From: Lucinisca nassula
Lineage: Eukaryota > Mollusca > Bivalvia > Lucinida > Lucinidae
Direction of reading: 5' to 3'
Assembly (NCBI GenBank): GCA_963580285.1
Contig: OY757025.1
Coordinates: 118,051,900 to 118,115,899, forward strand
DNA length: 64,000 nucleotides
Part shown: piece by piece, positions 1 through 64,000 of the stretch
How the letters are laid out: each line of letters opens with the position of its first letter
How positions within the stretch are numbered: the stretch's first letter is position 1
The notes under the pieces: model-generated
Databases searched by the model: none
What the model was told of the DNA's origin: nothing
Seen by the model: only the letters and a program-made list of their open reading frames with translations
Made by a program: the position numbers and the translations under genes

Positions 1-336
1 TTTTTAGACACTGTGGTTGTAAACAAAAGCACAATGGTATTATATGGCTCGGACTACCTTGAAAACAACAACGGTGAGAGAGAACAAGAGCACCGCATGC
101 GGGTGCCAACGCTCGGCTGCACCCACTTTTCATAATGAACAACTAGACCGAGTTTCAAGTGAATATGTTCAGTAATGACAGAGATATTACAAAATGTCTA
201 AGTTTTTGCACGACGACGCAGACGACGCCAGAGCTATGACAATACCTCGTACAGCCGAGCTAAAAATGGATACAAGAAAAACGATATCCATTTGATTGAT
301 CTGACCGAACCTTTCGCACAGTCATCACCTCAGAAC
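1..336. other. Left flank, nothing recognised
   Basis: No coding similarity, RNA gene or repeat that I recognise. The composition looks like ordinary AT-rich intergenic DNA. It precedes a palindromic MITE. Confidence 0.5.
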
Positions 337-546
337 TTAGCCCTTATCTTGCTGAATATTCATCTAAGCCACACCCATTTCTGTCTATCAACCAATCAAA
401 TTACTTGATGTAATATATTGCTACAAATTCATAAAATGAATGTCAAACAGTGTAGATCCAGATCAGATGGCTTCTTCAGAAGCCATCTGATCTGGATCTG
501 CGCTGTTTGCAAAGATAGGGGTTGTTGTGAACAGCAAGATAAAGGT
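337..546 (+). mobile_element. Palindromic MITE (TTAA family M1)
   Basis: About 210 bp, ending in CTTATCTTGCTG and, inverted, CAGCAAGATAA. It has the internal blocks AAGCCACACCCATTTCTG and ATCAACCAATCAAATTACTT, then a near-perfect central palindrome around GGCTTCTTCAGAAGCC. At least nine related copies lie in this window, most with TTAA at each end. It has no coding capacity. The ORF-like stretch at 418-642 runs through the palindrome and is not a gene. Confidence 0.75.
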
Positions 547-651
547 CAATGCATACTATGTATAAAAACAAAAATTCCGCAGAAGGGGGCGTCACATCTG
601 CTGAGGCAAAAGTCACAGGAGCCACAATCAGAATGTGGTTAATAAATTAAG

Positions 652-666
652 TATATTTCATTCTTA
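652..666 (+). repeat. Left 15-bp target site duplication of the 29.8-kb insertion
   Basis: TATATTTCATTCTTA, identical to 30499-30513. It sits directly outside the first array base and is not part of the 1808-bp unit. Its partner sits directly outside the other end of the composite array. Confidence 0.85.
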
Positions 667-719
667 GCTGGAGGTGTGTGGCTGACGACTCAGATTGGTC
701 GCGCCATGGTCTTGCTCAT

Positions 720-798
720 TGTGACTCATAGCGAATAATTCCTAACTAGTTTCTGCCTAATAGTAGGCTTTCATCAGAGGATGTGTGCGCTTGTCACA
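720..798 (-). ncRNA. Type I hammerhead ribozyme, copy 1
   Basis: Read on the minus strand: stem I 5' pieces TGTGAC, AGCG, TCCT; core CTGATGA; stem II GCCTA/TAGGC with loop CTAT; GAAA; short stem III ACTAGT; cleavage-site base T; then AGGA, CGCT, GTCACA, which complement the three stem I pieces in order. Conserved core positions are present (CUGAUGA, GAA, A15.1-U16.1, H17=U). Weak points are an A-A mismatch where 10.1-11.1 is normally G-C, a GUU rather than GUC triplet, and a self-complementary stem III with no loop, which would favour a dimeric fold. Sixteen identical copies occur at 720-798 plus n x 1808 (n = 0 to 15). Predicted cleavage here is between 744 and 743. Confidence 0.82.
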
Positions 799-827
799 GA
801 TTTGTGACGAGCTGTGCGATTTTCGCT

Positions 828-836
828 CTTTATATA
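828..836 (-). promoter_or_regulatory. TATA box before the hammerhead
   Basis: CTTTATATA on the plus strand, TATATAAAG on the sense strand, repeated every 1808 bp; the plus-strand copy is at 29765-29773. A TATA box places pol II initiation about 30 bp downstream, which would fall at the 5' edge of the ribozyme. Each unit could therefore carry its own promoter. This is a sequence-match call only. Confidence 0.5.
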
Positions 837-878
837 CCCTCTGGGTCACCCATGGTTACCCATCATTATGTATGTAGA

Positions 879-1077
879 CCGGCCCTTTTGGGGGCTGGTG
901 GGCAATTTTTGCCTTTGTGAAGACTGTCACCGGCCCTTTGGGGGCCGGTTGACGTTATTTCCATTTCGTTGTTATGGAGAGAACGTCGTCACCGGCCCCT
1001 GGGGGCCGGTGACGTCATAATCCATTGTTATTAATGGGCACAAGACGTTCACCGGCCCCTATGGGGCCGGGCGACGT
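879..1077. repeat. Four consecutive GC-rich hairpins in the unit's non-coding region
   Basis: Four inverted repeats built on CCGGCCC...GGGCCGG, with centres about 50-60 nt apart: 879-898, 929-949, 988-1013 (the longest, nearly perfect, GTCACC...GGTGAC) and 1045-1077. Loops are only 2-5 nt. Several are bordered by ACGT/ACGTC. They would fold in RNA of either polarity and as DNA cruciforms. They recur unchanged every 1808 bp and, inverted, at 29524-29722. They sit between the zinc-finger ORF and the TATA box/ribozyme. Confidence 0.85.
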
Positions 1078-1373
1078 TTTCCTTTACTATTTTGGTTAGG
1101 ATTGTGGCATTAGTTGGTCCGTTTGGGGCCGCTTTGTATTATCGGTAGCCTAAATACATGTATTTATATGTATCGTATGTATTTTATTGTCGGCACCGGT
1201 ACCGATTTTTGGACAGTCTTTGAAAGGGAATACATTTTCGCTGTTTATTCACAGGCTTTGTGGGGTTACTGAAGTGAGGCGCATTTGCAATTTATTGTTA
1301 ATTTATGTTAATTGACGGGTGGGATGGGGGAGAGAATGTTAGTATAACATGTATAAGATGATTGTTTACATGC

Positions 1374-1440
1374 AAAGGTATGAAATTGTTTATAATAAAC
1401 GGTCAAAATGAAACTTATTTGTTTTCATTTACATACCTTT
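1374..1440. other. Three-way-junction-like fold overlapping the end of the zinc-finger ORF
   Basis: A closing 9-bp stem pairs AAAGGTATG (1374-1382) with CATACCTTT (1432-1440). It encloses two hairpins, GTTTAT/ATAAAC (1388-1400) and AATGAAA/TTTCATT (1407-1429). It recurs every 1808 bp and, inverted, at 29161-29227. The stop codon of the zinc-finger ORF lies within it. Function unknown; possibilities include a cis signal for RNA stability or template selection. Confidence 0.55.
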
Positions 1441-1745
1441 ATTTCGAAGTTGGCCATTGTGAATAAATCATCACTTAAGGAGAGTTCTGTATTGAATTTC
1501 TCTTCTAGGAAAGGTCCTAGAATTCTATCTAATTTTTCTATTGTGAAGTCCCGTGTGTTCGGGTCCTTGGCACTTCGACTTTCCCCTGTAATTCCTTCGT
1601 GTTTGTTACGAATATGCTCACACATAGAATCTTTTCTAGTGAATAATAGCCCACAATGCTGGCATAAGATACGGAGTTCTTTGTGTGCCGTTTCCAGGTG
1701 TCTCCGCAGGCTTTTTAGGTGTTTGTATGTCTTGTTACATTCCAA
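1425..1745 (-). CDS. C2H2 double zinc-finger protein ORF of the 1808-bp unit (copy 1)
   Basis: About 106 residues, with the frame open upstream to 1769. The leading Cys pair C-L-E-C begins at 1748, just upstream of the listed start, giving finger 1 as C-x2-C-x12-H-x4-H and finger 2 as C-x2-C-x12-H-x4-H, each with the usual aromatic and Leu core residues. The C-terminal half is acidic/amphipathic with no domain I recognise. No ATG precedes the first Cys pair in this frame: two stops (TAA TAG) lie just upstream, so translation would need a non-AUG start or splicing. The reading frame ends within AAG/GTATGT, a strong 5' splice-site match, so this could be an internal exon. Identical copies lie every 1808 bp; the one at 6849 has a damaged finger. 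A nucleic-acid-binding role is inferred from the fingers only. Confidence 0.6.
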   Translation of the reverse strand: MECNKTYKHLKSLRRHLETAHKELRILCQHCGLLFTRKDSMCEHIRNKHEGITGESRSAKDPNTRDFTIEKLDRILGPFLEEKFNTELSLSDDLFTMANFEIKVCK

Positions 1746-1762
1746 ACATGGATGTATTTCCG

Positions 1763-1865
1763 TAGTTAGCTATTAGTGCGACAGTTGTGCGACGTTATGA
1801 CGTCCTCTTTATGCCAGTTTTGGGGCGTCTTTGCCCCGTAATTGCAAACGTATTTGAGCTAACTA
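1763..1865. other. Multi-branched fold between the 66-aa ORF and the zinc-finger ORF
   Basis: TAGTTAGCT (1763-1771) complements AGCTAACTA (1857-1865), closing a 103-nt domain. Inside are GGGGC/GCCCC (1822-1837) and GACGT/ACGTC (1791-1804). The domain fills the gap between two ORFs, contains in-frame stops, and is conserved in all copies (inverted copy 28736-28838). It could be a structured linker, an internal initiation element or a second catalytic motif; I do not recognise a known class. Confidence 0.5.
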
Positions 1866-2063
1866 ATAGGTTGCGTGTTCGGGATAGAGAGAGGAGTAAG
1901 GGGACATAAATGTGAAAGGTGCATGGCTGAAATTTCCTGTCTCTATCCCTGAACATAAGTCCCGACCGGTCGGAGAGTGTGTAGCTGATAGATCCAGTAC
2001 AATTCCTTGATTATTCGGGGTTTGTACTCCTATGGTCATCAGGGTCTGATGGTAAGATTTCAA
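1863..2063 (-). CDS. 66-aa ORF of the unit, unknown function
   Basis: Same frame as the Arg/Lys-rich ORF upstream (separated by TGA) and the zinc-finger ORF downstream (separated by TAG and further stops). Composition is protein-like (many Thr, Ser, Pro; few charged residues), with no motif I recognise and no ATG at the 5' end. Copies lie every 1808 bp; 25367-25567 carries one Pro-to-Thr change (25477). In the inverted block the full copy is 28538-28738, and a second copy is cut off at 30498 by the array end. It may be part of a spliced or recoded longer protein, or non-coding. Confidence 0.3.
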   Translation of the reverse strand: MKSYHQTLMTIGVQTPNNQGIVLDLSATHSPTGRDLCSGIETGNFSHAPFTFMSPYSSLYPEHATY

Positions 2064-2075
2064 TAATTTGAAATA

Positions 2076-2321
2076 TCATTTGTTCGAGGGCATGGTCAAG
2101 GAGGTTGAAATGGTTTGCCACCGGCGTATCCCGTTTTTTCGGGTGTCGCGCTGGTGTTCCGTCATTCGAACCTTCTTGATAAGCCTCGATAGGATTCTTG
2201 TGGCTTCTTTATAGGCCGGTTGGATCTGTGCCGGTAACTTTAGCGTCTTCCTTATTAGACGGCTCCTCTTCCGAAGTGTTCTCCCTGGTCCTCTTCTTGG
2301 AACTCTTCTCTTTGGGAACAA
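2076..2321 (-). CDS. Arg/Lys-rich 81-aa ORF of the unit, unknown function
   Basis: Very basic N-terminal half (clusters such as P-K-R-R-V-P-R-R), then a helical-looking Arg/Leu stretch. It overlaps the Ser/Lys-rich ORF in another frame for about 115 nt and starts only with a non-AUG codon. Its stop (TGA) is followed in frame by the 66-aa ORF. Basic composition may simply reflect the overlapping frame. Inverted copy 30088-30333. Confidence 0.25.
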   Translation of the reverse strand: MFPKRRVPRRGPGRTLRKRSRLIRKTLKLPAQIQPAYKEATRILSRLIKKVRMTEHQRDTRKNGIRRWQTISTSLTMPSNK

Positions 2322-2391
2322 CCGTAATTCGCGACGAACTGGCTGACGCAGACGTCAGGGTCAGATTGCTCAGGCTTGAGCTAACTGACAT
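2209..2391 (-). CDS. Ser-rich, Lys/Glu-rich 60-aa ORF with ATG start
   Basis: ATG-initiated. Residues 1-22 are Ser/Thr/Leu-rich; a run of Lys/Arg follows (K-E-K-S-S-K-K-R-T-R, nuclear-localisation-like), then an acidic patch (S-E-E-E-P). The frame is open about 26 codons further upstream. After its TAA stop (2206-2208 region of the unit) the same frame stays open for another 65 codons. That downstream stretch also looks protein-like, with a hydrophobic L-L-D-H-A-L-E-Q-M helix. Every copy has the TAA, so it was in the founding molecule. Plus-strand copy 30018-30200. Confidence 0.4.
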   Translation of the reverse strand: MSVSSSLSNLTLTSASASSSRITVVPKEKSSKKRTRENTSEEEPSNKEDAKVTGTDPTGL

Positions 2392-2537
2392 GTCGCTGTT
2401 GGTCTGTGTTGGACTTCTCCCATGGAACGCTGACCCGGCGCATCCGTCTCCGAGCGAAGAAGGGGTGCATTAAAGCTGGAGGTGTGTGGCTGACGACTCA
2501 GATTGGTCGCGCCATGGTCTTGCTCATTGTGACTCAT
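2370..2537 (-). CDS. 55-aa ORF starting 14 nt after the ribozyme cut
   Basis: First ATG after the predicted cleavage site (ATGAGTCACAATGAGC). The start codon lies inside the ribozyme fold, two nucleotides from the outer stem I strand. It is polar, with no motif I recognise. It ends with TGA 20 nt past the ATG of the Ser/Lys-rich ORF in a different frame, a start-stop overlap. Plus-strand copy 29872-30039. It is shorter than 60 codons and could be non-coding. Confidence 0.3.
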   Translation of the reverse strand: MSHNEQDHGATNLSRQPHTSSFNAPLLRSETDAPGQRSMGEVQHRPTATCQLAQA

Positions 2538-2606
2538 AGCGAATAATTCCTAACTAGTTTCTGCCTAATAGTAGGCTTTCATCAGAGGATGTGTGCGCTT
2601 GTCACA
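2528..2606 (-). ncRNA. Type I hammerhead ribozyme, copy 2
   Basis: Same fold and sequence as at 720-798; with that copy it bounds the first complete 1808-nt RNA unit. None of the eight array substitutions I found falls inside any ribozyme copy. Confidence 0.8.
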
Positions 2607-5600
2607 GATTTGTGACGAGCTGTCCGATTTTCGCTCTTTATATACCCTCTGGGTCACCCATGGTTACCCATCATTATGTATGTAGACCGGCCCTTTTGGG
2701 GGCTGGTGGGCAATTTTTGCCTTTGTGAAGACTGTCACCGGCCCTTTGGGGGCCGGTTGACGTTATTTCCATTTCGTTGTTATGGAGAGAACGTCGTCAC
2801 CGGCCCCTGGGGGCCGGTGACGTCATAATCCATTGTTATTAATGGGCACAAGACGTTCACCGGCCCCTATGGGGCCGGGCGACGTTTTCCTTTACTATTT
2901 TGGTTAGGATTGTGGCATTAGTTGGTCCGTTTGGGGCCGCTTTGTATTATCGGTAGCCTAAATACATGTATTTATATGTATCGTATGTATTTTATTGTCG
3001 GCACCGGTACCGATTTTTGGACAGTCTTTGAAAGGGAATACATTTTCGCTGTTTATTCACAGGCTTTGTGGGGTTACTGAAGTGAGGCGCATTTGCAATT
3101 TATTGTTAATTTATGTTAATTGACGGGTGGGATGGGGGAGAGAATGTTAGTATAACATGTATAAGATGATTGTTTACATGCAAAGGTATGAAATTGTTTA
3201 TAATAAACGGTCAAAATGAAACTTATTTGTTTTCATTTACATACCTTTATTTCGAAGTTGGCCATTGTGAATAAATCATCACTTAAGGAGAGTTCTGTAT
3301 TGAATTTCTCTTCTAGGAAAGGTCCTAGAATTCTATCTAATTTTTCTATTGTGAAGTCCCGTGTGTTCGGGTCCTTGGCACTTCGACTTTCCCCTGTAAT
3401 TCCTTCGTGTTTGTTACGAATATGCTCACACATAGAATCTTTTCTAGTGAATAATAGCCCACAATGCTGGCATAAGATACGGAGTTCTTTGTGTGCCGTT
3501 TCCAGGTGTCTCCGCAGGCTTTTTAGGTGTTTGTATGTCTTGTTACATTCCAAACATGGATGTATTTCCGTAGTTAGCTATTAGTGCGACAGTTGTGCGA
3601 CGTTATGACGTCCTCTTTATGCCAGTTTTGGGGCGTCTTTGCCCCGTAATTGCAAACGTATTTGAGCTAACTAATAGGTTGCGTGTTCGGGATAGAGAGA
3701 GGAGTAAGGGGACATAAATGTGAAAGGTGCATGGCTGAAATTTCCTGTCTCTATCCCTGAACATAAGTCCCGACCGGTCGGAGAGTGTGTAGCTGATAGA
3801 TCCAGTACAATTCCTTGATTATTCGGGGTTTGTACTCCTATGGTCATCAGGGTCTGATGGTAAGATTTCAATAATTTGAAATATCATTTGTTCGAGGGCA
3901 TGGTCAAGGAGGTTGAAATGGTTTGCCACCGGCGTATCCCGTTTTTTCGGGTGTCGCGCTGGTGTTCCGTCATTCGAACCTTCTTGATAAGCCTCGATAG
4001 GATTCTTGTGGCTTCTTTATAGGCCGGTTGGATCTGTGCCGGTAACTTTAGCGTCTTCCTTATTAGACGGCTCCTCTTCCGAAGTGTTCTCCCTGGTCCT
4101 CTTCTTGGAACTCTTCTCTTTGGGAACAACCGTAATTCGCGACGAACTGGCTGACGCAGACGTCAGGGTCAGATTGCTCAGGCTTGAGCTAACTGACATG
4201 TCGCTGTTGGTCTGTGTTGGACTTCTCCCATGGAACGCTGACCCGGCGCATCCGTCTCCGAGCGAAGAAGGGGTGCATTAAAGCTGGAGGTGTGTGGCTG
4301 ACGACTCAGATTGGTCGCGCCATGGTCTTGCTCATTGTGACTCATAGCGAATAATTCCTAACTAGTTTCTGCCTAATAGTAGGCTTTCATCAGAGGATGT
4401 GTGCGCTTGTCACAGATTTGTGACGAGCTGTGCGATTTTCGCTCTTTATATACCCTCTGGGTCACCCATGGTTACCCATCATTATGTATGTAGACCGGCC
4501 CTTTTGGGGGCTGGTGGGCAATTTTTGCCTTTGTGAAGACTGTCACCGGCCCTTTGGGGGCCGGTTGACGTTATTTCCATTTCGTTGTTATGGAGAGAAC
4601 GTCGTCACCGGCCCCTGGGGGCCGGTGACGTCATAATCCATTGTTATTAATGGGCACAAGACGTTCACCGGCCCCTATGGGGCCGGGCGACGTTTTCCTT
4701 TACTATTTTGGTTAGGATTGTGGCATTAGTTGGTCCGTTTGGGGCCGCTTTGTATTATCGGTAGCCTAAATACATGTATTTATATGTATCGTATGTATTT
4801 TATTGTCGGCACCGGTACCGATTTTTGGACAGTCTTTGAAAGGGAATACATTTTCGCTGTTTATTCACAGGCTTTGTGGGGTTACTGAAGTGAGGCGCAT
4901 TTGCAATTTATTGTTAATTTATGTTAATTGACGGGTGGGATGGGGGAGAGAATGTTAGTATAACATGTATAAGATGATTGTTTACATGCAAAGGTATGAA
5001 ATTGTTTATAATAAACGGTCAAAATGAAACTTATTTGTTTTCATTTACATACCTTTATTTCGAAGTTGGCCATTGTGAATAAATCATCACTTAAGGAGAG
5101 TTCTGTATTGAATTTCTCTTCTAGGAAAGGTCCTAGAATTCTATCTAATTTTTCTATTGTGAAGTCCCGTGTGTTCGGGTCCTTGGCACTTCGACTTTCC
5201 CCTGTAATTCCTTCGTGTTTGTTACGAATATGCTCACACATAGAATCTTTTCTAGTGAATAATAGCCCACAATGCTGGCATAAGATACGGAGTTCTTTGT
5301 GTGCCGTTTCCAGGTGTCTCCGCAGGCTTTTTAGGTGTTTGTATGTCTTGTTACATTCCAAACATGGATGTATTTCCGTAGTTAGCTATTAGTGCGACAG
5401 TTGTGCGACGTTATGACGTCCTCTTTATGCCAGTTTTGGGGCGTCTTTGCCCCGTAATTGCAAACGTATTTGAGCTAACTAATAGGTTGCGTGTTCGGGA
5501 TAGAGAGAGGAGTAAGGGGACATAAATGTGAAAGGTGCATGGCTGAAATTTCCTGTCTCTATCCCTGAACATAAGTCCCGACCGGTCGGAGAGTGTGTAG

Positions 5601-6848
5601 CTGATAGATCCAGTACAATTCCTTGATTATTCGGGGTTTGTACTCCTATGGTCATCAGGGTCTGATGGTAAGATTTCAATAATTTGAAATATCATTTGTT
5701 CGAGGGCATGGTCAAGGAGGTTGAAATGGTTTGCCACCGGCGTATCCCGTTTTTTCGGGTGTCGCGCTGGTGTTCCGTCATTCGAACCTTCTTGATAAGC
5801 CTCGATAGGATTCTTGTGGCTTCTTTATAGGCCGGTTGGATCTGTGCCGGTAACTTTAGCGTCTTCCTTATTAGACGGCTCCTCTTCCGAAGTGTTCTCC
5901 CTGGTCCTCTTCTTGGAACTCTTCTCTTTGGGAACAACCGTAATTCGCGACGAACTGGCTGACGCAGACGTCAGGGTCAGATTGCTCAGGCTTGAGCTAA
6001 CTGACATGTCGCTGTTGGTCTGTGTTGGACTTCTCCCATGGAACGCTGACCCGGCGCATCCGTCTCCGAGCGAAGAAGGGGTGCATTAAAGCTGGAGGTG
6101 TGTGGCTGCCGACTCAGATTGGTCGCGCCATGGTCTTGCTCATTGTGACTCATAGCGAATAATTCCTAACTAGTTTCTGCCTAATAGTAGGCTTTCATCA
6201 GAGGATGTGTGCGCTTGTCACAGATTTGTGACGAGCTGTGCGATTTTCGCTCTTTATATACCCTCTGGGTCACCCATGGTTACCCATCATTATGTATGTA
6301 GACCGGCCCTTTTGGGGGCTGGTGGGCAATTTTTGCCTTTGTGAAGACTGTCACCGGCCCTTTGGGGGCCGGTTGACGTTATTTCCATTTCGTTGTTATG
6401 GAGAGAACGTCGTCACCGGCCCCTGGGGGCCGGTGACGTCATAATCCATTGTTATTAATGGGCACAAGACGTTCACCGGCCCCTATGGGGCCGGGCGACG
6501 TTTTCCTTTACTATTTTGGTTAGGATTGTGGCATTAGTTGGTCCGTTTGGGGCCGCTTTGTATTATCGGTAGCCTAAATACATGTATTTATATGTATCGT
6601 ATGTATTTTATTGTCGGCACCGGTACCGATTTTTGGACAGTCTTTGAAAGGGAATACATTTTCGCTGTTTATTCACAGGCTTTGTGGGGTTACTGAAGTG
6701 AGGCGCATTTGCAATTTATTGTTAATTTATGTTAATTGACGGGTGGGATGGGGGAGAGAATGTTAGTATAACATGTATAAGATGATTGTTTACATGCAAA
6801 GGTATGAAATTGTTTATAATAAACGGTCAAAATGAAACTTATTTGTTT

Positions 6849-7169
6849 TCATTTACATACCTTTATTTCGAAGTTGGCCATTGTGAATAAATCATCACTT
6901 AAGGAGAGTTCTGTATTGAATTTCTCTTCTAGGAAAGGTCCTAGAATTCTATCTAATTTTTCTATTGTGAAGTCCCGTGTGTTCGGGTCCTTGGCACTTC
7001 GACTTTCCCCTGTAATTCCTTCGTGTTTGTTACGAATATGCTCACACATAGAATCTTTTCTAGTGAATAATAGCCCAAAATGCTGGCATAAGATACGGAG
7101 TTCTTTGTGTGCCGTTTCCAGGTGTCTCCGCAGGCTTTTTAGGTGTTTGTATGTCTTGTTACATTCCAA
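6849..7169 (-). pseudogene. Zinc-finger ORF copy with a lost zinc ligand
   Basis: Same ORF as at 1425-1745, except that 7078 C>A changes the second Cys of finger 2 to Phe (Q-H-F-G in place of Q-H-C-G). A C2H2 finger without this ligand should not bind zinc normally. This is the only one of the 16 copies with a changed finger residue, so it is a private change in one unit or a sequence error. Confidence 0.6.
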
Positions 7170-10100
7170 ACATGGATGTATTTCCGTAGTTAGCTATTAG
7201 TGCGACAGTTGTGCGACGTTATGACGTCCTCTTTATGCCAGTTTTGGGGCGTCTTTGCCCCGTAATTGCAAACGTATTTGAGCTAACTAATAGGTTGCGT
7301 GTTCGGGATAGAGAGAGGAGTAAGGGGACATAAATGTGAAAGGTGCATGGCTGAAATTTCCTGTCTCTATCCCTGAACATAAGTCCCGACCGGTCGGAGA
7401 GTGTGTAGCTGATAGATCCAGTACAATTCCTTGATTATTCGGGGTTTGTACTCCTATGGTCATCAGGGTCTGATGGTAAGATTTCAATAATTTGAAATAT
7501 CATTTGTTCGAGGGCATGGTCAAGGAGGTTGAAATGGTTTGCCACCGGCGTATCCCGTTTTTTCGGGTGTCGCGCTGGTGTTCCGTCATTCGAACCTTCT
7601 TGATAAGCCTCGATAGGATTCTTGTGGCTTCTTTATAGGCCGGTTGGATCTGTGCCGGTAACTTTAGCGTCTTCCTTATTAGACGGCTCCTCTTCCGAAG
7701 TGTTCTCCCTGGTCCTCTTCTTGGAACTCTTCTCTTTGGGAACAACCGTAATTCGCGACGAACTGGCTGACGCAGACGTCAGGGTCAGATTGCTCAGGCT
7801 TGAGCTAACTGACATGTCGCTGTTGGTCTGTGTTGGACTTCTCCCATGGAACGCTGACCCGGCGCATCCGTCTCCGAGCGAAGAAGGGGTGCATTAAAGC
7901 TGGAGGTGTGTGGCTGACGACTCAGATTGGTCGCGCCATGGTCTTGCTCATTGTGACTCATAGCGAATAATTCCTAACTAGTTTCTGCCTAATAGTAGGC
8001 TTTCATCAGAGGATGTGTGCGCTTGTCACAGATTTGTGACGAGCTGTGCGATTTTCGCTCTTTATATACCCTCTGGGTCACCCATGGTTACCCATCATTA
8101 TGTATGTAGACCGGCCCTTTTGGGGGCTGGTGGGCAATTTTTGCCTTTGTGAAGACTGTCACCGGCCCTTTGGGGGCCGGTTGACGTTATTTCCATTTCG
8201 TTGTTATGGAGAGAACGTCGTCACCGGCCCCTGGGGGCCGGTGACGTCATAATCCATTGTTATTAATGGGCACAAGACGTTCACCGGCCCCTATGGGGCC
8301 GGGCGACGTTTTCCTTTACTATTTTGGTTAGGATTGTGGCATTAGTTGGTCCGTTTGGGGCCGCTTTGTATTATCGGTAGCCTAAATACATGTATTTATA
8401 TGTATCGTATGTATTTTATTGTCGGCACCGGTACCGATTTTTGGACAGTCTTTGAAAGGGAATACATTTTCGCTGTTTATTCACAGGCTTTGTGGGGTTA
8501 CTGAAGTGAGGCGCATTTGCAATTTATTGTTAATTTATGTTAATTGACGGGTGGGATGGGGGAGAGAATGTTAGTATAACATGTATAAGATGATTGTTTA
8601 CATGCAAAGGTATGAAATTGTTTATAATAAACGGTCAAAATGAAACTTATTTGTTTTCATTTACATACCTTTATTTCGAAGTTGGCCATTGTGAATAAAT
8701 CATCACTTAAGGAGAGTTCTGTATTGAATTTCTCTTCTAGGAAAGGTCCTAGAATTCTATCTAATTTTTCTATTGTGAAGTCCCGTGTGTTCGGGTCCTT
8801 GGCACTTCGACTTTCCCCTGTAATTCCTTCGTGTTTGTTACGAATATGCTCACACATAGAATCTTTTCTAGTGAATAATAGCCCACAATGCTGGCATAAG
8901 ATACGGAGTTCTTTGTGTGCCGTTTCCAGGTGTCTCCGCAGGCTTTTTAGGTGTTTGTATGTCTTGTTACATTCCAAACATGGATGTATTTCCGTAGTTA
9001 GCTATTAGTGCGACAGTTGTGCGACGTTATGACGTCCTCTTTATGCCAGTTTTGGGGCGTCTTTGCCCCGTAATTGCAAACGTATTTGAGCTAACTAATA
9101 GGTTGCGTGTTCGGGATAGAGAGAGGAGTAAGGGGACATAAATGTGAAAGGTGCATGGCTGAAATTTCCTGTCTCTATCCCTGAACATAAGTCCCGACCG
9201 GTCGGAGAGTGTGTAGCTGATAGATCCAGTACAATTCCTTGATTATTCGGGGTTTGTACTCCTATGGTCATCAGGGTCTGATGGTAAGATTTCAATAATT
9301 TGAAATATCATTTGTTCGAGGGCATGGTCAAGGAGGTTGAAATGGTTTGCCACCGGCGTATCCCGTTTTTTCGGGTGTCGCGCTGGTGTTCCGTCATTCG
9401 AACCTTCTTGATAAGCCTCGATAGGATTCTTGTGGCTTCTTTATAGGCCGGTTGGATCTGTGCCGGTAACTTTAGCGTCTTCCTTATTAGACGGCTCCTC
9501 TTCCGAAGTGTTCTCCCTGGTCCTCTTCTTGGAACTCTTCTCTTTGGGAACAACCGTAATTCGCGACGAACTGGCTGACGCAGACGTCAGGGTCAGATTG
9601 CTCAGGCTTGAGCTAACTGACATGTCGCTGTTGGTCTGTGTTGGACTTCTCCCATGGAACGCTGACCCGGCGCATCCGTCTCCGAGCGAAGAAGGGGTGC
9701 ATTAAAGCTGGAGGTGTGTGGCTGACGACTCAGATTGGTCGCGCCATGGTCTTGCTCATTGTGACTCATAGCGAATAATTCCTAACTAGTTTCTGCCTAA
9801 TAGTAGGCTTTCATCAGAGGATGTGTGCGCTTGTCACAGATTTGTGACGAGCTGTGCGATTTTCGCTCTTTATATACCCTCTGGGTCACCCATGGTTACC
9901 CATCATTATGTATGTAGACCGGCCCTTTTGGGGGCTGGTGGGCAATTTTTGCCTTTGTGAAGACTGTCACCGGCCCTTTGGGGGCCGGTTGACGTTATTT
10001 CCATTTCGTTGTTATGGAGAGAACGTCGTCACCGGCCCCTGGGGGCCGGTGACGTCATAATCCATTGTTATTAATGGGCACAAGACGTTCACCGGCCCCT

Positions 10101-13100
10101 ATGGGGCCGGGCGACGTTTTCCTTTACTATTTTGGTTAGGATTGTGGCATTAGTTGGTCCGTTTGGGGCCGCTTTGTATTATCGGTAGCCTAAATACATG
10201 TATTTATATGTATCGTATGTATTTTATTGTCGGCACCGGTACCGATTTTTGGACAGTCTTTGAAAGGGAATACATTTTCGCTGTTTATTCACAGGCTTTG
10301 TGGGGTTACTGAAGTGAGGCGCATTTGCAATTTATTGTTAATTTATGTTAATTGACGGGTGGGATGGGGGAGAGAATGTTAGTATAACATGTATAAGATG
10401 ATTGTTTACATGCAAAGGTATGAAATTGTTTATAATAAACGGTCAAAATGAAACTTATTTGTTTTCATTTACATACCTTTATTTCGAAGTTGGCCATTGT
10501 GAATAAATCATCACTTAAGGAGAGTTCTGTATTGAATTTCTCTTCTAGGAAAGGTCCTAGAATTCTATCTAATTTTTCTATTGTGAAGTCCCGTGTGTTC
10601 GGGTCCTTGGCACTTCGACTTTCCCCTGTAATTCCTTCGTGTTTGTTACGAATATGCTCACACATAGAATCTTTTCTAGTGAATAATAGCCCACAATGCT
10701 GGCATAAGATACGGAGTTCTTTGTGTGCCGTTTCCAGGTGTCTCCGCAGGCTTTTTAGGTGTTTGTATGTCTTGTTACATTCCAAACATGGATGTATTTC
10801 CGTAGTTAGCTATTAGTGCGACAGTTGTGCGACGTTATGACGTCCTCTTTATGCCAGTTTTGGGGCGTCTTTGCCCCGTAATTGCAAACGTATTTGAGCT
10901 AACTAATAGGTTGCGTGTTCGGGATAGAGAGAGGAGTAAGGGGACATAAATGTGAAAGGTGCATGGCTGAAATTTCCTGTCTCTATCCCTGAACATAAGT
11001 CCCGACCGGTCGGAGAGTGTGTAGCTGATAGATCCAGTACAATTCCTTGATTATTCGGGGTTTGTACTCCTATGGTCATCAGGGTCTGATGGTAAGATTT
11101 CAATAATTTGAAATATCATTTGTTCGAGGGCATGGTCAAGGAGGTTGAAATGGTTTGCCACCGGCGTATCCCGTTTTTTCGGGTGTCGCGCTGGTGTTCC
11201 GTCATTCGAACCTTCTTGATAAGCCTCGATAGGATTCTTGTGGCTTCTTTATAGGCCGGTTGGATCTGTGCCGGTAACTTTAGCGTCTTCCTTATTAGAC
11301 GGCTCCTCTTCCGAAGTGTTCTCCCTGGTCCTCTTCTTGGAACTCTTCTCTTTGGGAACAACCGTAATTCGCGACGAACTGGCTGACGCAGACGTCAGGG
11401 TCAGATTGCTCAGGCTTGAGCTAACTGACATGTCGCTGTTGGTCTGTGTTGGACTTCTCCCATGGAACGCTGACCCGGCGCATCCGTCTCCGAGCGAAGA
11501 AGGGGTGCATTAAAGCTGGAGGTGTGTGGCTGACGACTCAGATTGGTCGCGCCATGGTCTTGCTCATTGTGACTCATAGCGAATAATTCCTAACTAGTTT
11601 CTGCCTAATAGTAGGCTTTCATCAGAGGATGTGTGCGCTTGTCACAGATTTGTGACGAGCTGTGCGATTTTCGCTCTTTATATACCCTCTGGGTCACCCA
11701 TGGTTACCCATCATTATGTATGTAGACCGGCCCTTTTGGGGGCTGGTGGGCAATTTTTGCCTTTGTGAAGACTGTCACCGGCCCTTTGGGGGCCGGTTGA
11801 CGTTATTTCCATTTCGTTGTTATGGAGAGAACGTCGTCACCGGCCCCTGGGGGCCGGTGACGTCATAATCCATTGTTATTAATGGGCACAAGACGTTCAC
11901 CGGCCCCTATGGGGCCGGGCGACGTTTTCCTTTACTATTTTGGTTAGGATTGTGGCATTAGTTGGTCCGTTTGGGGCCGCTTTGTATTATCGGTAGCCTA
12001 AATACATGTATTTATATGTATCGTATGTATTTTATTGTCGGCACCGGTACCGATTTTTGGACAGTCTTTGAAAGGGAATACATTTTCGCTGTTTATTCAC
12101 AGGCTTTGTGGGGTTACTGAAGTGAGGCGCATTTGCAATTTATTGTTAATTTATGTTAATTGACGGGTGGGATGGGGGAGAGAATGTTAGTATAACATGT
12201 ATAAGATGATTGTTTACATGCAAAGGTATGAAATTGTTTATAATAAACGGTCAAAATGAAACTTATTTGTTTTCATTTACATACCTTTATTTCGAAGTTG
12301 GCCATTGTGAATAAATCATCACTTAAGGAGAGTTCTGTATTGAATTTCTCTTCTAGGAAAGGTCCTAGAATTCTATCTAATTTTTCTATTGTGAAGTCCC
12401 GTGTGTTCGGGTCCTTGGCACTTCGACTTTCCCCTGTAATTCCTTCGTGTTTGTTACGAATATGCTCACACATAGAATCTTTTCTAGTGAATAATAGCCC
12501 ACAATGCTGGCATAAGATACGGAGTTCTTTGTGTGCCGTTTCCAGGTGTCTCCGCAGGCTTTTTAGGTGTTTGTATGTCTTGTTACATTCCAAACATGGA
12601 TGTATTTCCGTAGTTAGCTATTAGTGCGACAGTTGTGCGACGTTATGACGTCCTCTTTATGCCAGTTTTGGGGCGTCTTTGCCCCGTAATTGCAAACGTA
12701 TTTGAGCTAACTAATAGGTTGCGTGTTCGGGATAGAGAGAGGAGTAAGGGGACATAAATGTGAAAGGTGCATGGCTGAAATTTCCTGTCTCTATCCCTGA
12801 ACATAAGTCCCGACCGGTCGGAGAGTGTGTAGCTGATAGATCCAGTACAATTCCTTGATTATTCGGGGTTTGTACTCCTATGGTCATCAGGGTCTGATGG
12901 TAAGATTTCAATAATTTGAAATATCATTTGTTCGAGGGCATGGTCAAGGAGGTTGAAATGGTTTGCCACCGGCGTATCCCGTTTTTTCGGGTGTCGCGCT
13001 GGTGTTCCGTCATTCGAACCTTCTTGATAAGCCTCGATAGGATTCTTGTGGCTTCTTTATAGGCCGGTTGGATCTGTGCCGGTAACTTTAGCGTCTTCCT

Positions 13101-16100
13101 TATTAGACGGCTCCTCTTCCGAAGTGTTCTCCCTGGTCCTCTTCTTGGAACTCTTCTCTTTGGGAACAACCGTAATTCGCGACGAACTGGCTGACGCAGA
13201 CGTCAGGGTCAGATTGCTCAGGCTTGAGCTAACTGACATGTCGCTGTTGGTCTGTGTTGGACTTCTCCCATGGAACGCTGACCCGGCGCATCCGTCTCCG
13301 AGCGAAGAAGGGGTGCATTAAAGCTGGAGGTGTGTGGCTGACGACTCAGATTGGTCGCGCCATGGTCTTGCTCATTGTGACTCATAGCGAATAATTCCTA
13401 ACTAGTTTCTGCCTAATAGTAGGCTTTCATCAGAGGATGTGTGCGCTTGTCACAGATTTGTGACGAGCTGTGCGATTTTCGCTCTTTATATACCCTCTGG
13501 GTCACCCATGGTTACCCATCATTATGTATGTAGACCGGCCCTTTTGGGGGCTGGTGGGCAATTTTTGCCTTTGTGAAGACTGTCACCGGCCCTTTGGGGG
13601 CCGGTTGACGTTATTTCCATTTCGTTGTTATGGAGAGAACGTCGTCACCGGCCCCTGGGGGCCGGTGACGTCATAATCCATTGTTATTAATGGGCACAAG
13701 ACGTTCACCGGCCCCTATGGGGCCGGGCGACGTTTTCCTTTACTATTTTGGTTAGGATTGTGGCATTAGTTGGTCCGTTTGGGGCCGCTTTGTATTATCG
13801 GTAGCCTAAATACATGTATTTATATGTATCGTATGTATTTTATTGTCGGCACCGGTACCGATTTTTGGACAGTCTTTGAAAGGGAATACATTTTCGCTGT
13901 TTATTCACAGGCTTTGTGGGGTTACTGAAGTGAGGCGCATTTGCAATTTATTGTTAATTTATGTTAATTGACGGGTGGGATGGGGGAGAGAATGTTAGTA
14001 TAACATGTATAAGATGATTGTTTACATGCAAAGGTATGAAATTGTTTATAATAAACGGTCAAAATGAAACTTATTTGTTTTCATTTACATACCTTTATTT
14101 CGAAGTTGGCCATTGTGAATAAATCATCACTTAAGGAGAGTTCTGTATTGAATTTCTCTTCTAGGAAAGGTCCTAGAATTCTATCTAATTTTTCTATTGT
14201 GAAGTCCCGTGTGTTCGGGTCCTTGGCACTTCGACTTTCCCCTGTAATTCCTTCGTGTTTGTTACGAATATGCTCACACATAGAATCTTTTCTAGTGAAT
14301 AATAGCCCACAATGCTGGCATAAGATACGGAGTTCTTTGTGTGCCGTTTCCAGGTGTCTCCGCAGGCTTTTTAGGTGTTTGTATGTCTTGTTACATTCCA
14401 AACATGGATGTATTTCCGTAGTTAGCTATTAGTGCGACAGTTGTGCGACGTTATGACGTCCTCTTTATGCCAGTTTTGGGGCGTCTTTGCCCCGTAATTG
14501 CAAACGTATTTGAGCTAACTAATAGGTTGCGTGTTCGGGATAGAGAGAGGAGTAAGGGGACATAAATGTGAAAGGTGCATGGCTGAAATTTCCTGTCTCT
14601 ATCCCTGAACATAAGTCCCGACCGGTCGGAGAGTGTGTAGCTGATAGATCCAGTACAATTCCTTGATTATTCGGGGTTTGTACTCCTATGGTCATCAGGG
14701 TCTGATGGTAAGATTTCAATAATTTGAAATATCATTTGTTCGAGGGCATGGTCAAGGAGGTTGAAATGGTTTGCCACCGGCGTATCCCGTTTTTTCGGGT
14801 GTCGCGCTGGTGTTCCGTCATTCGAACCTTCTTGATAAGCCTCGATAGGATTCTTGTGGCTTCTTTATAGGCCGGTTGGATCTGTGCCGGTAACTTTAGC
14901 GTCTTCCTTATTAGACGGCTCCTCTTCCGAAGTGTTCTCCCTGGTCCTCTTCTTGGAACTCTTCTCTTTGGGAACAACCGTAATTCGCGACGAACTGGCT
15001 GACGCAGACGTCAGGGTCAGATTGCTCAGGCTTGAGCTAACTGACATGTCGCTGTTGGTCTGTGTTGGACTTCTCCCATGGAACGCTGACCCGGCGCATC
15101 CGTCTCCGAGCGAAGAAGGGGTGCATTAAAGCTGGAGGTGTGTGGCTGACGACTCAGATTGGTCGCGCCATGGTCTTGCTCATTGTGACTCATAGCGAAT
15201 AATTCCTAACTAGTTTCTGCCTAATAGTAGGCTTTCATCAGAGGATGTGTGCGCTTGTCACAGATTTGTGACGAGCTGTGCGATTTTCGCTCTTTATATA
15301 CCCTCTGGGTCACCCATGGTTACCCATCATTATGTATGTAGACCGGCCCTTTTGGGGGCTGGTGGGCAATTTTTGCCTTTGTGAAGACTGTCACCGGCCC
15401 TTTGGGGGCCGGTTGACGTTATTTCCATTTCGTTGTTATGGAGAGAACGTCGTCACCGGCCCCTGGGGGCCGGTGACGTCATAATCCATTGTTATTAATG
15501 GGCACAAGACGTTCACCGGCCCCTATGGGGCCGGGCGACGTTTTCCTTTACTATTTTGGTTAGGATTGTGGCATTAGTTGGTCCGTTTGGGGCCGCTTTG
15601 TATTATCGGTAGCCTAAATACATGTATTTATATGTATCGTATGTATTTTATTGTCGGCACCGGTACCGATTTTTGGACAGTCTTTGAAAGGGAATACATT
15701 TTCGCTGTTTATTCACAGGCTTTGTGGGGTTACTGAAGTGAGGCGCATTTGCAATTTATTGTTAATTTATGTTAATTGACGGGTGGGATGGGGGAGAGAA
15801 TGTTAGTATAACATGTATAAGATGATTGTTTACATGCAAAGGTATGAAATTGTTTATAATAAACGGTCAAAATGAAACTTATTTGTTTTCATTTACATAC
15901 CTTTATTTCGAAGTTGGCCATTGTGAATAAATCATCACTTAAGGAGAGTTCTGTATTGAATTTCTCTTCTAGGAAAGGTCCTAGAATTCTATCTAATTTT
16001 TCTATTGTGAAGTCCCGTGTGTTCGGGTCCTTGGCACTTCGACTTTCCCCTGTAATTCCTTCGTGTTTGTTACGAATATGCTCACACATAGAATCTTTTC

Positions 16101-19100
16101 TAGTGAATAATAGCCCACAATGCTGGCATAAGATACGGAGTTCTTTGTGTGCCGTTTCCAGGTGTCTCCGCAGGCTTTTTAGGTGTTTGTATGTCTTGTT
16201 ACATTCCAAACATGGATGTATTTCCGTAGTTAGCTATTAGTGCGACAGTTGTGCGACGTTATGACGTCCTCTTTATGCCAGTTTTGGGGCGTCTTTGCCC
16301 CGTAATTGCAAACGTATTTGAGCTAACTAATAGGTTGCGTGTTCGGGATAGAGAGAGGAGTAAGGGGACATAAATGTGAAAGGTGCATGGCTGAAATTTC
16401 CTGTCTCTATCCCTGAACATAAGTCCCGACCGGTCGGAGAGTGTGTAGCTGATAGATCCAGTACAATTCCTTGATTATTCGGGGTTTGTACTCCTATGGT
16501 CATCAGGGTCTGATGGTAAGATTTCAATAATTTGAAATATCATTTGTTCGAGGGCATGGTCAAGGAGGTTGAAATGGTTTGCCACCGGCGTATCCCGTTT
16601 TTTCGGGTGTCGCGCTGGTGTTCCGTCATTCGAACCTTCTTGATAAGCCTCGATAGGATTCTTGTGGCTTCTTTATAGGCCGGTTGGATCTGTGCCGGTA
16701 ACTTTAGCGTCTTCCTTATTAGACGGCTCCTCTTCCGAAGTGTTCTCCCTGGTCCTCTTCTTGGAACTCTTCTCTTTGGGAACAACCGTAATTCGCGACG
16801 AACTGGCTGACGCAGACGTCAGGGTCAGATTGCTCAGGCTTGAGCTAACTGACATGTCGCTGTTGGTCTGTGTTGGACTTCTCCCATGGAACGCTGACCC
16901 GGCGCATCCGTCTCCGAGCGAAGAAGGGGTGCATTAAAGCTGGAGGTGTGTGGCTGACGACTCAGATTGGTCGCGCCATGGTCTTGCTCATTGTGACTCA
17001 TAGCGAATAATTCCTAACTAGTTTCTGCCTAATAGTAGGCTTTCATCAGAGGATGTGTGCGCTTGTCACAGATTTGTGACGAGCTGTGCGATTTTCGCTC
17101 TTTATATACCCTCTGGGTCACCCATGGTTACCCATCATTATGTATGTAGACCGGCCCTTTTGGGGGCTGGTGGGCAATTTTTGCCTTTGTGAAGACTGTC
17201 ACCGGCCCTTTGGGGGCCGGTTGACGTTATTTCCATTTCGTTGTTATGGAGAGAACGTCGTCACCGGCCCCTGGGGGCCGGTGACGTCATAATCCATTGT
17301 TATTAATGGGCACAAGACGTTCACCGGCCCCTATGGGGCCGGGCGACGTTTTCCTTTACTATTTTGGTTAGGATTGTGGCATTAGTTGGTCCGTTTGGGG
17401 CCGCTTTGTCTTATCGGTAGCCTAAATACATGTATTTATATGTATCGTATGTATTTTATTGTCGGCACCGGTACCGATTTTTGGACAGTCTTTGAAAGGG
17501 AATACATTTTCGCTGTTTATTCACAGGCTTTGTGGGGTTACTGAAGTGAGGCGCATTTGCAATTTATTGTTAATTTATGTTAATTGACGGGTGGGATGGG
17601 GGAGAGAATGTTAGTATAACATGTATAAGATGATTGTTTACATGCAAAGGTATGAAATTGTTTATAATAAACGGTCAAAATGAAACTTATTTGTTTTCAT
17701 TTACATACCTTTATTTCGAAGTTGGCCATTGTGAATAAATCATCACTTAAGGAGAGTTCTGTATTGAATTTCTCTTCTAGGAAAGGTCCTAGAATTCTAT
17801 CTAATTTTTCTATTGTGAAGTCCCGTGTGTTCGGGTCCTTGGCACTTCGACTTTCCCCTGTAATTCCTTCGTGTTTGTTACGAATATGCTCACACATAGA
17901 ATCTTTTCTAGTGAATAATAGCCCACAATGCTGGCATAAGATACGGAGTTCTTTGTGTGCCGTTTCCAGGTGTCTCCGCAGGCTTTTTAGGTGTTTGTAT
18001 GTCTTGTTACATTCCAAACATGGATGTATTTCCGTAGTTAGCTATTAGTGCGACAGTTGTGCGACGTTATGACGTCCTCTTTATGCCAGTTTTGGGGCGT
18101 CTTTGCCCCGTAATTGCAAACGTATTTGAGCTAACTAATAGGTTGCGTGTTCGGGATAGAGAGAGGAGTAAGGGGACATAAATGTGAAAGGTGCATGGCT
18201 GAAATTTCCTGTCTCTATCCCTGAACATAAGTCCCGACCGGTCGGAGAGTGTGTAGCTGATAGATCCAGTACAATTCCTTGATTATTCGGGGTTTGTACT
18301 CCTATGGTCATCAGGGTCTGATGGTAAGATTTCAATAATTTGAAATATCATTTGTTCGAGGGCATGGTCAAGGAGGTTGAAATGGTTTGCCACCGGCGTA
18401 TCCCGTTTTTTCGGGTGTCGCGCTGGTGTTCCGTCATTCGAACCTTCTTGATAAGCCTCGATAGGATTCTTGTGGCTTCTTTATAGGCCGGTTGGATCTG
18501 TGCCGGTAACTTTAGCGTCTTCCTTATTAGACGGCTCCTCTTCCGAAGTGTTCTCCCTGGTCCTCTTCTTGGAACTCTTCTCTTTGGGAACAACCGTAAT
18601 TCGCGACGAACTGGCTGACGCAGACGTCAGGGTCAGATTGCTCAGGCTTGAGCTAACTGACATGTCGCTGTTGGTCTGTGTTGGACTTCTCCCATGGAAC
18701 GCTGACCCGGCGCATCCGTCTCCGAGCGAAGAAGGGGTGCATTAAAGCTGGAGGTGTGTGGCTGACGACTCAGATTGGTCGCGCCATGGTCTTGCTCATT
18801 GTGACTCATAGCGAATAATTCCTAACTAGTTTCTGCCTAATAGTAGGCTTTCATCAGAGGATGTGTGCGCTTGTCACAGATTTGTGACGAGCTGTGCGAT
18901 TTTCGCTCTTTATATACCCTCTGGGTCACCCATGGTTACCCATCATTATGTATGTAGACCGGCCCTTTTGGGGGCTGGTGGGCAATTTTTGCCTTTGTGA
19001 AGACTGTCACCGGCCCTTTGGGGGCCGGTTGACGTTATTTCCATTTCGTTGTTATGGAGAGAACGTCGTCACCGGCCCCTGGGGGCCGGTGACGTCATAA

Positions 19101-22100
19101 TCCATTGTTATTAATGGGCACAAGACGTTCACCGGCCCCTATGGGGCCGGGCGACGTTTTCCTTTACTATTTTGGTTAGGATTGTGGCATTAGTTGGTCC
19201 GTTTGGGGCCGCTTTGTATTATCGGTAGCCTAAATACATGTATTTATATGTATCGTATGTATTTTATTGTCGGCACCGGTACCGATTTTTGGACAGTCTT
19301 TGAAAGGGAATACATTTTCGCTGTTTATTCACAGGCTTTGTGGGGTTACTGAAGTGAGGCGCATTTGCAATTTATTGTTAATTTATGTTAATTGACGGGT
19401 GGGATGGGGGAGAGAATGTTAGTATAACATGTATAAGATGATTGTTTACATGCAAAGGTATGAAATTGTTTATAATAAACGGTCAAAATGAAACTTATTT
19501 GTTTTCATTTACATACCTTTATTTCGAAGTTGGCCATTGTGAATAAATCATCACTTAAGGAGAGTTCTGTATTGAATTTCTCTTCTAGGAAAGGTCCTAG
19601 AATTCTATCTAATTTTTCTATTGTGAAGTCCCGTGTGTTCGGGTCCTTGGCACTTCGACTTTCCCCTGTAATTCCTTCGTGTTTGTTACGAATATGCTCA
19701 CACATAGAATCTTTTCTAGTGAATAATAGCCCACAATGCTGGCATAAGATACGGAGTTCTTTGTGTGCCGTTTCCAGGTGTCTCCGCAGGCTTTTTAGGT
19801 GTTTGTATGTCTTGTTACATTCCAAACATGGATGTATTTCCGTAGTTAGCTATTAGTGCGACAGTTGTGCGACGTTATGACGTCCTCTTTATGCCAGTTT
19901 TGGGGCGTCTTTGCCCCGTAATTGCAAACGTATTTGAGCTAACTAATAGGTTGCGTGTTCGGGATAGAGAGAGGAGTAAGGGGACATAAATGTGAAAGGT
20001 GCATGGCTGAAATTTCCTGTCTCTATCCCTGAACATAAGTCCCGACCGGTCGGAGAGTGTGTAGCTGATAGATCCAGTACAATTCCTTGATTATTCGGGG
20101 TTTGTACTCCTATGGTCATCAGGGTCTGATGGTAAGATTTCAATAATTTGAAATATCATTTGTTCGAGGGCATGGTCAAGGAGGTTGAAATGGTTTGCCA
20201 CCGGCGTATCCCGTTTTTTCGGGTGTCGCGCTGGTGTTCCGTCATTCGAACCTTCTTGATAAGCCTCGATAGGATTCTTGTGGCTTCTTTATAGGCCGGT
20301 TGGATCTGTGCCGGTAACTTTAGCGTCTTCCTTATTAGACGGCTCCTCTTCCGAAGTGTTCTCCCTGGTCCTCTTCTTGGAACTCTTCTCTTTGGGAACA
20401 ACCGTAATTCGCGACGAACTGGCTGACGCAGACGTCAGGGTCAGATTGCTCAGGCTTGAGCTAACTGACATGTCGCTGTTGGTCTGTGTTGGACTTCTCC
20501 CATGGAACGCTGACCCGGCGCATCCGTCTCCGAGCGAAGAAGGGGTGCATTAAAGCTGGAGGTGTGTGGCTGACGACTCAGATTGGTCGCGCCATGGTCT
20601 TGCTCATTGTGACTCATAGCGAATAATTCCTAACTAGTTTCTGCCTAATAGTAGGCTTTCATCAGAGGATGTGTGCGCTTGTCACAGATTTGTGACGAGC
20701 TGTGCGATTTTCGCTCTTTATATACCCTCTGGGTCACCCATGGTTACCCATCATTATGTATGTAGACCGGCCCTTTTGGGGGCTGGTGGGCAATTTTTGC
20801 CTTTGTGAAGACTGTCACCGGCCCTTTGGGGGCCGGTTGACGTTATTTCCATTTCGTTGTTATGGAGAGAACGTCGTCACCGGCCCCTGGGGGCCGGTGA
20901 CGTCATAATCCATTGTTATTAATGGGCACAAGACGTTCACCGGCCCCTATGGGGCCGGGCGACGTTTTCCTTTACTATTTTGGTTAGGATTGTGGCATTA
21001 GTTGGTCCGTTTGGGGCCGCTTTGTCTTATCGGTAGCCTAAATACATGTATTTATATGTATCGTATGTATTTTATTGTCGGCACCGGTACCGATTTTTGG
21101 ACAGTCTTTGAAAGGGAATACATTTTCGCTGTTTATTCACAGGCTTTGTGGGGTTACTGAAGTGAGGCGCATTTGCAATTTATTGTTAATTTATGTTAAT
21201 TGACGGGTGGGATGGGGGAGAGAATGTTAGTATAACATGTATAAGATGATTGTTTACATGCAAAGGTATGAAATTGTTTATAATAAACGGTCAAAATGAA
21301 ACTTATTTGTTTTCATTTACATACCTTTATTTCGAAGTTGGCCATTGTGAATAAATCATCACTTAAGGAGAGTTCTGTATTGAATTTCTCTTCTAGGAAA
21401 GGTCCTAGAATTCTATCTAATTTTTCTATTGTGAAGTCCCGTGTGTTCGGGTCCTTGGCACTTCGACTTTCCCCTGTAATTCCTTCGTGTTTGTTACGAA
21501 TATGCTCACACATAGAATCTTTTCTAGTGAATAATAGCCCACAATGCTGGCATAAGATACGGAGTTCTTTGTGTGCCGTTTCCAGGTGTCTCCGCAGGCT
21601 TTTTAGGTGTTTGTATGTCTTGTTACATTCCAAACATGGATGTATTTCCGTAGTTAGCTATTAGTGCGACAGTTGTGCGACGTTATGACGTCCTCTTTAT
21701 GCCAGTTTTGGGGCGTCTTTGCCCCGTAATTGCAAACGTATTTGAGCTAACTAATAGGTTGCGTGTTCGGGATAGAGAGAGGAGTAAGGGGACATAAATG
21801 TGAAAGGTGCATGGCTGAAATTTCCTGTCTCTATCCCTGAACATAAGTCCCGACCGGTCGGAGAGTGTGTAGCTGATAGATCCAGTACAATTCCTTGATT
21901 ATTCGGGGTTTGTACTCCTATGGTCATCAGGGTCTGATGGTAAGATTTCAATAATTTGAAATATCATTTGTTCGAGGGCATGGTCAAGGAGGTTGAAATG
22001 GTTTGCCACCGGCGTATCCCGTTTTTTCGGGTGTCGCGCTGGTGTTCCGTCATTCGAACCTTCTTGATAAGCCTCGATAGGATTCTTGTGGCTTCTTTAT

Positions 22101-25100
22101 AGGCCGGTTGGATCTGTGCCGGTAACTTTAGCGTCTTCCTTATTAGACGGCTCCTCTTCCGAAGTGTTCTCCCTGGTCCTCTTCTTGGAACTCTTCTCTT
22201 TGGGAACAACCGTAATTCGCGACGAACTGGCTGACGCAGACGTCAGGGTCAGATTGCTCAGGCTTGAGCTAACTGACATGTCGCTGTTGGTCTGTGTTGG
22301 ACTTCTCCCATGGAACGCTGACCCGGCGCATCCGTCTCCGAGCGAAGAAGGGGTGCATTAAAGCTGGAGGTGTGTGGCTGACGACTCAGATTGGTCGCGC
22401 CATGGTCTTGCTCATTGTGACTCATAGCGAATAATTCCTAACTAGTTTCTGCCTAATAGTAGGCTTTCATCAGAGGATGTGTGCGCTTGTCACAGATTTG
22501 TGACGAGCTGTGCGATTTTCGCTCTTTATATACCCTCTGGGTCACCCATGGTTACCCATCATTATGTATGTAGACCGGCCCTTTTGGGGGCTGGTGGGCA
22601 ATTTTTGCCTTTGTGAAGACTGTCACCGGCCCTTTGGGGGCCGGTTGACGTTATTTCCATTTCGTTGTTATGGAGAGAACGTCGTCACCGGCCCCTGGGG
22701 GCCGGTGACGTCATAATCCATTGTTATTAATGGGCACAAGACGTTCACCGGCCCCTATGGGGCCGGGCGACGTTTTCCTTTACTATTTTGGTTAGGATTG
22801 TGGCATTAGTTGGTCCGTTTGGGGCCGCTTTGTATTATCGGTAGCCTAAATACATGTATTTATATGTATCGTATGTATTTTATTGTCGGCACCGGTACCG
22901 ATTTTTGGACAGTCTTTGAAAGGGAATACATTTTCGCTGTTTATTCACAGGCTTTGTGGGGTTACTGAAGTGAGGCGCATTTGCAATTTATTGTTAATTT
23001 ATGTTAATTGACGGGTGGGATGGGGGAGAGAATGTTAGTATAACATGTATAAGATGATTGTTTACATGCAAAGGTATGAAATTGTTTATAATAAACGGTC
23101 AAAATGAAACTTATTTGTTTTCATTTACATACCTTTATTTCGAAGTTGGCCATTGTGAATAAATCATCACTTAAGGAGAGTTCTGTATTGAATTTCTCTT
23201 CTAGGAAAGGTCCTAGAATTCTATCTAATTTTTCTATTGTGAAGTCCCGTGTGTTCGGGTCCTTGGCACTTCGACTTTCCCCTGTAATTCCTTCGTGTTT
23301 GTTACGAATATGCTCACACATAGAATCTTTTCTAGTGAATAATAGCCCACAATGCTGGCATAAGATACGGAGTTCTTTGTGTGCCGTTTCCAGGTGTCTC
23401 CGCAGGCTTTTTAGGTGTTTGTATGTCTTGTTACATTCCAAACATGGATGTATTTCCGTAGTTAGCTATTAGTGCGACAGTTGTGCGACGTTATGACGTC
23501 CTCTTTATGCCAGTTTTGGGGCGTCTTTGCCCCGTAATTGCAAACGTATTTGAGCTAACTAATAGGTTGCGTGTTCGGGATAGAGAGAGGAGTAAGGGGA
23601 CATAAATGTGAAAGGTGCATGGCTGAAATTTCCTGTCTCTATCCCTGAACATAAGTCCCGACCGGTCGGAGAGTGTGTAGCTGATAGATCCAGTACAATT
23701 CCTTGATTATTCGGGGTTTGTACTCCTATGGTCATCAGGGTCTGATGGTAAGATTTCAATAATTTGAAATATCATTTGTTCGAGGGCATGGTCAAGGAGG
23801 TTGAAATGGTTTGCCACCGGCGTATCCCGTTTTTTCGGGTGTCGCGCTGGTGTTCCGTCATTCGAACCTTCTTGATAAGCCTCGATAGGATTCTTGTGGC
23901 TTCTTTATAGGCCGGTTGGATCTGTGCCGGTAACTTTAGCGTCTTCCTTATTAGACGGCTCCTCTTCCGAAGTGTTCTCCCTGGTCCTCTTCTTGGAACT
24001 CTTCTCTTTGGGAACAACCGTAATTCGCGACGAACTGGCTGACGCAGACGTCAGGGTCAGATTGCTCAGGCTTGAGCTAACTGACATGTCGCTGTTGGTC
24101 TGTGTTGGACTTCTCCCATGGAACGCTGACCCGGCGCATCCGTCTCCGAGCGAAGAAGGGGTGCATTAAAGCTGGAGGTGTGTGGCTGACGACTCAGATT
24201 GGTCGCGCCATGGTCTTGCTCATTGTGACTCATAGCGAATAATTCCTAACTAGTTTCTGCCTAATAGTAGGCTTTCATCAGAGGATGTGTGCGCTTGTCA
24301 CAGATTTGTGACGAGCTGTGCGATTTTCGCTCTTTATATACCCTCTGGGTCACCCATGGTTACCCATCATTATGTATGTAGACCGGCCCTTTTGGGGGCT
24401 GGTGGGCAATTTTTGCCTTTGTGAAGACTGTCACCGGCCCTTTGGGGGCCGGTTGACGTTATTTCCATTTCGTTGTTATGGAGAGAACGTCGTCACCGGC
24501 CCCTGGGGGCCGGTGACGTCATAATCCATTGTTATTAATGGGCACAAGACGTTCACCGGCCCCTATGGGGCCGGGCGACGTTTTCCTTTACTATTTTGGT
24601 TAGGATTGTGGCATTAGTTGGTCCGTTTGGGGCCGCTTTGTATTATCGGTAGCCTAAATACATGTATTTATATGTATCGTATGTATTTTATTGTCGGCAC
24701 CGGTACCGATTTTTGGACAGTCTTTGAAAGGGAATACATTTTCGCTGTTTATTCACAGGCTTTGTGGGGTTACTGAAGTGAGGCGCATTTGCAATTTATT
24801 GTTAATTTATGTTAATTGACGGGTGGGATGGGGGAGAGAATGTTAGTATAACATGTATAAGATGATTGTTTACATGCAAAGGTATGAAATTGTTTATAAT
24901 AAACGGTCAAAATGAAACTTATTTGTTTTCATTTACATACCTTTATTTCGAAGTTGGCCATTGTGAATAAATCATCACTTAAGGAGAGTTCTGTATTGAA
25001 TTTCTCTTCTAGGAAAGGTCCTAGAATTCTATCTAATTTTTCTATTGTGAAGTCCCGTGTGTTCGGGTCCTTGGCACTTCGACTTTCCCCTGTAATTCCT

Positions 25101-26736
25101 TCGTGTTTGTTACGAATATGCTCACACATAGAATCTTTTCTAGTGAATAATAGCCCACAATGCTGGCATAAGATACGGAGTTCTTTGTGTGCCGTTTCCA
25201 GGTGTCTCCGCAGGCTTTTTAGGTGTTTGTATGTCTTGTTACATTCCAAACATGGATGTATTTCCGTAGTTAGCTATTAGTGCGACAGTTGTGCGACGTT
25301 ATGACGTCCTCTTTATGCCAGTTTTGGGGCGTCTTTGCCCCGTAATTGCAAACGTATTTGAGCTAACTAATAGGTTGCGTGTTCGGGATAGAGAGAGGAG
25401 TAAGGGGACATAAATGTGAAAGGTGCATGGCTGAAATTTCCTGTCTCTATCCCTGAACATAAGTCCCGACCGGTCGTAGAGTGTGTAGCTGATAGATCCA
25501 GTACAATTCCTTGATTATTCGGGGTTTGTACTCCTATGGTCATCAGGGTCTGATGGTAAGATTTCAATAATTTGAAATATCATTTGTTCGAGGGCATGGT
25601 CAAGGAGGTTGAAATGGTTTGCCACCGGCGTATCCCGTTTTTTCGGGTGTCGCGCTGGTGTTCCGTCATTCGAACCTTCTTGATAAGCCTCGATAGGATT
25701 CTTGTGGCTTCTTTATAGGCCGGTTGGATCTGTGCCGGTAACTTTAGCGTCTTCCTTATTAGACGGCTCCTCTTCCGAAGTGTTCTCCCTGGTCCTCTTC
25801 TTGGAACTCTTCTCTTTGGGAACAACCGTAATTCGCGACGAACTGGCTGACGCAGACGTCAGGGTCAGATTGCTCAGGCTTGAGCTAACTGACATGTCGC
25901 TGTTGGTCTGTGTTGGACTTCTCCCATGGAACGCTGACCCGGCGCATCCGTCTCCGAGCGAAGAAGGTGTGCATTAAAGCTGGAGGTGTGTGGCTGACGA
26001 CTCAGATTGGTCGCGCCATGGTCTTGCTCATTGTGACTCATAGCGAATAATTCCTAACTAGTTTCTGCCTAATAGTAGGCTTTCATCAGAGGATGTGTGC
26101 GCTTGTCACAGATTTGTGACGAGCTGTGCGATTTTCGCTCTTTATATACCCTCTGGGTCACCCATGGTTACCCATCATTATGTATGTAGACCGGCCCTTT
26201 TGGGGGCTGGTGGGCAATTTTTGCCTTTGTGAAGACTGTCACCGGCCCTTTGGGGGCCGGTTGACGTTATTTCCATTTCGTTGTTATGGAGAGAACGTCG
26301 TCACCGGCCCCTGGGGGCCGGTGACGTCATAATCCATTGTTATTAATGGGCACAAGACGTTCACCGGCCCCTATGGGGCCGGGCGACGTTTTCCTTTACT
26401 ATTTTGGTTAGGATTGTGGCATTAGTTGGTCCGTTTGGGGCCGCTTTGTATTATCGGTAGCCTAAATACATGTATTTATATGTATCGTATGTATTTTATT
26501 GTCGGCACCGGTACCGATTTTTGGACAGTCTTTGAAAGGGAATACATTTTCGCTGTTTATTCACAGGCTTTGTGGGGTTACTGAAGTGAGGCGCATTTGC
26601 AATTTATTGTTAATTTATGTTAATTGACGGGTGGGATGGGGGAGAGAATGTTAGTATAACATGTATAAGATGATTGTTTACATGCAAAGGTATGAAATTG
26701 TTTATAATAAACGGTCAAAATGAAACTTATTTGTTT

Positions 26737-27057
26737 TCATTTACATACCTTTATTTCGAAGTTGGCCATTGTGAATAAATCATCACTTAAGGAGAGTTCT
26801 GTATTGAATTTCTCTTCTAGGAAAGGTCCTAGAATTCTATCTAATTTTTCTATTGTGAAGTCCCGTGTGTTCGGGTCCTTGGCACTTCGACTTTCCCCTG
26901 TAATTCCTTCGTGTTTGTTACGAATATGCTCACACATAGAATCTTTTCTAGTGAATAATAGCCCACAATGCTGGCATAAGATACGGAGTTCTTTGTGTGC
27001 CGTTTCCAGGTGTCTCCGCAGGCTTTTTAGGTGTTTGTATGTCTTGTTACATTCCAA
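26737..27057 (-). CDS. C2H2 double zinc-finger ORF, last copy of the direct array
   Basis: Identical in translation to the copy at 1425-1745. It is the fifteenth in the series 1425 plus n x 1808 (n = 0 to 14). The uncertainties about start and splicing are the same. Confidence 0.55.
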   Translation of the reverse strand: MECNKTYKHLKSLRRHLETAHKELRILCQHCGLLFTRKDSMCEHIRNKHEGITGESRSAKDPNTRDFTIEKLDRILGPFLEEKFNTELSLSDDLFTMANFEIKVCK

Positions 27058-27839
27058 ACATGGATGTATTTCCGTAGTTAGCTATTAGTGCGACAGTTGT
27101 GCGACGTTATGACGTCCTCTTTATGCCAGTTTTGGGGCGTCTTTGCCCCGTAATTGCAAACGTATTTGAGCTAACTAATAGGTTGCGTGTTCGGGATAGA
27201 GAGAGGAGTAAGGGGACATAAATGTGAAAGGTGCATGGCTGAAATTTCCTGTCTCTATCCCTGAACATAAGTCCCGACCGGTCGGAGAGTGTGTAGCTGA
27301 TAGATCCAGTACAATTCCTTGATTATTCGGGGTTTGTACTCCTATGGTCATCAGGGTCTGATGGTAAGATTTCAATAATTTGAAATATCATTTGTTCGAG
27401 GGCATGGTCAAGGAGGTTGAAATGGTTTGCCACCGGCGTATCCCGTTTTTTCGGGTGTCGCGCTGGTGTTCCGTCATTCGAACCTTCTTGATAAGCCTCG
27501 ATAGGATTCTTGTGGCTTCTTTATAGGCCGGTTGGATCTGTGCCGGTAACTTTAGCGTCTTCCTTATTAGACGGCTCCTCTTCCGAAGTGTTCTCCCTGG
27601 TCCTCTTCTTGGAACTCTTCTCTTTGGGAACAACCGTAATTCGCGACGAACTGGCTGACGCAGACGTCAGGGTCAGATTGCTCAGGCTTGAGCTAACTGA
27701 CATGTCGCTGTTGGTCTGTGTTGGACTTCTCCCATGGAACGCTGACCCGGCGCATCCGTCTCCGAGCGAAGAAGGGGTGCATTAAAGCTGGAGGTGTGTG
27801 GCTGACGACTCAGATTGGTAGCGCCATGGTCTTGCTCAT

Positions 27840-27918
27840 TGTGACTCATAGCGAATAATTCCTAACTAGTTTCTGCCTAATAGTAGGCTTTCATCAGAGG
27901 ATGTGTGCGCTTGTCACA
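27840..27918 (-). ncRNA. Type I hammerhead ribozyme, last copy of the direct array
   Basis: The sixteenth copy in the long block. Core, stem II and all three stem I segments are intact. The nearby substitution at 27820 lies outside the fold. Confidence 0.8.
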
Positions 27919-28293
27919 GATTTGTGACGAGCTGTGCGATTTTCGCTCTTTATATACCCTCTGGGTCACCCATGGTTACCCATCATTATGTATGTAGACC
28001 GGCCCTTTTGGGGGCTGGTGGGCAATTTTTGCCTTTGTGAAGACTGTCACCGGCCCTTTGGGGGCCGGTTGACGTTATTTCCATTTCGTTGTTATGGAGA
28101 GAACGTCGTCACCGGCCCCTGGGGGCCGGTGACGTCATAATCCATTGTTATTAATGGGCACAAGACGTTCACCGGCCCCTATGGGGCCGGGCGACGTTTT
28201 CCTTTACTATTTTGGTTAGGATTGTGGCATTAGTTGGTCCGTTTGGGGCCGCTTTGTATTATCGGTAGCCTAAATACATGTATTTATATGTAT

Positions 28294-28320
28294 CATCCTC
28301 TGATGAAAGCCTACTATTAG
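28294..28320 (+). pseudogene. Truncated hammerhead fragment at the inversion junction
   Basis: CATCCTCTGATGA plus half of stem II (to TATTAG), then an abrupt join to sequence that normally lies 284 bp further along. It keeps the CUGAUGA core but lacks GAAA and the cleavage site, so it cannot be a ribozyme. It forms the 26-27 bp filler between the two array blocks. Confidence 0.8.
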
Positions 28321-28855
28321 AACACTTCGGAAGAGGAGCCGTCTAATAAGGAAGACGCTAAAGTTACCGGCACAGATCCAACCGGCCTATAAAGAAGCCA
28401 CAAGAATCCTATCGAGGCTTATCAAGAAGGTTCGAATGACGGAACACCAGCGCGACACCCGAAAAAACGGGATACGCCGGTGGCAAACCATTTCAACCTC
28501 CTTGACCATGCCCTCGAACAAATGATATTTCAAATTATTGAAATCTTACCATCAGACCCTGATGACCATAGGAGTACAAACCCCGAATAATCAAGGAATT
28601 GTACTGGATCTATCAGCTACACACTCTCCGACCGGTCGGGACTTATGTTCAGGGATAGAGACAGGAAATTTCAGCCATGCACCTTTCACATTTATGTCCC
28701 CTTACTCCTCTCTCTATCCCGAACACGCAACCTATTAGTTAGCTCAAATACGTTTGCAATTACGGGGCAAAGACGCCCCAAAACTGGCATAAAGAGGACG
28801 TCATAACGTCGCACAACTGTCGCACTAATAGCTAACTACGGAAATACATCCATGT

Positions 28856-29176
28856 TTGGAATGTAACAAGACATACAAACACCTAAAAAGCCTGCGGAGA
28901 CACCTGGAAACGGCACACAAAGAACTCCGTATCTTATGCCAGCATTGTGGGCTATTATTCACTAGAAAAGATTCTATGTGTGAGCATATTCGTAACAAAC
29001 ACGAAGGAATTACAGGGGAAAGTCGAAGTGCCAAGGACCCGAACACACGGGACTTCACAATAGAAAAATTAGATAGAATTCTAGGACCTTTCCTAGAAGA
29101 GAAATTCAATACAGAACTCTCCTTAAGTGATGATTTATTCACAATGGCCAACTTCGAAATAAAGGTATGTAAATGA
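28856..29176 (+). CDS. C2H2 double zinc-finger ORF in the inverted block
   Basis: Plus-strand copy, identical in translation to the majority sequence. The C-L-E-C pair starts at 28853, and the frame is open from 28832 after TAA TAG. The 62-122 residue antisense frames over this region are shadows. It lies downstream of the 66-aa ORF at 28538-28738 in the same frame, separated by the multi-branched fold and stop codons. Confidence 0.55.
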   Translation: MECNKTYKHLKSLRRHLETAHKELRILCQHCGLLFTRKDSMCEHIRNKHEGITGESRSAKDPNTRDFTIEKLDRILGPFLEEKFNTELSLSDDLFTMANFEIKVCK

Positions 29177-29802
29177 AAACAAATAAGTTTCATTTTGACC
29201 GTTTATTATAAACAATTTCATACCTTTGCATGTAAACAATCATCTTATACATGTTATACTAACATTCTCTCCCCCATCCCACCCGTCAATTAACATAAAT
29301 TAACAATAAATTGCAAATGCGCCTCACTTCAGTAACCCCACAAAGCCTGTGAATAAACAGCGAAAATGTATTCCCTTTCAAAGACTGTCCAAAAATCGGT
29401 ACCGGTGCCGACAATAAAATACATACGATACATATAAATACATGTATTTAGGCTACCGATAATACAAAGCGGCCCCAAACGGACCAACTAATGCCACAAT
29501 CCTAACCAAAATAGTAAAGGAAAACGTCGCCCGGCCCCATAGGGGCCGGTGAACGTCTTGTGCCCATTAATAACAATGGATTATGACGTCACCGGCCCCC
29601 AGGGGCCGGTGACGACGTTCTCTCCATAACAACGAAATGGAAATAACGTCAACCGGCCCCCAAAGGGCCGGTGACAGTCTTCACAAAGGCAAAAATTGCC
29701 CACCAGCCCCCAAAAGGGCCGGTCTACATACATAATGATGGGTAACCATGGGTGACCCAGAGGGTATATAAAGAGCGAAAATCGCACAGCTCGTCACAAA
29801 TC

Positions 29803-29881
29803 TGTGACAAGCGCACACATCCTCTGATGAAAGCCTACTATTAGGCAGAAACTAGTTAGGAATTATTCGCTATGAGTCACA
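29803..29881 (+). ncRNA. Type I hammerhead ribozyme in the inverted block
   Basis: Plus-strand copy that shows the fold most directly. Stem I: 29803-29808 with 29876-29881, 29810-29813 with 29868-29871, 29820-29823 with 29858-29861. Core CTGATGA is at 29824-29830. Stem II pairs 29833-29837 with 29842-29846. GAAA is at 29848-29851. The palindromic stem III is 29851-29856. The predicted cut is after T29857. Internal loops in stem I (CACACA opposite ATTATT) are where natural hammerheads make loop-loop contacts. Confidence 0.82.
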
Positions 29882-30498
29882 ATGAGCAAGACCATGGCGC
29901 GACCAATCTGAGTCGTCAGCCACACACCTCCAGCTTTAATGCACCCCTTCTTCGCTCGGAGACGGATGCGCCGGGTCAGCGTTCCATGGGAGAAGTCCAA
30001 CACAGACCAACAGCGACATGTCAGTTAGCTCAAGCCTGAGCAATCTGACCCTGACGTCTGCGTCAGCCAGTTCGTCGCGAATTACGGTTGTTCCCAAAGA
30101 GAAGAGTTCCAAGAAGAGGACCAGGGAGAACACTTCGGAAGAGGAGCCGTCTAATAAGGAAGACGCTAAAGTTACCGGCACAGATCCAACCGGCCTATAA
30201 AGAAGCCACAAGAATCCTATCGAGGCTTATCAAGAAGGTTCGAATGACGGAACACCAGCGCGACACCCGAAAAAACGGGATACGCCGGTGGCAAACCATT
30301 TCAACCTCCTTGACCATGCCCTCGAACAAATGATATTTCAAATTATTGAAATCTTACCATCAGACCCTGATGACCATAGGAGTACAAACCCCGAATAATC
30401 AAGGAATTGTACTGGATCTATCAGCTACACACTCTCCGACCGGTCGGGACTTATGTTCAGGGATAGAGACAGGAAATTTCAGCCATGCACCTTTCACA

Positions 30499-30513
30499 TA
30501 TATTTCATTCTTA
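30499..30513 (+). repeat. Right 15-bp target site duplication of the 29.8-kb insertion
   Basis: TATATTTCATTCTTA, identical to 652-666, directly after the last array base. The unit itself continues TTTATGTCC at this point, so only one T is ambiguous. Confidence 0.85.
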
Positions 30514-30569
30514 ACAGTTGATACCCATGGTTGACGTAAAATGTGTCAAAGTCACTGGCGGGCAAAATA

Positions 30570-30747
30570 CAGTCCAACCTGTACTAAGCAAGCACCTATG
30601 AGATATTCTAAAAGTGCTTGCTTAAGGCAGGTGCTTGTTTAACACAGGTGAATTTGAATGCATTTTCCTTTTTTGGGAACTGAATGCCTGCTTGCTTAAG
30701 ACAGGTTGCTTGCTTAATAGAGGTGGCCACTAAGACAGGTTTTACTG
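30570..30747. mobile_element. Tc1/mariner-type (pogo-like) MITE, 178 bp
   Basis: Inverted ends CAGTCCAACCTGTACTAAG and CAGTAAAACCTGTCTTAG, with TA on each side (30568-30569, 30748-30749). Internal repeats of a GCTTGCTTAA-like motif. Non-coding. Confidence 0.7.
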
Positions 30748-30819
30748 TAATGTATTGTAATCAACTGCAAGACTAAACAACTATCAAACCTTGCATGAAA
30801 CATCTCCCTCAGCTCTTAC

Positions 30820-31030
30820 CAACGCAGGTGCCTTGACCCGGTGACCTTGACCTATATTTTACGCTCCAGTGACTTTGACACAATTTACGTCAACATTCCA
30901 GATCTCCTCAAATAAAAGATCTACAACTATCAAATCTCGAACAGTGCTTCTCCTAGATGTACTGGCTCTGTAGGCACCTTGACCCGATGACCTTGACCTA
31001 TATTTTGCGCTCCAGTAACTTTGACCATTA
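30820..31030. repeat. Direct repeat of about 60 bp, two copies
   Basis: GTGACCTTGACCTATATTTT, preceded by CCTTGACCC and followed by CGCTCCAGT, occurs near 30830-30880 and again near 30970-31025 with small differences. No gene is seen here. Confidence 0.6.
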
Positions 31031-31118
31031 TGTCGAAGTTTGCCATTACGTAAAAGTTAGTAGTGTAAACAGATTATGCATGTAATATACTTTTCCCTCA
31101 TATTACAGCGGCTACTCT

Positions 31119-31368
31119 TTAACCCATTGTATACTAGTGGACTCTTCCATTGCTATATGTTGGACAAGTCCATTTGTCATAAGAGGGGTTTCATGTCTAT
31201 TTTTTTCGTTTTTATTCTATTTTTGAGAGAAAATTCTGTTAGCAAACAGTGCATGCCCTGATCAGACGCATGCATGCCCTGATCAGACGCATATTTGCGG
31301 CGTCTGATCTGGGCCTGCACTGTTTGCCAAGGTACCCCTTTAGGGGTTTCCCGCATACAATGGGTTAA
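31119..31368. mobile_element. TTAA-flanked MITE (family M3) containing an H1-type hairpin
   Basis: Inverted ends TTAACCCATTGTATAC and TTAACCCATTGTATGC (250 bp). It contains AGCAAACAGTGCATGCCC and, inverted, GGGCCTGCACTGTTTGCC. A diverged partial copy starts near 40608. The reading frame at 31076-31261 is accidental. Confidence 0.65.
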
Positions 31369-31500
31369 AGGTATGAATTACTGGTCCCGGTATTGAAAGT
31401 GAATTTTTTTAGCATTTTTGGGTAGATTGTTTATCAATCGACCCAAAGTTACTAAATACAGAAACTGCATGACCATGCACAAAATTCAGGTACTGGTTAT

Positions 31501-31713
31501 TTAACCCTTATCTTGCTGAATATTCATTTAAGCCACACCCATTTCTGTCTATCAACCAATCAAATTACTTGATGTAATTTATTCCTACAAAGCCATAAAC
31601 TTAATGTCAAACAGTGTAGATCTTGATCAGACGGCTTCTTCAGAAGCCATCTGATCTGGATCTGCACTGTTTCCAAAGATAGGGGTTGTCGTGAACAGCA
31701 AGATAAGAGTTAA
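31501..31713 (+). mobile_element. Palindromic MITE M1, complete copy
   Basis: TTAACCCTTATCTTGCTG at one end and CAGCAAGATAAGAGTTAA at the other, 213 bp, with TTAA at both ends and a central palindrome. A good reference copy for the family. Confidence 0.8.
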
Positions 31714-31951
31714 AGCAGCGCTTGTCTTCTCCCTGTGATGTCAGAGCGCTGTGTGAAAAGTGAAATTTGAACTCGGCTCATGTACTGGAATACTGGCAAA
31801 CAATGAAGACCCAGTGCGACATCTGATCAGGGTCTACACTGCTGACAGTACAGGAGTATAAGAGTTAAACAAAACAGTCTAAGTTCCAGTGCAGGACCAT
31901 TTTTTCAATCTAAAGTCTCATGAGAGTTGCCAGTGCTTTGATTGTCTAAGT

Positions 31952-32166
31952 TTAACCCTAATGTCCTGCTAATCCCTGATATGTCTTATCTTTCAAACAA
32001 TGAAGATCAAGATCAGATGGCTTCTGAAGAAGCCATCTGATCAGGATCTACATTGTTTGTCATTCAGTTTACGAATTTGTTGCAAAAATTTGCATCAAGT
32101 AATCTGATTGGTTGATAATCGGTAGTGGGTGTGGCATATATGAATATTCAGCAGGACAAGGGTTAA
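31952..32166 (-). mobile_element. Palindromic MITE M1, reverse orientation
   Basis: TTAA-bounded; the central palindrome GGCTTCTGAAGAAGCC and the reversed CCAATCAG/GGTGTGGC blocks are present. More diverged than 31501-31713. Confidence 0.75.
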
Positions 32167-32448
32167 CAGCCGAAATTCTTTGCATCTCTCACATCAAAGC
32201 ATTATTCAGACATTAAAACCTTCAATCAACTTCATGTGATATCATGCATCTATTTTTGAAACTTTTTTATTGCAAAAATGTAATCACTCAAAAATATATG
32301 ATTTTACAATTTAGAAGAATTTGCTTCTAAGGAGTAACTTATTTTCTTTCAGCACAATCCCCTTAGTTGGAGGTGCTTACAGTACAAAAAGCAAACAAAC
32401 TGTAACCAAGTCATTTCCCCTGAAAAATTCTCAGATCTTTCAATTCAC

Positions 32449-32968
32449 TTTAACTCTTGTCCTGATGAATAAATTAATTTTGACACACCCATTTCTAACT
32501 ATCAGCCTTTTCAAAGGCCCCCGTCCATCGGGGCTTGAAGAAATAGATGGGCTGCATGATGCTTCCACGCAGAGCTCAAATCCGACCGCACACAAGTACT
32601 GGTAAACCGCTTAGAGGATCTAAGCCTGCCCAGGTAAAGCGGTGTGAGTCAGACCGTCCATGCATATAAACCTTATTGGTTTCATTGGGCGACATCTCAA
32701 TGTTGGGTAAAAGTCCCACAAAATGGGAAGCAATGTCTTCATAATGACCTATGCAGTGTTGACGGGGACATTAAACCTCAAATCAAATAAAACAAAGACT
32801 ATCAGACTTTTCAAAATATTTGATGCGATTTACCCTACAAATTTACAAACTGAGTGACAGTGTAGATCCTGATCTGGATTTAATATATTTACCATAATTT
32901 ATTGGCCTTAGCAATAGAGGAGTCCCATCTAGTTTAACACTGTTTGTCACTAATCGAGCTATTTTCAG
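32449..32968. mobile_element. M1-like MITE fragment split by a SINE, plus unassigned flank
   Basis: TTTAACTCTTGTCCTGATGA, CACACCCATTTCT and, after the SINE, ACAGTGTAGATCCTGATCTGG match family M1 pieces. The second half of the palindrome is missing. From about 32880 I recognise nothing up to the hAT-like element. Confidence 0.5.
32516..32797 (+). mobile_element. SINE-A, full length, 282 bp
   Basis: Begins GGCCCCCGTCCATCGGGGCT and ends in CTCAAATCAAATAAAACAAAG. Flanking direct repeats ACTATCAGCCTTTTCAAA (32498-32515) and ACTATCAGACTTTTCAAA (32798-32815) are an 18-bp target duplication with one mismatch, so both ends are defined. The 3' tail has A/C-rich repeats instead of poly(A). Confidence 0.8.
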
Positions 32969-33099
32969 TAGAGCTGACTATCGAGGCCAATTTTGACTAT
33001 CGTGATAGTATTGCTATCTTGGAAACTACTATCACGATACTATCACTATCGCAGCATACTATCACGATGGATATCACGATACTATCGGGTACTGTTATA

Positions 33100-33990
33100 A
33101 ATGATTCATAGATGTTAATATCACTTACATAAAAATGGCTAAGAGTGACAGAACGAGTTAGGAAAATTGCAATGGCCTTAAAGTGTATGTTTATTGTGTG
33201 TTTCAATATCAGCATTCATTCCCTCGGGGCTATTCCAGAAACAAACATCATGGGGAGACGGCTCTTTATATATACCCACCACCTACAGAAGGACCCACCG
33301 CCTAAAAAATAGCTTGCTGCTTCCAGTATATATACCTGTCAGTGATGGTTATTATAGCTTTAATACCTATACACATACACCTTTGCAGTGTTTGAGATTT
33401 TCTGCTTGTGGAAACTGACATGCTGATCGAGTGATCGTTCTTCAATTGTTTGATGTTTGCCGCCTGTATTAAATTAATCTGTGGATTCAGTTAATTAGGT
33501 AACCCGATTAATCATTGCATACTATTACGTAATCACAGCATGACATTTTAGCACCTCTTTAAAGGCGACATGAATCTAACAAACTGCATTAAAACTTGAA
33601 TTTACATATTTTTTATTTAAAGTTAGCATCAAAAGCTAGACTATTAAAATAGAAGTAAAGCAATGATCAAGTCGGTGTTTTCATTTGGCAATATGCAGTG
33701 TTTTTGTTACCTGCGAGTCCTGCTTCAGATACTCTCAATACTCATTAGCTATCGTGTTTGTCGGACACAAAAAGAGTCACACACTCTTACAAAATACAGA
33801 CTTTTTCAGAATTTTCTCTATTTTGTTATCTGACTTTAATCTCTAAACTAAACCATCTTTCTCCTTTTGACTGTCAGAATGGGTATTTTATTACCAGAGC
33901 TGGCAAAAATCTGGAAACACTCAAAAGAAGTTGCTTAAGCTAAGGACAATACAGATGGCTTTTAAATATATACAGAGGAAAATAAAAGAC
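33100..33990. other. Interior of the hAT-like element, no gene seen
   Basis: AT-rich sequence with only short accidental frames (for example 33194-33418 and 33758-33943) and no motif I recognise. Confidence 0.5.
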
Positions 33991-33995
33991 ACAGG

Positions 33996-34062
33996 TTTGA
34001 GTGGGTGAGTGAGTGAGTGAGTGAGTGTGTGAGCACACGAGCAAGCAAGTGAGTAGGTAAGT
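33996..34062. repeat. Degenerate GTGA/AGTR microsatellite
   Basis: GAGTGAGTGAGTGAGTGAGT followed by diverging GAGCAAGCAAGTGAGTAGGT-type repeats. Confidence 0.85.
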
Positions 34063-34099
34063 AAGCAAGTGATCTTGCAGGCACACAACACTGACTCAA

Positions 34100-34150
34100 C
34101 TTTGATTCAGCGTTGAAACAACGTTTTAAACGTTGTTTCAACGTTAATTC
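34100..34150. repeat. Palindrome on GTTGAAACAACGTT
   Basis: GTTGAAACAACG and CGTTGTTTCAAC flank TTTTAAA, a nearly perfect hairpin. No further context is recognised. Confidence 0.6.
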
Positions 34151-34384
34151 AATAGCAGGTAGGTCAGTAAATAAGGTAAATTAAGAATGTTTATAAGTAA
34201 CTAAGAGGTTTTAGTAATGAGGAAAAATCACAAATAAATAAAAGAAAAAAAAAGAAAAATAAATACTTTTTCCCATTTTGTACAGAATGGGATGTCCCAT
34301 CCCGTATGCAGAAGGGTGCATTTAAGAGTTAAGGGGTACCAGGCTGATTAGAATTTAATCATTGTTAAAAATTGGTTGAACTTT

Positions 34385-34452
34385 CAAGCAAACAGTGAAG
34401 GCCCTGCTCAGGCGTCTTGTTCTGCAGTATCTGATACGGGTCTGCACTGTTT
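34385..34452. repeat. H1 hairpin element, diverged
   Basis: GCAAACAGTGAAGGCCCTG on the left and CGGGTCTGCACTGTTTGC on the right, with mismatched centre. A member of the family seen at 31245, 36775, 40153, 40531, 46388, 48144, 52980 and 58297. Confidence 0.6.
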
Positions 34453-34669
34453 GCAACGAGTGATAAGTTGTTTCCTTATTCCTTTGTCCTTATTCCAGAT
34501 TTATTTTTTCAACCTGTATTTTTAAAAAGAGTCGTATCAGGAAAGGTCTATTTTTGGCCCCATCAAAATATGTCGACTTTACGCTTCGGCTCCGACTTTA
34601 CGTAAATATGCCCACAAAAAGACTTGGTAAGATTTCAACTAGCATAGAATCCACTATTCAGTTATCATA

Positions 34670-34925
34670 CACAATATCAAACCAAAAATCGCCCGCCTAT
34701 CGTGGCTTGGAGAAATATATGGAGCTAAATGGTGCTTCCACGTAGAGCCGAAACTGACGACACATGAGTAAGCCGCTGTGGGTTCAAGCCTGGCTGGGGT
34801 CACGTGTGAGACGCTAAGTTCTGCATGGTTTTTCTCCGGGCACTCCGGTTTTTGCCAACCTCTGATTATCGCTTGGCTCAACTGAATAAGTGAAATAATC
34901 TTGGAAGGGCCGTAAAACCACAACC
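34670..34925 (+). mobile_element. Chimeric SINE: SINE-A start joined to a SINE-B body
   Basis: 34690-34770 resembles the SINE-A start (GGCTTGGAGAAATATATGG, GGTGCTTCCACG). From 34776 it becomes SINE-B: a B-box-like GGGTTCAAGCC, then GGTTTTTCTCCGGGCACTCC, CAACCTCTGATTAT, and the tail TGAAATAATCTTGGAAGGGC. The CTCCGGG..CTCCGG core resembles the deeply conserved Nin-DC SINE domain. The antisense reading frame at 34654-34923 is not a gene. Confidence 0.6.
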
Positions 34926-35205
34926 ATTACGATAACACAGCCGTGACATATTGTGCATTTTTTTTCACGTCACCAAAATGGCTACTTTTCTGATGAAAAC
35001 CCATGATATTTTTCTTATTTATACTCCAAGCTTAGGTTGCGGATGCTCGTTAGAACCGCCTCATTGAGGCGGTTCTAACGAGTACCCACAAACTATGTCT
35101 TGGGGCAGAAATAAGGAAAATCATGTATACACCCGTAAACCCCAGTTTTCTCTATATAAAGTGGGGTTTAGGGGGGTGTTCATTTCACAGACTTGCTCAC
35201 CTGAT
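34926..35205. mobile_element. Palindrome-centred MITE (family M2), copy 1
   Basis: Starts near ATTACGATAACACAGCCGTG and has a perfect palindrome CTCGTTAGAACCGCCTCA...TGAGGCGG at 35047-35085. It continues through AAATAAGGAAAATCATGTAT, AAACCCCAGTTTTCT and GGGGTGTTCATTTCAC. A second copy is at 50972-51249. Non-coding. Confidence 0.65.
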
Positions 35206-36030
35206 GAAAACAAAAAAAAATTGAGCAGGCTGGTCAATGGAAACTAAATAATGTTCAACTCTGCTACAATCTGGAAAACTAATTATACTCTGCTTTTTCT
35301 AGAATTTTATCTCCTTCCTACAACCAGTGTACCTTTTTCTAGAATTTAATCAGATAGTCTGACATATTATCTGATTTATAGTCTTTTGCTAGGATCTGTT
35401 TGTTTTAATTGTTGGAGCTTGAAAGATCAAAGCCACTCAAATTGAGGAAACTTTGGTCACATTTTTGCTGGAGTGCACATATACAACAAGTTAAACTGCA
35501 TTGTACCGTCGTTTATTATACATTTACCTATGTGAATAAGTCATCACACAGCAAAAACAAACATTTCTTCATACAAAAGATCAGCTTGTACATCTTGCAA
35601 ATGTCTTCAAACTGAACAGGGAAATGCCGTTTGTCCCAGAAGTCATACTACACAAGGCTTATACAAACAGCAAACATTTATGTATGACTGCGCAGGCTGA
35701 TCTGAGCCTTCACATGTCGCACAGGTTTCATTGTCATGTTTTCAAAAAGTTGCATGCAACAACCGTGTGAGCAAATGATCATTGACGTTTTGTTATTGAA
35801 TAACGCGGGAAACTTTCTGACTGCCACAACAGCACGTGCAAAAATGACGGCGGGAAATTCATCGCCGTGAGAAATTCACCACACAGCAAAAAACCGTGAT
35901 ACACATGTGCGACCAGCGAAGACTCAGATCATCATGCACATATGCGAAGGTTTATCAGTCTGTTCTGATTACAGCTGCATGGATATCGTAAGCAAAAATA
36001 CTTGGTTCATTACACAAGAGTACAGGTATA
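35206..36030. other. Unassigned interior of the hAT-like element
   Basis: No gene or known repeat identified. An accidental frame at 35409-35615 has no recognisable motif. Confidence 0.45.
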
Positions 36031-36199
36031 TTTTCAAATTCTATCCAAGAAAAAAAAAACTATCGAAACTATCGATAGTTGAATGAACTATCGGCGATAG
36101 TTATCGATAGTCCAAAGTACTATCGATGCATTGCTATCGAGGCAGTCCCTATCGCGATGCATCGAACTATCGATGCATCGTTACACCCCTAATTTTCAG

Positions 36200-36280
36200 A
36201 CACACAAATTGGAAGCAAGGTCTCCAAAATGACCTTGATAGTGTTGACGAGGACGTTAAACATCAAATCAAACAAACAAA
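36200..36280 (+). mobile_element. SINE-A 3' fragment
   Basis: ACAAATTGGAAGCAAGGTCT, CCAAAATGACC, GTGTTGACGAGGACGTTAAA and the CATCAAATCAAACAAACAAA tail. The fragment abuts the target duplication of the hAT-like element. Confidence 0.75.
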
Positions 36281-36358
36281 ATCAGATACAACACCAGGTA
36301 GTCAATTGTACTTGTTCAACTTTTAGTGCAACTCTATGGTAAGGAGTTGAGCTGTCTA

Positions 36359-36704
36359 CAGTCGAACTTCAATGGCTCGAACACCCTTGGGACCTCGAAA
36401 ACCTGTGCGAGACTGGGGTAGTTCGAGCCACTGAGGTTACTGTCAGAAGGCATACCGAGATACTTTCAGACATCTTTTCGGTGTTCTATAATGAAAATGT
36501 ATGCTGTGTGTACTCATTAGAATCGCCTCGATGAGGCGATTCTAATGAGTACACACAGCATACATTTGCAAGATAAAAGACTAAAATCTCCTTAATTATG
36601 CCCCACTATTTCTTATGTAGAGGATTTCGCTAGGGGCTCAAGAATGGGTTCGACACATCCATGGTAAACAAGCCATCGGTGTTCGAGCCATCGAAGTTCT
36701 ACTG
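36359..36704. mobile_element. Pogo/Tc1-mariner-type MITE, 346 bp
   Basis: Inverted ends CAGTCGAACTTCAATGGCTC and CAGTAGAACTTCGATGGCTC, with TA at 36357-36358 and 36705-36706. It contains a perfect hairpin GTACTCATTAGAATCGCC / GGCGATTCTAATGAGTAC at 36513-36552, similar in layout to the M2 palindrome. Confidence 0.75.
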
Positions 36705-36774
36705 TATATACTTGGGGTAAATACAGTAAGCTGATCATGCGGGCTGTATCAAAATGATCTGACAGGCCTTAGCA

Positions 36775-36860
36775 AACAGTGTAGGCCCTGATCAGACAGC
36801 TCCTTCAGCAAACAGTGTAGGCCCAGATCAGACTGCATCAGCGTCTACACTGTTTGCCAT
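36775..36860. repeat. H1 hairpin element with a partial duplication
   Basis: AGCAAACAGTGTAGGCCC occurs twice in succession (36774 and 36808), followed by one GCGTCTACACTGTTTGCC partner arm. Confidence 0.65.
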
Positions 36861-37204
36861 TTCGTCTCCACTTTTTGGTCTCTTTGCTTGATCGCGAAAC
36901 AAAATAGAAGTGAAGGCAACAATCAGGAATCGATACAATCAACCCACATCTCCCATCAGAGAAACAAACCTGTTAAAACTTTAGGAGAATAACAGCAAGT
37001 CCTCAAGGTGTCCGAATTTTTAGGATTTACTCACTGGATGCAGACAATAAAGCAAAAAAAAAAAAACAAGAGGGCCATGATGGCCCTGGATCGCTCACCT
37101 GATCCATAGTGTAACAAGTGGGCCCCAGGGAGGGCCATTATTGGCCCAAGGGCTTTAATGTGCATAATGTTGAGGGAGGTCTTAAAGGTGAAGCTTCATA
37201 CCAA

Positions 37205-38230
37205 ACAAAAACAAAGGCTATAATTTGTACAATCTTGGCAAAGGTCCACTAGATGAAGCTACACACCAAATATCAAAGACCTGGGCCTTGCGGTTTCAGA
37301 GAAGAAGATTTTTATAAAGATATTCCCTACATAAGCCTATGCACCAGGGCTATATAAGTCTATGTAAAACCAAAGGGCCCCGGGGTGGGGTTCATTTGTG
37401 GCCCCAGGGCTATAATTTGAACAATCTTGGTAGAGGTCTACTAGATGAAGCTCCATACCAAATATCAAAGACCTGGGCCTTGCAGTTTCAGAGAAGAAGA
37501 TTTTTTAAAAATTTCCCTTTATAAGTCTATGTAAAACCAAAGGGTCTCTAAGCAACGACGTTTTTGGCCCCAGGGCTATAATTTGAACAATCTTGGTAGA
37601 GATCCACTAGATGACGCTTCATACCAAATATCAAAGACCTGGGCCTTCTGGTTTCAGACGAGAAGATTTTCAAAGGTTTTCCCTATAAAAGCCTATATAA
37701 AACCAGTGGGACCTGGTGCGGGGGGCATTTTTTGGCCCCAGGGCTATAATTTGAACAATCTTGGTAGCGGTCCACTTGACGAAGCTAGTTACCAAATATC
37801 AAAGACATGGGCCTTCTGGTTAAAGACAAGAAGATTTTTAAAGGTTTTCCAAATATAAGCCTATGTAAAACCAGTGGGCCCCGGGGCGGGGCCGGTTTTG
37901 GGCCCAGGACTATAATTTGAACAATCTTGGTAGAGGTCCACTAGATGAAGCTTCATACCAAATATCAAAGAGCTGGGCCTTCTGGTTTCAGACAAGAAGA
38001 ATTTTAAAGGTTTTCCCTATATAAGCCTACGTAAAACCAGTGGGCCCCGGGGCGGGGCTGTTTTTGGCACCAGGGCTATAATCTGAACAATCTTGGTAGC
38101 AGTCCACTAGATGAAGCTACATACCAAATATCAAAGACCTGGGCCTTCTGGTTTCAGACAAGAAGATTTTTAAAGGTTTTCCCAATATAAGCCTATGTAA
38201 AACCAGTGGGCCCCGCGTTTTTTGCCCCAG
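37205..38230 (+). repeat. Tandem array, about 168-bp period, six copies
   Basis: The landmark CTATAATTTGAACAATCTTG recurs at about 37410, 37578, 37744, 37911 and 38083. Copies differ by scattered substitutions and small indels. Confidence 0.85.
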
Positions 38231-38234
38231 GGCT

Positions 38235-39560
38235 ATTAACCCATCCACTGGTTAAGCAGAAGAAGCTCTGGTGGCCATTTTGTTCACCCAAGCTGAACAG
38301 TATGAGCAATTTTGGTAGAGGGACACCAAACGAACATTCCTGTGAAATAATTTCAAAATCCATCCACTGGTTAAGGAGAAGAAATGGTTTAAAGGTTTTT
38401 CTATTTTTAGCTCTGGTGGCCATTTTGTTCACCCGATCAGAACGGTACAAGCAATTTTGGTAGAGATTCACCAAAGGAACATTCCTGTGAAATAATTTCA
38501 AAATCCATCCACTGGTTAAGGAGAAGAAGTTGTTTAAAGGTTTTTTCTATTTTTAGCTCTGGCGGCCATTTTGTTCGGCCGAGCGTAACGGTTTGAGCAA
38601 TTTTGGTAGAGGGTCACGCAAGGAACATTCCAGAGAAATAATTTCAAAATCCATCCACTGGCTAAGGAGACGAAAACGTTTAAAGGTTTTTCTTTTTTTA
38701 GCTCTGGCGGCCATTTTGTTCACCCGAGCAGAACAGTTTGAGCAATTTTGGTAGAGGGTCACCCAAGGAACATTCCAGTGAAATAATTTCAAAATCCATC
38801 CACTGGTTAAGGAGAATAAGTCCTTTAAAGGTTTTTCTATTTTTAGCTCTGGCGGCTATTTTGTTCACCCGGGCGGAACGGTTTGAGCAATTTTAGTAGA
38901 GGGGCACCAAAGGAACATTCCTGTAAAATAATTTCAAAATCCATCCACTGGTTAAGGAGAAGAAGTCTTTTAAAGGTTTTTCTATTTTTAGCTCCGGCGG
39001 CCATTTTGTTCATCCGAGCGGAACGGTTTGAGCAATTTTTGTAGAAGGTCATCCAAGGAACATTCCTGTGGAATAATTTCAAAATCCATCCACTGGTTCA
39101 GCAGGAGAAGTCGTTTAAAGGTTTTTCTATTTTTAGCTCTGGCGGCCATCTTGTTCACCTGAGCAGAACGGTTTGAGCAATTTTGGTAGAGGGTCACCCA
39201 AGGAACATTCCTGTGCAATAATTTCAAAATCCATCCACTGGTTTAGGAGAAGAAGTCCTTTAAAGGTTTTCCTATTTTTAGCTCTGGCGGCCATTTTGTT
39301 CACCCGAGCAGAACGGTTTGAGCAATTTTGGTAGAAGGTCATCCAAGGAACATTCCTGTAAAATAATTTCAAAATCCATCCGCTGGTTAAGCAGGAGAAG
39401 TCGTTTAAAGGTTTTTCTATTTTTAGCTCTGGCGGCCATCTTGTTCACCCGAGCGGAACAGTTTGAGCAATTTTGGTAGAGGATCACCCAAGGAGCATTC
39501 CTGTGAAATTAGATCAAAATCTGTCCAGCAGTTTTGGAGAAGAAGTTGTTTAAAGCAAAA
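38235..39560 (+). repeat. Tandem array, 145-bp period, about nine copies
   Basis: Landmark GCTCTGGCGGCCATTTTGTT followed by AGCAATTTTGGTAGAGGGTC, repeated at 145-bp steps. The long antisense frames that overlap are out of phase with each other (145 is not a multiple of 3), so they are not a repeated protein domain. Confidence 0.88.
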
Positions 39561-39645
39561 GTTGACGACGGACGCACGGACGACGGACAAAGACCGATCC
39601 CAAAAGCTCACCTTGAGCACTTCGTGCTCAGGTGAGCTAAAAATA

Positions 39646-39815
39646 TGCATGTTTAGGGCTTCATGTCAGAAAAAAAATAGGTAGGGATTTTTTTTTTGTT
39701 GTTAATAAAGGCCCAAATGTACCACAAAAAAGCGTAATTCAAACTATCTTTTTTTCAGAATGAAAAAAAAAAAAAAAAAAAAAAATCACCAAAAAAATTA
39801 GGTATGGTCAGGAAA
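39646..39815. other. A/T homopolymer-rich spacer
   Basis: Long T and A runs (including more than 20 A near 39765) with no gene. May be a slippage-prone remnant of retroelement tails. Confidence 0.5.
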
Positions 39816-39818
39816 CCC

Positions 39819-40027
39819 CTAACCCTCATCATTTAGCCACACCCATTTCTGATTATGAACCAATCAGATTACTGGAAGTAATTTATTCCTACAAATGCAC
39901 AAACTGAATGTCAAACAGTGTAGATCCAGATCAGATGGCTTCTTCAGAAGCCATCTGATCTGGATCTACATTGTTTGCAAAAGTAATTGTTGATGTGTAA
40001 AAATGTGTTAAGCAGGAAAAGGGTTAA
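39819..40027 (+). mobile_element. Palindromic MITE M1, diverged
   Basis: CTAACCCTCATCATTTAGCC through the GGCTTCTTCAGAAGCC palindrome to GGAAAAGGGTTAA. The left end is short. Confidence 0.65.
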
Positions 40028-40084
40028 ACCCACATTTTTTCTATTTGGCCTAATGAGGATGCTGCTGCTGATGAATACCATCTG

Positions 40085-40275
40085 AAAATGTCGTCTGCTT
40101 ATGTCGTCTGCTCAATCTTCTTGGGAACTTTTTAAAAACATTTTTTCATATAGGCAAACAGTGTGGACCCAGATCAGACTGCTCCTTGAGGAGCAGTCTG
40201 ATCTGGGTCCACACTGTTTGCAAAAACTAGTTTTAAAGTACTTGGCAGACGACAAAGCAGACGACAACTGTTGTG
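40085..40275. mobile_element. MITE with H1 hairpin centre
   Basis: TGTCGTCTGCT/AGCAGACGACA outer inverted repeats (40088-40118 and 40243-40267) enclose GCAAACAGTGTGGACCCAG ... its complement at 40153-40221. A related hairpin lies at 40531-40596. Confidence 0.55.
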
Positions 40276-40439
40276 ACTGGCATTTTATGAATTAATTCTG
40301 ATACACCCTAAAGGGCAGCAACTCCTTTCCTTATCAACAGGGGTCTACTATAAACCCATATGTGACACTAAAAATCTGGGACAGATTGTTTCCAATTTTA
40401 ACCCGAGATGCCAATCACAACAATCTGACACTAAGAATC

Positions 40440-40760
40440 TTGGAGAGATCTGTTTCATATTTAACCCTTAAGATGCCAATCACAACAATTGTCATCTGCT
40501 TTGTCATTGGCTGGTAACTTTAAAAGTCATTGCAAACAGTGTGGACCCAGATCAGACTGCTCCTCTAGGAGTAGTCTGAACAGAGTCTACACTGCAAAAA
40601 TATGTTTTAACCCATTGTATGCAGGAAACTCCTAAAGGGGTACCTTGGCAAACAGTGCAGGCCCAAATTAGAAGCTGCAGAATGCGGCATCTGATCAGGC
40701 CTACACTATCTGCTGACAAAATTTTCCGTCAAACAAGATGCGTTTGTGAAACACGAACAT
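40440..40760. repeat. H1 hairpin copy and partial M3 MITE
   Basis: GCAAACAGTGTGGACCCAG at 40531 with a diverged partner arm. From 40608, TTAACCCATTGTATGC matches the M3 end, and AACAGTGCAGGCCC...GGCCTACACT is a decayed hairpin. Confidence 0.5.
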
Positions 40761-40799
40761 GTCCCCGGGCATGGTCATTTTTTATTCAAAGTTGCTCAC

Positions 40800-43640
40800 A
40801 GTTCAAGATTTTTGCTTGTGTGGGAAGCCCTTGACACAAGAAACTTACATGTCAAATATGAAAGCTCTATCTTAAACGGTTCAAAAGTTATGAACAATAA
40901 TATTTTTTTTTCTTTAAAGTAGGTCAAGGTCACAGGTTAAAAAATTTCATGAATGTAAAGCTCTTGTCACAAGGAACCTACATGCCAAATATTAAGGCTC
41001 TATCTTAAACGGTTCAAAAGTTATGAACAATTTTATTTTTTCTTTTAAGTAGGTCAAAGGTCAAGGTCATGGTCCAAACATTTTGCATGAATTAAAAGCT
41101 CTAAACACAGGGAACCTACATGCCAAATATGAAAGCTCTATCCCAAACGGTTCGAAAGTTATGACAAAAAATGTTTATTTTCTTAAGCAGGTCAAGGTCA
41201 CAGGTCAAACTTTTTGCATGACTGTAAAGTGTCTGTCACAACGAACCTACATGCTAAATATGAAGGCTGTATCTCAAACGGTTCAAAAGTTATGAGCAAT
41301 GTTAACTTTTTCTTTTATGTAGGTCAAAGGTCAAGGTCACAGGTAAAAATTTTTGTGTGAATGTAAAGCTCTTGTCACAAGGAACCTACATGCAAAATAT
41401 GAAGGCTCTATCTCAAACCGTTCAAAAGTTATGACCAAAATGGTATTTTTTATTTCAAGTAGGTCAAAGGTCAAGGTCACAGGTCAAAATTCTTTGCATG
41501 AATGCAAAGCTTTTGTCACAAGGAACATACATGCTAAATATGAAGGATGTATCTCAAATGGTTCAAAAGTTATGACCAATGTTAACTTTTTCTTTTATGT
41601 AGGTCAAAGGTCAAGGTCACAGGTCAAAATTTTTTGTGTGAATGTAAAGCTCTTGTCACAAGGAACCTACATGCAAAATATGAAGGCTCTATCTCAAACC
41701 GTCCAAAAGTTATGACCAAAATGTTATTTTTTGATTTTAAGTAGGTCAAAGGTCAAGGTCACAGGTCAAATTTTTTTGCATGAATGTAAAGCTTTTGTCA
41801 CAAGGAACATACATGCTAAATATGAAGGCTGTATCTCAAGTGGTTCAAAAGTTATGACCAATGTTATTTTTTTATTTTAAGTAGGTCAAAGGTCAAGGTC
41901 AAGGTCACAGGTCATTTTTTTTGCATGAGTGTAAAGCTTTTGTCACAAGGAACATACATGCTAAATATGAAGGCTGTATCTCAAAAGGTTCAAAAGTTAT
42001 GACCAATGTTATTTTTTCTTTTAAGTAGGTCAAAGGTCAAGGTCACGGGTCAAATTTTTTTGCATGAATGTGAAGGTCTTGTCACTAAGAACCTACATGC
42101 AAAATATGAAGGCTGTATCTCAAACCGTTCAAAAGTTATGACCAAAATGTTATTTTTTGATTTTAAGTAGGTCAAAGGTCAAGGTCACAGGTTAAAAAAA
42201 TTCATGAATGTAAAGCTCTTGTCACAAGGAACCTACATGCCAAATATTAAGGCTCTATCTTAAACAGTTCAAAAGTTATGAACAATTTTATTTTTTCTTT
42301 TAAGTAGGTCAAAGGTCAAGGTCATGGTCCAAACATTTTGCATGAATGAAAAGCTCTAATCACAGGGAACCTACATGCCAAATATGAAAGCTCTATCCCA
42401 AACGGTTCGAAAGTTATGACAAAAAATGTTTATTTTTTTAAGCAGGTCAAGGTCACAGGTCAAAATTTTTGCATGACTGTAAAGTGTCTGTCACAACGAA
42501 CCTATATGCTAAATATGAAGGCTGTATCTCAAACGGTTCAAAAGTTATGAGCAATGTTAACTTTTTCTTTTATGTAGGTCAAAGGTCAAGGTCACAGGTA
42601 AAAATTTTTGTGTGAATGTAAAGCTCTTGTCACAAGGAACCTACATGCAAAATATGAAGGCTCTATCTCAAACCGTTCAAAAGTTATGACCAAAATGGTA
42701 CTTTTTATTTCAAGTAGGTCAAAGGTCAAGGTCACAGGTCAAAATTCTTTGCATGAATGCAAAGCTTTTGTCACAAGGAACATACATGCTAAATATGAAG
42801 GATGTATCTCAAATGGTTCAAAAGTTATGACCAATGTTAACTTTTTCTTTTATGTAGGTCAAAGGTCAAGGTCACAGGTCAACATTTTTTGTGTGAATGT
42901 AAAGCTCTTGTCACAAGGAACCTACATGCAAAATATGAAGGCTCTATCTCAAACCGTCCAAAAGTTATGACCAAAATGTTATTTTTTTATTTTAAGTAGG
43001 TCAAAGGTCAAGGTCACAGGTCATTTTTTTTTGCATGAGTGTAAAGCTTTTGTCACAAGGAACATACATGCTAAATATGAAGGCTGTATCTCAAAAGGTT
43101 CAAAAGTTATGACCAATGTTATTTTTTCTTTTAAGTAGGTCAAAGGTCAAGGTCACGGGTCAAATTTTTTTGCATGAATGTGAAGGTCTTGTCACTAAGA
43201 ACCTACATGCAAAATATGAAGGCTGTATCTCAAACCGTTCAAAAGTTATGACCAAAATGTTATTTTTTGATTTTAAGTAGGTCAAAGGTCAAGGTCACAG
43301 GTCAAATTTTTTTGCATGAATGTAAAGCTTTTGTCACAAGGAACATACATGCTAAATATGAAGGCTGTATCTCAAGTGGTTCAAAAGTTATGACCAATGT
43401 TATTTTTTTCTTTTAAGTAGGTCAAAGGTCAAGGTCACAGGTCAATTTTTTTTGCATGAATGTGAAGGTTTGTCACAAGGAACCTTCAGGCCAAATATGA
43501 AAGCTCTATCTCAAACGGTTCAAAAGTTATGGCCAACGTTAAAGTTGTCCACGTACAAACCAACAAACCTACAAACCAACAAACAGACAGGGCAAAAACA
43601 ATATGTCCCCGCTATCGCTACCGGGGACATAAAAAGAAAA
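40800..43640 (+). mobile_element. Pearl-like element with a 139-bp tandem core
   Basis: About 19 copies of a unit built on GTCAAGGTCACAGGTCAAA, GTAAAGCTCTTGTCACAAGG, AACCTACATGC and GGTTCAAAAGTTATGA. It ends in an ACAAACC/ACAGAC-rich stretch and the hairpin TGTCCCCG...CGGGGACA followed by TAAAAA. The overall plan matches the elements at 37060-39645 and 60655-62190. The two 120-aa frames (41353, 42608) are repeat sequence. Confidence 0.6.
40920..43430 (+). repeat. Higher-order duplication of 1255 bp within the tandem core
   Basis: Unit variants recur in the same order 1255 bp apart: the variant with TTAAAAAATTTCATGAATG near 40938 and near 42193, and the accidental frames at 41353 and 42608. 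This equals about nine 139-bp units, so the block was duplicated together. Confidence 0.75.
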
Positions 43641-43830
43641 ATAAGAATAAAGACGGAAAAATAGGCCTTCCATCCATGGACTTGTCCAACATATAGCAAG
43701 TAGTATCTTCACTTGCATCATCAGATGTACAACCCATAAAGACCAAGAATCTAAGAATCTTCCTGTTTCAAAATCTGGGCATGTACTGTTTGTGGTCTTA
43801 CAATATGAAAGTCACTACAAAGGCAAGGTG
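43640..43830. other. Unassigned spacer
   Basis: No gene or repeat recognised. Confidence 0.4.
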
Positions 43831-43859
43831 CATAGCTGGTAAAATCCCCTTCTCTGGTG

Positions 43860-43995
43860 TGATTCTAACCCCGAGTCCAAAGCTCTGTAACCATCAAGTC
43901 AAAGAGTTGACACCCTGACACAATTGTCAGTGATTGGTTATGAGCCTATAAGCTTGGCGTAATCTACCAAGGTAGATAACTGAGGTTAGGTGACT
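43860..43995 (-). mobile_element. tRNA-headed SINE-C fragment
   Basis: Minus strand reads GATGGTTACAGAGCTTTGGA and GGGGTTAGAATC, resembling tRNA A and B boxes. The preceding sequence (CAACTCTTTGACTTGATGG side) shares about 100 bp with 44529-44635, including ATCTACCAAGGTAGATAACT. Confidence 0.5.
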
Positions 43996-44146
43996 CCCCC
44001 TCTTCAAGAAAGTCAACATTAATGATGATGCCAAGCCAATGTCAGAATCAGAATTGTTATTGGTGACATGTCAAATGACATTCATACACCAGGACCTGTG
44101 ATGTGGGAAGTTAGTCCCTCGCTCTTACCAAAGAGTGTAAATTTAG

Positions 44147-44410
44147 CTACCCAATTTTCAGCACTTTCAGCTGTCGAAATATGATCAAATCGGGAAGGGC
44201 TTTCCAATCTCTAATGGTTCTGGGGAAGAACGACTCTTTATAAATGTCAGTTCTTGCAGTGAGGGTCCGAAACGCCAGCAAATGGTGATTTCTACAGTGT
44301 CTAGCTGGGGGAACAAGGTCATCTGCTGGAATGCTGGCACCACCCTTTAGACCTTTGTATAAAAGGATGAGCCAAATGTCAGCTAAGTCAAGTTCGAATA
44401 TGTACAAACC
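44147..44410 (-). pseudogene. LINE reverse-transcriptase C-terminal tail fragment
   Basis: The minus-strand frame contains the block R-T-D-I-Y-K-E-S-F-F-P-R-T-I-R-D-W-K-A-L-P, the signature tail of LINE ORF2 proteins of the CR1/jockey/L2 type, preceded by a Y-K-G-L-plus-Arg/His-rich stretch usual there. Only the last 70 or so residues remain; the RT domain and endonuclease are absent. The open frame continues upstream (to 44554) into a tRNA-like SINE head that is not LINE coding. It is a 5'-truncated, dead fragment. Confidence 0.7.
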
Positions 44411-44469
44411 CCAATCTAATGACGTGAATGCTGTTACACAGGAAAGAAGCATAGCTGAAACAAAAATCC

Positions 44470-44640
44470 CAGCCTCTTGCGGGATTTGAAGGGCAGCTAC
44501 TGTGGTGAAAGTCCAATGCTCTGACCACTTAGCCAAAAGAGTTGACACCCTCATGCAGTTGTCACAGATTGGTTATAAACCTATATAAAGCTCTGCCTAA
44601 TCTACCAAGGTAGATAACTGAGGCTAGGAGCTGTGGGCCG
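44470..44640 (-). mobile_element. tRNA-derived SINE-C head joined to the LINE tail
   Basis: Minus strand reads TGGCTAAGTGGTCAGAGC (A box) and CTTCAAATCCCGC (B box), correctly spaced for a pol III promoter. The sequence upstream of it repeats 43892-43991. Immediately 3' is the LINE tail at 44147-44410. Confidence 0.6.
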
Positions 44641-44664
44641 AAACGGTGGGGTTAGTTGTATCTA

Positions 44665-44880
44665 TGGCAATCGTACACCACAACCTCTTTGTAATACTAT
44701 TAATGGGGTCCAAAGCAAAAACCTTGTTAGTTAAACAATTGTGTTATATATCCAAACAAAAATGTTTAGGTTATATAGAAAAATGACCATTTATGGTCAT
44801 TTGTCTAAATAACCTATACATTTTTGGGATCCATCTTGAAACTGTGTTATATCCAAAACCGTGCACCTGTGAAAATTGTA
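44665..44880. mobile_element. Pogo-like MITE (ACCACAACCTC family), copy 1
   Basis: CACCACAACCTCTTTGTAAT start, internal palindrome AGAAAAATGACCATTTATGGTCATT, and diverged right side with GTGTTATATCC. A better copy is at 49755-49985. Confidence 0.65.
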
Positions 44881-44884
44881 TATG

Positions 44885-45090
44885 GAATGTGGCTAAGAAG
44901 TCTAGAATGAGAATGTTGCCAGGTTTGATCAATCACCCTTTTTCTTGAGGCACCTCACCTGTTGGTTCTCAATGGACCAAGGAAGTTTCTACTTAGAATA
45001 AATAGTTTTTTAACCTCATAAATGGTTTATGAGTTGGTTCTGAATCAACCTTTGTATCCGCCAAACTCCTCTCAAGCTGCACTTAGTAAT
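44885..45090. other. Unassigned spacer
   Basis: No gene or repeat recognised. Confidence 0.4.
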
Positions 45091-45385
45091 GCTTTGTTTG
45101 TTTGATTTGAGGTTTAACATCCCCGTCAACACTGTATAGGTCATTTTCGAGATGTTGCTTCCAATTTTGTGGGACTTTTACCCAACATTGAGATGAAATG
45201 ACATCTCATGCCCTGTCGCCCAATGAAACCAATAGGGTTTATAAGCATGGACAGTTCGACCGCTTTACCTGGGTAGGCTTAGGTCCTCTAAGCTATTTAC
45301 CAGTACTCCTGTGCGGTCGGATTTCAGCTCTGCGTGGAAGCATCATGCAGCATATCTATTTCTTCAAGCCCCTATGGGCGGGGGC
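45091..45385 (-). mobile_element. SINE-A, reverse orientation, near full length
   Basis: Starts with the tail complement TTTGTTTGTTTGATTTGAGG and ends with the head complement CCCCTATGGGCGGGGGCC. GCACTTAGTAATGC before it and GCACTTCATATTGC after it may be a decayed target duplication. Confidence 0.75.
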
Positions 45386-45471
45386 CGCACTTCATATTGC
45401 TGGCAAAGCACTCATATAGAAGGTACACCAATTTTCAATTGGCTCAAAATGCAAAATAATATTAACCCTTA

Positions 45472-46263
45472 TCATGCTGAATATTCATTTAAGCCACACC
45501 CATTTCTGTCTATCAACCAATCAAACTACTTGATGTAATTTATTGCTACAAATTCATAAATTGAATGCCAAACAGTGCAGATCCTGATCAGATGGCTTCT
45601 TCAGAAGCCATCTGATCTGGATCTTCACTGTTTGCAAAGATAGGGGTTGTCGTGAACAGCAAGATAAGACTTCTTCAGAAGCCATCTGATCTGGATCTAC
45701 ACAGTTTGCAAAGATATGGGTTGTTGTGAACAGCAAGATAAGACTTCTTCAGAGCCATCTGATCTGGATCTACACTGTTTGCAAAGATAGGGGTTGTCGT
45801 GAACAGCAAAATAAGACTTCTTCAGAAGCCATCTGATCTGGATCTACACTGTTTGCAAAGATAGAGGTTGTCGTGAACAGCAAGATAAGACTTCTTCAGA
45901 GCCATCTGATCTGGATCTACACTGTTTGCAAAGATAGGGGTTGTTGTGAACAGCAAGATAAGACTTCTTCAGAGCCATCTGATCTGGATCTACACTGTTT
46001 GCAAAGATATGGGTTGTTGTGAACAGCAAGATAAGACTTCTTCAGAGCCATCTGATCTGGATCTACACTGTTTGCAAAGATAGGGGTTGTCGTGAACAGC
46101 AAAATAAGACTTCTTCAGAAGCCATCTGATCTGGATCTACACTGTTTGCAAAGATAGAGGTTGTCGTGAACAGCAAGATAAGACTTCTTCAGAGCCATCT
46201 GATCTGGATCTACACTGTTTGCAAAGATAGGGGTTGTTGTGAACAGCGCCAGAAAAGGGTTAA
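45472..46263. mobile_element. Palindromic MITE M1 with its right half amplified
   Basis: Starts as a normal M1 copy (TTAACCCTTATCATGCTG). After the first CAGCAAGATAAG the right half, beginning ACTTCTTCAGA(A)GCC and running to CAGCAAGATAAG, repeats about eight times in 73-74 bp steps before a final GGGTTAA end. Two unit types (TTCAGAAGCC and TTCAGAGCC) alternate in a partly regular order. The 60-62 aa frames here come from the repeat. Confidence 0.8.
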
Positions 46264-46387
46264 AAGGACCAGAAAACAAACAAACAAGGAACTCAAACTT
46301 CAACCCTTAAGCTGCTGAAAAATAAGTGCAACTTAAATTTTGTCATCTGTTGATCTTCTTGCAAACTATTCAAACATATTTTTGCAT

Positions 46388-46452
46388 ATAGTGTGGACCC
46401 GGACCAGACTGCTCCCAGAGGAGGTGCAGTCTGATCTGGGTCCACACTGTTT
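46388..46452. repeat. H1 hairpin element
   Basis: ATAGTGTGGACCCGGACCAG and CTGATCTGGGTCCACACTG flank a GAGGAGGTGC centre. Confidence 0.65.
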
Positions 46453-46572
46453 TCCAATAATGGCCTTTAATTAATCAGCAGACCGTAAAGCAGCCAAACA
46501 ATTGATGTGACTGGCATCTTCAGGTTAGTGTGTCATGGAAAATTGCTTAGCATACTACATTCAGACTTAAAT

Positions 46573-46673
46573 TCTTAACCCTTACCCTTCTGTTCACAAT
46601 AACCCTCCTAATCTGACTGGTTCAAAGACAGAAATGGGCATGGCTAAATTAATTATTCAGCAGGGTAAGGGAT
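46573..46673. mobile_element. Short M1-related MITE without the palindrome
   Basis: TTAACCCTTACCCTTCTG, ACAGAAATGGGCATGGC and ATTATTCAGCAGGGTAAGGG: ends and internal blocks of M1, with the central palindrome deleted. Confidence 0.55.
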
Positions 46674-46675
46674 AG

Positions 46676-46978
46676 TTTTTTGTTTGTTTGATTTGAGGTT
46701 TAACGTCCCCGTCAACACTGTAAAGGTCATTTTGGAGACGTTGCTTCCAATTTTGTGGGACTTTTACCTGACATTGAGACGAAATGACATCTCAAGCCCT
46801 ATCGTCCAATGAAACCAATAGGGCTTATTAGCATGGACGGTCCGCCTCGCTGCGTGGTTCCTGGACAGGCTTAGATCCTCTAAGCGGTTTTCCAGTACTA
46901 GTGTGCGGGCCGGATTCAGCTCTGCGTGGAAGCATCTTGCAGCCCATATATTTCTTCAAGCCCCTATGGGCGGGGGCT
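46676..46978 (-). mobile_element. SINE-A, reverse orientation
   Basis: TTTGTTTGTTTGATTTGAGG through CCCTATCGTCCAATGAAACC to CCCCTATGGGCGGGGGC. Confidence 0.78.
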
Positions 46979-47387
46979 AGAAGGGATAGTATTTTATGGG
47001 TAAATATACCATCCAGGATAAAAGGTGCCAGGATGAAAATTCAAAAGCTTTTAACTTTAGGTACATTTGCATACTGGAGTATGCACTAAAAATAAAAAAG
47101 CTTCCCAAATAAAATTGGACTCCTTTGTTTATTGTAATAAAATAACCAATTCCCTCTGTTGTGAAAATTTAAATGTACCAGGATTGATCCAAACTCTACA
47201 TACCTATTAACTGTATGTACTATTCCTTCTGGTATGAAAATTCAAAACTTATCCCGATTTTGTACCAAAATCCCAATTTTGTACCAAAATTGATCCAAAT
47301 TCTACAAACCACATCACATTTACATCACATTATTCAGATGAGATGCCCTAGAATGTGGTGCCACAATTCAGGGTCTACACAGTGACA
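46979..47387. other. Unassigned AT-rich spacer
   Basis: Repeated ACCAAAATCCCAATTTTGTA-like phrases; no gene seen. Confidence 0.4.
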
Positions 47388-48190
47388 CAATATCATGTAG
47401 TAAACTGTACTTGTTCAAATTTTAGAATAAGTTTAGTAAGAGTTGAGGTGTCCAAATATTAGGGAATATAATACATGTATATACATAATTATTGGTACCT
47501 TAAAAATGCTAAAAGTTTGGACACCCTGAGGACTTGCTGTAATTCTGCTAAATTGTATCACGATCCAGCAAGGAGTCTAGAAGGTACAGATGAAATGGCA
47601 AACAATGTAGACCCTGATCAGACTGCTCCTTCAGGAGCCGGCCCCCTCCCATCGGGGCTTGAAGAAATATATGGGCTGCATGATGCTTCCACACAGAGCT
47701 GAATCCGACCCGCACACAAGTACTGGTAAACTGCTTAGAGGATCTAAGCCTGCCCAGGAAAAGCAGTGCGCACGAGTCGGACCGCCTATGCTTATAAACC
47801 CTATTGGTTTCATTGGGCGACAGGGCTTGAGATGTCATTTCATCCCAATGTCGGGTAAAAGTCCCACAAAATTGGTAGCAACGTCTCCAAAATGACCTTT
47901 ACAGTGTTGATGGGACATTAAACCTCAAATCAAACAAAAGACACAATATCATGTTTTAAACTGTACTTGTTTAAATTTTAGCATAAATTTAGTAAGGAGT
48001 TGAGGTGTCCAAATATTAGGGAATATAATATATACATATTGGTACCGTAAAAATGCTAAAAATTTGGACACCCCGAGGACTTGCTGTAATTCTGCTAAAT
48101 TGTTTCACGATCCAGCAAGGAGTCCAAAAGGTACAGATGAAATGGCAAACAGTGTAGACCCTGATCAGACTGCTCCTTCAGGAGCAGTCT
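47388..48190 (+). repeat. Duplicated 250-bp segment around a SINE-A
   Basis: 47388-47637 (ACACAATATCATGTAGTAAA ... CTCCTTCAGGAGC) recurs at 47940-48188 with modest divergence. Between them sits the SINE-A at 47638-47939. Each copy contains a pair of inverted GGTGTCCAAAT motifs and an H1 hairpin; the first hairpin is cut in half by the SINE, the second is complete. A related decayed copy flanks the pogo MITE at 36290-37020. Confidence 0.7.
47638..47939 (+). mobile_element. SINE-A, full length
   Basis: CGGCCCCCTCCCATCGGGGC start, CTCAAATCAAACAAAAG tail, inserted in the middle of an H1 hairpin. Reading frames on both strands here are accidental. Confidence 0.8.
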
Positions 48191-48209
48191 GATCTGGGTC
48201 TAGACTGCT

Positions 48210-48640
48210 TGCTTACGCCTACCAGTCCCAATACTTAGGATCATTACAGTATGTTTCTTGAGGCGGTGAAGCTAGGTGGGTTCAATTATTTTATCTTCCT
48301 AACCCGCTGGCCATAATCTTTTGAACAAACCTTTTTACTGTTTCTGTAATGGCTGCCATGGCAACCAACACTACTGCAGGCAATGAAAATCGCTCTGACA
48401 TAATTTTGCTCATTCTGAGAAACAGCAGTTTGTCATTATGTACAAGGAAATTAATTTAAATAGTCTTTATTCATGCTACATAATTATATAGTGCAAAATA
48501 AAAATTTCACTTCAAAGTAATTTACATTTTTTCAAACCCTTGAGATACCAAGAAAAAACTGCATCTGAAAATATTATATTTTATGGCATCTGCTATAGTG
48601 CTACATATTTTTGCAAACTTTTAAAAAATATTTTTGCATA
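48210..48640. other. Unassigned spacer
   Basis: No gene or repeat recognised in this stretch. Confidence 0.4.
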
Positions 48641-48647
48641 CAGGCAA

Positions 48648-49020
48648 ACAGTGTGGATGCAGATCAGACTGCTCTGATCAGGGTCCACACTGTTTGCTTT
48701 GTTTTGTTTGTTTGATTTGAGGTTTAACATCCCCATCAACACTGTATAGGTCATTTTGGAGATGTTGCTTCCAATTTTATGGGACTTTTACCCGACATTG
48801 AGATGAAATGACATCTCAAGCCCTGGCGCCCAGTGAAACCAATAGGGTTTATAAGCATGGACGGGCCGACTCGCACCGCTTTGCCTTGGCAGGCTTAGAT
48901 CCTCAAAGCGGTTTACCAGTACTAGTGTGCGGTCGGTTTCAGCTCTGCGTGGAAGCATCATGCAGCCCACCTATTTATTCAAGACCCGATGGGCAGGGGC
49001 CGTCAAACTGTTTGCAAGAA
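48648..49020 (-). mobile_element. SINE-A inserted in an H1 hairpin
   Basis: The hairpin GCAAACAGTGTGGATGC ... GGTCCACACTGTTTGC is followed by the SINE (about 48702-49005). ACTGTTTGC is repeated right after it (before AAGAATG), giving a 9-bp or longer target duplication. Confidence 0.72.
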
Positions 49021-49187
49021 TGACTTTCAATAATCAGCAGACAACAACTATTGTGACTGGTATCTTAAGGGATAAATTAGTGTATGTTTAAGGGGAATGG
49101 GAACACCTTCAGGGGAGGCAACTCCTGCAAAAGTATTTTTGTCTCCCATGTCAATAGGGGTCAACCCCATTTTCAGGGGGTTGGTTG

Positions 49188-49482
49188 GTTGATTTGAGTT
49201 TTAACGTCCCCTTCAACACTGTAAAGGTCATTTTGGAGACATTGCTTCCAATTTTGTGGGACTTTTACCCGACAGTGAGATGAAATGACATCTCAAGCCC
49301 TGCCGCCCAATGAAACCAATAGGGTTTATTAGCATGGACGGTCCGCCTCGCAACGTGGTTCCTGGACAGGCTTAGATCCTCTAAGCTGTTTACCAGTACT
49401 AGTGTGCGGGCCGGATTCAGCTCTGCGTGGAAGCATCATGCAGCCCATATATTTTTTCAAGCCCCTATGGGCGGGGGCCATT
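49188..49482 (-). mobile_element. SINE-A, reverse orientation
   Basis: GGTTGGTTGATTTGAGTTTT start (diverged tail complement) to CCCCTATGGGCGGGGGCC. Confidence 0.75.
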
Positions 49483-49614
49483 TTTCAGGGGGACTGAGCC
49501 TATAGAAAAGTGGACAGGAATGCCCAAAAGTTGTCTCCCTTTGAAAAAAAGGCCGGAAAATGAGCTTCCATTCCCTTTAAAGAAAGTTTTCTTATTTTTC
49601 AATTAAAGCATATG

Positions 49615-50085
49615 TTGGGGACGGGCTTGGAGAAATAGATTGGGCTGCATGGTGCTTTCCATACAGAGCTGAAACCAACAGTAACATAAGTTTTGGTAAA
49701 CCGCTTAGAAGTAAGCCTGCCCAGACAAAGTGGTGTGAGTCAGATCATCCCTGCATATACACCACAACTTCATTATAACACGGTTCGTTATAACACGGTT
49801 ATGGATATAACACGGTTTCATGATGGATCCCCAAAATGTATAGATTATATAGAAAAATGACCATAAATGGTCATTTTTCTATATAATCTATACATTTTTG
49901 TTCCGATATAACACTGTTGTTTAACTAACACGGTTTCTGCTTTGGACCCCATTAACAGTGTTATAAAGAGGTTGTGGTATAAATGGTATTGGTTTGGGCA
50001 ATAGGACTTGATGTTCCATCATCTCAGCGTCCGAAAAAAGTCCCACAAAACTTGTAACAGCTTCTCCAAAATCAGGATCTATACT
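49615..50085 (+). mobile_element. Old SINE-A split by a pogo-like MITE
   Basis: 49618-49754 is the SINE head and middle (GGGCTTGGAGAAATAGATTG, AAACCGCTTAGAAG). It resumes near 49988 (ATTGGTTTGGGCAATAGGAC) and ends near 50080. The interruption is the MITE at 49755-49985. Confidence 0.7.
49755..49985. mobile_element. Pogo-like MITE (ACCACAACCTC family), copy 2
   Basis: TATACACCACAACTTCATTA and, inverted, TATACCACAACCTCTTTATA ends, with repeated TTATAACACGG motifs and a central palindrome around TGACCATAAATGGTCA. It sits inside a SINE-A copy and is therefore younger than it. Confidence 0.75.
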
Positions 50086-50104
50086 GTTTTCCATTCTGCT
50101 TCTG

Positions 50105-50430
50105 ATGTCATTTCATCTTAACCCTTGTCCTGCTGAATATTCATATATGCCACACCCACTACCGATTATCAACCAATCAGATTACCTGATGCAAATTATT
50201 GCAACAAATTCACAATCTGAATGGCAAACAATGTAGATCCTGATCAGATGGCTTCATCAGAAGCCATCTGATCTGGATCTTCATTGTTTGGAAAATAAGG
50301 CATATCCGGGCTCAGCAGGACAAGGGTTAATGTCGGGTAAAAGTCCCACAAAATTATAAGCAACGTCTCCAAAATGACCTATACAGTGTTGACAGGGACG
50401 TTAAACCTCAAATCAAACAAAACAAACTAA
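50105..50430 (+). mobile_element. SINE-A 3' half split by an M1 MITE
   Basis: GATGTCATTTCATCT (to 50117) continues after the MITE with TGTCGGGTAAAAGTCCCAC and ends with the CTCAAATCAAACAAAAC tail. The MITE (50118-50330) has TTAA at each end, so it transposed into the SINE. Confidence 0.75.
50118..50330 (+). mobile_element. Palindromic MITE M1 nested in SINE-A
   Basis: TTAACCCTTGTCCTGCTGAA ... CAGCAGGACAAGGGTTAA, 213 bp, complete. The clean interruption of the SINE gives exact ends. Confidence 0.82.
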
Positions 50431-50434
50431 ACAA

Positions 50435-50900
50435 ACATTCTGCTTCTGAATCCATGGCAAAAATTGAAATCATGCAACAGAAATGGCTGAAAATCAGGGT
50501 AGAAATATTCAGCATCATGGCATGAGGGTTAATGCCTACCGAATTAATGCCAATGAACCTTAAAACTCAGAGAAAATTGAGACTAGCAGAAACTGTAGGA
50601 AGAAATAAACACAACAAGATTGATGTCTAAATACAGAAAAAAACAGCTGCCTTAGTGAAGAAAGTAAATTACTGCTGTCAATTTTCATTGCTTCTAATAC
50701 AACTGTTTTCCGAATGGGTGGAAAATAAACCTGTATCAAAAAGCTCATCAGCGTGACCTTGAACCCTATGGAGGAAACTACTGCAATCCATGTATCTCTT
50801 GTATTTTCCCATACAGCTATCGAAGATATCCTAACTATAAGTTAGTCTTTTCATTCTTCTGAAATTGTGAATTTCTAGATGTTCATTCTACCGGTCAGTC
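50435..50900. other. Unassigned spacer
   Basis: No gene recognised; a short frame at 50560-50748 has no supporting motif. Confidence 0.4.
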
Positions 50901-50904
50901 AACC

Positions 50905-52070
50905 TGTGTAGACACTGATGAGATGGCTTGTTAGGAGCTAATTTTTGGCAACTTGTGTAGACACTGATGAGCATTACGATAACACGCCCGTGCATCATAA
51001 TGCATTTTTTACGTCTCTAAGACGGTCAATTTTCTGATGGAAATTTGTGATAGTATTCTTATTTATACTCAAAACATAGATTGTGGGTGCTCGTTAGACC
51101 CGCCTCATTGAGGCGGTTCTAACGAGTACCCACAACCTAAGTCAATGAGCAGAAATAAGGAAAATCATGTATACCCCCTAAACCCCAGTTTTCTATACAT
51201 AAAGTGGGGTGTAAGGGGGTGTTCATTTCACGGACTTGTAAGCGTGATGGATGGCTTATAATGAGCAAAGTTTTTGGCAAATGGTGTAGACACTGATGAG
51301 ATGGCTTGAAATGAGCTAAGTTTTGGGCAAATGGTGTAGACACTGATGAGATGGCTTATAATGAGCTAAGTTTTTGGCAAATGGTGTAGACATTGATGAG
51401 ATGGCTTATAATGAGCTAAGTTTTTGGCAAATGGTGTAGACACTGATGAGATGGCTTATAATGAGCTAAGTTTTTGGCAACTTGTGTAGACACTGATGAG
51501 ATGGCTTATAATGAGCTAAGTTTTTGGCAAATGGTGTAGACATTGATGAGATGGCTTATAATGAGCTAAGTTTTTGGCAAATGGTGTAGACACTGATGAG
51601 ATGGCTTATAATGAGCTAAGTTTTTGGCAAATGGTGTAGACACTGATGAGATGGCTTATAATGAGCTAAGTTTTTGGCAAATGGTGTAGACACTGATGAG
51701 ATGGCTTATAATGAGTTAAGTTTTTGGCAAATGGTGAAGACACTGATGAGATGGCTTATAATGAGCTAAGTTTTTGGCAAATGGTGTAGACACTGATGAG
51801 ATGGCTTATAATGAGCTAAGTTTTTGGCAAATGGTGTAGACACTGATGAGATGGCTTATAATGAGCTAAGTTTTTGGCAAATGGTGTAGACACTGATGAG
51901 ATGGCTTATAATGAGCTAAGTTTTTGGCAAATGGTGTAGACACTGATGAGATGGCTTATAATGAGCTAAGTTTTTGGCAAATGGTGTAGACACTGATGAG
52001 ATGGCTTATAATGAGCTAAGTTTTTGGCAAATGGTGTAGACACTGATGAGATGGCTTATAATGAGCTGCC
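50905..52070 (+). repeat. 50-bp satellite array, interrupted by an M2 MITE
   Basis: Unit ATGAGCTAAGTTTTTGGCAA / ATGGTGTAGACACTGATGAG / ATGGCTTATA repeats about 16 times from 51252 to 52068, nearly identical. Diverged copies at 50905-50971 lie on the other side of the MITE insertion. Variants (ACATTGATGAG, CAACTTGTGTAG) recur, suggesting block duplications. Confidence 0.92.
50972..51249. mobile_element. Palindrome-centred MITE (M2), copy 2, inside the 50-bp array
   Basis: CATTACGATAACACGCC start and CTTGTAAGCGTGATG end (imperfect inverted ends), central palindrome TCGTTAGACCCGCCTCA ... TGAGGCGGTTCTAACGA. The 50-bp unit is broken at GATGAG / ATGGCTTATA, marking the insertion point. Same family as 34926-35205. 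Confidence 0.7.
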
Positions 52071-52129
52071 TCATCCGGACCTACATAGCTTGCATTGATA
52101 TTTTTACCAGTCTACCTGGTTGAATGGGT

Positions 52130-52735
52130 TCAAGAGAATCTGATTTTTAACTTGCACTGGTGCAGCTAACTTGCACTGGTGCAGTTATCTGTAAACTATA
52201 ACTATCCTGCTATATCAAGAATCCAATTTTTAACTTGTACTGGTGAAGCTATCCGCAATGTATCCTGCTAATTCAAGAATCCATTTTTTTTTTAACTTTT
52301 TCTGGTGCAGCTTCCAGCCAACTATAACTATCCTGCTATATCAAGAACGCAATTTTTAACTTGCATTGGTGCAGCTATCTGTAAACTATGCAAACTATAA
52401 CTATCCTGCAATATGAAGAATCCAATTTTTGACTTGCACTGGTGCAGCTACCTGCAAACTATAACCATACTGCTATGTTAAGAATCCAATTTTTAACTTG
52501 CATTGGTGCAGCTATCTGTAAACTATAACTATCCTGCTATATCAAGAATTCAATTTTTATTTGCACTGGTGCAGCTATCTGTAAAGTACAACTATCATAC
52601 TGTATCAAGAATCCAATTTTTAACTTGCATTGGTGCAGCTATCTGTAAAGTATAACTATCATGCTGTTTCAAGAATCCAATTTTTAACTTGCATTGGTGC
52701 AGCTATCTCTTAACTATAACTATCCTGCTATATCC
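52130..52735 (+). repeat. About 62-bp tandem array, roughly nine copies
   Basis: Landmarks GCAGCTATCTGTAAACTATA, ACTATCCTGCTATATCAAGA and ATCCAATTTTTAACTTGCA alternate regularly; copies are diverged and one has an internal duplication. Confidence 0.82.
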
Positions 52736-52739
52736 AAAT

Positions 52740-53184
52740 GAAACAAGAATAGCTCGATCTAGTAACATATCAATAGAATGATGCTTTTTTTCATGGAAGC
52801 CAGACCAGAAAGCTTCTTTGTTGTAGTATATACCACCAGCTAAGACATAATCCATAAGTTGTACAATAATTTATCTTAAACATCAGGCTGCTTCAATAAA
52901 ATAACTGAATCATTATCTTAAAAGTATATGAACAAGTCATTTCTTTCTGTCTAATGATATAACAAGAAGTTTGGTAGAAAGGCAAACAGTATGAAGCCAG
53001 ATCAGACTTATCTGGCTCCACACTGTTTGCTCAAGAACTACTTTTCTAAAGTTCTTGGCAATAATTTACAATAATTAGGGTAATTGTTATAAGAGAGACT
53101 GCTGTCCAATCAATCACTGGAGAATAAAGTAGATGATTATCTGTCAATAGAATATTATCTCACTCCATGCCTTATGATTTTACT
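52740..53184. other. Spacer with one H1 hairpin
   Basis: Mostly unassigned. GGCAAACAGTATGAAGCCAG ... CTGGCTCCACACTGTTTGC at 52980-53031 is a short hairpin of the H1 family. Confidence 0.5.
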
Positions 53185-53619
53185 TCAGAAGAAGGTTACC
53201 TGTAAAACCTGGGCTGGGCTCATGGGCTGGGCTTGGGCTCGAATTTTTGGGCTCGAATGAAAATGGGTTTAACTCAGGACATAGGTGAAACAGGGTCAGT
53301 TTTTGACCTTTCAACTTTGTTTGTTGTCTGGTTGTAGGAACTGTTAAAGAGAATTGCTCCCATGGGCCCCTGTCAAGATTATAATTACCGAGTTTGTTTT
53401 CCTGTGCTTGATTTGTGTTGCAACCAGCAAAATCTGGATTTCGACATCGAAAAAGACAGGATTCATTACTTTTAATTGAGCCAGAAGATGCCTAAGCTCC
53501 AAAAAGACCTAGGTGATCAGCAAAAACTCGGAACAGACTGTGCAGATGTGCAGGCTGAACCGAGCCTTTAGTGGTGGGGCAGGGGTCAGTGCAGGTTTAC
53601 TTTACTTTCAGAGTAAGAT

Positions 53620-55560
53620 ACTGACAAACAGTGAAAACACAGATCAGAGTCAACATGTCAAGGGTTCAAAAGTGGGATACTGGAAACAGTGAAGATCCAG
53701 ATCAGACGCAAAATATCCAGGGTTTTAAAATGGGATCATGACAAACAGTGGAGAACCTGATCAGAGGCCACATGTCTTTGGTTCCAAAATGGGATCATGC
53801 CAAACAGTAAGATCCAGATCAGAGGCCACGTGTCTAGGGTTCGGAATGCTGACAAAGACGACCCAGATCAGAGGTCATATGTCTAGGATCCAATATTGGA
53901 TTCTGACAAACAGTGAATACCCAGATCTGAGGCCACGTGTTTTGGGTTCCAAAATGATATACTAACAAACAGGGAAGACCTAGATCAGAGGCCACCTGTC
54001 TTGCTTTCCAAAATGGGATGCTGACATACAAAGATGACCCAGATCAGAGGCCATATGTCTAGGGTTCCAAAATGGGATTCTGACAATCAGTGAGGACCCA
54101 GGTCAGGGGTCATGTGTCTATGGCTCCAAAATAGGATACTAACAAGCAGTGAAGACCCATATTAGAGGCCACATGTCTAGGATTCAAAAATGGGATTCTG
54201 ACAATCAGTGAAGACCCAGATCAGAGGCCAGGTGTCTAAGGCTCCAAAATGAGATACTGACAATCAGTGAAGACCCAGATCAGAGGCCATGTGTCTAGGG
54301 CTCCAAAATGAGATACTGACAATCAGTGAAGACCCAGATCAGAGGCCATGTGTCTAGGGCTCGAAAATAGGATGCTGACAATCAGTGAAGACCCAGATCA
54401 GAGGCCACATGTCTAGGGCTCGAAAACAGGATACTGACAATCAGTGAAGACCCAGATCAGAGGCCACATGTCTAGGGCTTGACAATCAGTGAAGACCCAG
54501 ATCAGAGGCCACGAGTCTAGGGCTCGAAAATAGGTTACTGACAATCAGTGAAGACCCAGATCAGAGGCCATGTGTCTAGGGCTCGAAAATAGAATACTGA
54601 CAATCAGTGAAGACCCAGATCAGAGGCCACATGTCTAGGGCTCGAAAATAGGACACTGACAATCAGTGAAGACCTAGATCAGAGGCCACATGTCTAGGGC
54701 TCGAAAATAGGACACTGACAATCAGTGAAGACCCAGATCAGAGACTACGTGTCTAGGGCTCGAAAATAGGACACTGACAATCAGTGATGACCCTGATCAG
54801 AGGCCACGATTCTAGGGCTCGAAAATAGGACACTGACAATCAGTGAAGACCCAGATCAGAGACTACGTGTCTCGGGTTCCAAAATGGGATACTGACAAAC
54901 AAAAACAACCCAGATCAGAGGTCATAGGTTTCATAATTGAATACTGACAAACAGTGAAGACCCGGATCAGAAGCCACATGTCTAGGATTTTGAAATGGGA
55001 CACTGACAAACAGTTCAGACCCAAATCAAAGGCCACATGAGGTTCAAAAATGGGATACTGACAAACACTTTGGACCCATATCAGAGGCCACATGTCTATG
55101 GTTCTAAAATGGGATACTTACAAACAGTTAAGACCCAGTTCAGAGGCCACGTGTCTATGGTTCCAAAAGGGGGTACTGACAAACAGTTAAGACCCAGATC
55201 AGAGGCCACGTCTAGAGTTCCAAAATGGGATACTAACAGTGACGACTCATATCAGAGACAATATGTCTAGGGTTCCAAAATGGGATACTGACAGTGTAGA
55301 CACAGATCAGAGGCCACGTGTCTAGGGTTCAAAAATGGGATACTAACAAACAGTAACGACCTAGATCAAACGCAACATGTCTGAGGTTCCAAAATGGAGT
55401 ACTGACAGTGTATACCATGGCTAGGGTTCCAGAATGGGATACTGACAAACAGTGTAGACCCAGATCAGAGGCGACGTAAACAGTGTAGACCCAGATCAGA
55501 AGCCGCATGTGTAGGATTCCAAAATCGAACATTTACAAACAGTGAAGATCCAGATCAGGT
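53620..55560 (+). repeat. About 60-bp tandem array inside the 4.4-kb element
   Basis: Unit ACTGACAATCAGTGAAGACC / CAGATCAGAGGCCACATGTC / TAGGGCTCGAAAATAGGAT, about 30 copies. The central copies (54200-54860) are the most uniform; outer copies carry AAACAGTG and TTCCAAAATGGG variants. The core ACAGTGAAGACCCAGATCAG is also the arm of the H1 hairpins. Short frames on both strands are repeat-derived. Confidence 0.88.
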
Positions 55561-55564
55561 GGCA

Positions 55565-56400
55565 CATGCCTATGGTTCCAGGATAACACAATGTCAGACA
55601 AACAGTGGAGACCCCGTTCTGAGACCACATGTCTAAAGTTCCAAAATGGAAAACTGACAGTGTAGATTCAGATCAGAGGTCACATGTCTGCGGTTCCAAA
55701 ATTGGATACGGACAGTGTAGACCCCGATCCGCTGCCAGGGTTCCAAAATGGGCCACTTACTGTGTAGACTCCGATCAGACATCACAGAATACGGCGTTTG
55801 TACAGGATCTTCACTGTTTGCTTGGACTACAGGAATTAAAGGACAAAACAAAACAGTCTAAGTCCGGATTCTGGACCTCTTTAGAGACAAGCAACCCTCT
55901 AGTAGGACAGTGTAGACTCGTATCAAATACCGCAAAAATGTGCGCCTGAACAGGGGCATCACTATTTGCTTATAAAAATACATGATTTTTTTAAGTGTTG
56001 TAAAATTCCTTTAATAAGACCATCTTTAATACTTTTCAGAAGTGGACTTTTAAAGACCACATTTGAACAGTTTTAGAAAATACAACGATAATTGAAATTT
56101 CTGCAATGTATTTTTCAAATCAGACTTAGTCTTTATTTTAGCTGGTCTATATTAATATTAAGCAGAATTCCATTGTATAGTTCGTTTGTACCAGACAAAC
56201 AAACATTAATAAAAAAAAATAATGAACTGATACCAGTCTATAGCCTGCCCTGCAGCTTAACTGAGTTATAATTTGCTGGTCACATGGGTCATGATGTCTT
56301 TATAATATATAGTATCTCAAAACTTTACCAAGACAGGTAAAATCATGTAAGGGTGCCATTAGTTTCACATAGTCTGTCCACCACTGCCTCCCACCTCCGC
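55565..56400. other. Decayed repeat edge and unassigned sequence
   Basis: To about 55800 there are degenerate 60-bp units; beyond that no gene or repeat is recognised. Confidence 0.5.
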
Positions 56401-56403
56401 CCA

Positions 56404-56945
56404 TTGGGGCTTGAAACGGGCCTCCGTGACCTAGTGGATTTGTTTGTTTGATTTGATGTTTAACGTCTCCGTCAACACTAAAAAGGTTATTTTGGAGAGA
56501 TTGCTTCCAAGTCTGTGGGATTTTACCCGACATTGAGATGAAATGACATCTCAAGCCCTGCCGCCCAATGAAACCAATAGAGTTTATAAGCATGGACGGT
56601 CCGACTCGCACCGCTTTGCCTGGGCAGGCTTAGATCCTCTAAGCGGTTTAGCAGTACTCGTGTGCGGTCGGATTCAGCTCTGCGTGGAAGCATCATGCAG
56701 CCCATTTATTTCTTCAAGCCCCTATGGGCGGGGGCCGATCTTTGGCCTAGTGGATAACAGCGCTGACTCTTAATTATTAGATCTCTCACCGCTGTGGTTT
56801 CTAGCTGGCTCGGGTCATATGTGAGACGCCAGACAACAGATGGTCAGGTGGTTTTTCTCCGGGTTCTCCGGATTTAGCCCACCTCTGATTAACGGTTGAC
56901 TCGATATGAGTGAAATAATCTTGAAAGGGCCGTAAAACCAAAATC
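56404..56945 (+). mobile_element. SINE-B (tRNA-headed, Nin-DC-like) split in its A box by SINE-A
   Basis: Head GGCCTCCGTGACCTAGTGGA at 56419-56438, then an inserted SINE-A, then the duplicated GGCCTAGTGGATAACAGCGC. A B-box-like GTGGTTTCTAGCTGGCTC follows, then GGTTTTTCTCCGGGTTCTCC and the tail TGAAATAATCTTGAAAGGGC. CCTAGTGGAT on both sides is the target duplication, so the insertion hit the pol III A box. Confidence 0.72.
56440..56738 (-). mobile_element. SINE-A nested in SINE-B
   Basis: TTTGTTTGTTTGATTTGATG start to CCCCTATGGGCGGGGGCC, reverse orientation, flanked by CCTAGTGGAT. Confidence 0.78.
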
Positions 56946-57228
56946 CGGCTTGAAGAAATATATTGGGCTGCATGGTGCTTCCACGCAGAGATGAAACCTG
57001 CCACATACTAGTACTGCATGGTAGACCGTTTAGGGGTTAAGCCCAGGAAAAGTGTTGCGAGTTTGACCGTCCATGCATATAAAGCATATTGGTTTGATTG
57101 TGGGTTGAGATGTCCTTTCATCTCAATATCGGGTAAAAGTCCTACTAAATTTGAAGCAACGTCTCCAAAATGACCTATACAGTGTTGACAGGGACTTTAA
57201 ACCCTAAATCAATCAAACAAACACCGCT
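56946..57228 (+). mobile_element. SINE-A abutting the SINE-B tail
   Basis: CCGGCTTGAAGAAATATATT start (the first ~12 bp of the head are missing) and CTAAATCAATCAAACAAACA tail. It directly follows the SINE-B tail. Confidence 0.72.
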
Positions 57229-57545
57229 GCATCTATCTTCCTGACAGATGCACAGAACATAAACCATCCAAAGAGCAGTCAGTTAAGCCTCTGGTCAGAA
57301 GGTGAAGAAACACAAACTGATATTCTGCTTTACCTTTTTAACTCACCATAACCCCACATTTTGTAGATTTTTGCTGCACCGCAGTGCAATTAAATAGCCA
57401 AATGATTCTGACACTTCATCTCAAGGGACATCTGGCCAGGATGTAATAACCTTCACCTCACAGGTAAATGTTCTGAGTGCAGACTAACCTGATATTGCTC
57501 ACACTTGAGAGTTAAAAGTGACCTTATTATGTCTTTCACCTCAGA
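57229..57545. other. Unassigned interior before the right TIR
   Basis: No gene or repeat recognised. Confidence 0.4.
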
Positions 57546-57757
57546 TAAACCCATTTCCATTCGAGCCCAAAAATTCGAGCCCAAGCCCAGCCCACGAGCC
57601 CAGCCCAGGTTTTACAGGTAGCCTCAGAAGAAAGCTGGTGTAAATCATAGCCAATAATTGGGACCAGAGAATACTGTTAGGATCACTCTTACCTTTAATA
57701 GATGGCCAATAATTTACACAGTTTTGTTGCTGTTGTTGGGGTTTACATACATATCAA

Positions 57758-58013
57758 CCTGGAGCCAGTTGTTCAAAACTAAAGACATAATTAGTTAACA
57801 TGTCGTTAAAACTTTGATCCTTTATTACGGCAAATATGCTATTATTTTTGCTGTAAAAATGTGAGCAGCTTTTGCACATGCAAAAGCTGCTCACATTTTT
57901 TCAGCAAAAATACCAAAATTTTAGATAATGAACTTGCTACAACAGTTAACATTATGACCACTAACAAGCTGGTTAAGCTAAGAAAGCTTTGAACAACTGG
58001 CCCCTGGAGTTTT
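57758..58013. mobile_element. MITE with GCCAGTTGTTCAAA ends
   Basis: GGAGCCAGTTGTTCAAAAC and, inverted, GGGGCCAGTTGTTCAAAGC ends enclose a perfect hairpin TGTGAGCAGCTTTTGCA / TGCAAAAGCTGCTCACA at 57859-57896. Confidence 0.65.
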
Positions 58014-58059
58014 ATAGAAATGGAGAACTAGACAAGAATTCAGCAGAAGGAAATGCCAT

Positions 58060-59030
58060 GCCTTTGGGGGTGCAAAGTCACTGAACCATAAAATCTAGGT
58101 CAAGGTCAAACATGGATAGGGCTGGCTAATCGGAGCTGAAAGGATAATCGATCATCATTCATGTCACTGCGATCGATAATCGATTAGTAATCGCTAAGGT
58201 TTTTGTCATTATTTTACCTGTCTGGCTTCCTGTCTGAGCATGACTCTTACCATATGTTGCACTTTACCATTTGTTTTTTTGAACAGACAGGCCTGAGCAA
58301 ACAGTGTAGACCCAGATGAGATGCCGCATAATGCGGCGTCTCATCAGGGTCTTCACTGTTTGCCACTCATCCAGCTATTTTAGGCATAACTTTGGGTAGT
58401 AAATTGTACCTATCAAGTAATCGATTAAAAGCAAATCAGAAATGATAATCATTTTTGTGGAATTCATCGATCGATTAATCGATTATACGATTAATCGTGT
58501 CAGCCTTAAACAAACATGGATGCCTGCATAAAAGTTGTCACTCCTAGATAGCTTGTACCAAGTATCATCAATGAAGCACTTATAGTTCTGGAGAAAGGGA
58601 GTCTTACATTAGGGGGAAAGGTAGGGTATTGGCAATAATTCACAAAGTCAGTGAACAATGAAATGTATGTCAAGGTCAGATATGGATGCTTGTATTGAAG
58701 TTGCTATTCCTAGCTACTAGCTTGTACCAAGTATCATTAATGAAGCTCTTATAGTTCTTGAGAAATAGAGTGAATGTTTGGGTGGTCGCAATAATTCATG
58801 AAGTCAGTGAACCATGAAATGTAGGTCAAGGTCAGATATGGATGCTTGCATTGAAGTTTCTGTTCCTAGATGCAAGCTTGTACCAAATAGCATTTATATT
58901 CCTAGAAGCAAGCTTGTACCAAATATCATTAATGAAGCTCTTATAGTTCTCTAGAAATGGGCTCTCACATTAGGGTGAAAGTTGACGGCTTGACAAATGA
59001 ACAGACTCCTGTATCGCACCATGCTTAAAG
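58060..59030 (+). repeat. Pearl-like 160-bp tandem core, about three copies
   Basis: GTCAAGGTCAGATATGGATG, CTAGCTTGTACCAAGTATCA and AATGAAGCTCTTATAGTTCT recur near 58510, 58680 and 58840 with drift. It ends with TTGACGGCTTGACAAATGAA. The layout resembles the other tandem-core elements but lacks a clear terminal hairpin. Confidence 0.55.
58118..58510. mobile_element. TIR element inserted in the 160-bp core, 393 bp
   Basis: Flanked by CAAACATGGAT (58107-58117 and 58511-58521), an 11-bp direct repeat. Ends AGGGCTGGCTAATCG and, inverted, AAGGCTGACACGATTAATCG; both sides are rich in ATCGATTA motifs. An H1 hairpin (58297-58365) is nested in the middle. Confidence 0.65.
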
Positions 59031-59590
59031 AAGGCGCAAAAAAAACAAAAACAACCAGAAATGTGTCAATATGACAAAGATGCCCCAGCCAAGAGGCCAT
59101 CCTCAATTGCAAACAAGCATTTTACAAAAGGGTTGAAAAAGGGCCATAACTCTTGTCATAATTGGTGTTTTTTGCCCTGAACTGAACATGACCTATATCT
59201 TATGATTATACAGTGTGTTTAATTAAGAAATGAATTTTACTTTTCTGCTGTTGATGAAAGTATGAGCGCAGTGGGTCGCATGCAAAGTAAATGAGAACCC
59301 CGAAGGGGCTCATGTAAACTTTGCTAGCTGCCCGCTGTCGTTCATACTTTCATGAAGTCATTCATACTTTCATAAAAAGCAGAAAAATTAAGTTTGTTTT
59401 TAATATTTACATTCTTTGCCCTCATCGCTGGGCGAAAAAATACTTATAGGGCAAAATTTTAAAGCTGAAAAACATTTACACGCTGTTTTTCTGCAAAGAG
59501 CGGAACATAGTTGAAGTCACCAATGCCCATAGAGAACCATGGTTTGCACTCATGTCACTTGACGTCACTGAAAATCATGTGACTCGATGT
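59031..59590. other. Spacer containing a 110-bp hairpin
   Basis: TGAAAGTATGAGCGCAGTGGG (59252 on) pairs with CCCGCTGTCGTTCATACTTTCA (to 59351) around CCCCGAAGGGG, an MITE-like palindrome. The rest is unassigned. Confidence 0.55.
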
Positions 59591-59734
59591 GTAAAGAAGG
59601 CATCTGATCGGAATCTACACTGCTGGTCAAGCAGTTTGTGAATTTAACAAAATGCATTATATCAATTAATTTGATTGGTGAATAGTTAGAAATGGGTGTG
59701 GTCAAATCAATTTATTCAGCAGGATAAGGGTTAA
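59590..59734 (-). mobile_element. Truncated M1 MITE
   Basis: GGCATCTGATCGGAATCTAC, CCAAT-type blocks and TTCAGCAGGATAAGGGTTAA; only one half of the palindrome remains. Confidence 0.6.
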
Positions 59735-59889
59735 ATGACATCTGCATTGGACTCACTCACCTTTCACTTACAAAGAGGTACTGTTCACACTATAACTTCA
59801 TCATGAAACAGGACTGTTCTGAAATGAAGAAAACAAAGCACTGAAAACACTTGTGGAGAGTACCAGGGTCGTTCAATAAGTATCTGGCC

Positions 59890-60280
59890 TTATGTACCTA
59901 GAGTCACTCTGAATATTGACATCATCTCTTTTTCCAATACAGTAAAATTTCTATATTAAGACCATCTTTTCGACTGTTCAAAAGTGGTCTTGAACAGTCC
60001 TAAAGGTGGTCCCTTATTAGAAGACACTGAGTGTAGAAAAGGCAAAAAAAAAAAAAATAACTGAAACCTTCTCAATAAGCTTTTAGAAGCACATGTAATG
60101 TTAATTGTAGGTGGTCTTAATAGTGGAATTTTCCTACTAATTGACCTTATTTGTTGCGGGTAACACATTTAGTACTAGTACTTATCTTCCATGTGGCCCT
60201 CTTTTTCCTGGGAAGAAACCAGTACTAAGCAATGTGAATAAAGTTTCTTGCTCAAGGAAACAACATGTGGTGCTTGCGAG
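59890..60280. other. Unassigned interior of the mariner region
   Basis: No transposase similarity seen; an antisense frame at 59956-60168 has no supporting motif. Confidence 0.4.
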
Positions 60281-60289
60281 GATCAAACT

Positions 60290-60450
60290 GGCTAACTCTC
60301 GATCTCATTGATGTTCCAAGGCTGAAGGCCCATTTTTGTACAACTCCGGGTCTTCAGAGTCAATTCATCCTCCAACCACTGCATTAAGCTCTTCATCTGA
60401 CTGGAAGTGACGTCCATGCAATTCTTTCTTCAAGTTAAGAAACAATAAAA
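60290..60450 (-). pseudogene. Mariner transposase C-terminal remnant, minus strand
   Basis: Minus-strand frame reads N-L-K-K-E-L-H-G-R-H-F-Q-S-D-E-E-L, then a stop, then D-S-E-D-P-E-L-Y and S-A-L-E-H. This matches the plan of the mariner C-terminal region (FPNLKK..., SDEE..., LE-R-W). It has at least two in-frame stops and so is dead. Its orientation is opposite to the remnant at 62745-63660. Confidence 0.65.
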
Positions 60451-60654
60451 CTGCAAGCATTGCATGATGCCCCGCCACTTTAATTACATCAAGCAAGTGC
60501 CATATCACAGTGAAAAAGGAGTTCAATGTAAGTTTGCATTACTATTTCCCTTAATAAAGTTGACAGGAATACATGACTAAGATGATTTTTTTTTAATGTT
60601 AAAAAAGCCATGGCTCCAAAAGAAAGTAAACCAGAATTAAAATTCTCATTTTCA

Positions 60655-62190
60655 GTTTTTGGGGGCCGGTGCCCTTTAAACTAAAGTCAAGGTCATCAAA
60701 ACGTAGTCAAATCTGTGGTCAATTTCAATGATATTATCACATTTCATTGGACGACAGGGCTTGAGATGTCATTTCATCTCAATGTCGGGTAAAAGTCCCA
60801 CAAAATTGGAAGCAACATCTCCAAAATGACCTTTACAGTATTGACAGGGACGTTAAACCTCAAATCAAACAAACAAACATTTCATTGATGTGTTCATGAG
60901 ATTGGGTGCAGACAAGCCATCTTTGGCCCAAAATTGACAGTTTTTGGGGCCTGTGCCCTTGAAAAAAAGGTCAAGGTCACCAAAACCTAAATGCTGTTTT
61001 CCCCCATCCTAGTGATGAAACCATGCAAGTTTGGTCAGAATCAATCGTTAGGTGCAGGAGATATAGTGCTTCAAGCAGACTACCTGATAGAAATGGCTAT
61101 GTTCAATGTTCAAGGGGCGATAACTCAAAAAGTAAGAAAATCAGAGTTATGGTTCATATGTTCTGCAAGTCGTTTCATTCTGCTCTACATATCTGTGAAG
61201 TTTCATGGAAATATCACAAACGTCATCTAAGTTATGGAGCAGACACGAAGCTATGACAGAAATAGCTACACTCCATGTTCAAAGGGCAACAACTCCAAAA
61301 GTAGGAAAATCAGAGTTACAGTTCATATGTTCTGCATGTCATCTCATAATGCTCTACATACCTGTGAAGTTTCATAAATCTCAAATGATATCAGAGTTAT
61401 GGAGCGGACACAAAACTGATAGCAGCAGCTATATTCAAAGTTGAAAGGGCATTAACTCCAGAAGTAGGACAATCAGAGTTACAGTTCATATGTTCTGCAT
61501 GTTATCTCATGATGCTCTACATATCTATGAAGCTTCATGGAAATATCTCAAATAGTATCAAAATTATGGAGCAGACACAAAACTATGACCGAAATGGCTA
61601 TGTTCAATGTTAAAAGGGCAATAACTCCAAAAGTAGGAAAATCAGAGTTATGGTTCATATGTTCTGCACGTCGTCTCATAATGTTTTACATGTCTGTGAA
61701 GTTTCATGAAAATATCTCAAATGGTATCAGTTATGGAGCAGATACGAAACAGATAGCAGCAGCTATATTCAAAGTTCAAAGGGCAAATACTCCAAACGTA
61801 GGAGGACCTGAGTTATGTTTCATATGTTCTGCAAGCGTCTCATGGTGTTCTACATATCTGTAAGGTTTCATGGAAATATCTCTAACTGTATCGAAGTTAT
61901 GAAGCGGACAAGAAATTATGACAGAAATGGCTATGTTCAGTGTTCAAAGGGCAACAACTCCAAAAGTGGGAAAATCAGAGTTATGGTTCATATGTTCTGC
62001 ATGTCGTCTGATAGTGCTCTGCATATCTGTGAAGTTTCATGAAAATATCTCAAATGGTATCAGAGTTATGGAGCGGACACATAACTATGAGGCACTGATG
62101 GACGGATGTATGGACTGACGGACACTCAAAACTTCGGAGGGTATAACATAATACACCGCCATTTTTTTAATGGCGGGGCATAAAAAGTAA
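60655..62190 (+). mobile_element. Pearl-like element with about 168-bp tandem core
   Basis: The head GGGGGCCGGTGCCCTTTAAA is split by a SINE. From about 61020 to 62090 there are about six diverged units with ATATGTTCTGCATGTCGTCT, CATATCTGTGAAGTTTCATG and AAAGGGCAATAACTCCAAAA. It ends with GACGGACACTC, GGGTATAACATAATACACCG and the hairpin CCGCCATT/AATGGCGG followed by CATAAAAAG. The 66-108 aa frames here are repeat sequence. Confidence 0.6.
60750..60876 (+). mobile_element. SINE-A, 5'-truncated, with target duplication
   Basis: Begins at GACGACAGGGCTTGAGATG inside the SINE and ends with the AAATCAAACAAACAA tail. ACATTTCATTG flanks it on both sides (60739-60749 and 60877-60887), an 11-bp target duplication showing that truncation happened during insertion. 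Confidence 0.8.
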
Positions 62191-62368
62191 ATCACTGGGT
62201 GCAATATCAGTAGAGCAGGGTGGATGTGGTGAAGGTTTGAAACCATTTCGCTTCATTGCATGCATAAAAACATTGCAAATATGAACTCTAGCATTGTCAA
62301 GTTGTAATTTTCCCATGCCTTTTCTGTACTATAGTTGATTGTTCCAAAATATTAGCATAATAGTCCCA

Positions 62369-62581
62369 TTAACCCTTATCTTGCTGTTCACGACAACCCC
62401 TATCTTTGCAAACAGTGTAGATCCAGATCAGATGGCTTCTGAAGAAGCCATCTGATCAGGATCTACACTGTTTGGCATTTAGTTTATGAATTTGTAGCAA
62501 TAAATTACATCAAGTAATTTGATTGGTTGATAGACAGAAATGGGAGTGGCTTAAATGAATATTCAGCAAGATAAGTGTTAA
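62369..62581 (-). mobile_element. Palindromic MITE M1, complete
   Basis: TTAACCCTTATCTTGCTGTT ... TATTCAGCAAGATAAGTGTTAA, with the GGCTTCTGAAGAAGCC palindrome. Confidence 0.78.
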
Positions 62582-62739
62582 CAATATGGCCATGAGGTAA
62601 ATAGTCCACCAACAGAGCCCAACACAGTTGCCATGACCAAACGCGCTATAAGCTTCCTCATGCACAGCGGTTCATGCAAATTGGTAAATACGCTACCCTC
62701 AGAAATCTCCAATCAGCACATTGGGTGCCAAAATGCCAT

Positions 62740-63660
62740 AGTAAAGAACAACAAGCTGTCTGAGTCACTTCTGGAAAGATATGATTCTGATCCGGATGAC
62801 TTTCTTGAGAGAACTGTTACCTTGGACGAAAACTTGGATCCATCACTGATTCCAAACTAAACTAAACATCAGAGTTGACAATAGTCTGGTCACACAGTTC
62901 ACCGCATCCAAAGAAACTCAAGACTCAGCCTTCATTGTCAAGCATGGAAACTGTGCTTTCGGATAGCAAGGATAGCAAGGGGTCCGGCGGCCCCCGCCCA
63001 TACGGGCTTGAAGAAATATATGGGCTGCATAATGCTTCCACGCAGAGCTGAATCCGACCCGCACATGAGTACTGGTAAACTGCTTAGAGGATCTATGCCT
63101 GCCCAGGTAAAGTGGTGCGAATCGGACGGTCCATGCTTATAAATCCTATTGGTTTCATTGGGGGACAGGGCTTGAGAAGTTATTTTATCTCAATGTAGGG
63201 TAAAAGTCCCACAAAATTGGAAGCAACATCTCCAAAATGACCTTTACAGTGTTGACAGGGACGTTAAACCTCAAATCAAACAAACAAAGCAAGGGGTCCG
63301 GTGGTGGACTATTTATCTCATAGCCAGACTATTACTGGGGACTATTATGCTAACATTTTGAACCAATTACGTGCAGCTTTAGTACAGAAAAGGCATGGAA
63401 AAATAACAATTTCAAAGCCTTACCCCATCCAACCTATTCTCCTGATCTGGCACCCAGTGATTACTTTTTGTTCCCAAACTTGACGAAAGAGTTACTTGGA
63501 CGCCAAATCCAGTCAGATGAAGAGCTAATGGTTAGAGGGTGGACTGACTCTCAGTGGAGACCCTGAATTCTAGAAAAATGGACTTTCAGCCTTGGAACAT
63601 CATTGGAGGAAGTACTTATAGTTGTGGGTGACTATGTGGAAAAGAGAAGTCAAGCGTTAC
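62740..63660 (+). pseudogene. Mariner transposase pseudogene split by SINE-A
   Basis: Plus-strand pieces in mariner order: L-L-E-R-Y-D-S-D-P-D-D-F-L-E-R-T-V-T-L-D-E-N (62770 on; V-T-x-D-E-x is the region of the first catalytic Asp). Next comes H-P-K-K-L-K-T-Q-P (before 62990), then V-D-Y-L-S-H-S-Q-T-I-T-G-D-Y-Y-A-N-I-L-N-Q-L-R (63303 on), then a frame-disrupted D-Y-F-L-F-type segment, S-D-E-E-L and G-D-Y-V-E-K near 63640. Stops and frameshifts separate the pieces. The SINE at 62988-63287 interrupts it. Not functional. Confidence 0.78.
62988..63287 (+). mobile_element. SINE-A, full length, 300 bp, with exact ends
   Basis: CGGCCCCCGCCCATACGGGC start and CTCAAATCAAACAAACAA tail, flanked by AGCAAGGGGTCCGG (62974-62987 and 63288-63301), a perfect 14-bp target duplication. 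It interrupts the mariner transposase remnant. This is the best copy here for defining the family. Confidence 0.88.
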
Positions 63661-63789
63661 TCTAAGTAGGTAAAGTCAGATACTTATTGAACGACCCTTG
63701 CACAACAAAAAGAGCTATCATCAGACAGCATAGCTCACCTTGAAAAGTGTCCTTAAGATCATGGGATTGCTGAATTAACATTTAGACCT

Positions 63790-63989
63790 TTACCCATCAT
63801 CATACCATGATGAACCAATTCTGTCTATCAACCAATCAAATTACTTGGTGTAATTTATTGCTACAAATTCATAAACTGAATGCCAAACAGTGTAGATCCT
63901 GATCAGATGGCTTCTTCAGAAGCCATCTGATCTGGATCTACACTGTTTCCATAGATAGGGGTTGTCGTGAACAGCATGATAAGAGTTAA
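63790..63989 (+). mobile_element. Palindromic MITE M1
   Basis: AACCAATTCTGTCTATCAAC start (decayed left end), GGCTTCTTCAGAAGCC palindrome, CAGCATGATAAGAGTTAA right end. Confidence 0.72.
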
Positions 63990-64000
63990 CATAAAATACA

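Follow-up and report, generated by a model that had tools for sequence, protein, structure and literature searches.

What kind of element is the 1808-bp unit that is repeated in tandem in the window (the whole 64,000-nucleotide stretch of Lucinisca nassula DNA analysed here), and by what route was it copied into place? The earlier note proposed a candidate coding retrozyme, whose transcripts would be cut by their own hammerhead into 1808-nt monomers able to circularise and which would be mobilised by a reverse transcriptase (RT) in trans; this would be a new class between retrozymes, Penelope-like elements (PLEs) and viroid-like RNAs.

The tandem array and its conserved features

The tandem 1808-bp unit was borne out: each of the 14 other full copies (15 counted from position 744) differs from the first by 0–2 bases. 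Units fill positions 666–30499 of the window (15.28 antisense and 1.21 sense copies), with a switch in orientation at 28294–28320. A 15-nt target-site duplication (TSD) brackets this block of about 30 kb and roughly 16 copies, which is a single insertion, a feature that the earlier note had missed. A variant at offset 394 is common to the array copies indexed 9 and 11, which are not adjacent. The parts of the insertion are as follows.

652..666, no strand: left copy of the TSD, 15 nt, TATATTTCATTCTTA
666..28294, minus strand (element sense): tandem arm of 15.28 units, outer end at unit sense 214
744..2551, minus strand: single 1808-bp unit as delimited in the earlier note
28294..28320, plus strand: 27-nt filler, equal to unit sense 97–123, at the head-to-head junction
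28319..30499, plus strand: sense arm of 1.21 units that starts at sense 406, goes round a full unit and stops at sense 778; its outer end is site B (see below)
30499..30513, no strand: right copy of the TSD

Two features recur in every unit and are given here for the first.

740..781, minus strand: minimal type I hammerhead motif (stem I, 778–781 with 740–743; core, 749–777)
1425..1769, minus strand: C2H2 double-finger ORF, 114 aa from stop to stop

The hammerhead motif is minimal and of the dimer type, with one in each unit on the minus strand. It comprises stem I (UCCU/AGGA), the core CUGAUGA, stem II (GCCUA/UAGGC) and GAAA, followed by the self-complementary ACUAGU and then H17=U, and the cut is predicted between 744 and 743 (unit sense 136/137). 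An equally good motif is expected by chance at ~8e-5 per unit on both strands (7e-4 and 1.7e-3 under looser definitions). As a predicted motif it is conserved across units and relatives: core and stem II are identical in 37 of the 39 non-window copies listed, and in divergent relatives, where it sits at the same location, two base pairs of stem II show compensatory changes. The proposal of a hammerhead in every unit holds as far as this conservation goes, but an Rfam scan of the unit gave no hammerhead at the gathering score or at E up to 10, and none was reported at E up to 10 for a relative. Moreover, the base of stem II contains an unpaired A.A and one extra A, and stem III allows no intramolecular pairing. 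Amphibian retrozyme hammerheads, as described in PMC7229834, likewise require dimers.

The double-finger ORF of the earlier note is real. It is intact in each unit (Pfam zf-C2H2, E 7.2e-07), and the sole match in a protein search was a 75%-identical protein elsewhere. It is also present in divergent relatives, including locus L062, where it lies downstream of the RT-endonuclease (RT-EN) ORF and yields a dN/dS of ~0.14 against the window ORF. The other ORFs fared less well: the longest are no longer than those in shuffled units (125 aa was reached in 285 of 1,000 shuffles), and protein searches with two other frames, which are PLE remnants or adjoin them, returned no match. Among the frames scanned, there is support at the sequence level only for the zinc-finger ORF. 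A reading of the unit as a spliced gene (GTATGT ... TACTAAC) was dropped because support was lacking.

Autonomous relatives and a deletion derivative

Relatives were searched for in the host genome (2.93 Gb). Locus L063 contains a single 1070-aa ORF with an RT and a C-terminal GIY-YIG endonuclease (RVT_1, 2.2e-12; GIY-YIG, 4.7e-05; both over the Pfam cut-offs), and the hammerhead motif lies directly upstream of it. A PDB search with this ORF gave four weak matches, three of them to reverse transcriptases. RT and GIY-YIG occur in one ORF in L062 and L063, not in the window unit. The autonomous elements are ordered as pLTR (with GC palindromes and TATA box), minimal hammerhead, ORF (N-terminal region, RT and GIY-YIG endonuclease), C2H2 double-finger ORF and next pLTR. 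Several of these parts can be recognised in the first window unit.

828..836, minus strand: TATA box TATATAAAG, sense 44–52, ~30 nt upstream of the junctions of locus L024 (sense 73–74)
941..1070, no strand: GC-rich palindromes CCGGCCCC of the pLTR (promoter) region, spaced ~60 bp from one another
1946..2174, minus strand: C-terminal endonuclease remnant, frameshifted, matching aa 994–1070 of the autonomous ORF
2176..2537, minus strand: frameshifted N-terminal remnant of the RT-EN polyprotein (~aa 1–122), starting MSHNEQ

In tblastn, residues ~1–122 and 994–1070 of the L063 ORF align to the window family, and in L020 the two remnants adjoin at 122/994. Both remnants in the window unit (~first 122 and last 77 codons) are frameshifted, and the unit has no RT. 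DNA identity between the unit and L062/L059 is 81–89% over stretches of 217–1278 nt. The window family has lost ~870 codons, namely those for the RT and for the beginning of the endonuclease domain. It has retained the pLTR with the hammerhead motif and the zinc-finger ORF, along with the two termini used for insertion.

Because homology to autonomous PLEs is found on either side of the deletion and the termini are PLE-like, we conclude with high confidence that the unit arose from a PLE by internal deletion and is non-autonomous; it was presumably copied in trans by an RT-EN that an autonomous PLE supplied. The two-sided homology and pLTR, the head-to-head arms with a TSD, a terminus near the ORF start and the hammerhead motif all agree with this assignment. 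A non-autonomous PLE therefore replaces the new class of coding retrozyme, an outcome close to the fragment of a larger conventional element that the earlier note had named as its own refutation. Its suggestion of an RT partner in trans is likely, given autonomous PLEs in the same genome with the same hammerhead motif. Although the class is known, the variant is unusual and informative: it shows PLEs in which a C2H2 ORF is conserved downstream, as well as a deletion derivative that has kept this ORF.

Insertion ends and the RNA template

The window family includes many recent insertions, and their ends provide a readout of the insertion process: two fixed internal sites, their consistent pairing and arms of many units. 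The two sites, both putative initiation sites, lie in the first unit as follows.

1910..1929, minus strand: site B, sense 759–778, CAGCCATGCACCTTTCACAT, directly after the endonuclease remnant
2474..2492, minus strand: site A, sense 196–214, CAGCCACACACCTCCAGCT, ending 64 nt (21–22 codons) into the ORF

Seventeen loci were mapped (19 of 398 candidates were scored, and of the further arrays, part of C13 was mapped). TSDs of 12–17 nt were found at 12 of the 17, and a TSD of at least 12 nt was absent from five (none at L009, L016, L017 and L023; 8 nt at L027). By eye, TSDs of the window family look AT-rich. Identified outer ends lie at sense ~214 or 778 with the sense-3' end facing outward, and two-ended loci have one A and one B in every case (10/10). 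The autonomous copies L062 and L063 likewise have a terminus at the equivalent of site B. Sequence similarity between A and B is weak (equalled in 44 of 1,000 shuffles). At C1, a LINE lies between the arms, with ends at L018:2545 and L019:1512; it could reflect a template jump, but a short CAGCT common to both borders leaves room for a later nested insertion.

Paired outer ends that resemble short inverted repeats (TCAGCCAYRCACCT) might suggest an integrated virus with a small circular DNA genome, or else a DNA transposon or foldback element bounded by terminal inverted repeats. We regard either as highly improbable: the one-ended, TSD-flanked copies L010 and L022 have different 5' ends (589 and 531), where a foldback element would require both ends; all identified ends face sense-3' outward; relatives encode an RT-EN; and a scan of six frames revealed neither a transposase nor a replication protein. 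The DNA transposon and virus readings, and one of mobilisation by a LINE, were dropped after the PLE relatives had been found. Pattern searches gave 0, 0 and 1 match in viral contigs and 28 in prokaryote genomes, with no relative confirmed in either.

For the PLE derivative, the observed structure, homology, fixed outer ends and TSDs, read alongside published PLE biochemistry, suggest how insertion may proceed. An autonomous PLE would supply the RT-EN, which would bind sense RNA of one unit sequence, multimeric or circular, and cut the two DNA strands ~15 bp apart. Priming on the RNA would take place at site A (sense 214) for one DNA end and at site B (sense 778) for the other, with apparently one start site per DNA strand. 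Both cDNAs would then extend up the RNA, at times for several rounds, before meeting 5' to 5'. The product would be a head-to-head block with a duplication of ~12–17 nt on its two sides (in the window, with arms of 15.28 and 1.21 units).

Whether the template was circular or linear is a testable question. A coding retrozyme within the PLE frame, in which the hammerhead cuts array transcripts to 1808-nt monomers and the ligated circles are copied repeatedly by the PLE RT, would fit the near-invariance of the motif in the listed copies and its compensatory changes between families, and one A and one B per circle would account for the pairing of ends. Variants private to a locus are also found in all copies more often than in some copies at C404 (23 versus 5), L016 (10 versus 5) and L010 (9 versus 6), with copies from both arms included for C404 and L016 and gaps scored per base throughout. 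However, some-copy versus all-copy counts elsewhere point the other way or are even (C5, 28 versus 7; L011, 62 versus 1; L012, 12 versus 3; L024, 12 versus 2; L025, 11 versus 2; L021, 9 versus 1; C1, 7 versus 5; L009, 5 versus 0; L020, 3 versus 1; L027, 1 versus 1), and homogeneous units would also be expected from a homogeneous source array. Furthermore, no arm end was read at the predicted cut (sense 136/137), three L024 junctions at sense 73–74, ~30 nt past the TATA box, point to uncleaved RNA, and the dominant substrate of the Anolis PLE in vitro is unprocessed RNA, according to PMC11167929. These observations count against the cleavage and circularisation envisaged in the earlier note; a circular template for the PLE derivative is possible, and the retrozyme-like cycle as a whole appears rather doubtful.

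Linear multi-unit transcripts of existing arrays, with the ribozyme motif dispensable for insertion, are in our assessment the probable template. This follows the model of PMC11167929; further multi-unit arrays exist (C13, C17 and C4), and the hammerhead region is copied intact within arms. Nonetheless, the window arm would require a near-homogeneous RNA of 27.6 kb, and the sister array C13 contains copy-specific differences and short deletions. Expansion of a small PLE insertion by unequal crossing-over is unlikely: the offset-394 variant in non-adjacent copies and a C-to-A variant at sense 187 common to two adjacent C13 units would be consistent with it, but multi-unit arms occur at several independent TSD-flanked loci. 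A more speculative and similarly unlikely scheme would make the PLE derivative a coding circular-RNA parasite, with a hammerhead (perhaps protein-assisted) that yields 1.8-kb circles, a helper RT-EN that begins from the two cut DNA ends at both fixed sites of one circle and copies it for up to 15 rounds, and a zinc-finger protein (under purifying selection across PLE families) that binds the pLTR GC palindromes to control or promote the cycle.

Comparison with known systems

Deltavirus-like circular RNAs, described in PMC7936874 as ~1500–1700 nt long with hammerheads, are comparable to the unit in size and motif, whereas the window unit is a genomic insertion with PLE termini. No delta antigen was found in the six frames of the unit scanned, and predicted pairing (56% in the sense strand versus 52% in shuffles) gives no evident rod. 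The unit shares with metazoan non-LTR retrozymes its tandem repeats, type I hammerhead motif, non-autonomy and TSDs. In the relevant passages of PMC7229834, those RNAs are ~170–400 nt long, no ORF is described for them and PLEs are proposed as helpers; in contrast, the window unit, which derives from a PLE by deletion, is 1808 nt long and carries a conserved zinc-finger ORF.

The closest likenesses described are to Penelope/Poseidon-type PLEs, which share an internal start within the ORF start and, among the autonomous relatives, an RT with a C-terminal GIY-YIG; unlike these, the window unit has neither an RT nor an intact ORF of this kind, and a C2H2 ORF lies downstream. Tandem units and pLTRs with a minimal hammerhead near the ORF start recall Anolis Poseidon, and the putative internal initiation resembles the two-strand internal initiation reported for that PLE in vitro (PMC11167929). 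The Anolis start sites are described there as adjacent, 111–118 nt into the ORF and associated with a stem-loop, whereas sites A and B are 564 nt apart, B lies outside the ORF start, and their predicted folding is no better than that of shuffles (z −0.72 and +1.61). Adineta Penelope, according to PMC3846280, has head-to-head pLTRs, TSDs of 8–10 bp and a tail extending to ~22 codons into the ORF; the window family has the same head-to-head arms with longer TSDs (12–17 nt), and the window insertion differs from Penelope/Poseidon-type PLEs as described in having one arm of 15.28 units.

Structure and origin of the 1,808-bp unit array

The 1,808-bp units, whose sense lies on the minus strand of the first arm, are arranged head-to-head in a block flanked by a target-site duplication (TSD).

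Features of the block in the window
666–30499, both orientations: whole block, unit copies and filler
666–28294, element sense on the minus strand: antisense arm, 15.28 copies of the 1,808-bp unit
28294–28320: filler, 27 nt, equal to unit sense 97–123
28319–30499: opposite-orientation arm, 1.21 copies
652–666 and 30499–30513: TSD, perfect 15-nt direct repeat TATATTTCATTCTTA

With this perfect repeat on either side, the block therefore looks like a single insertion event. Unit copies 2–15 (full copies from position 744) each differ from the first at 0–2 bases (14/14).

A tblastn search of the host genome with the zinc-finger ORF gave at least 150 matches; those listed included further arrays of the 1,808-bp unit and divergent families (~64–71% and ~38–47% identity). 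Locus L058, in the ~38–47% family, has a period of 2,274 bp and encodes a 169-aa zinc-finger frame, a GIY-YIG domain scoring 26.0 bits (cut-off 22.6) and an ORF whose start reads MSHNEQ. Searching with this domain (tblastn) returned four open frames >1,000 aa among the 150 matches listed. The 1,070-aa ORF of L063 includes RVT_1 (E 2.2e-12) and a C-terminal GIY-YIG domain (E 4.7e-05), with the hammerhead motif immediately upstream, while L062 has head-to-head RT-EN frames of 1,039 and 803 aa and the zinc-finger ORF downstream. On sequence grounds, relatives of the L058, L062 and L063 type are Penelope-like elements (PLEs). Mapping the whole 1,070-aa ORF onto the window unit matched its N-terminal ~aa 1–122 (to 138 in the lowest-identity alignment) and aa 994–1070, with frame shifts, and gave no RT match; at L020, the two ORF pieces join at 122/994. 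Retaining only the ORF ends and lacking the RT, the window unit is thus, as judged from sequence, an internally deleted, non-autonomous PLE. The earlier note described the array, with its hammerhead motif and zinc-finger ORF, well, but its proposed new class of coding retrozyme, between retrozymes, PLEs and viroid-like RNAs, gives way to a non-autonomous PLE derivative carrying ORF remnants without RT. The RT partner with a matching hammerhead that it postulated is borne out in sequence by L063 (RT and GIY-YIG, motif upstream).

In the window family, the zinc-finger ORF is open and the RT-EN pieces are frameshifted; several other copies have this ORF truncated or with a stop. Its dN/dS was 0.14 against L062, 0.13 against L059 and 0.19 against L058 (dS close to saturation). 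Variants of this ORF common to at least three loci of the window family fell at codon positions 1/2/3 in 2/6/6 of 14 cases, so recent constraint on the zinc-finger ORF of the derivative is not evident. ORF lengths by themselves did not exceed chance expectation. A large protein search with the window ORF yielded a single match, P0001 (75% identical), which shares 82–90% identity with its eight best genome copies, all of the L062-type family. It is possible that a C2H2 ORF in PLEs has already been published. A sister array, L064 (C13:82418800–82425800), encodes the window zinc-finger protein; it shows differences specific to single copies and short deletions, so it probably predates the window array.

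Insertion ends

Among the loci listed, 17 were mapped (the window and 16 others), and 12 had a TSD of 12–17 nt: the window, L010, L011, L012, C404, C1, L020, L021, L022, L024, L025 and L026. Some TSD bases overlap the element at L011 and L024, four extra bases separate a TSD copy from the arm at L012, and the right copy begins 20 nt past the BLAST border at L026. The TSD of L027 is 8 nt, and a search for one at L009, L016, L017 and L023 found none. All identified outer ends are sense-3' ends facing outward, at unit sense ~214 (64 nt inside the ORF) or ~778 (immediately beyond the endonuclease remnant). Wherever both ends were identified, 214 was paired with 778 (10/10: the window, L011, L012, C404, C1, L020, L021, L024, L025 and L026), counting a 214 end 5 nt short at L012 and, at L026, a short 778 arm read by eye. 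Five loci showed the 214 end only (L010, L017, L022, L023 and L027) and two the 778 end only (L009 and L016). Inner junctions were mostly scattered in position. The autonomous copies L062 and L063 likewise end directly past the endonuclease.

Other repeats occur within or near these insertions. At C1:142323026–142331912 (L018:2527 to L019:1512), a LINE with open frames of 682 and 1,291 aa (the latter with endonuclease, RT and RNase H by Pfam) lies ≤~20 bases from the head-to-head junction of the PLE derivative, and a 15-nt TSD spans the composite of both. Most of the 40 copies listed per end start at L018:2545 or stop at L019:1512. The placement may reflect either a template jump or a nested insertion that left a short TSD. 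An 8.7-kb stretch with inverted-repeat ends (GGGAAGGTATAATTTGAGGAC...) within the PLE-derivative array of C404 (C404:26017–34759, L013–L014) is probably a nested element; portions match window satellites at ~37.1–39.7 kb. The window holds several unrelated satellite arrays (37350–39555, 40796–43542, 51245–52067, 53617–55407 and 61085–62090), with periods of ~166, 145, 140, 50, 59 and 169 bp and a total of ~8.5 kb. A MITE-like, ~69-bp near-palindrome family (AACAGTGTAGATCC...GGATCTACACTGTT) occurs at 31606–31674 and 11 more window sites.

The hammerhead motif

Each unit carries, on the minus strand, a hammerhead motif (UCCU-CUGAUGA-AA-GCCUA-CUAU-UAGGC-A-GAAA-CUAGUU|AGGA) with a TATA box on one side and an ATG on the other; the window copies read were identical over this motif (17/17). 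In 4.0 billion simulated bases of matched dinucleotide composition, an equally good motif was expected ~8e-5 times per unit, counting both strands (7e-4 and 1.7e-3 under looser definitions). An Rfam scan of the unit recognised no hammerhead. The stem III sequence is self-complementary and has no loop, and stem II has an A.A plus an extra A at its base; PLEs, according to PMC7761336, have minimal hammerheads without helix III that act as dimers.

Core and stem II were unaltered in 37 of the 39 non-window copies listed (16 loci). A pattern of the core with the window stem II matched the genome 181 times, window copies included, versus 0 for the reversed pattern; with stem II free and a GUC triplet, there were 92 matches versus 0 in the control. 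Two stem II states, GCCTA/TAGGC and TCCAA/TTGGA, predominate among these 92; their loops vary, and a few copies have a broken pair. Pairing held in 36/36 cells of an alignment of four distinct sequences, with both sides altered in 2/9 pairs, although four rows are few and the paired changes may be one event. Shuffle controls matched the percentage paired, changed cells and covariation score in 14/500 cases and the number of changed pairs in 344/500. The motif is thus conserved among relatives and is a candidate ribozyme.

RNA template and comparison with studied PLEs

Locus-specific (private) variants were divided into those present in all copies of a locus and those in some copies, with gaps counted per base.

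Private variants by locus, all copies versus some copies
C404: 23 vs 5
L016: 10 vs 5
L010: 9 vs 6
C5: 7 vs 28
C1: 5 vs 7
L012: 3 vs 12
L024: 2 vs 12
L025: 2 vs 11
L021: 1 vs 9
L020: 1 vs 3
L027: 1 vs 1
L011: 1 vs 62
L009: 0 vs 5

At sense 434, 904 and 1438, every window copy carries variants absent at the other mapped loci, save that a single L016 copy (of three) shares the one at 1438. Such sharing fits repeated copying of one monomer sequence, at some loci at least, and is compatible with either a circle or a homogeneous multimer as the source. No arm end among those read coincided with the predicted cut (sense 136/137). Whole-unit circular folds exceeded those of 40 shuffles in stability (z −7.9 for sense and −11.4 for antisense), with paired fractions near the shuffle mean (56% vs 52% and 66% vs 65%, respectively); the excess stability may be attributed to GC palindromes. 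A circular RNA of the unit is possible. At L024 (C5:23475300–23480100), three inner junctions fall at unit sense 73, 73 and 74, ~30 nt past the TATA box, which suggests that RNA 5' ends lie at the promoter start and that a template jump took place at that point.

Insertion in the window family is close, but not identical, to that of the Anolis and Adineta PLEs. According to PMC11167929, the Anolis PLE protein cuts and extends both strands of AT-rich DNA and starts internally at two adjacent sites, which lie 111–118 nt inside the ORF and within an AC-rich stem-loop; hammerhead cleavage occurs only with the protein present and is dispensable for the protein's reaction. By comparison, the putative window-family start sites (sense 196–214 and 759–778) are far apart rather than adjacent, and folding predicts a stable stem-loop at neither. 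For Adineta, PMC3846280 describes TSDs of 8–10 bp, together with head-to-head pLTRs and a tail extending ~22 codons into the ORF; window-family TSDs are longer.
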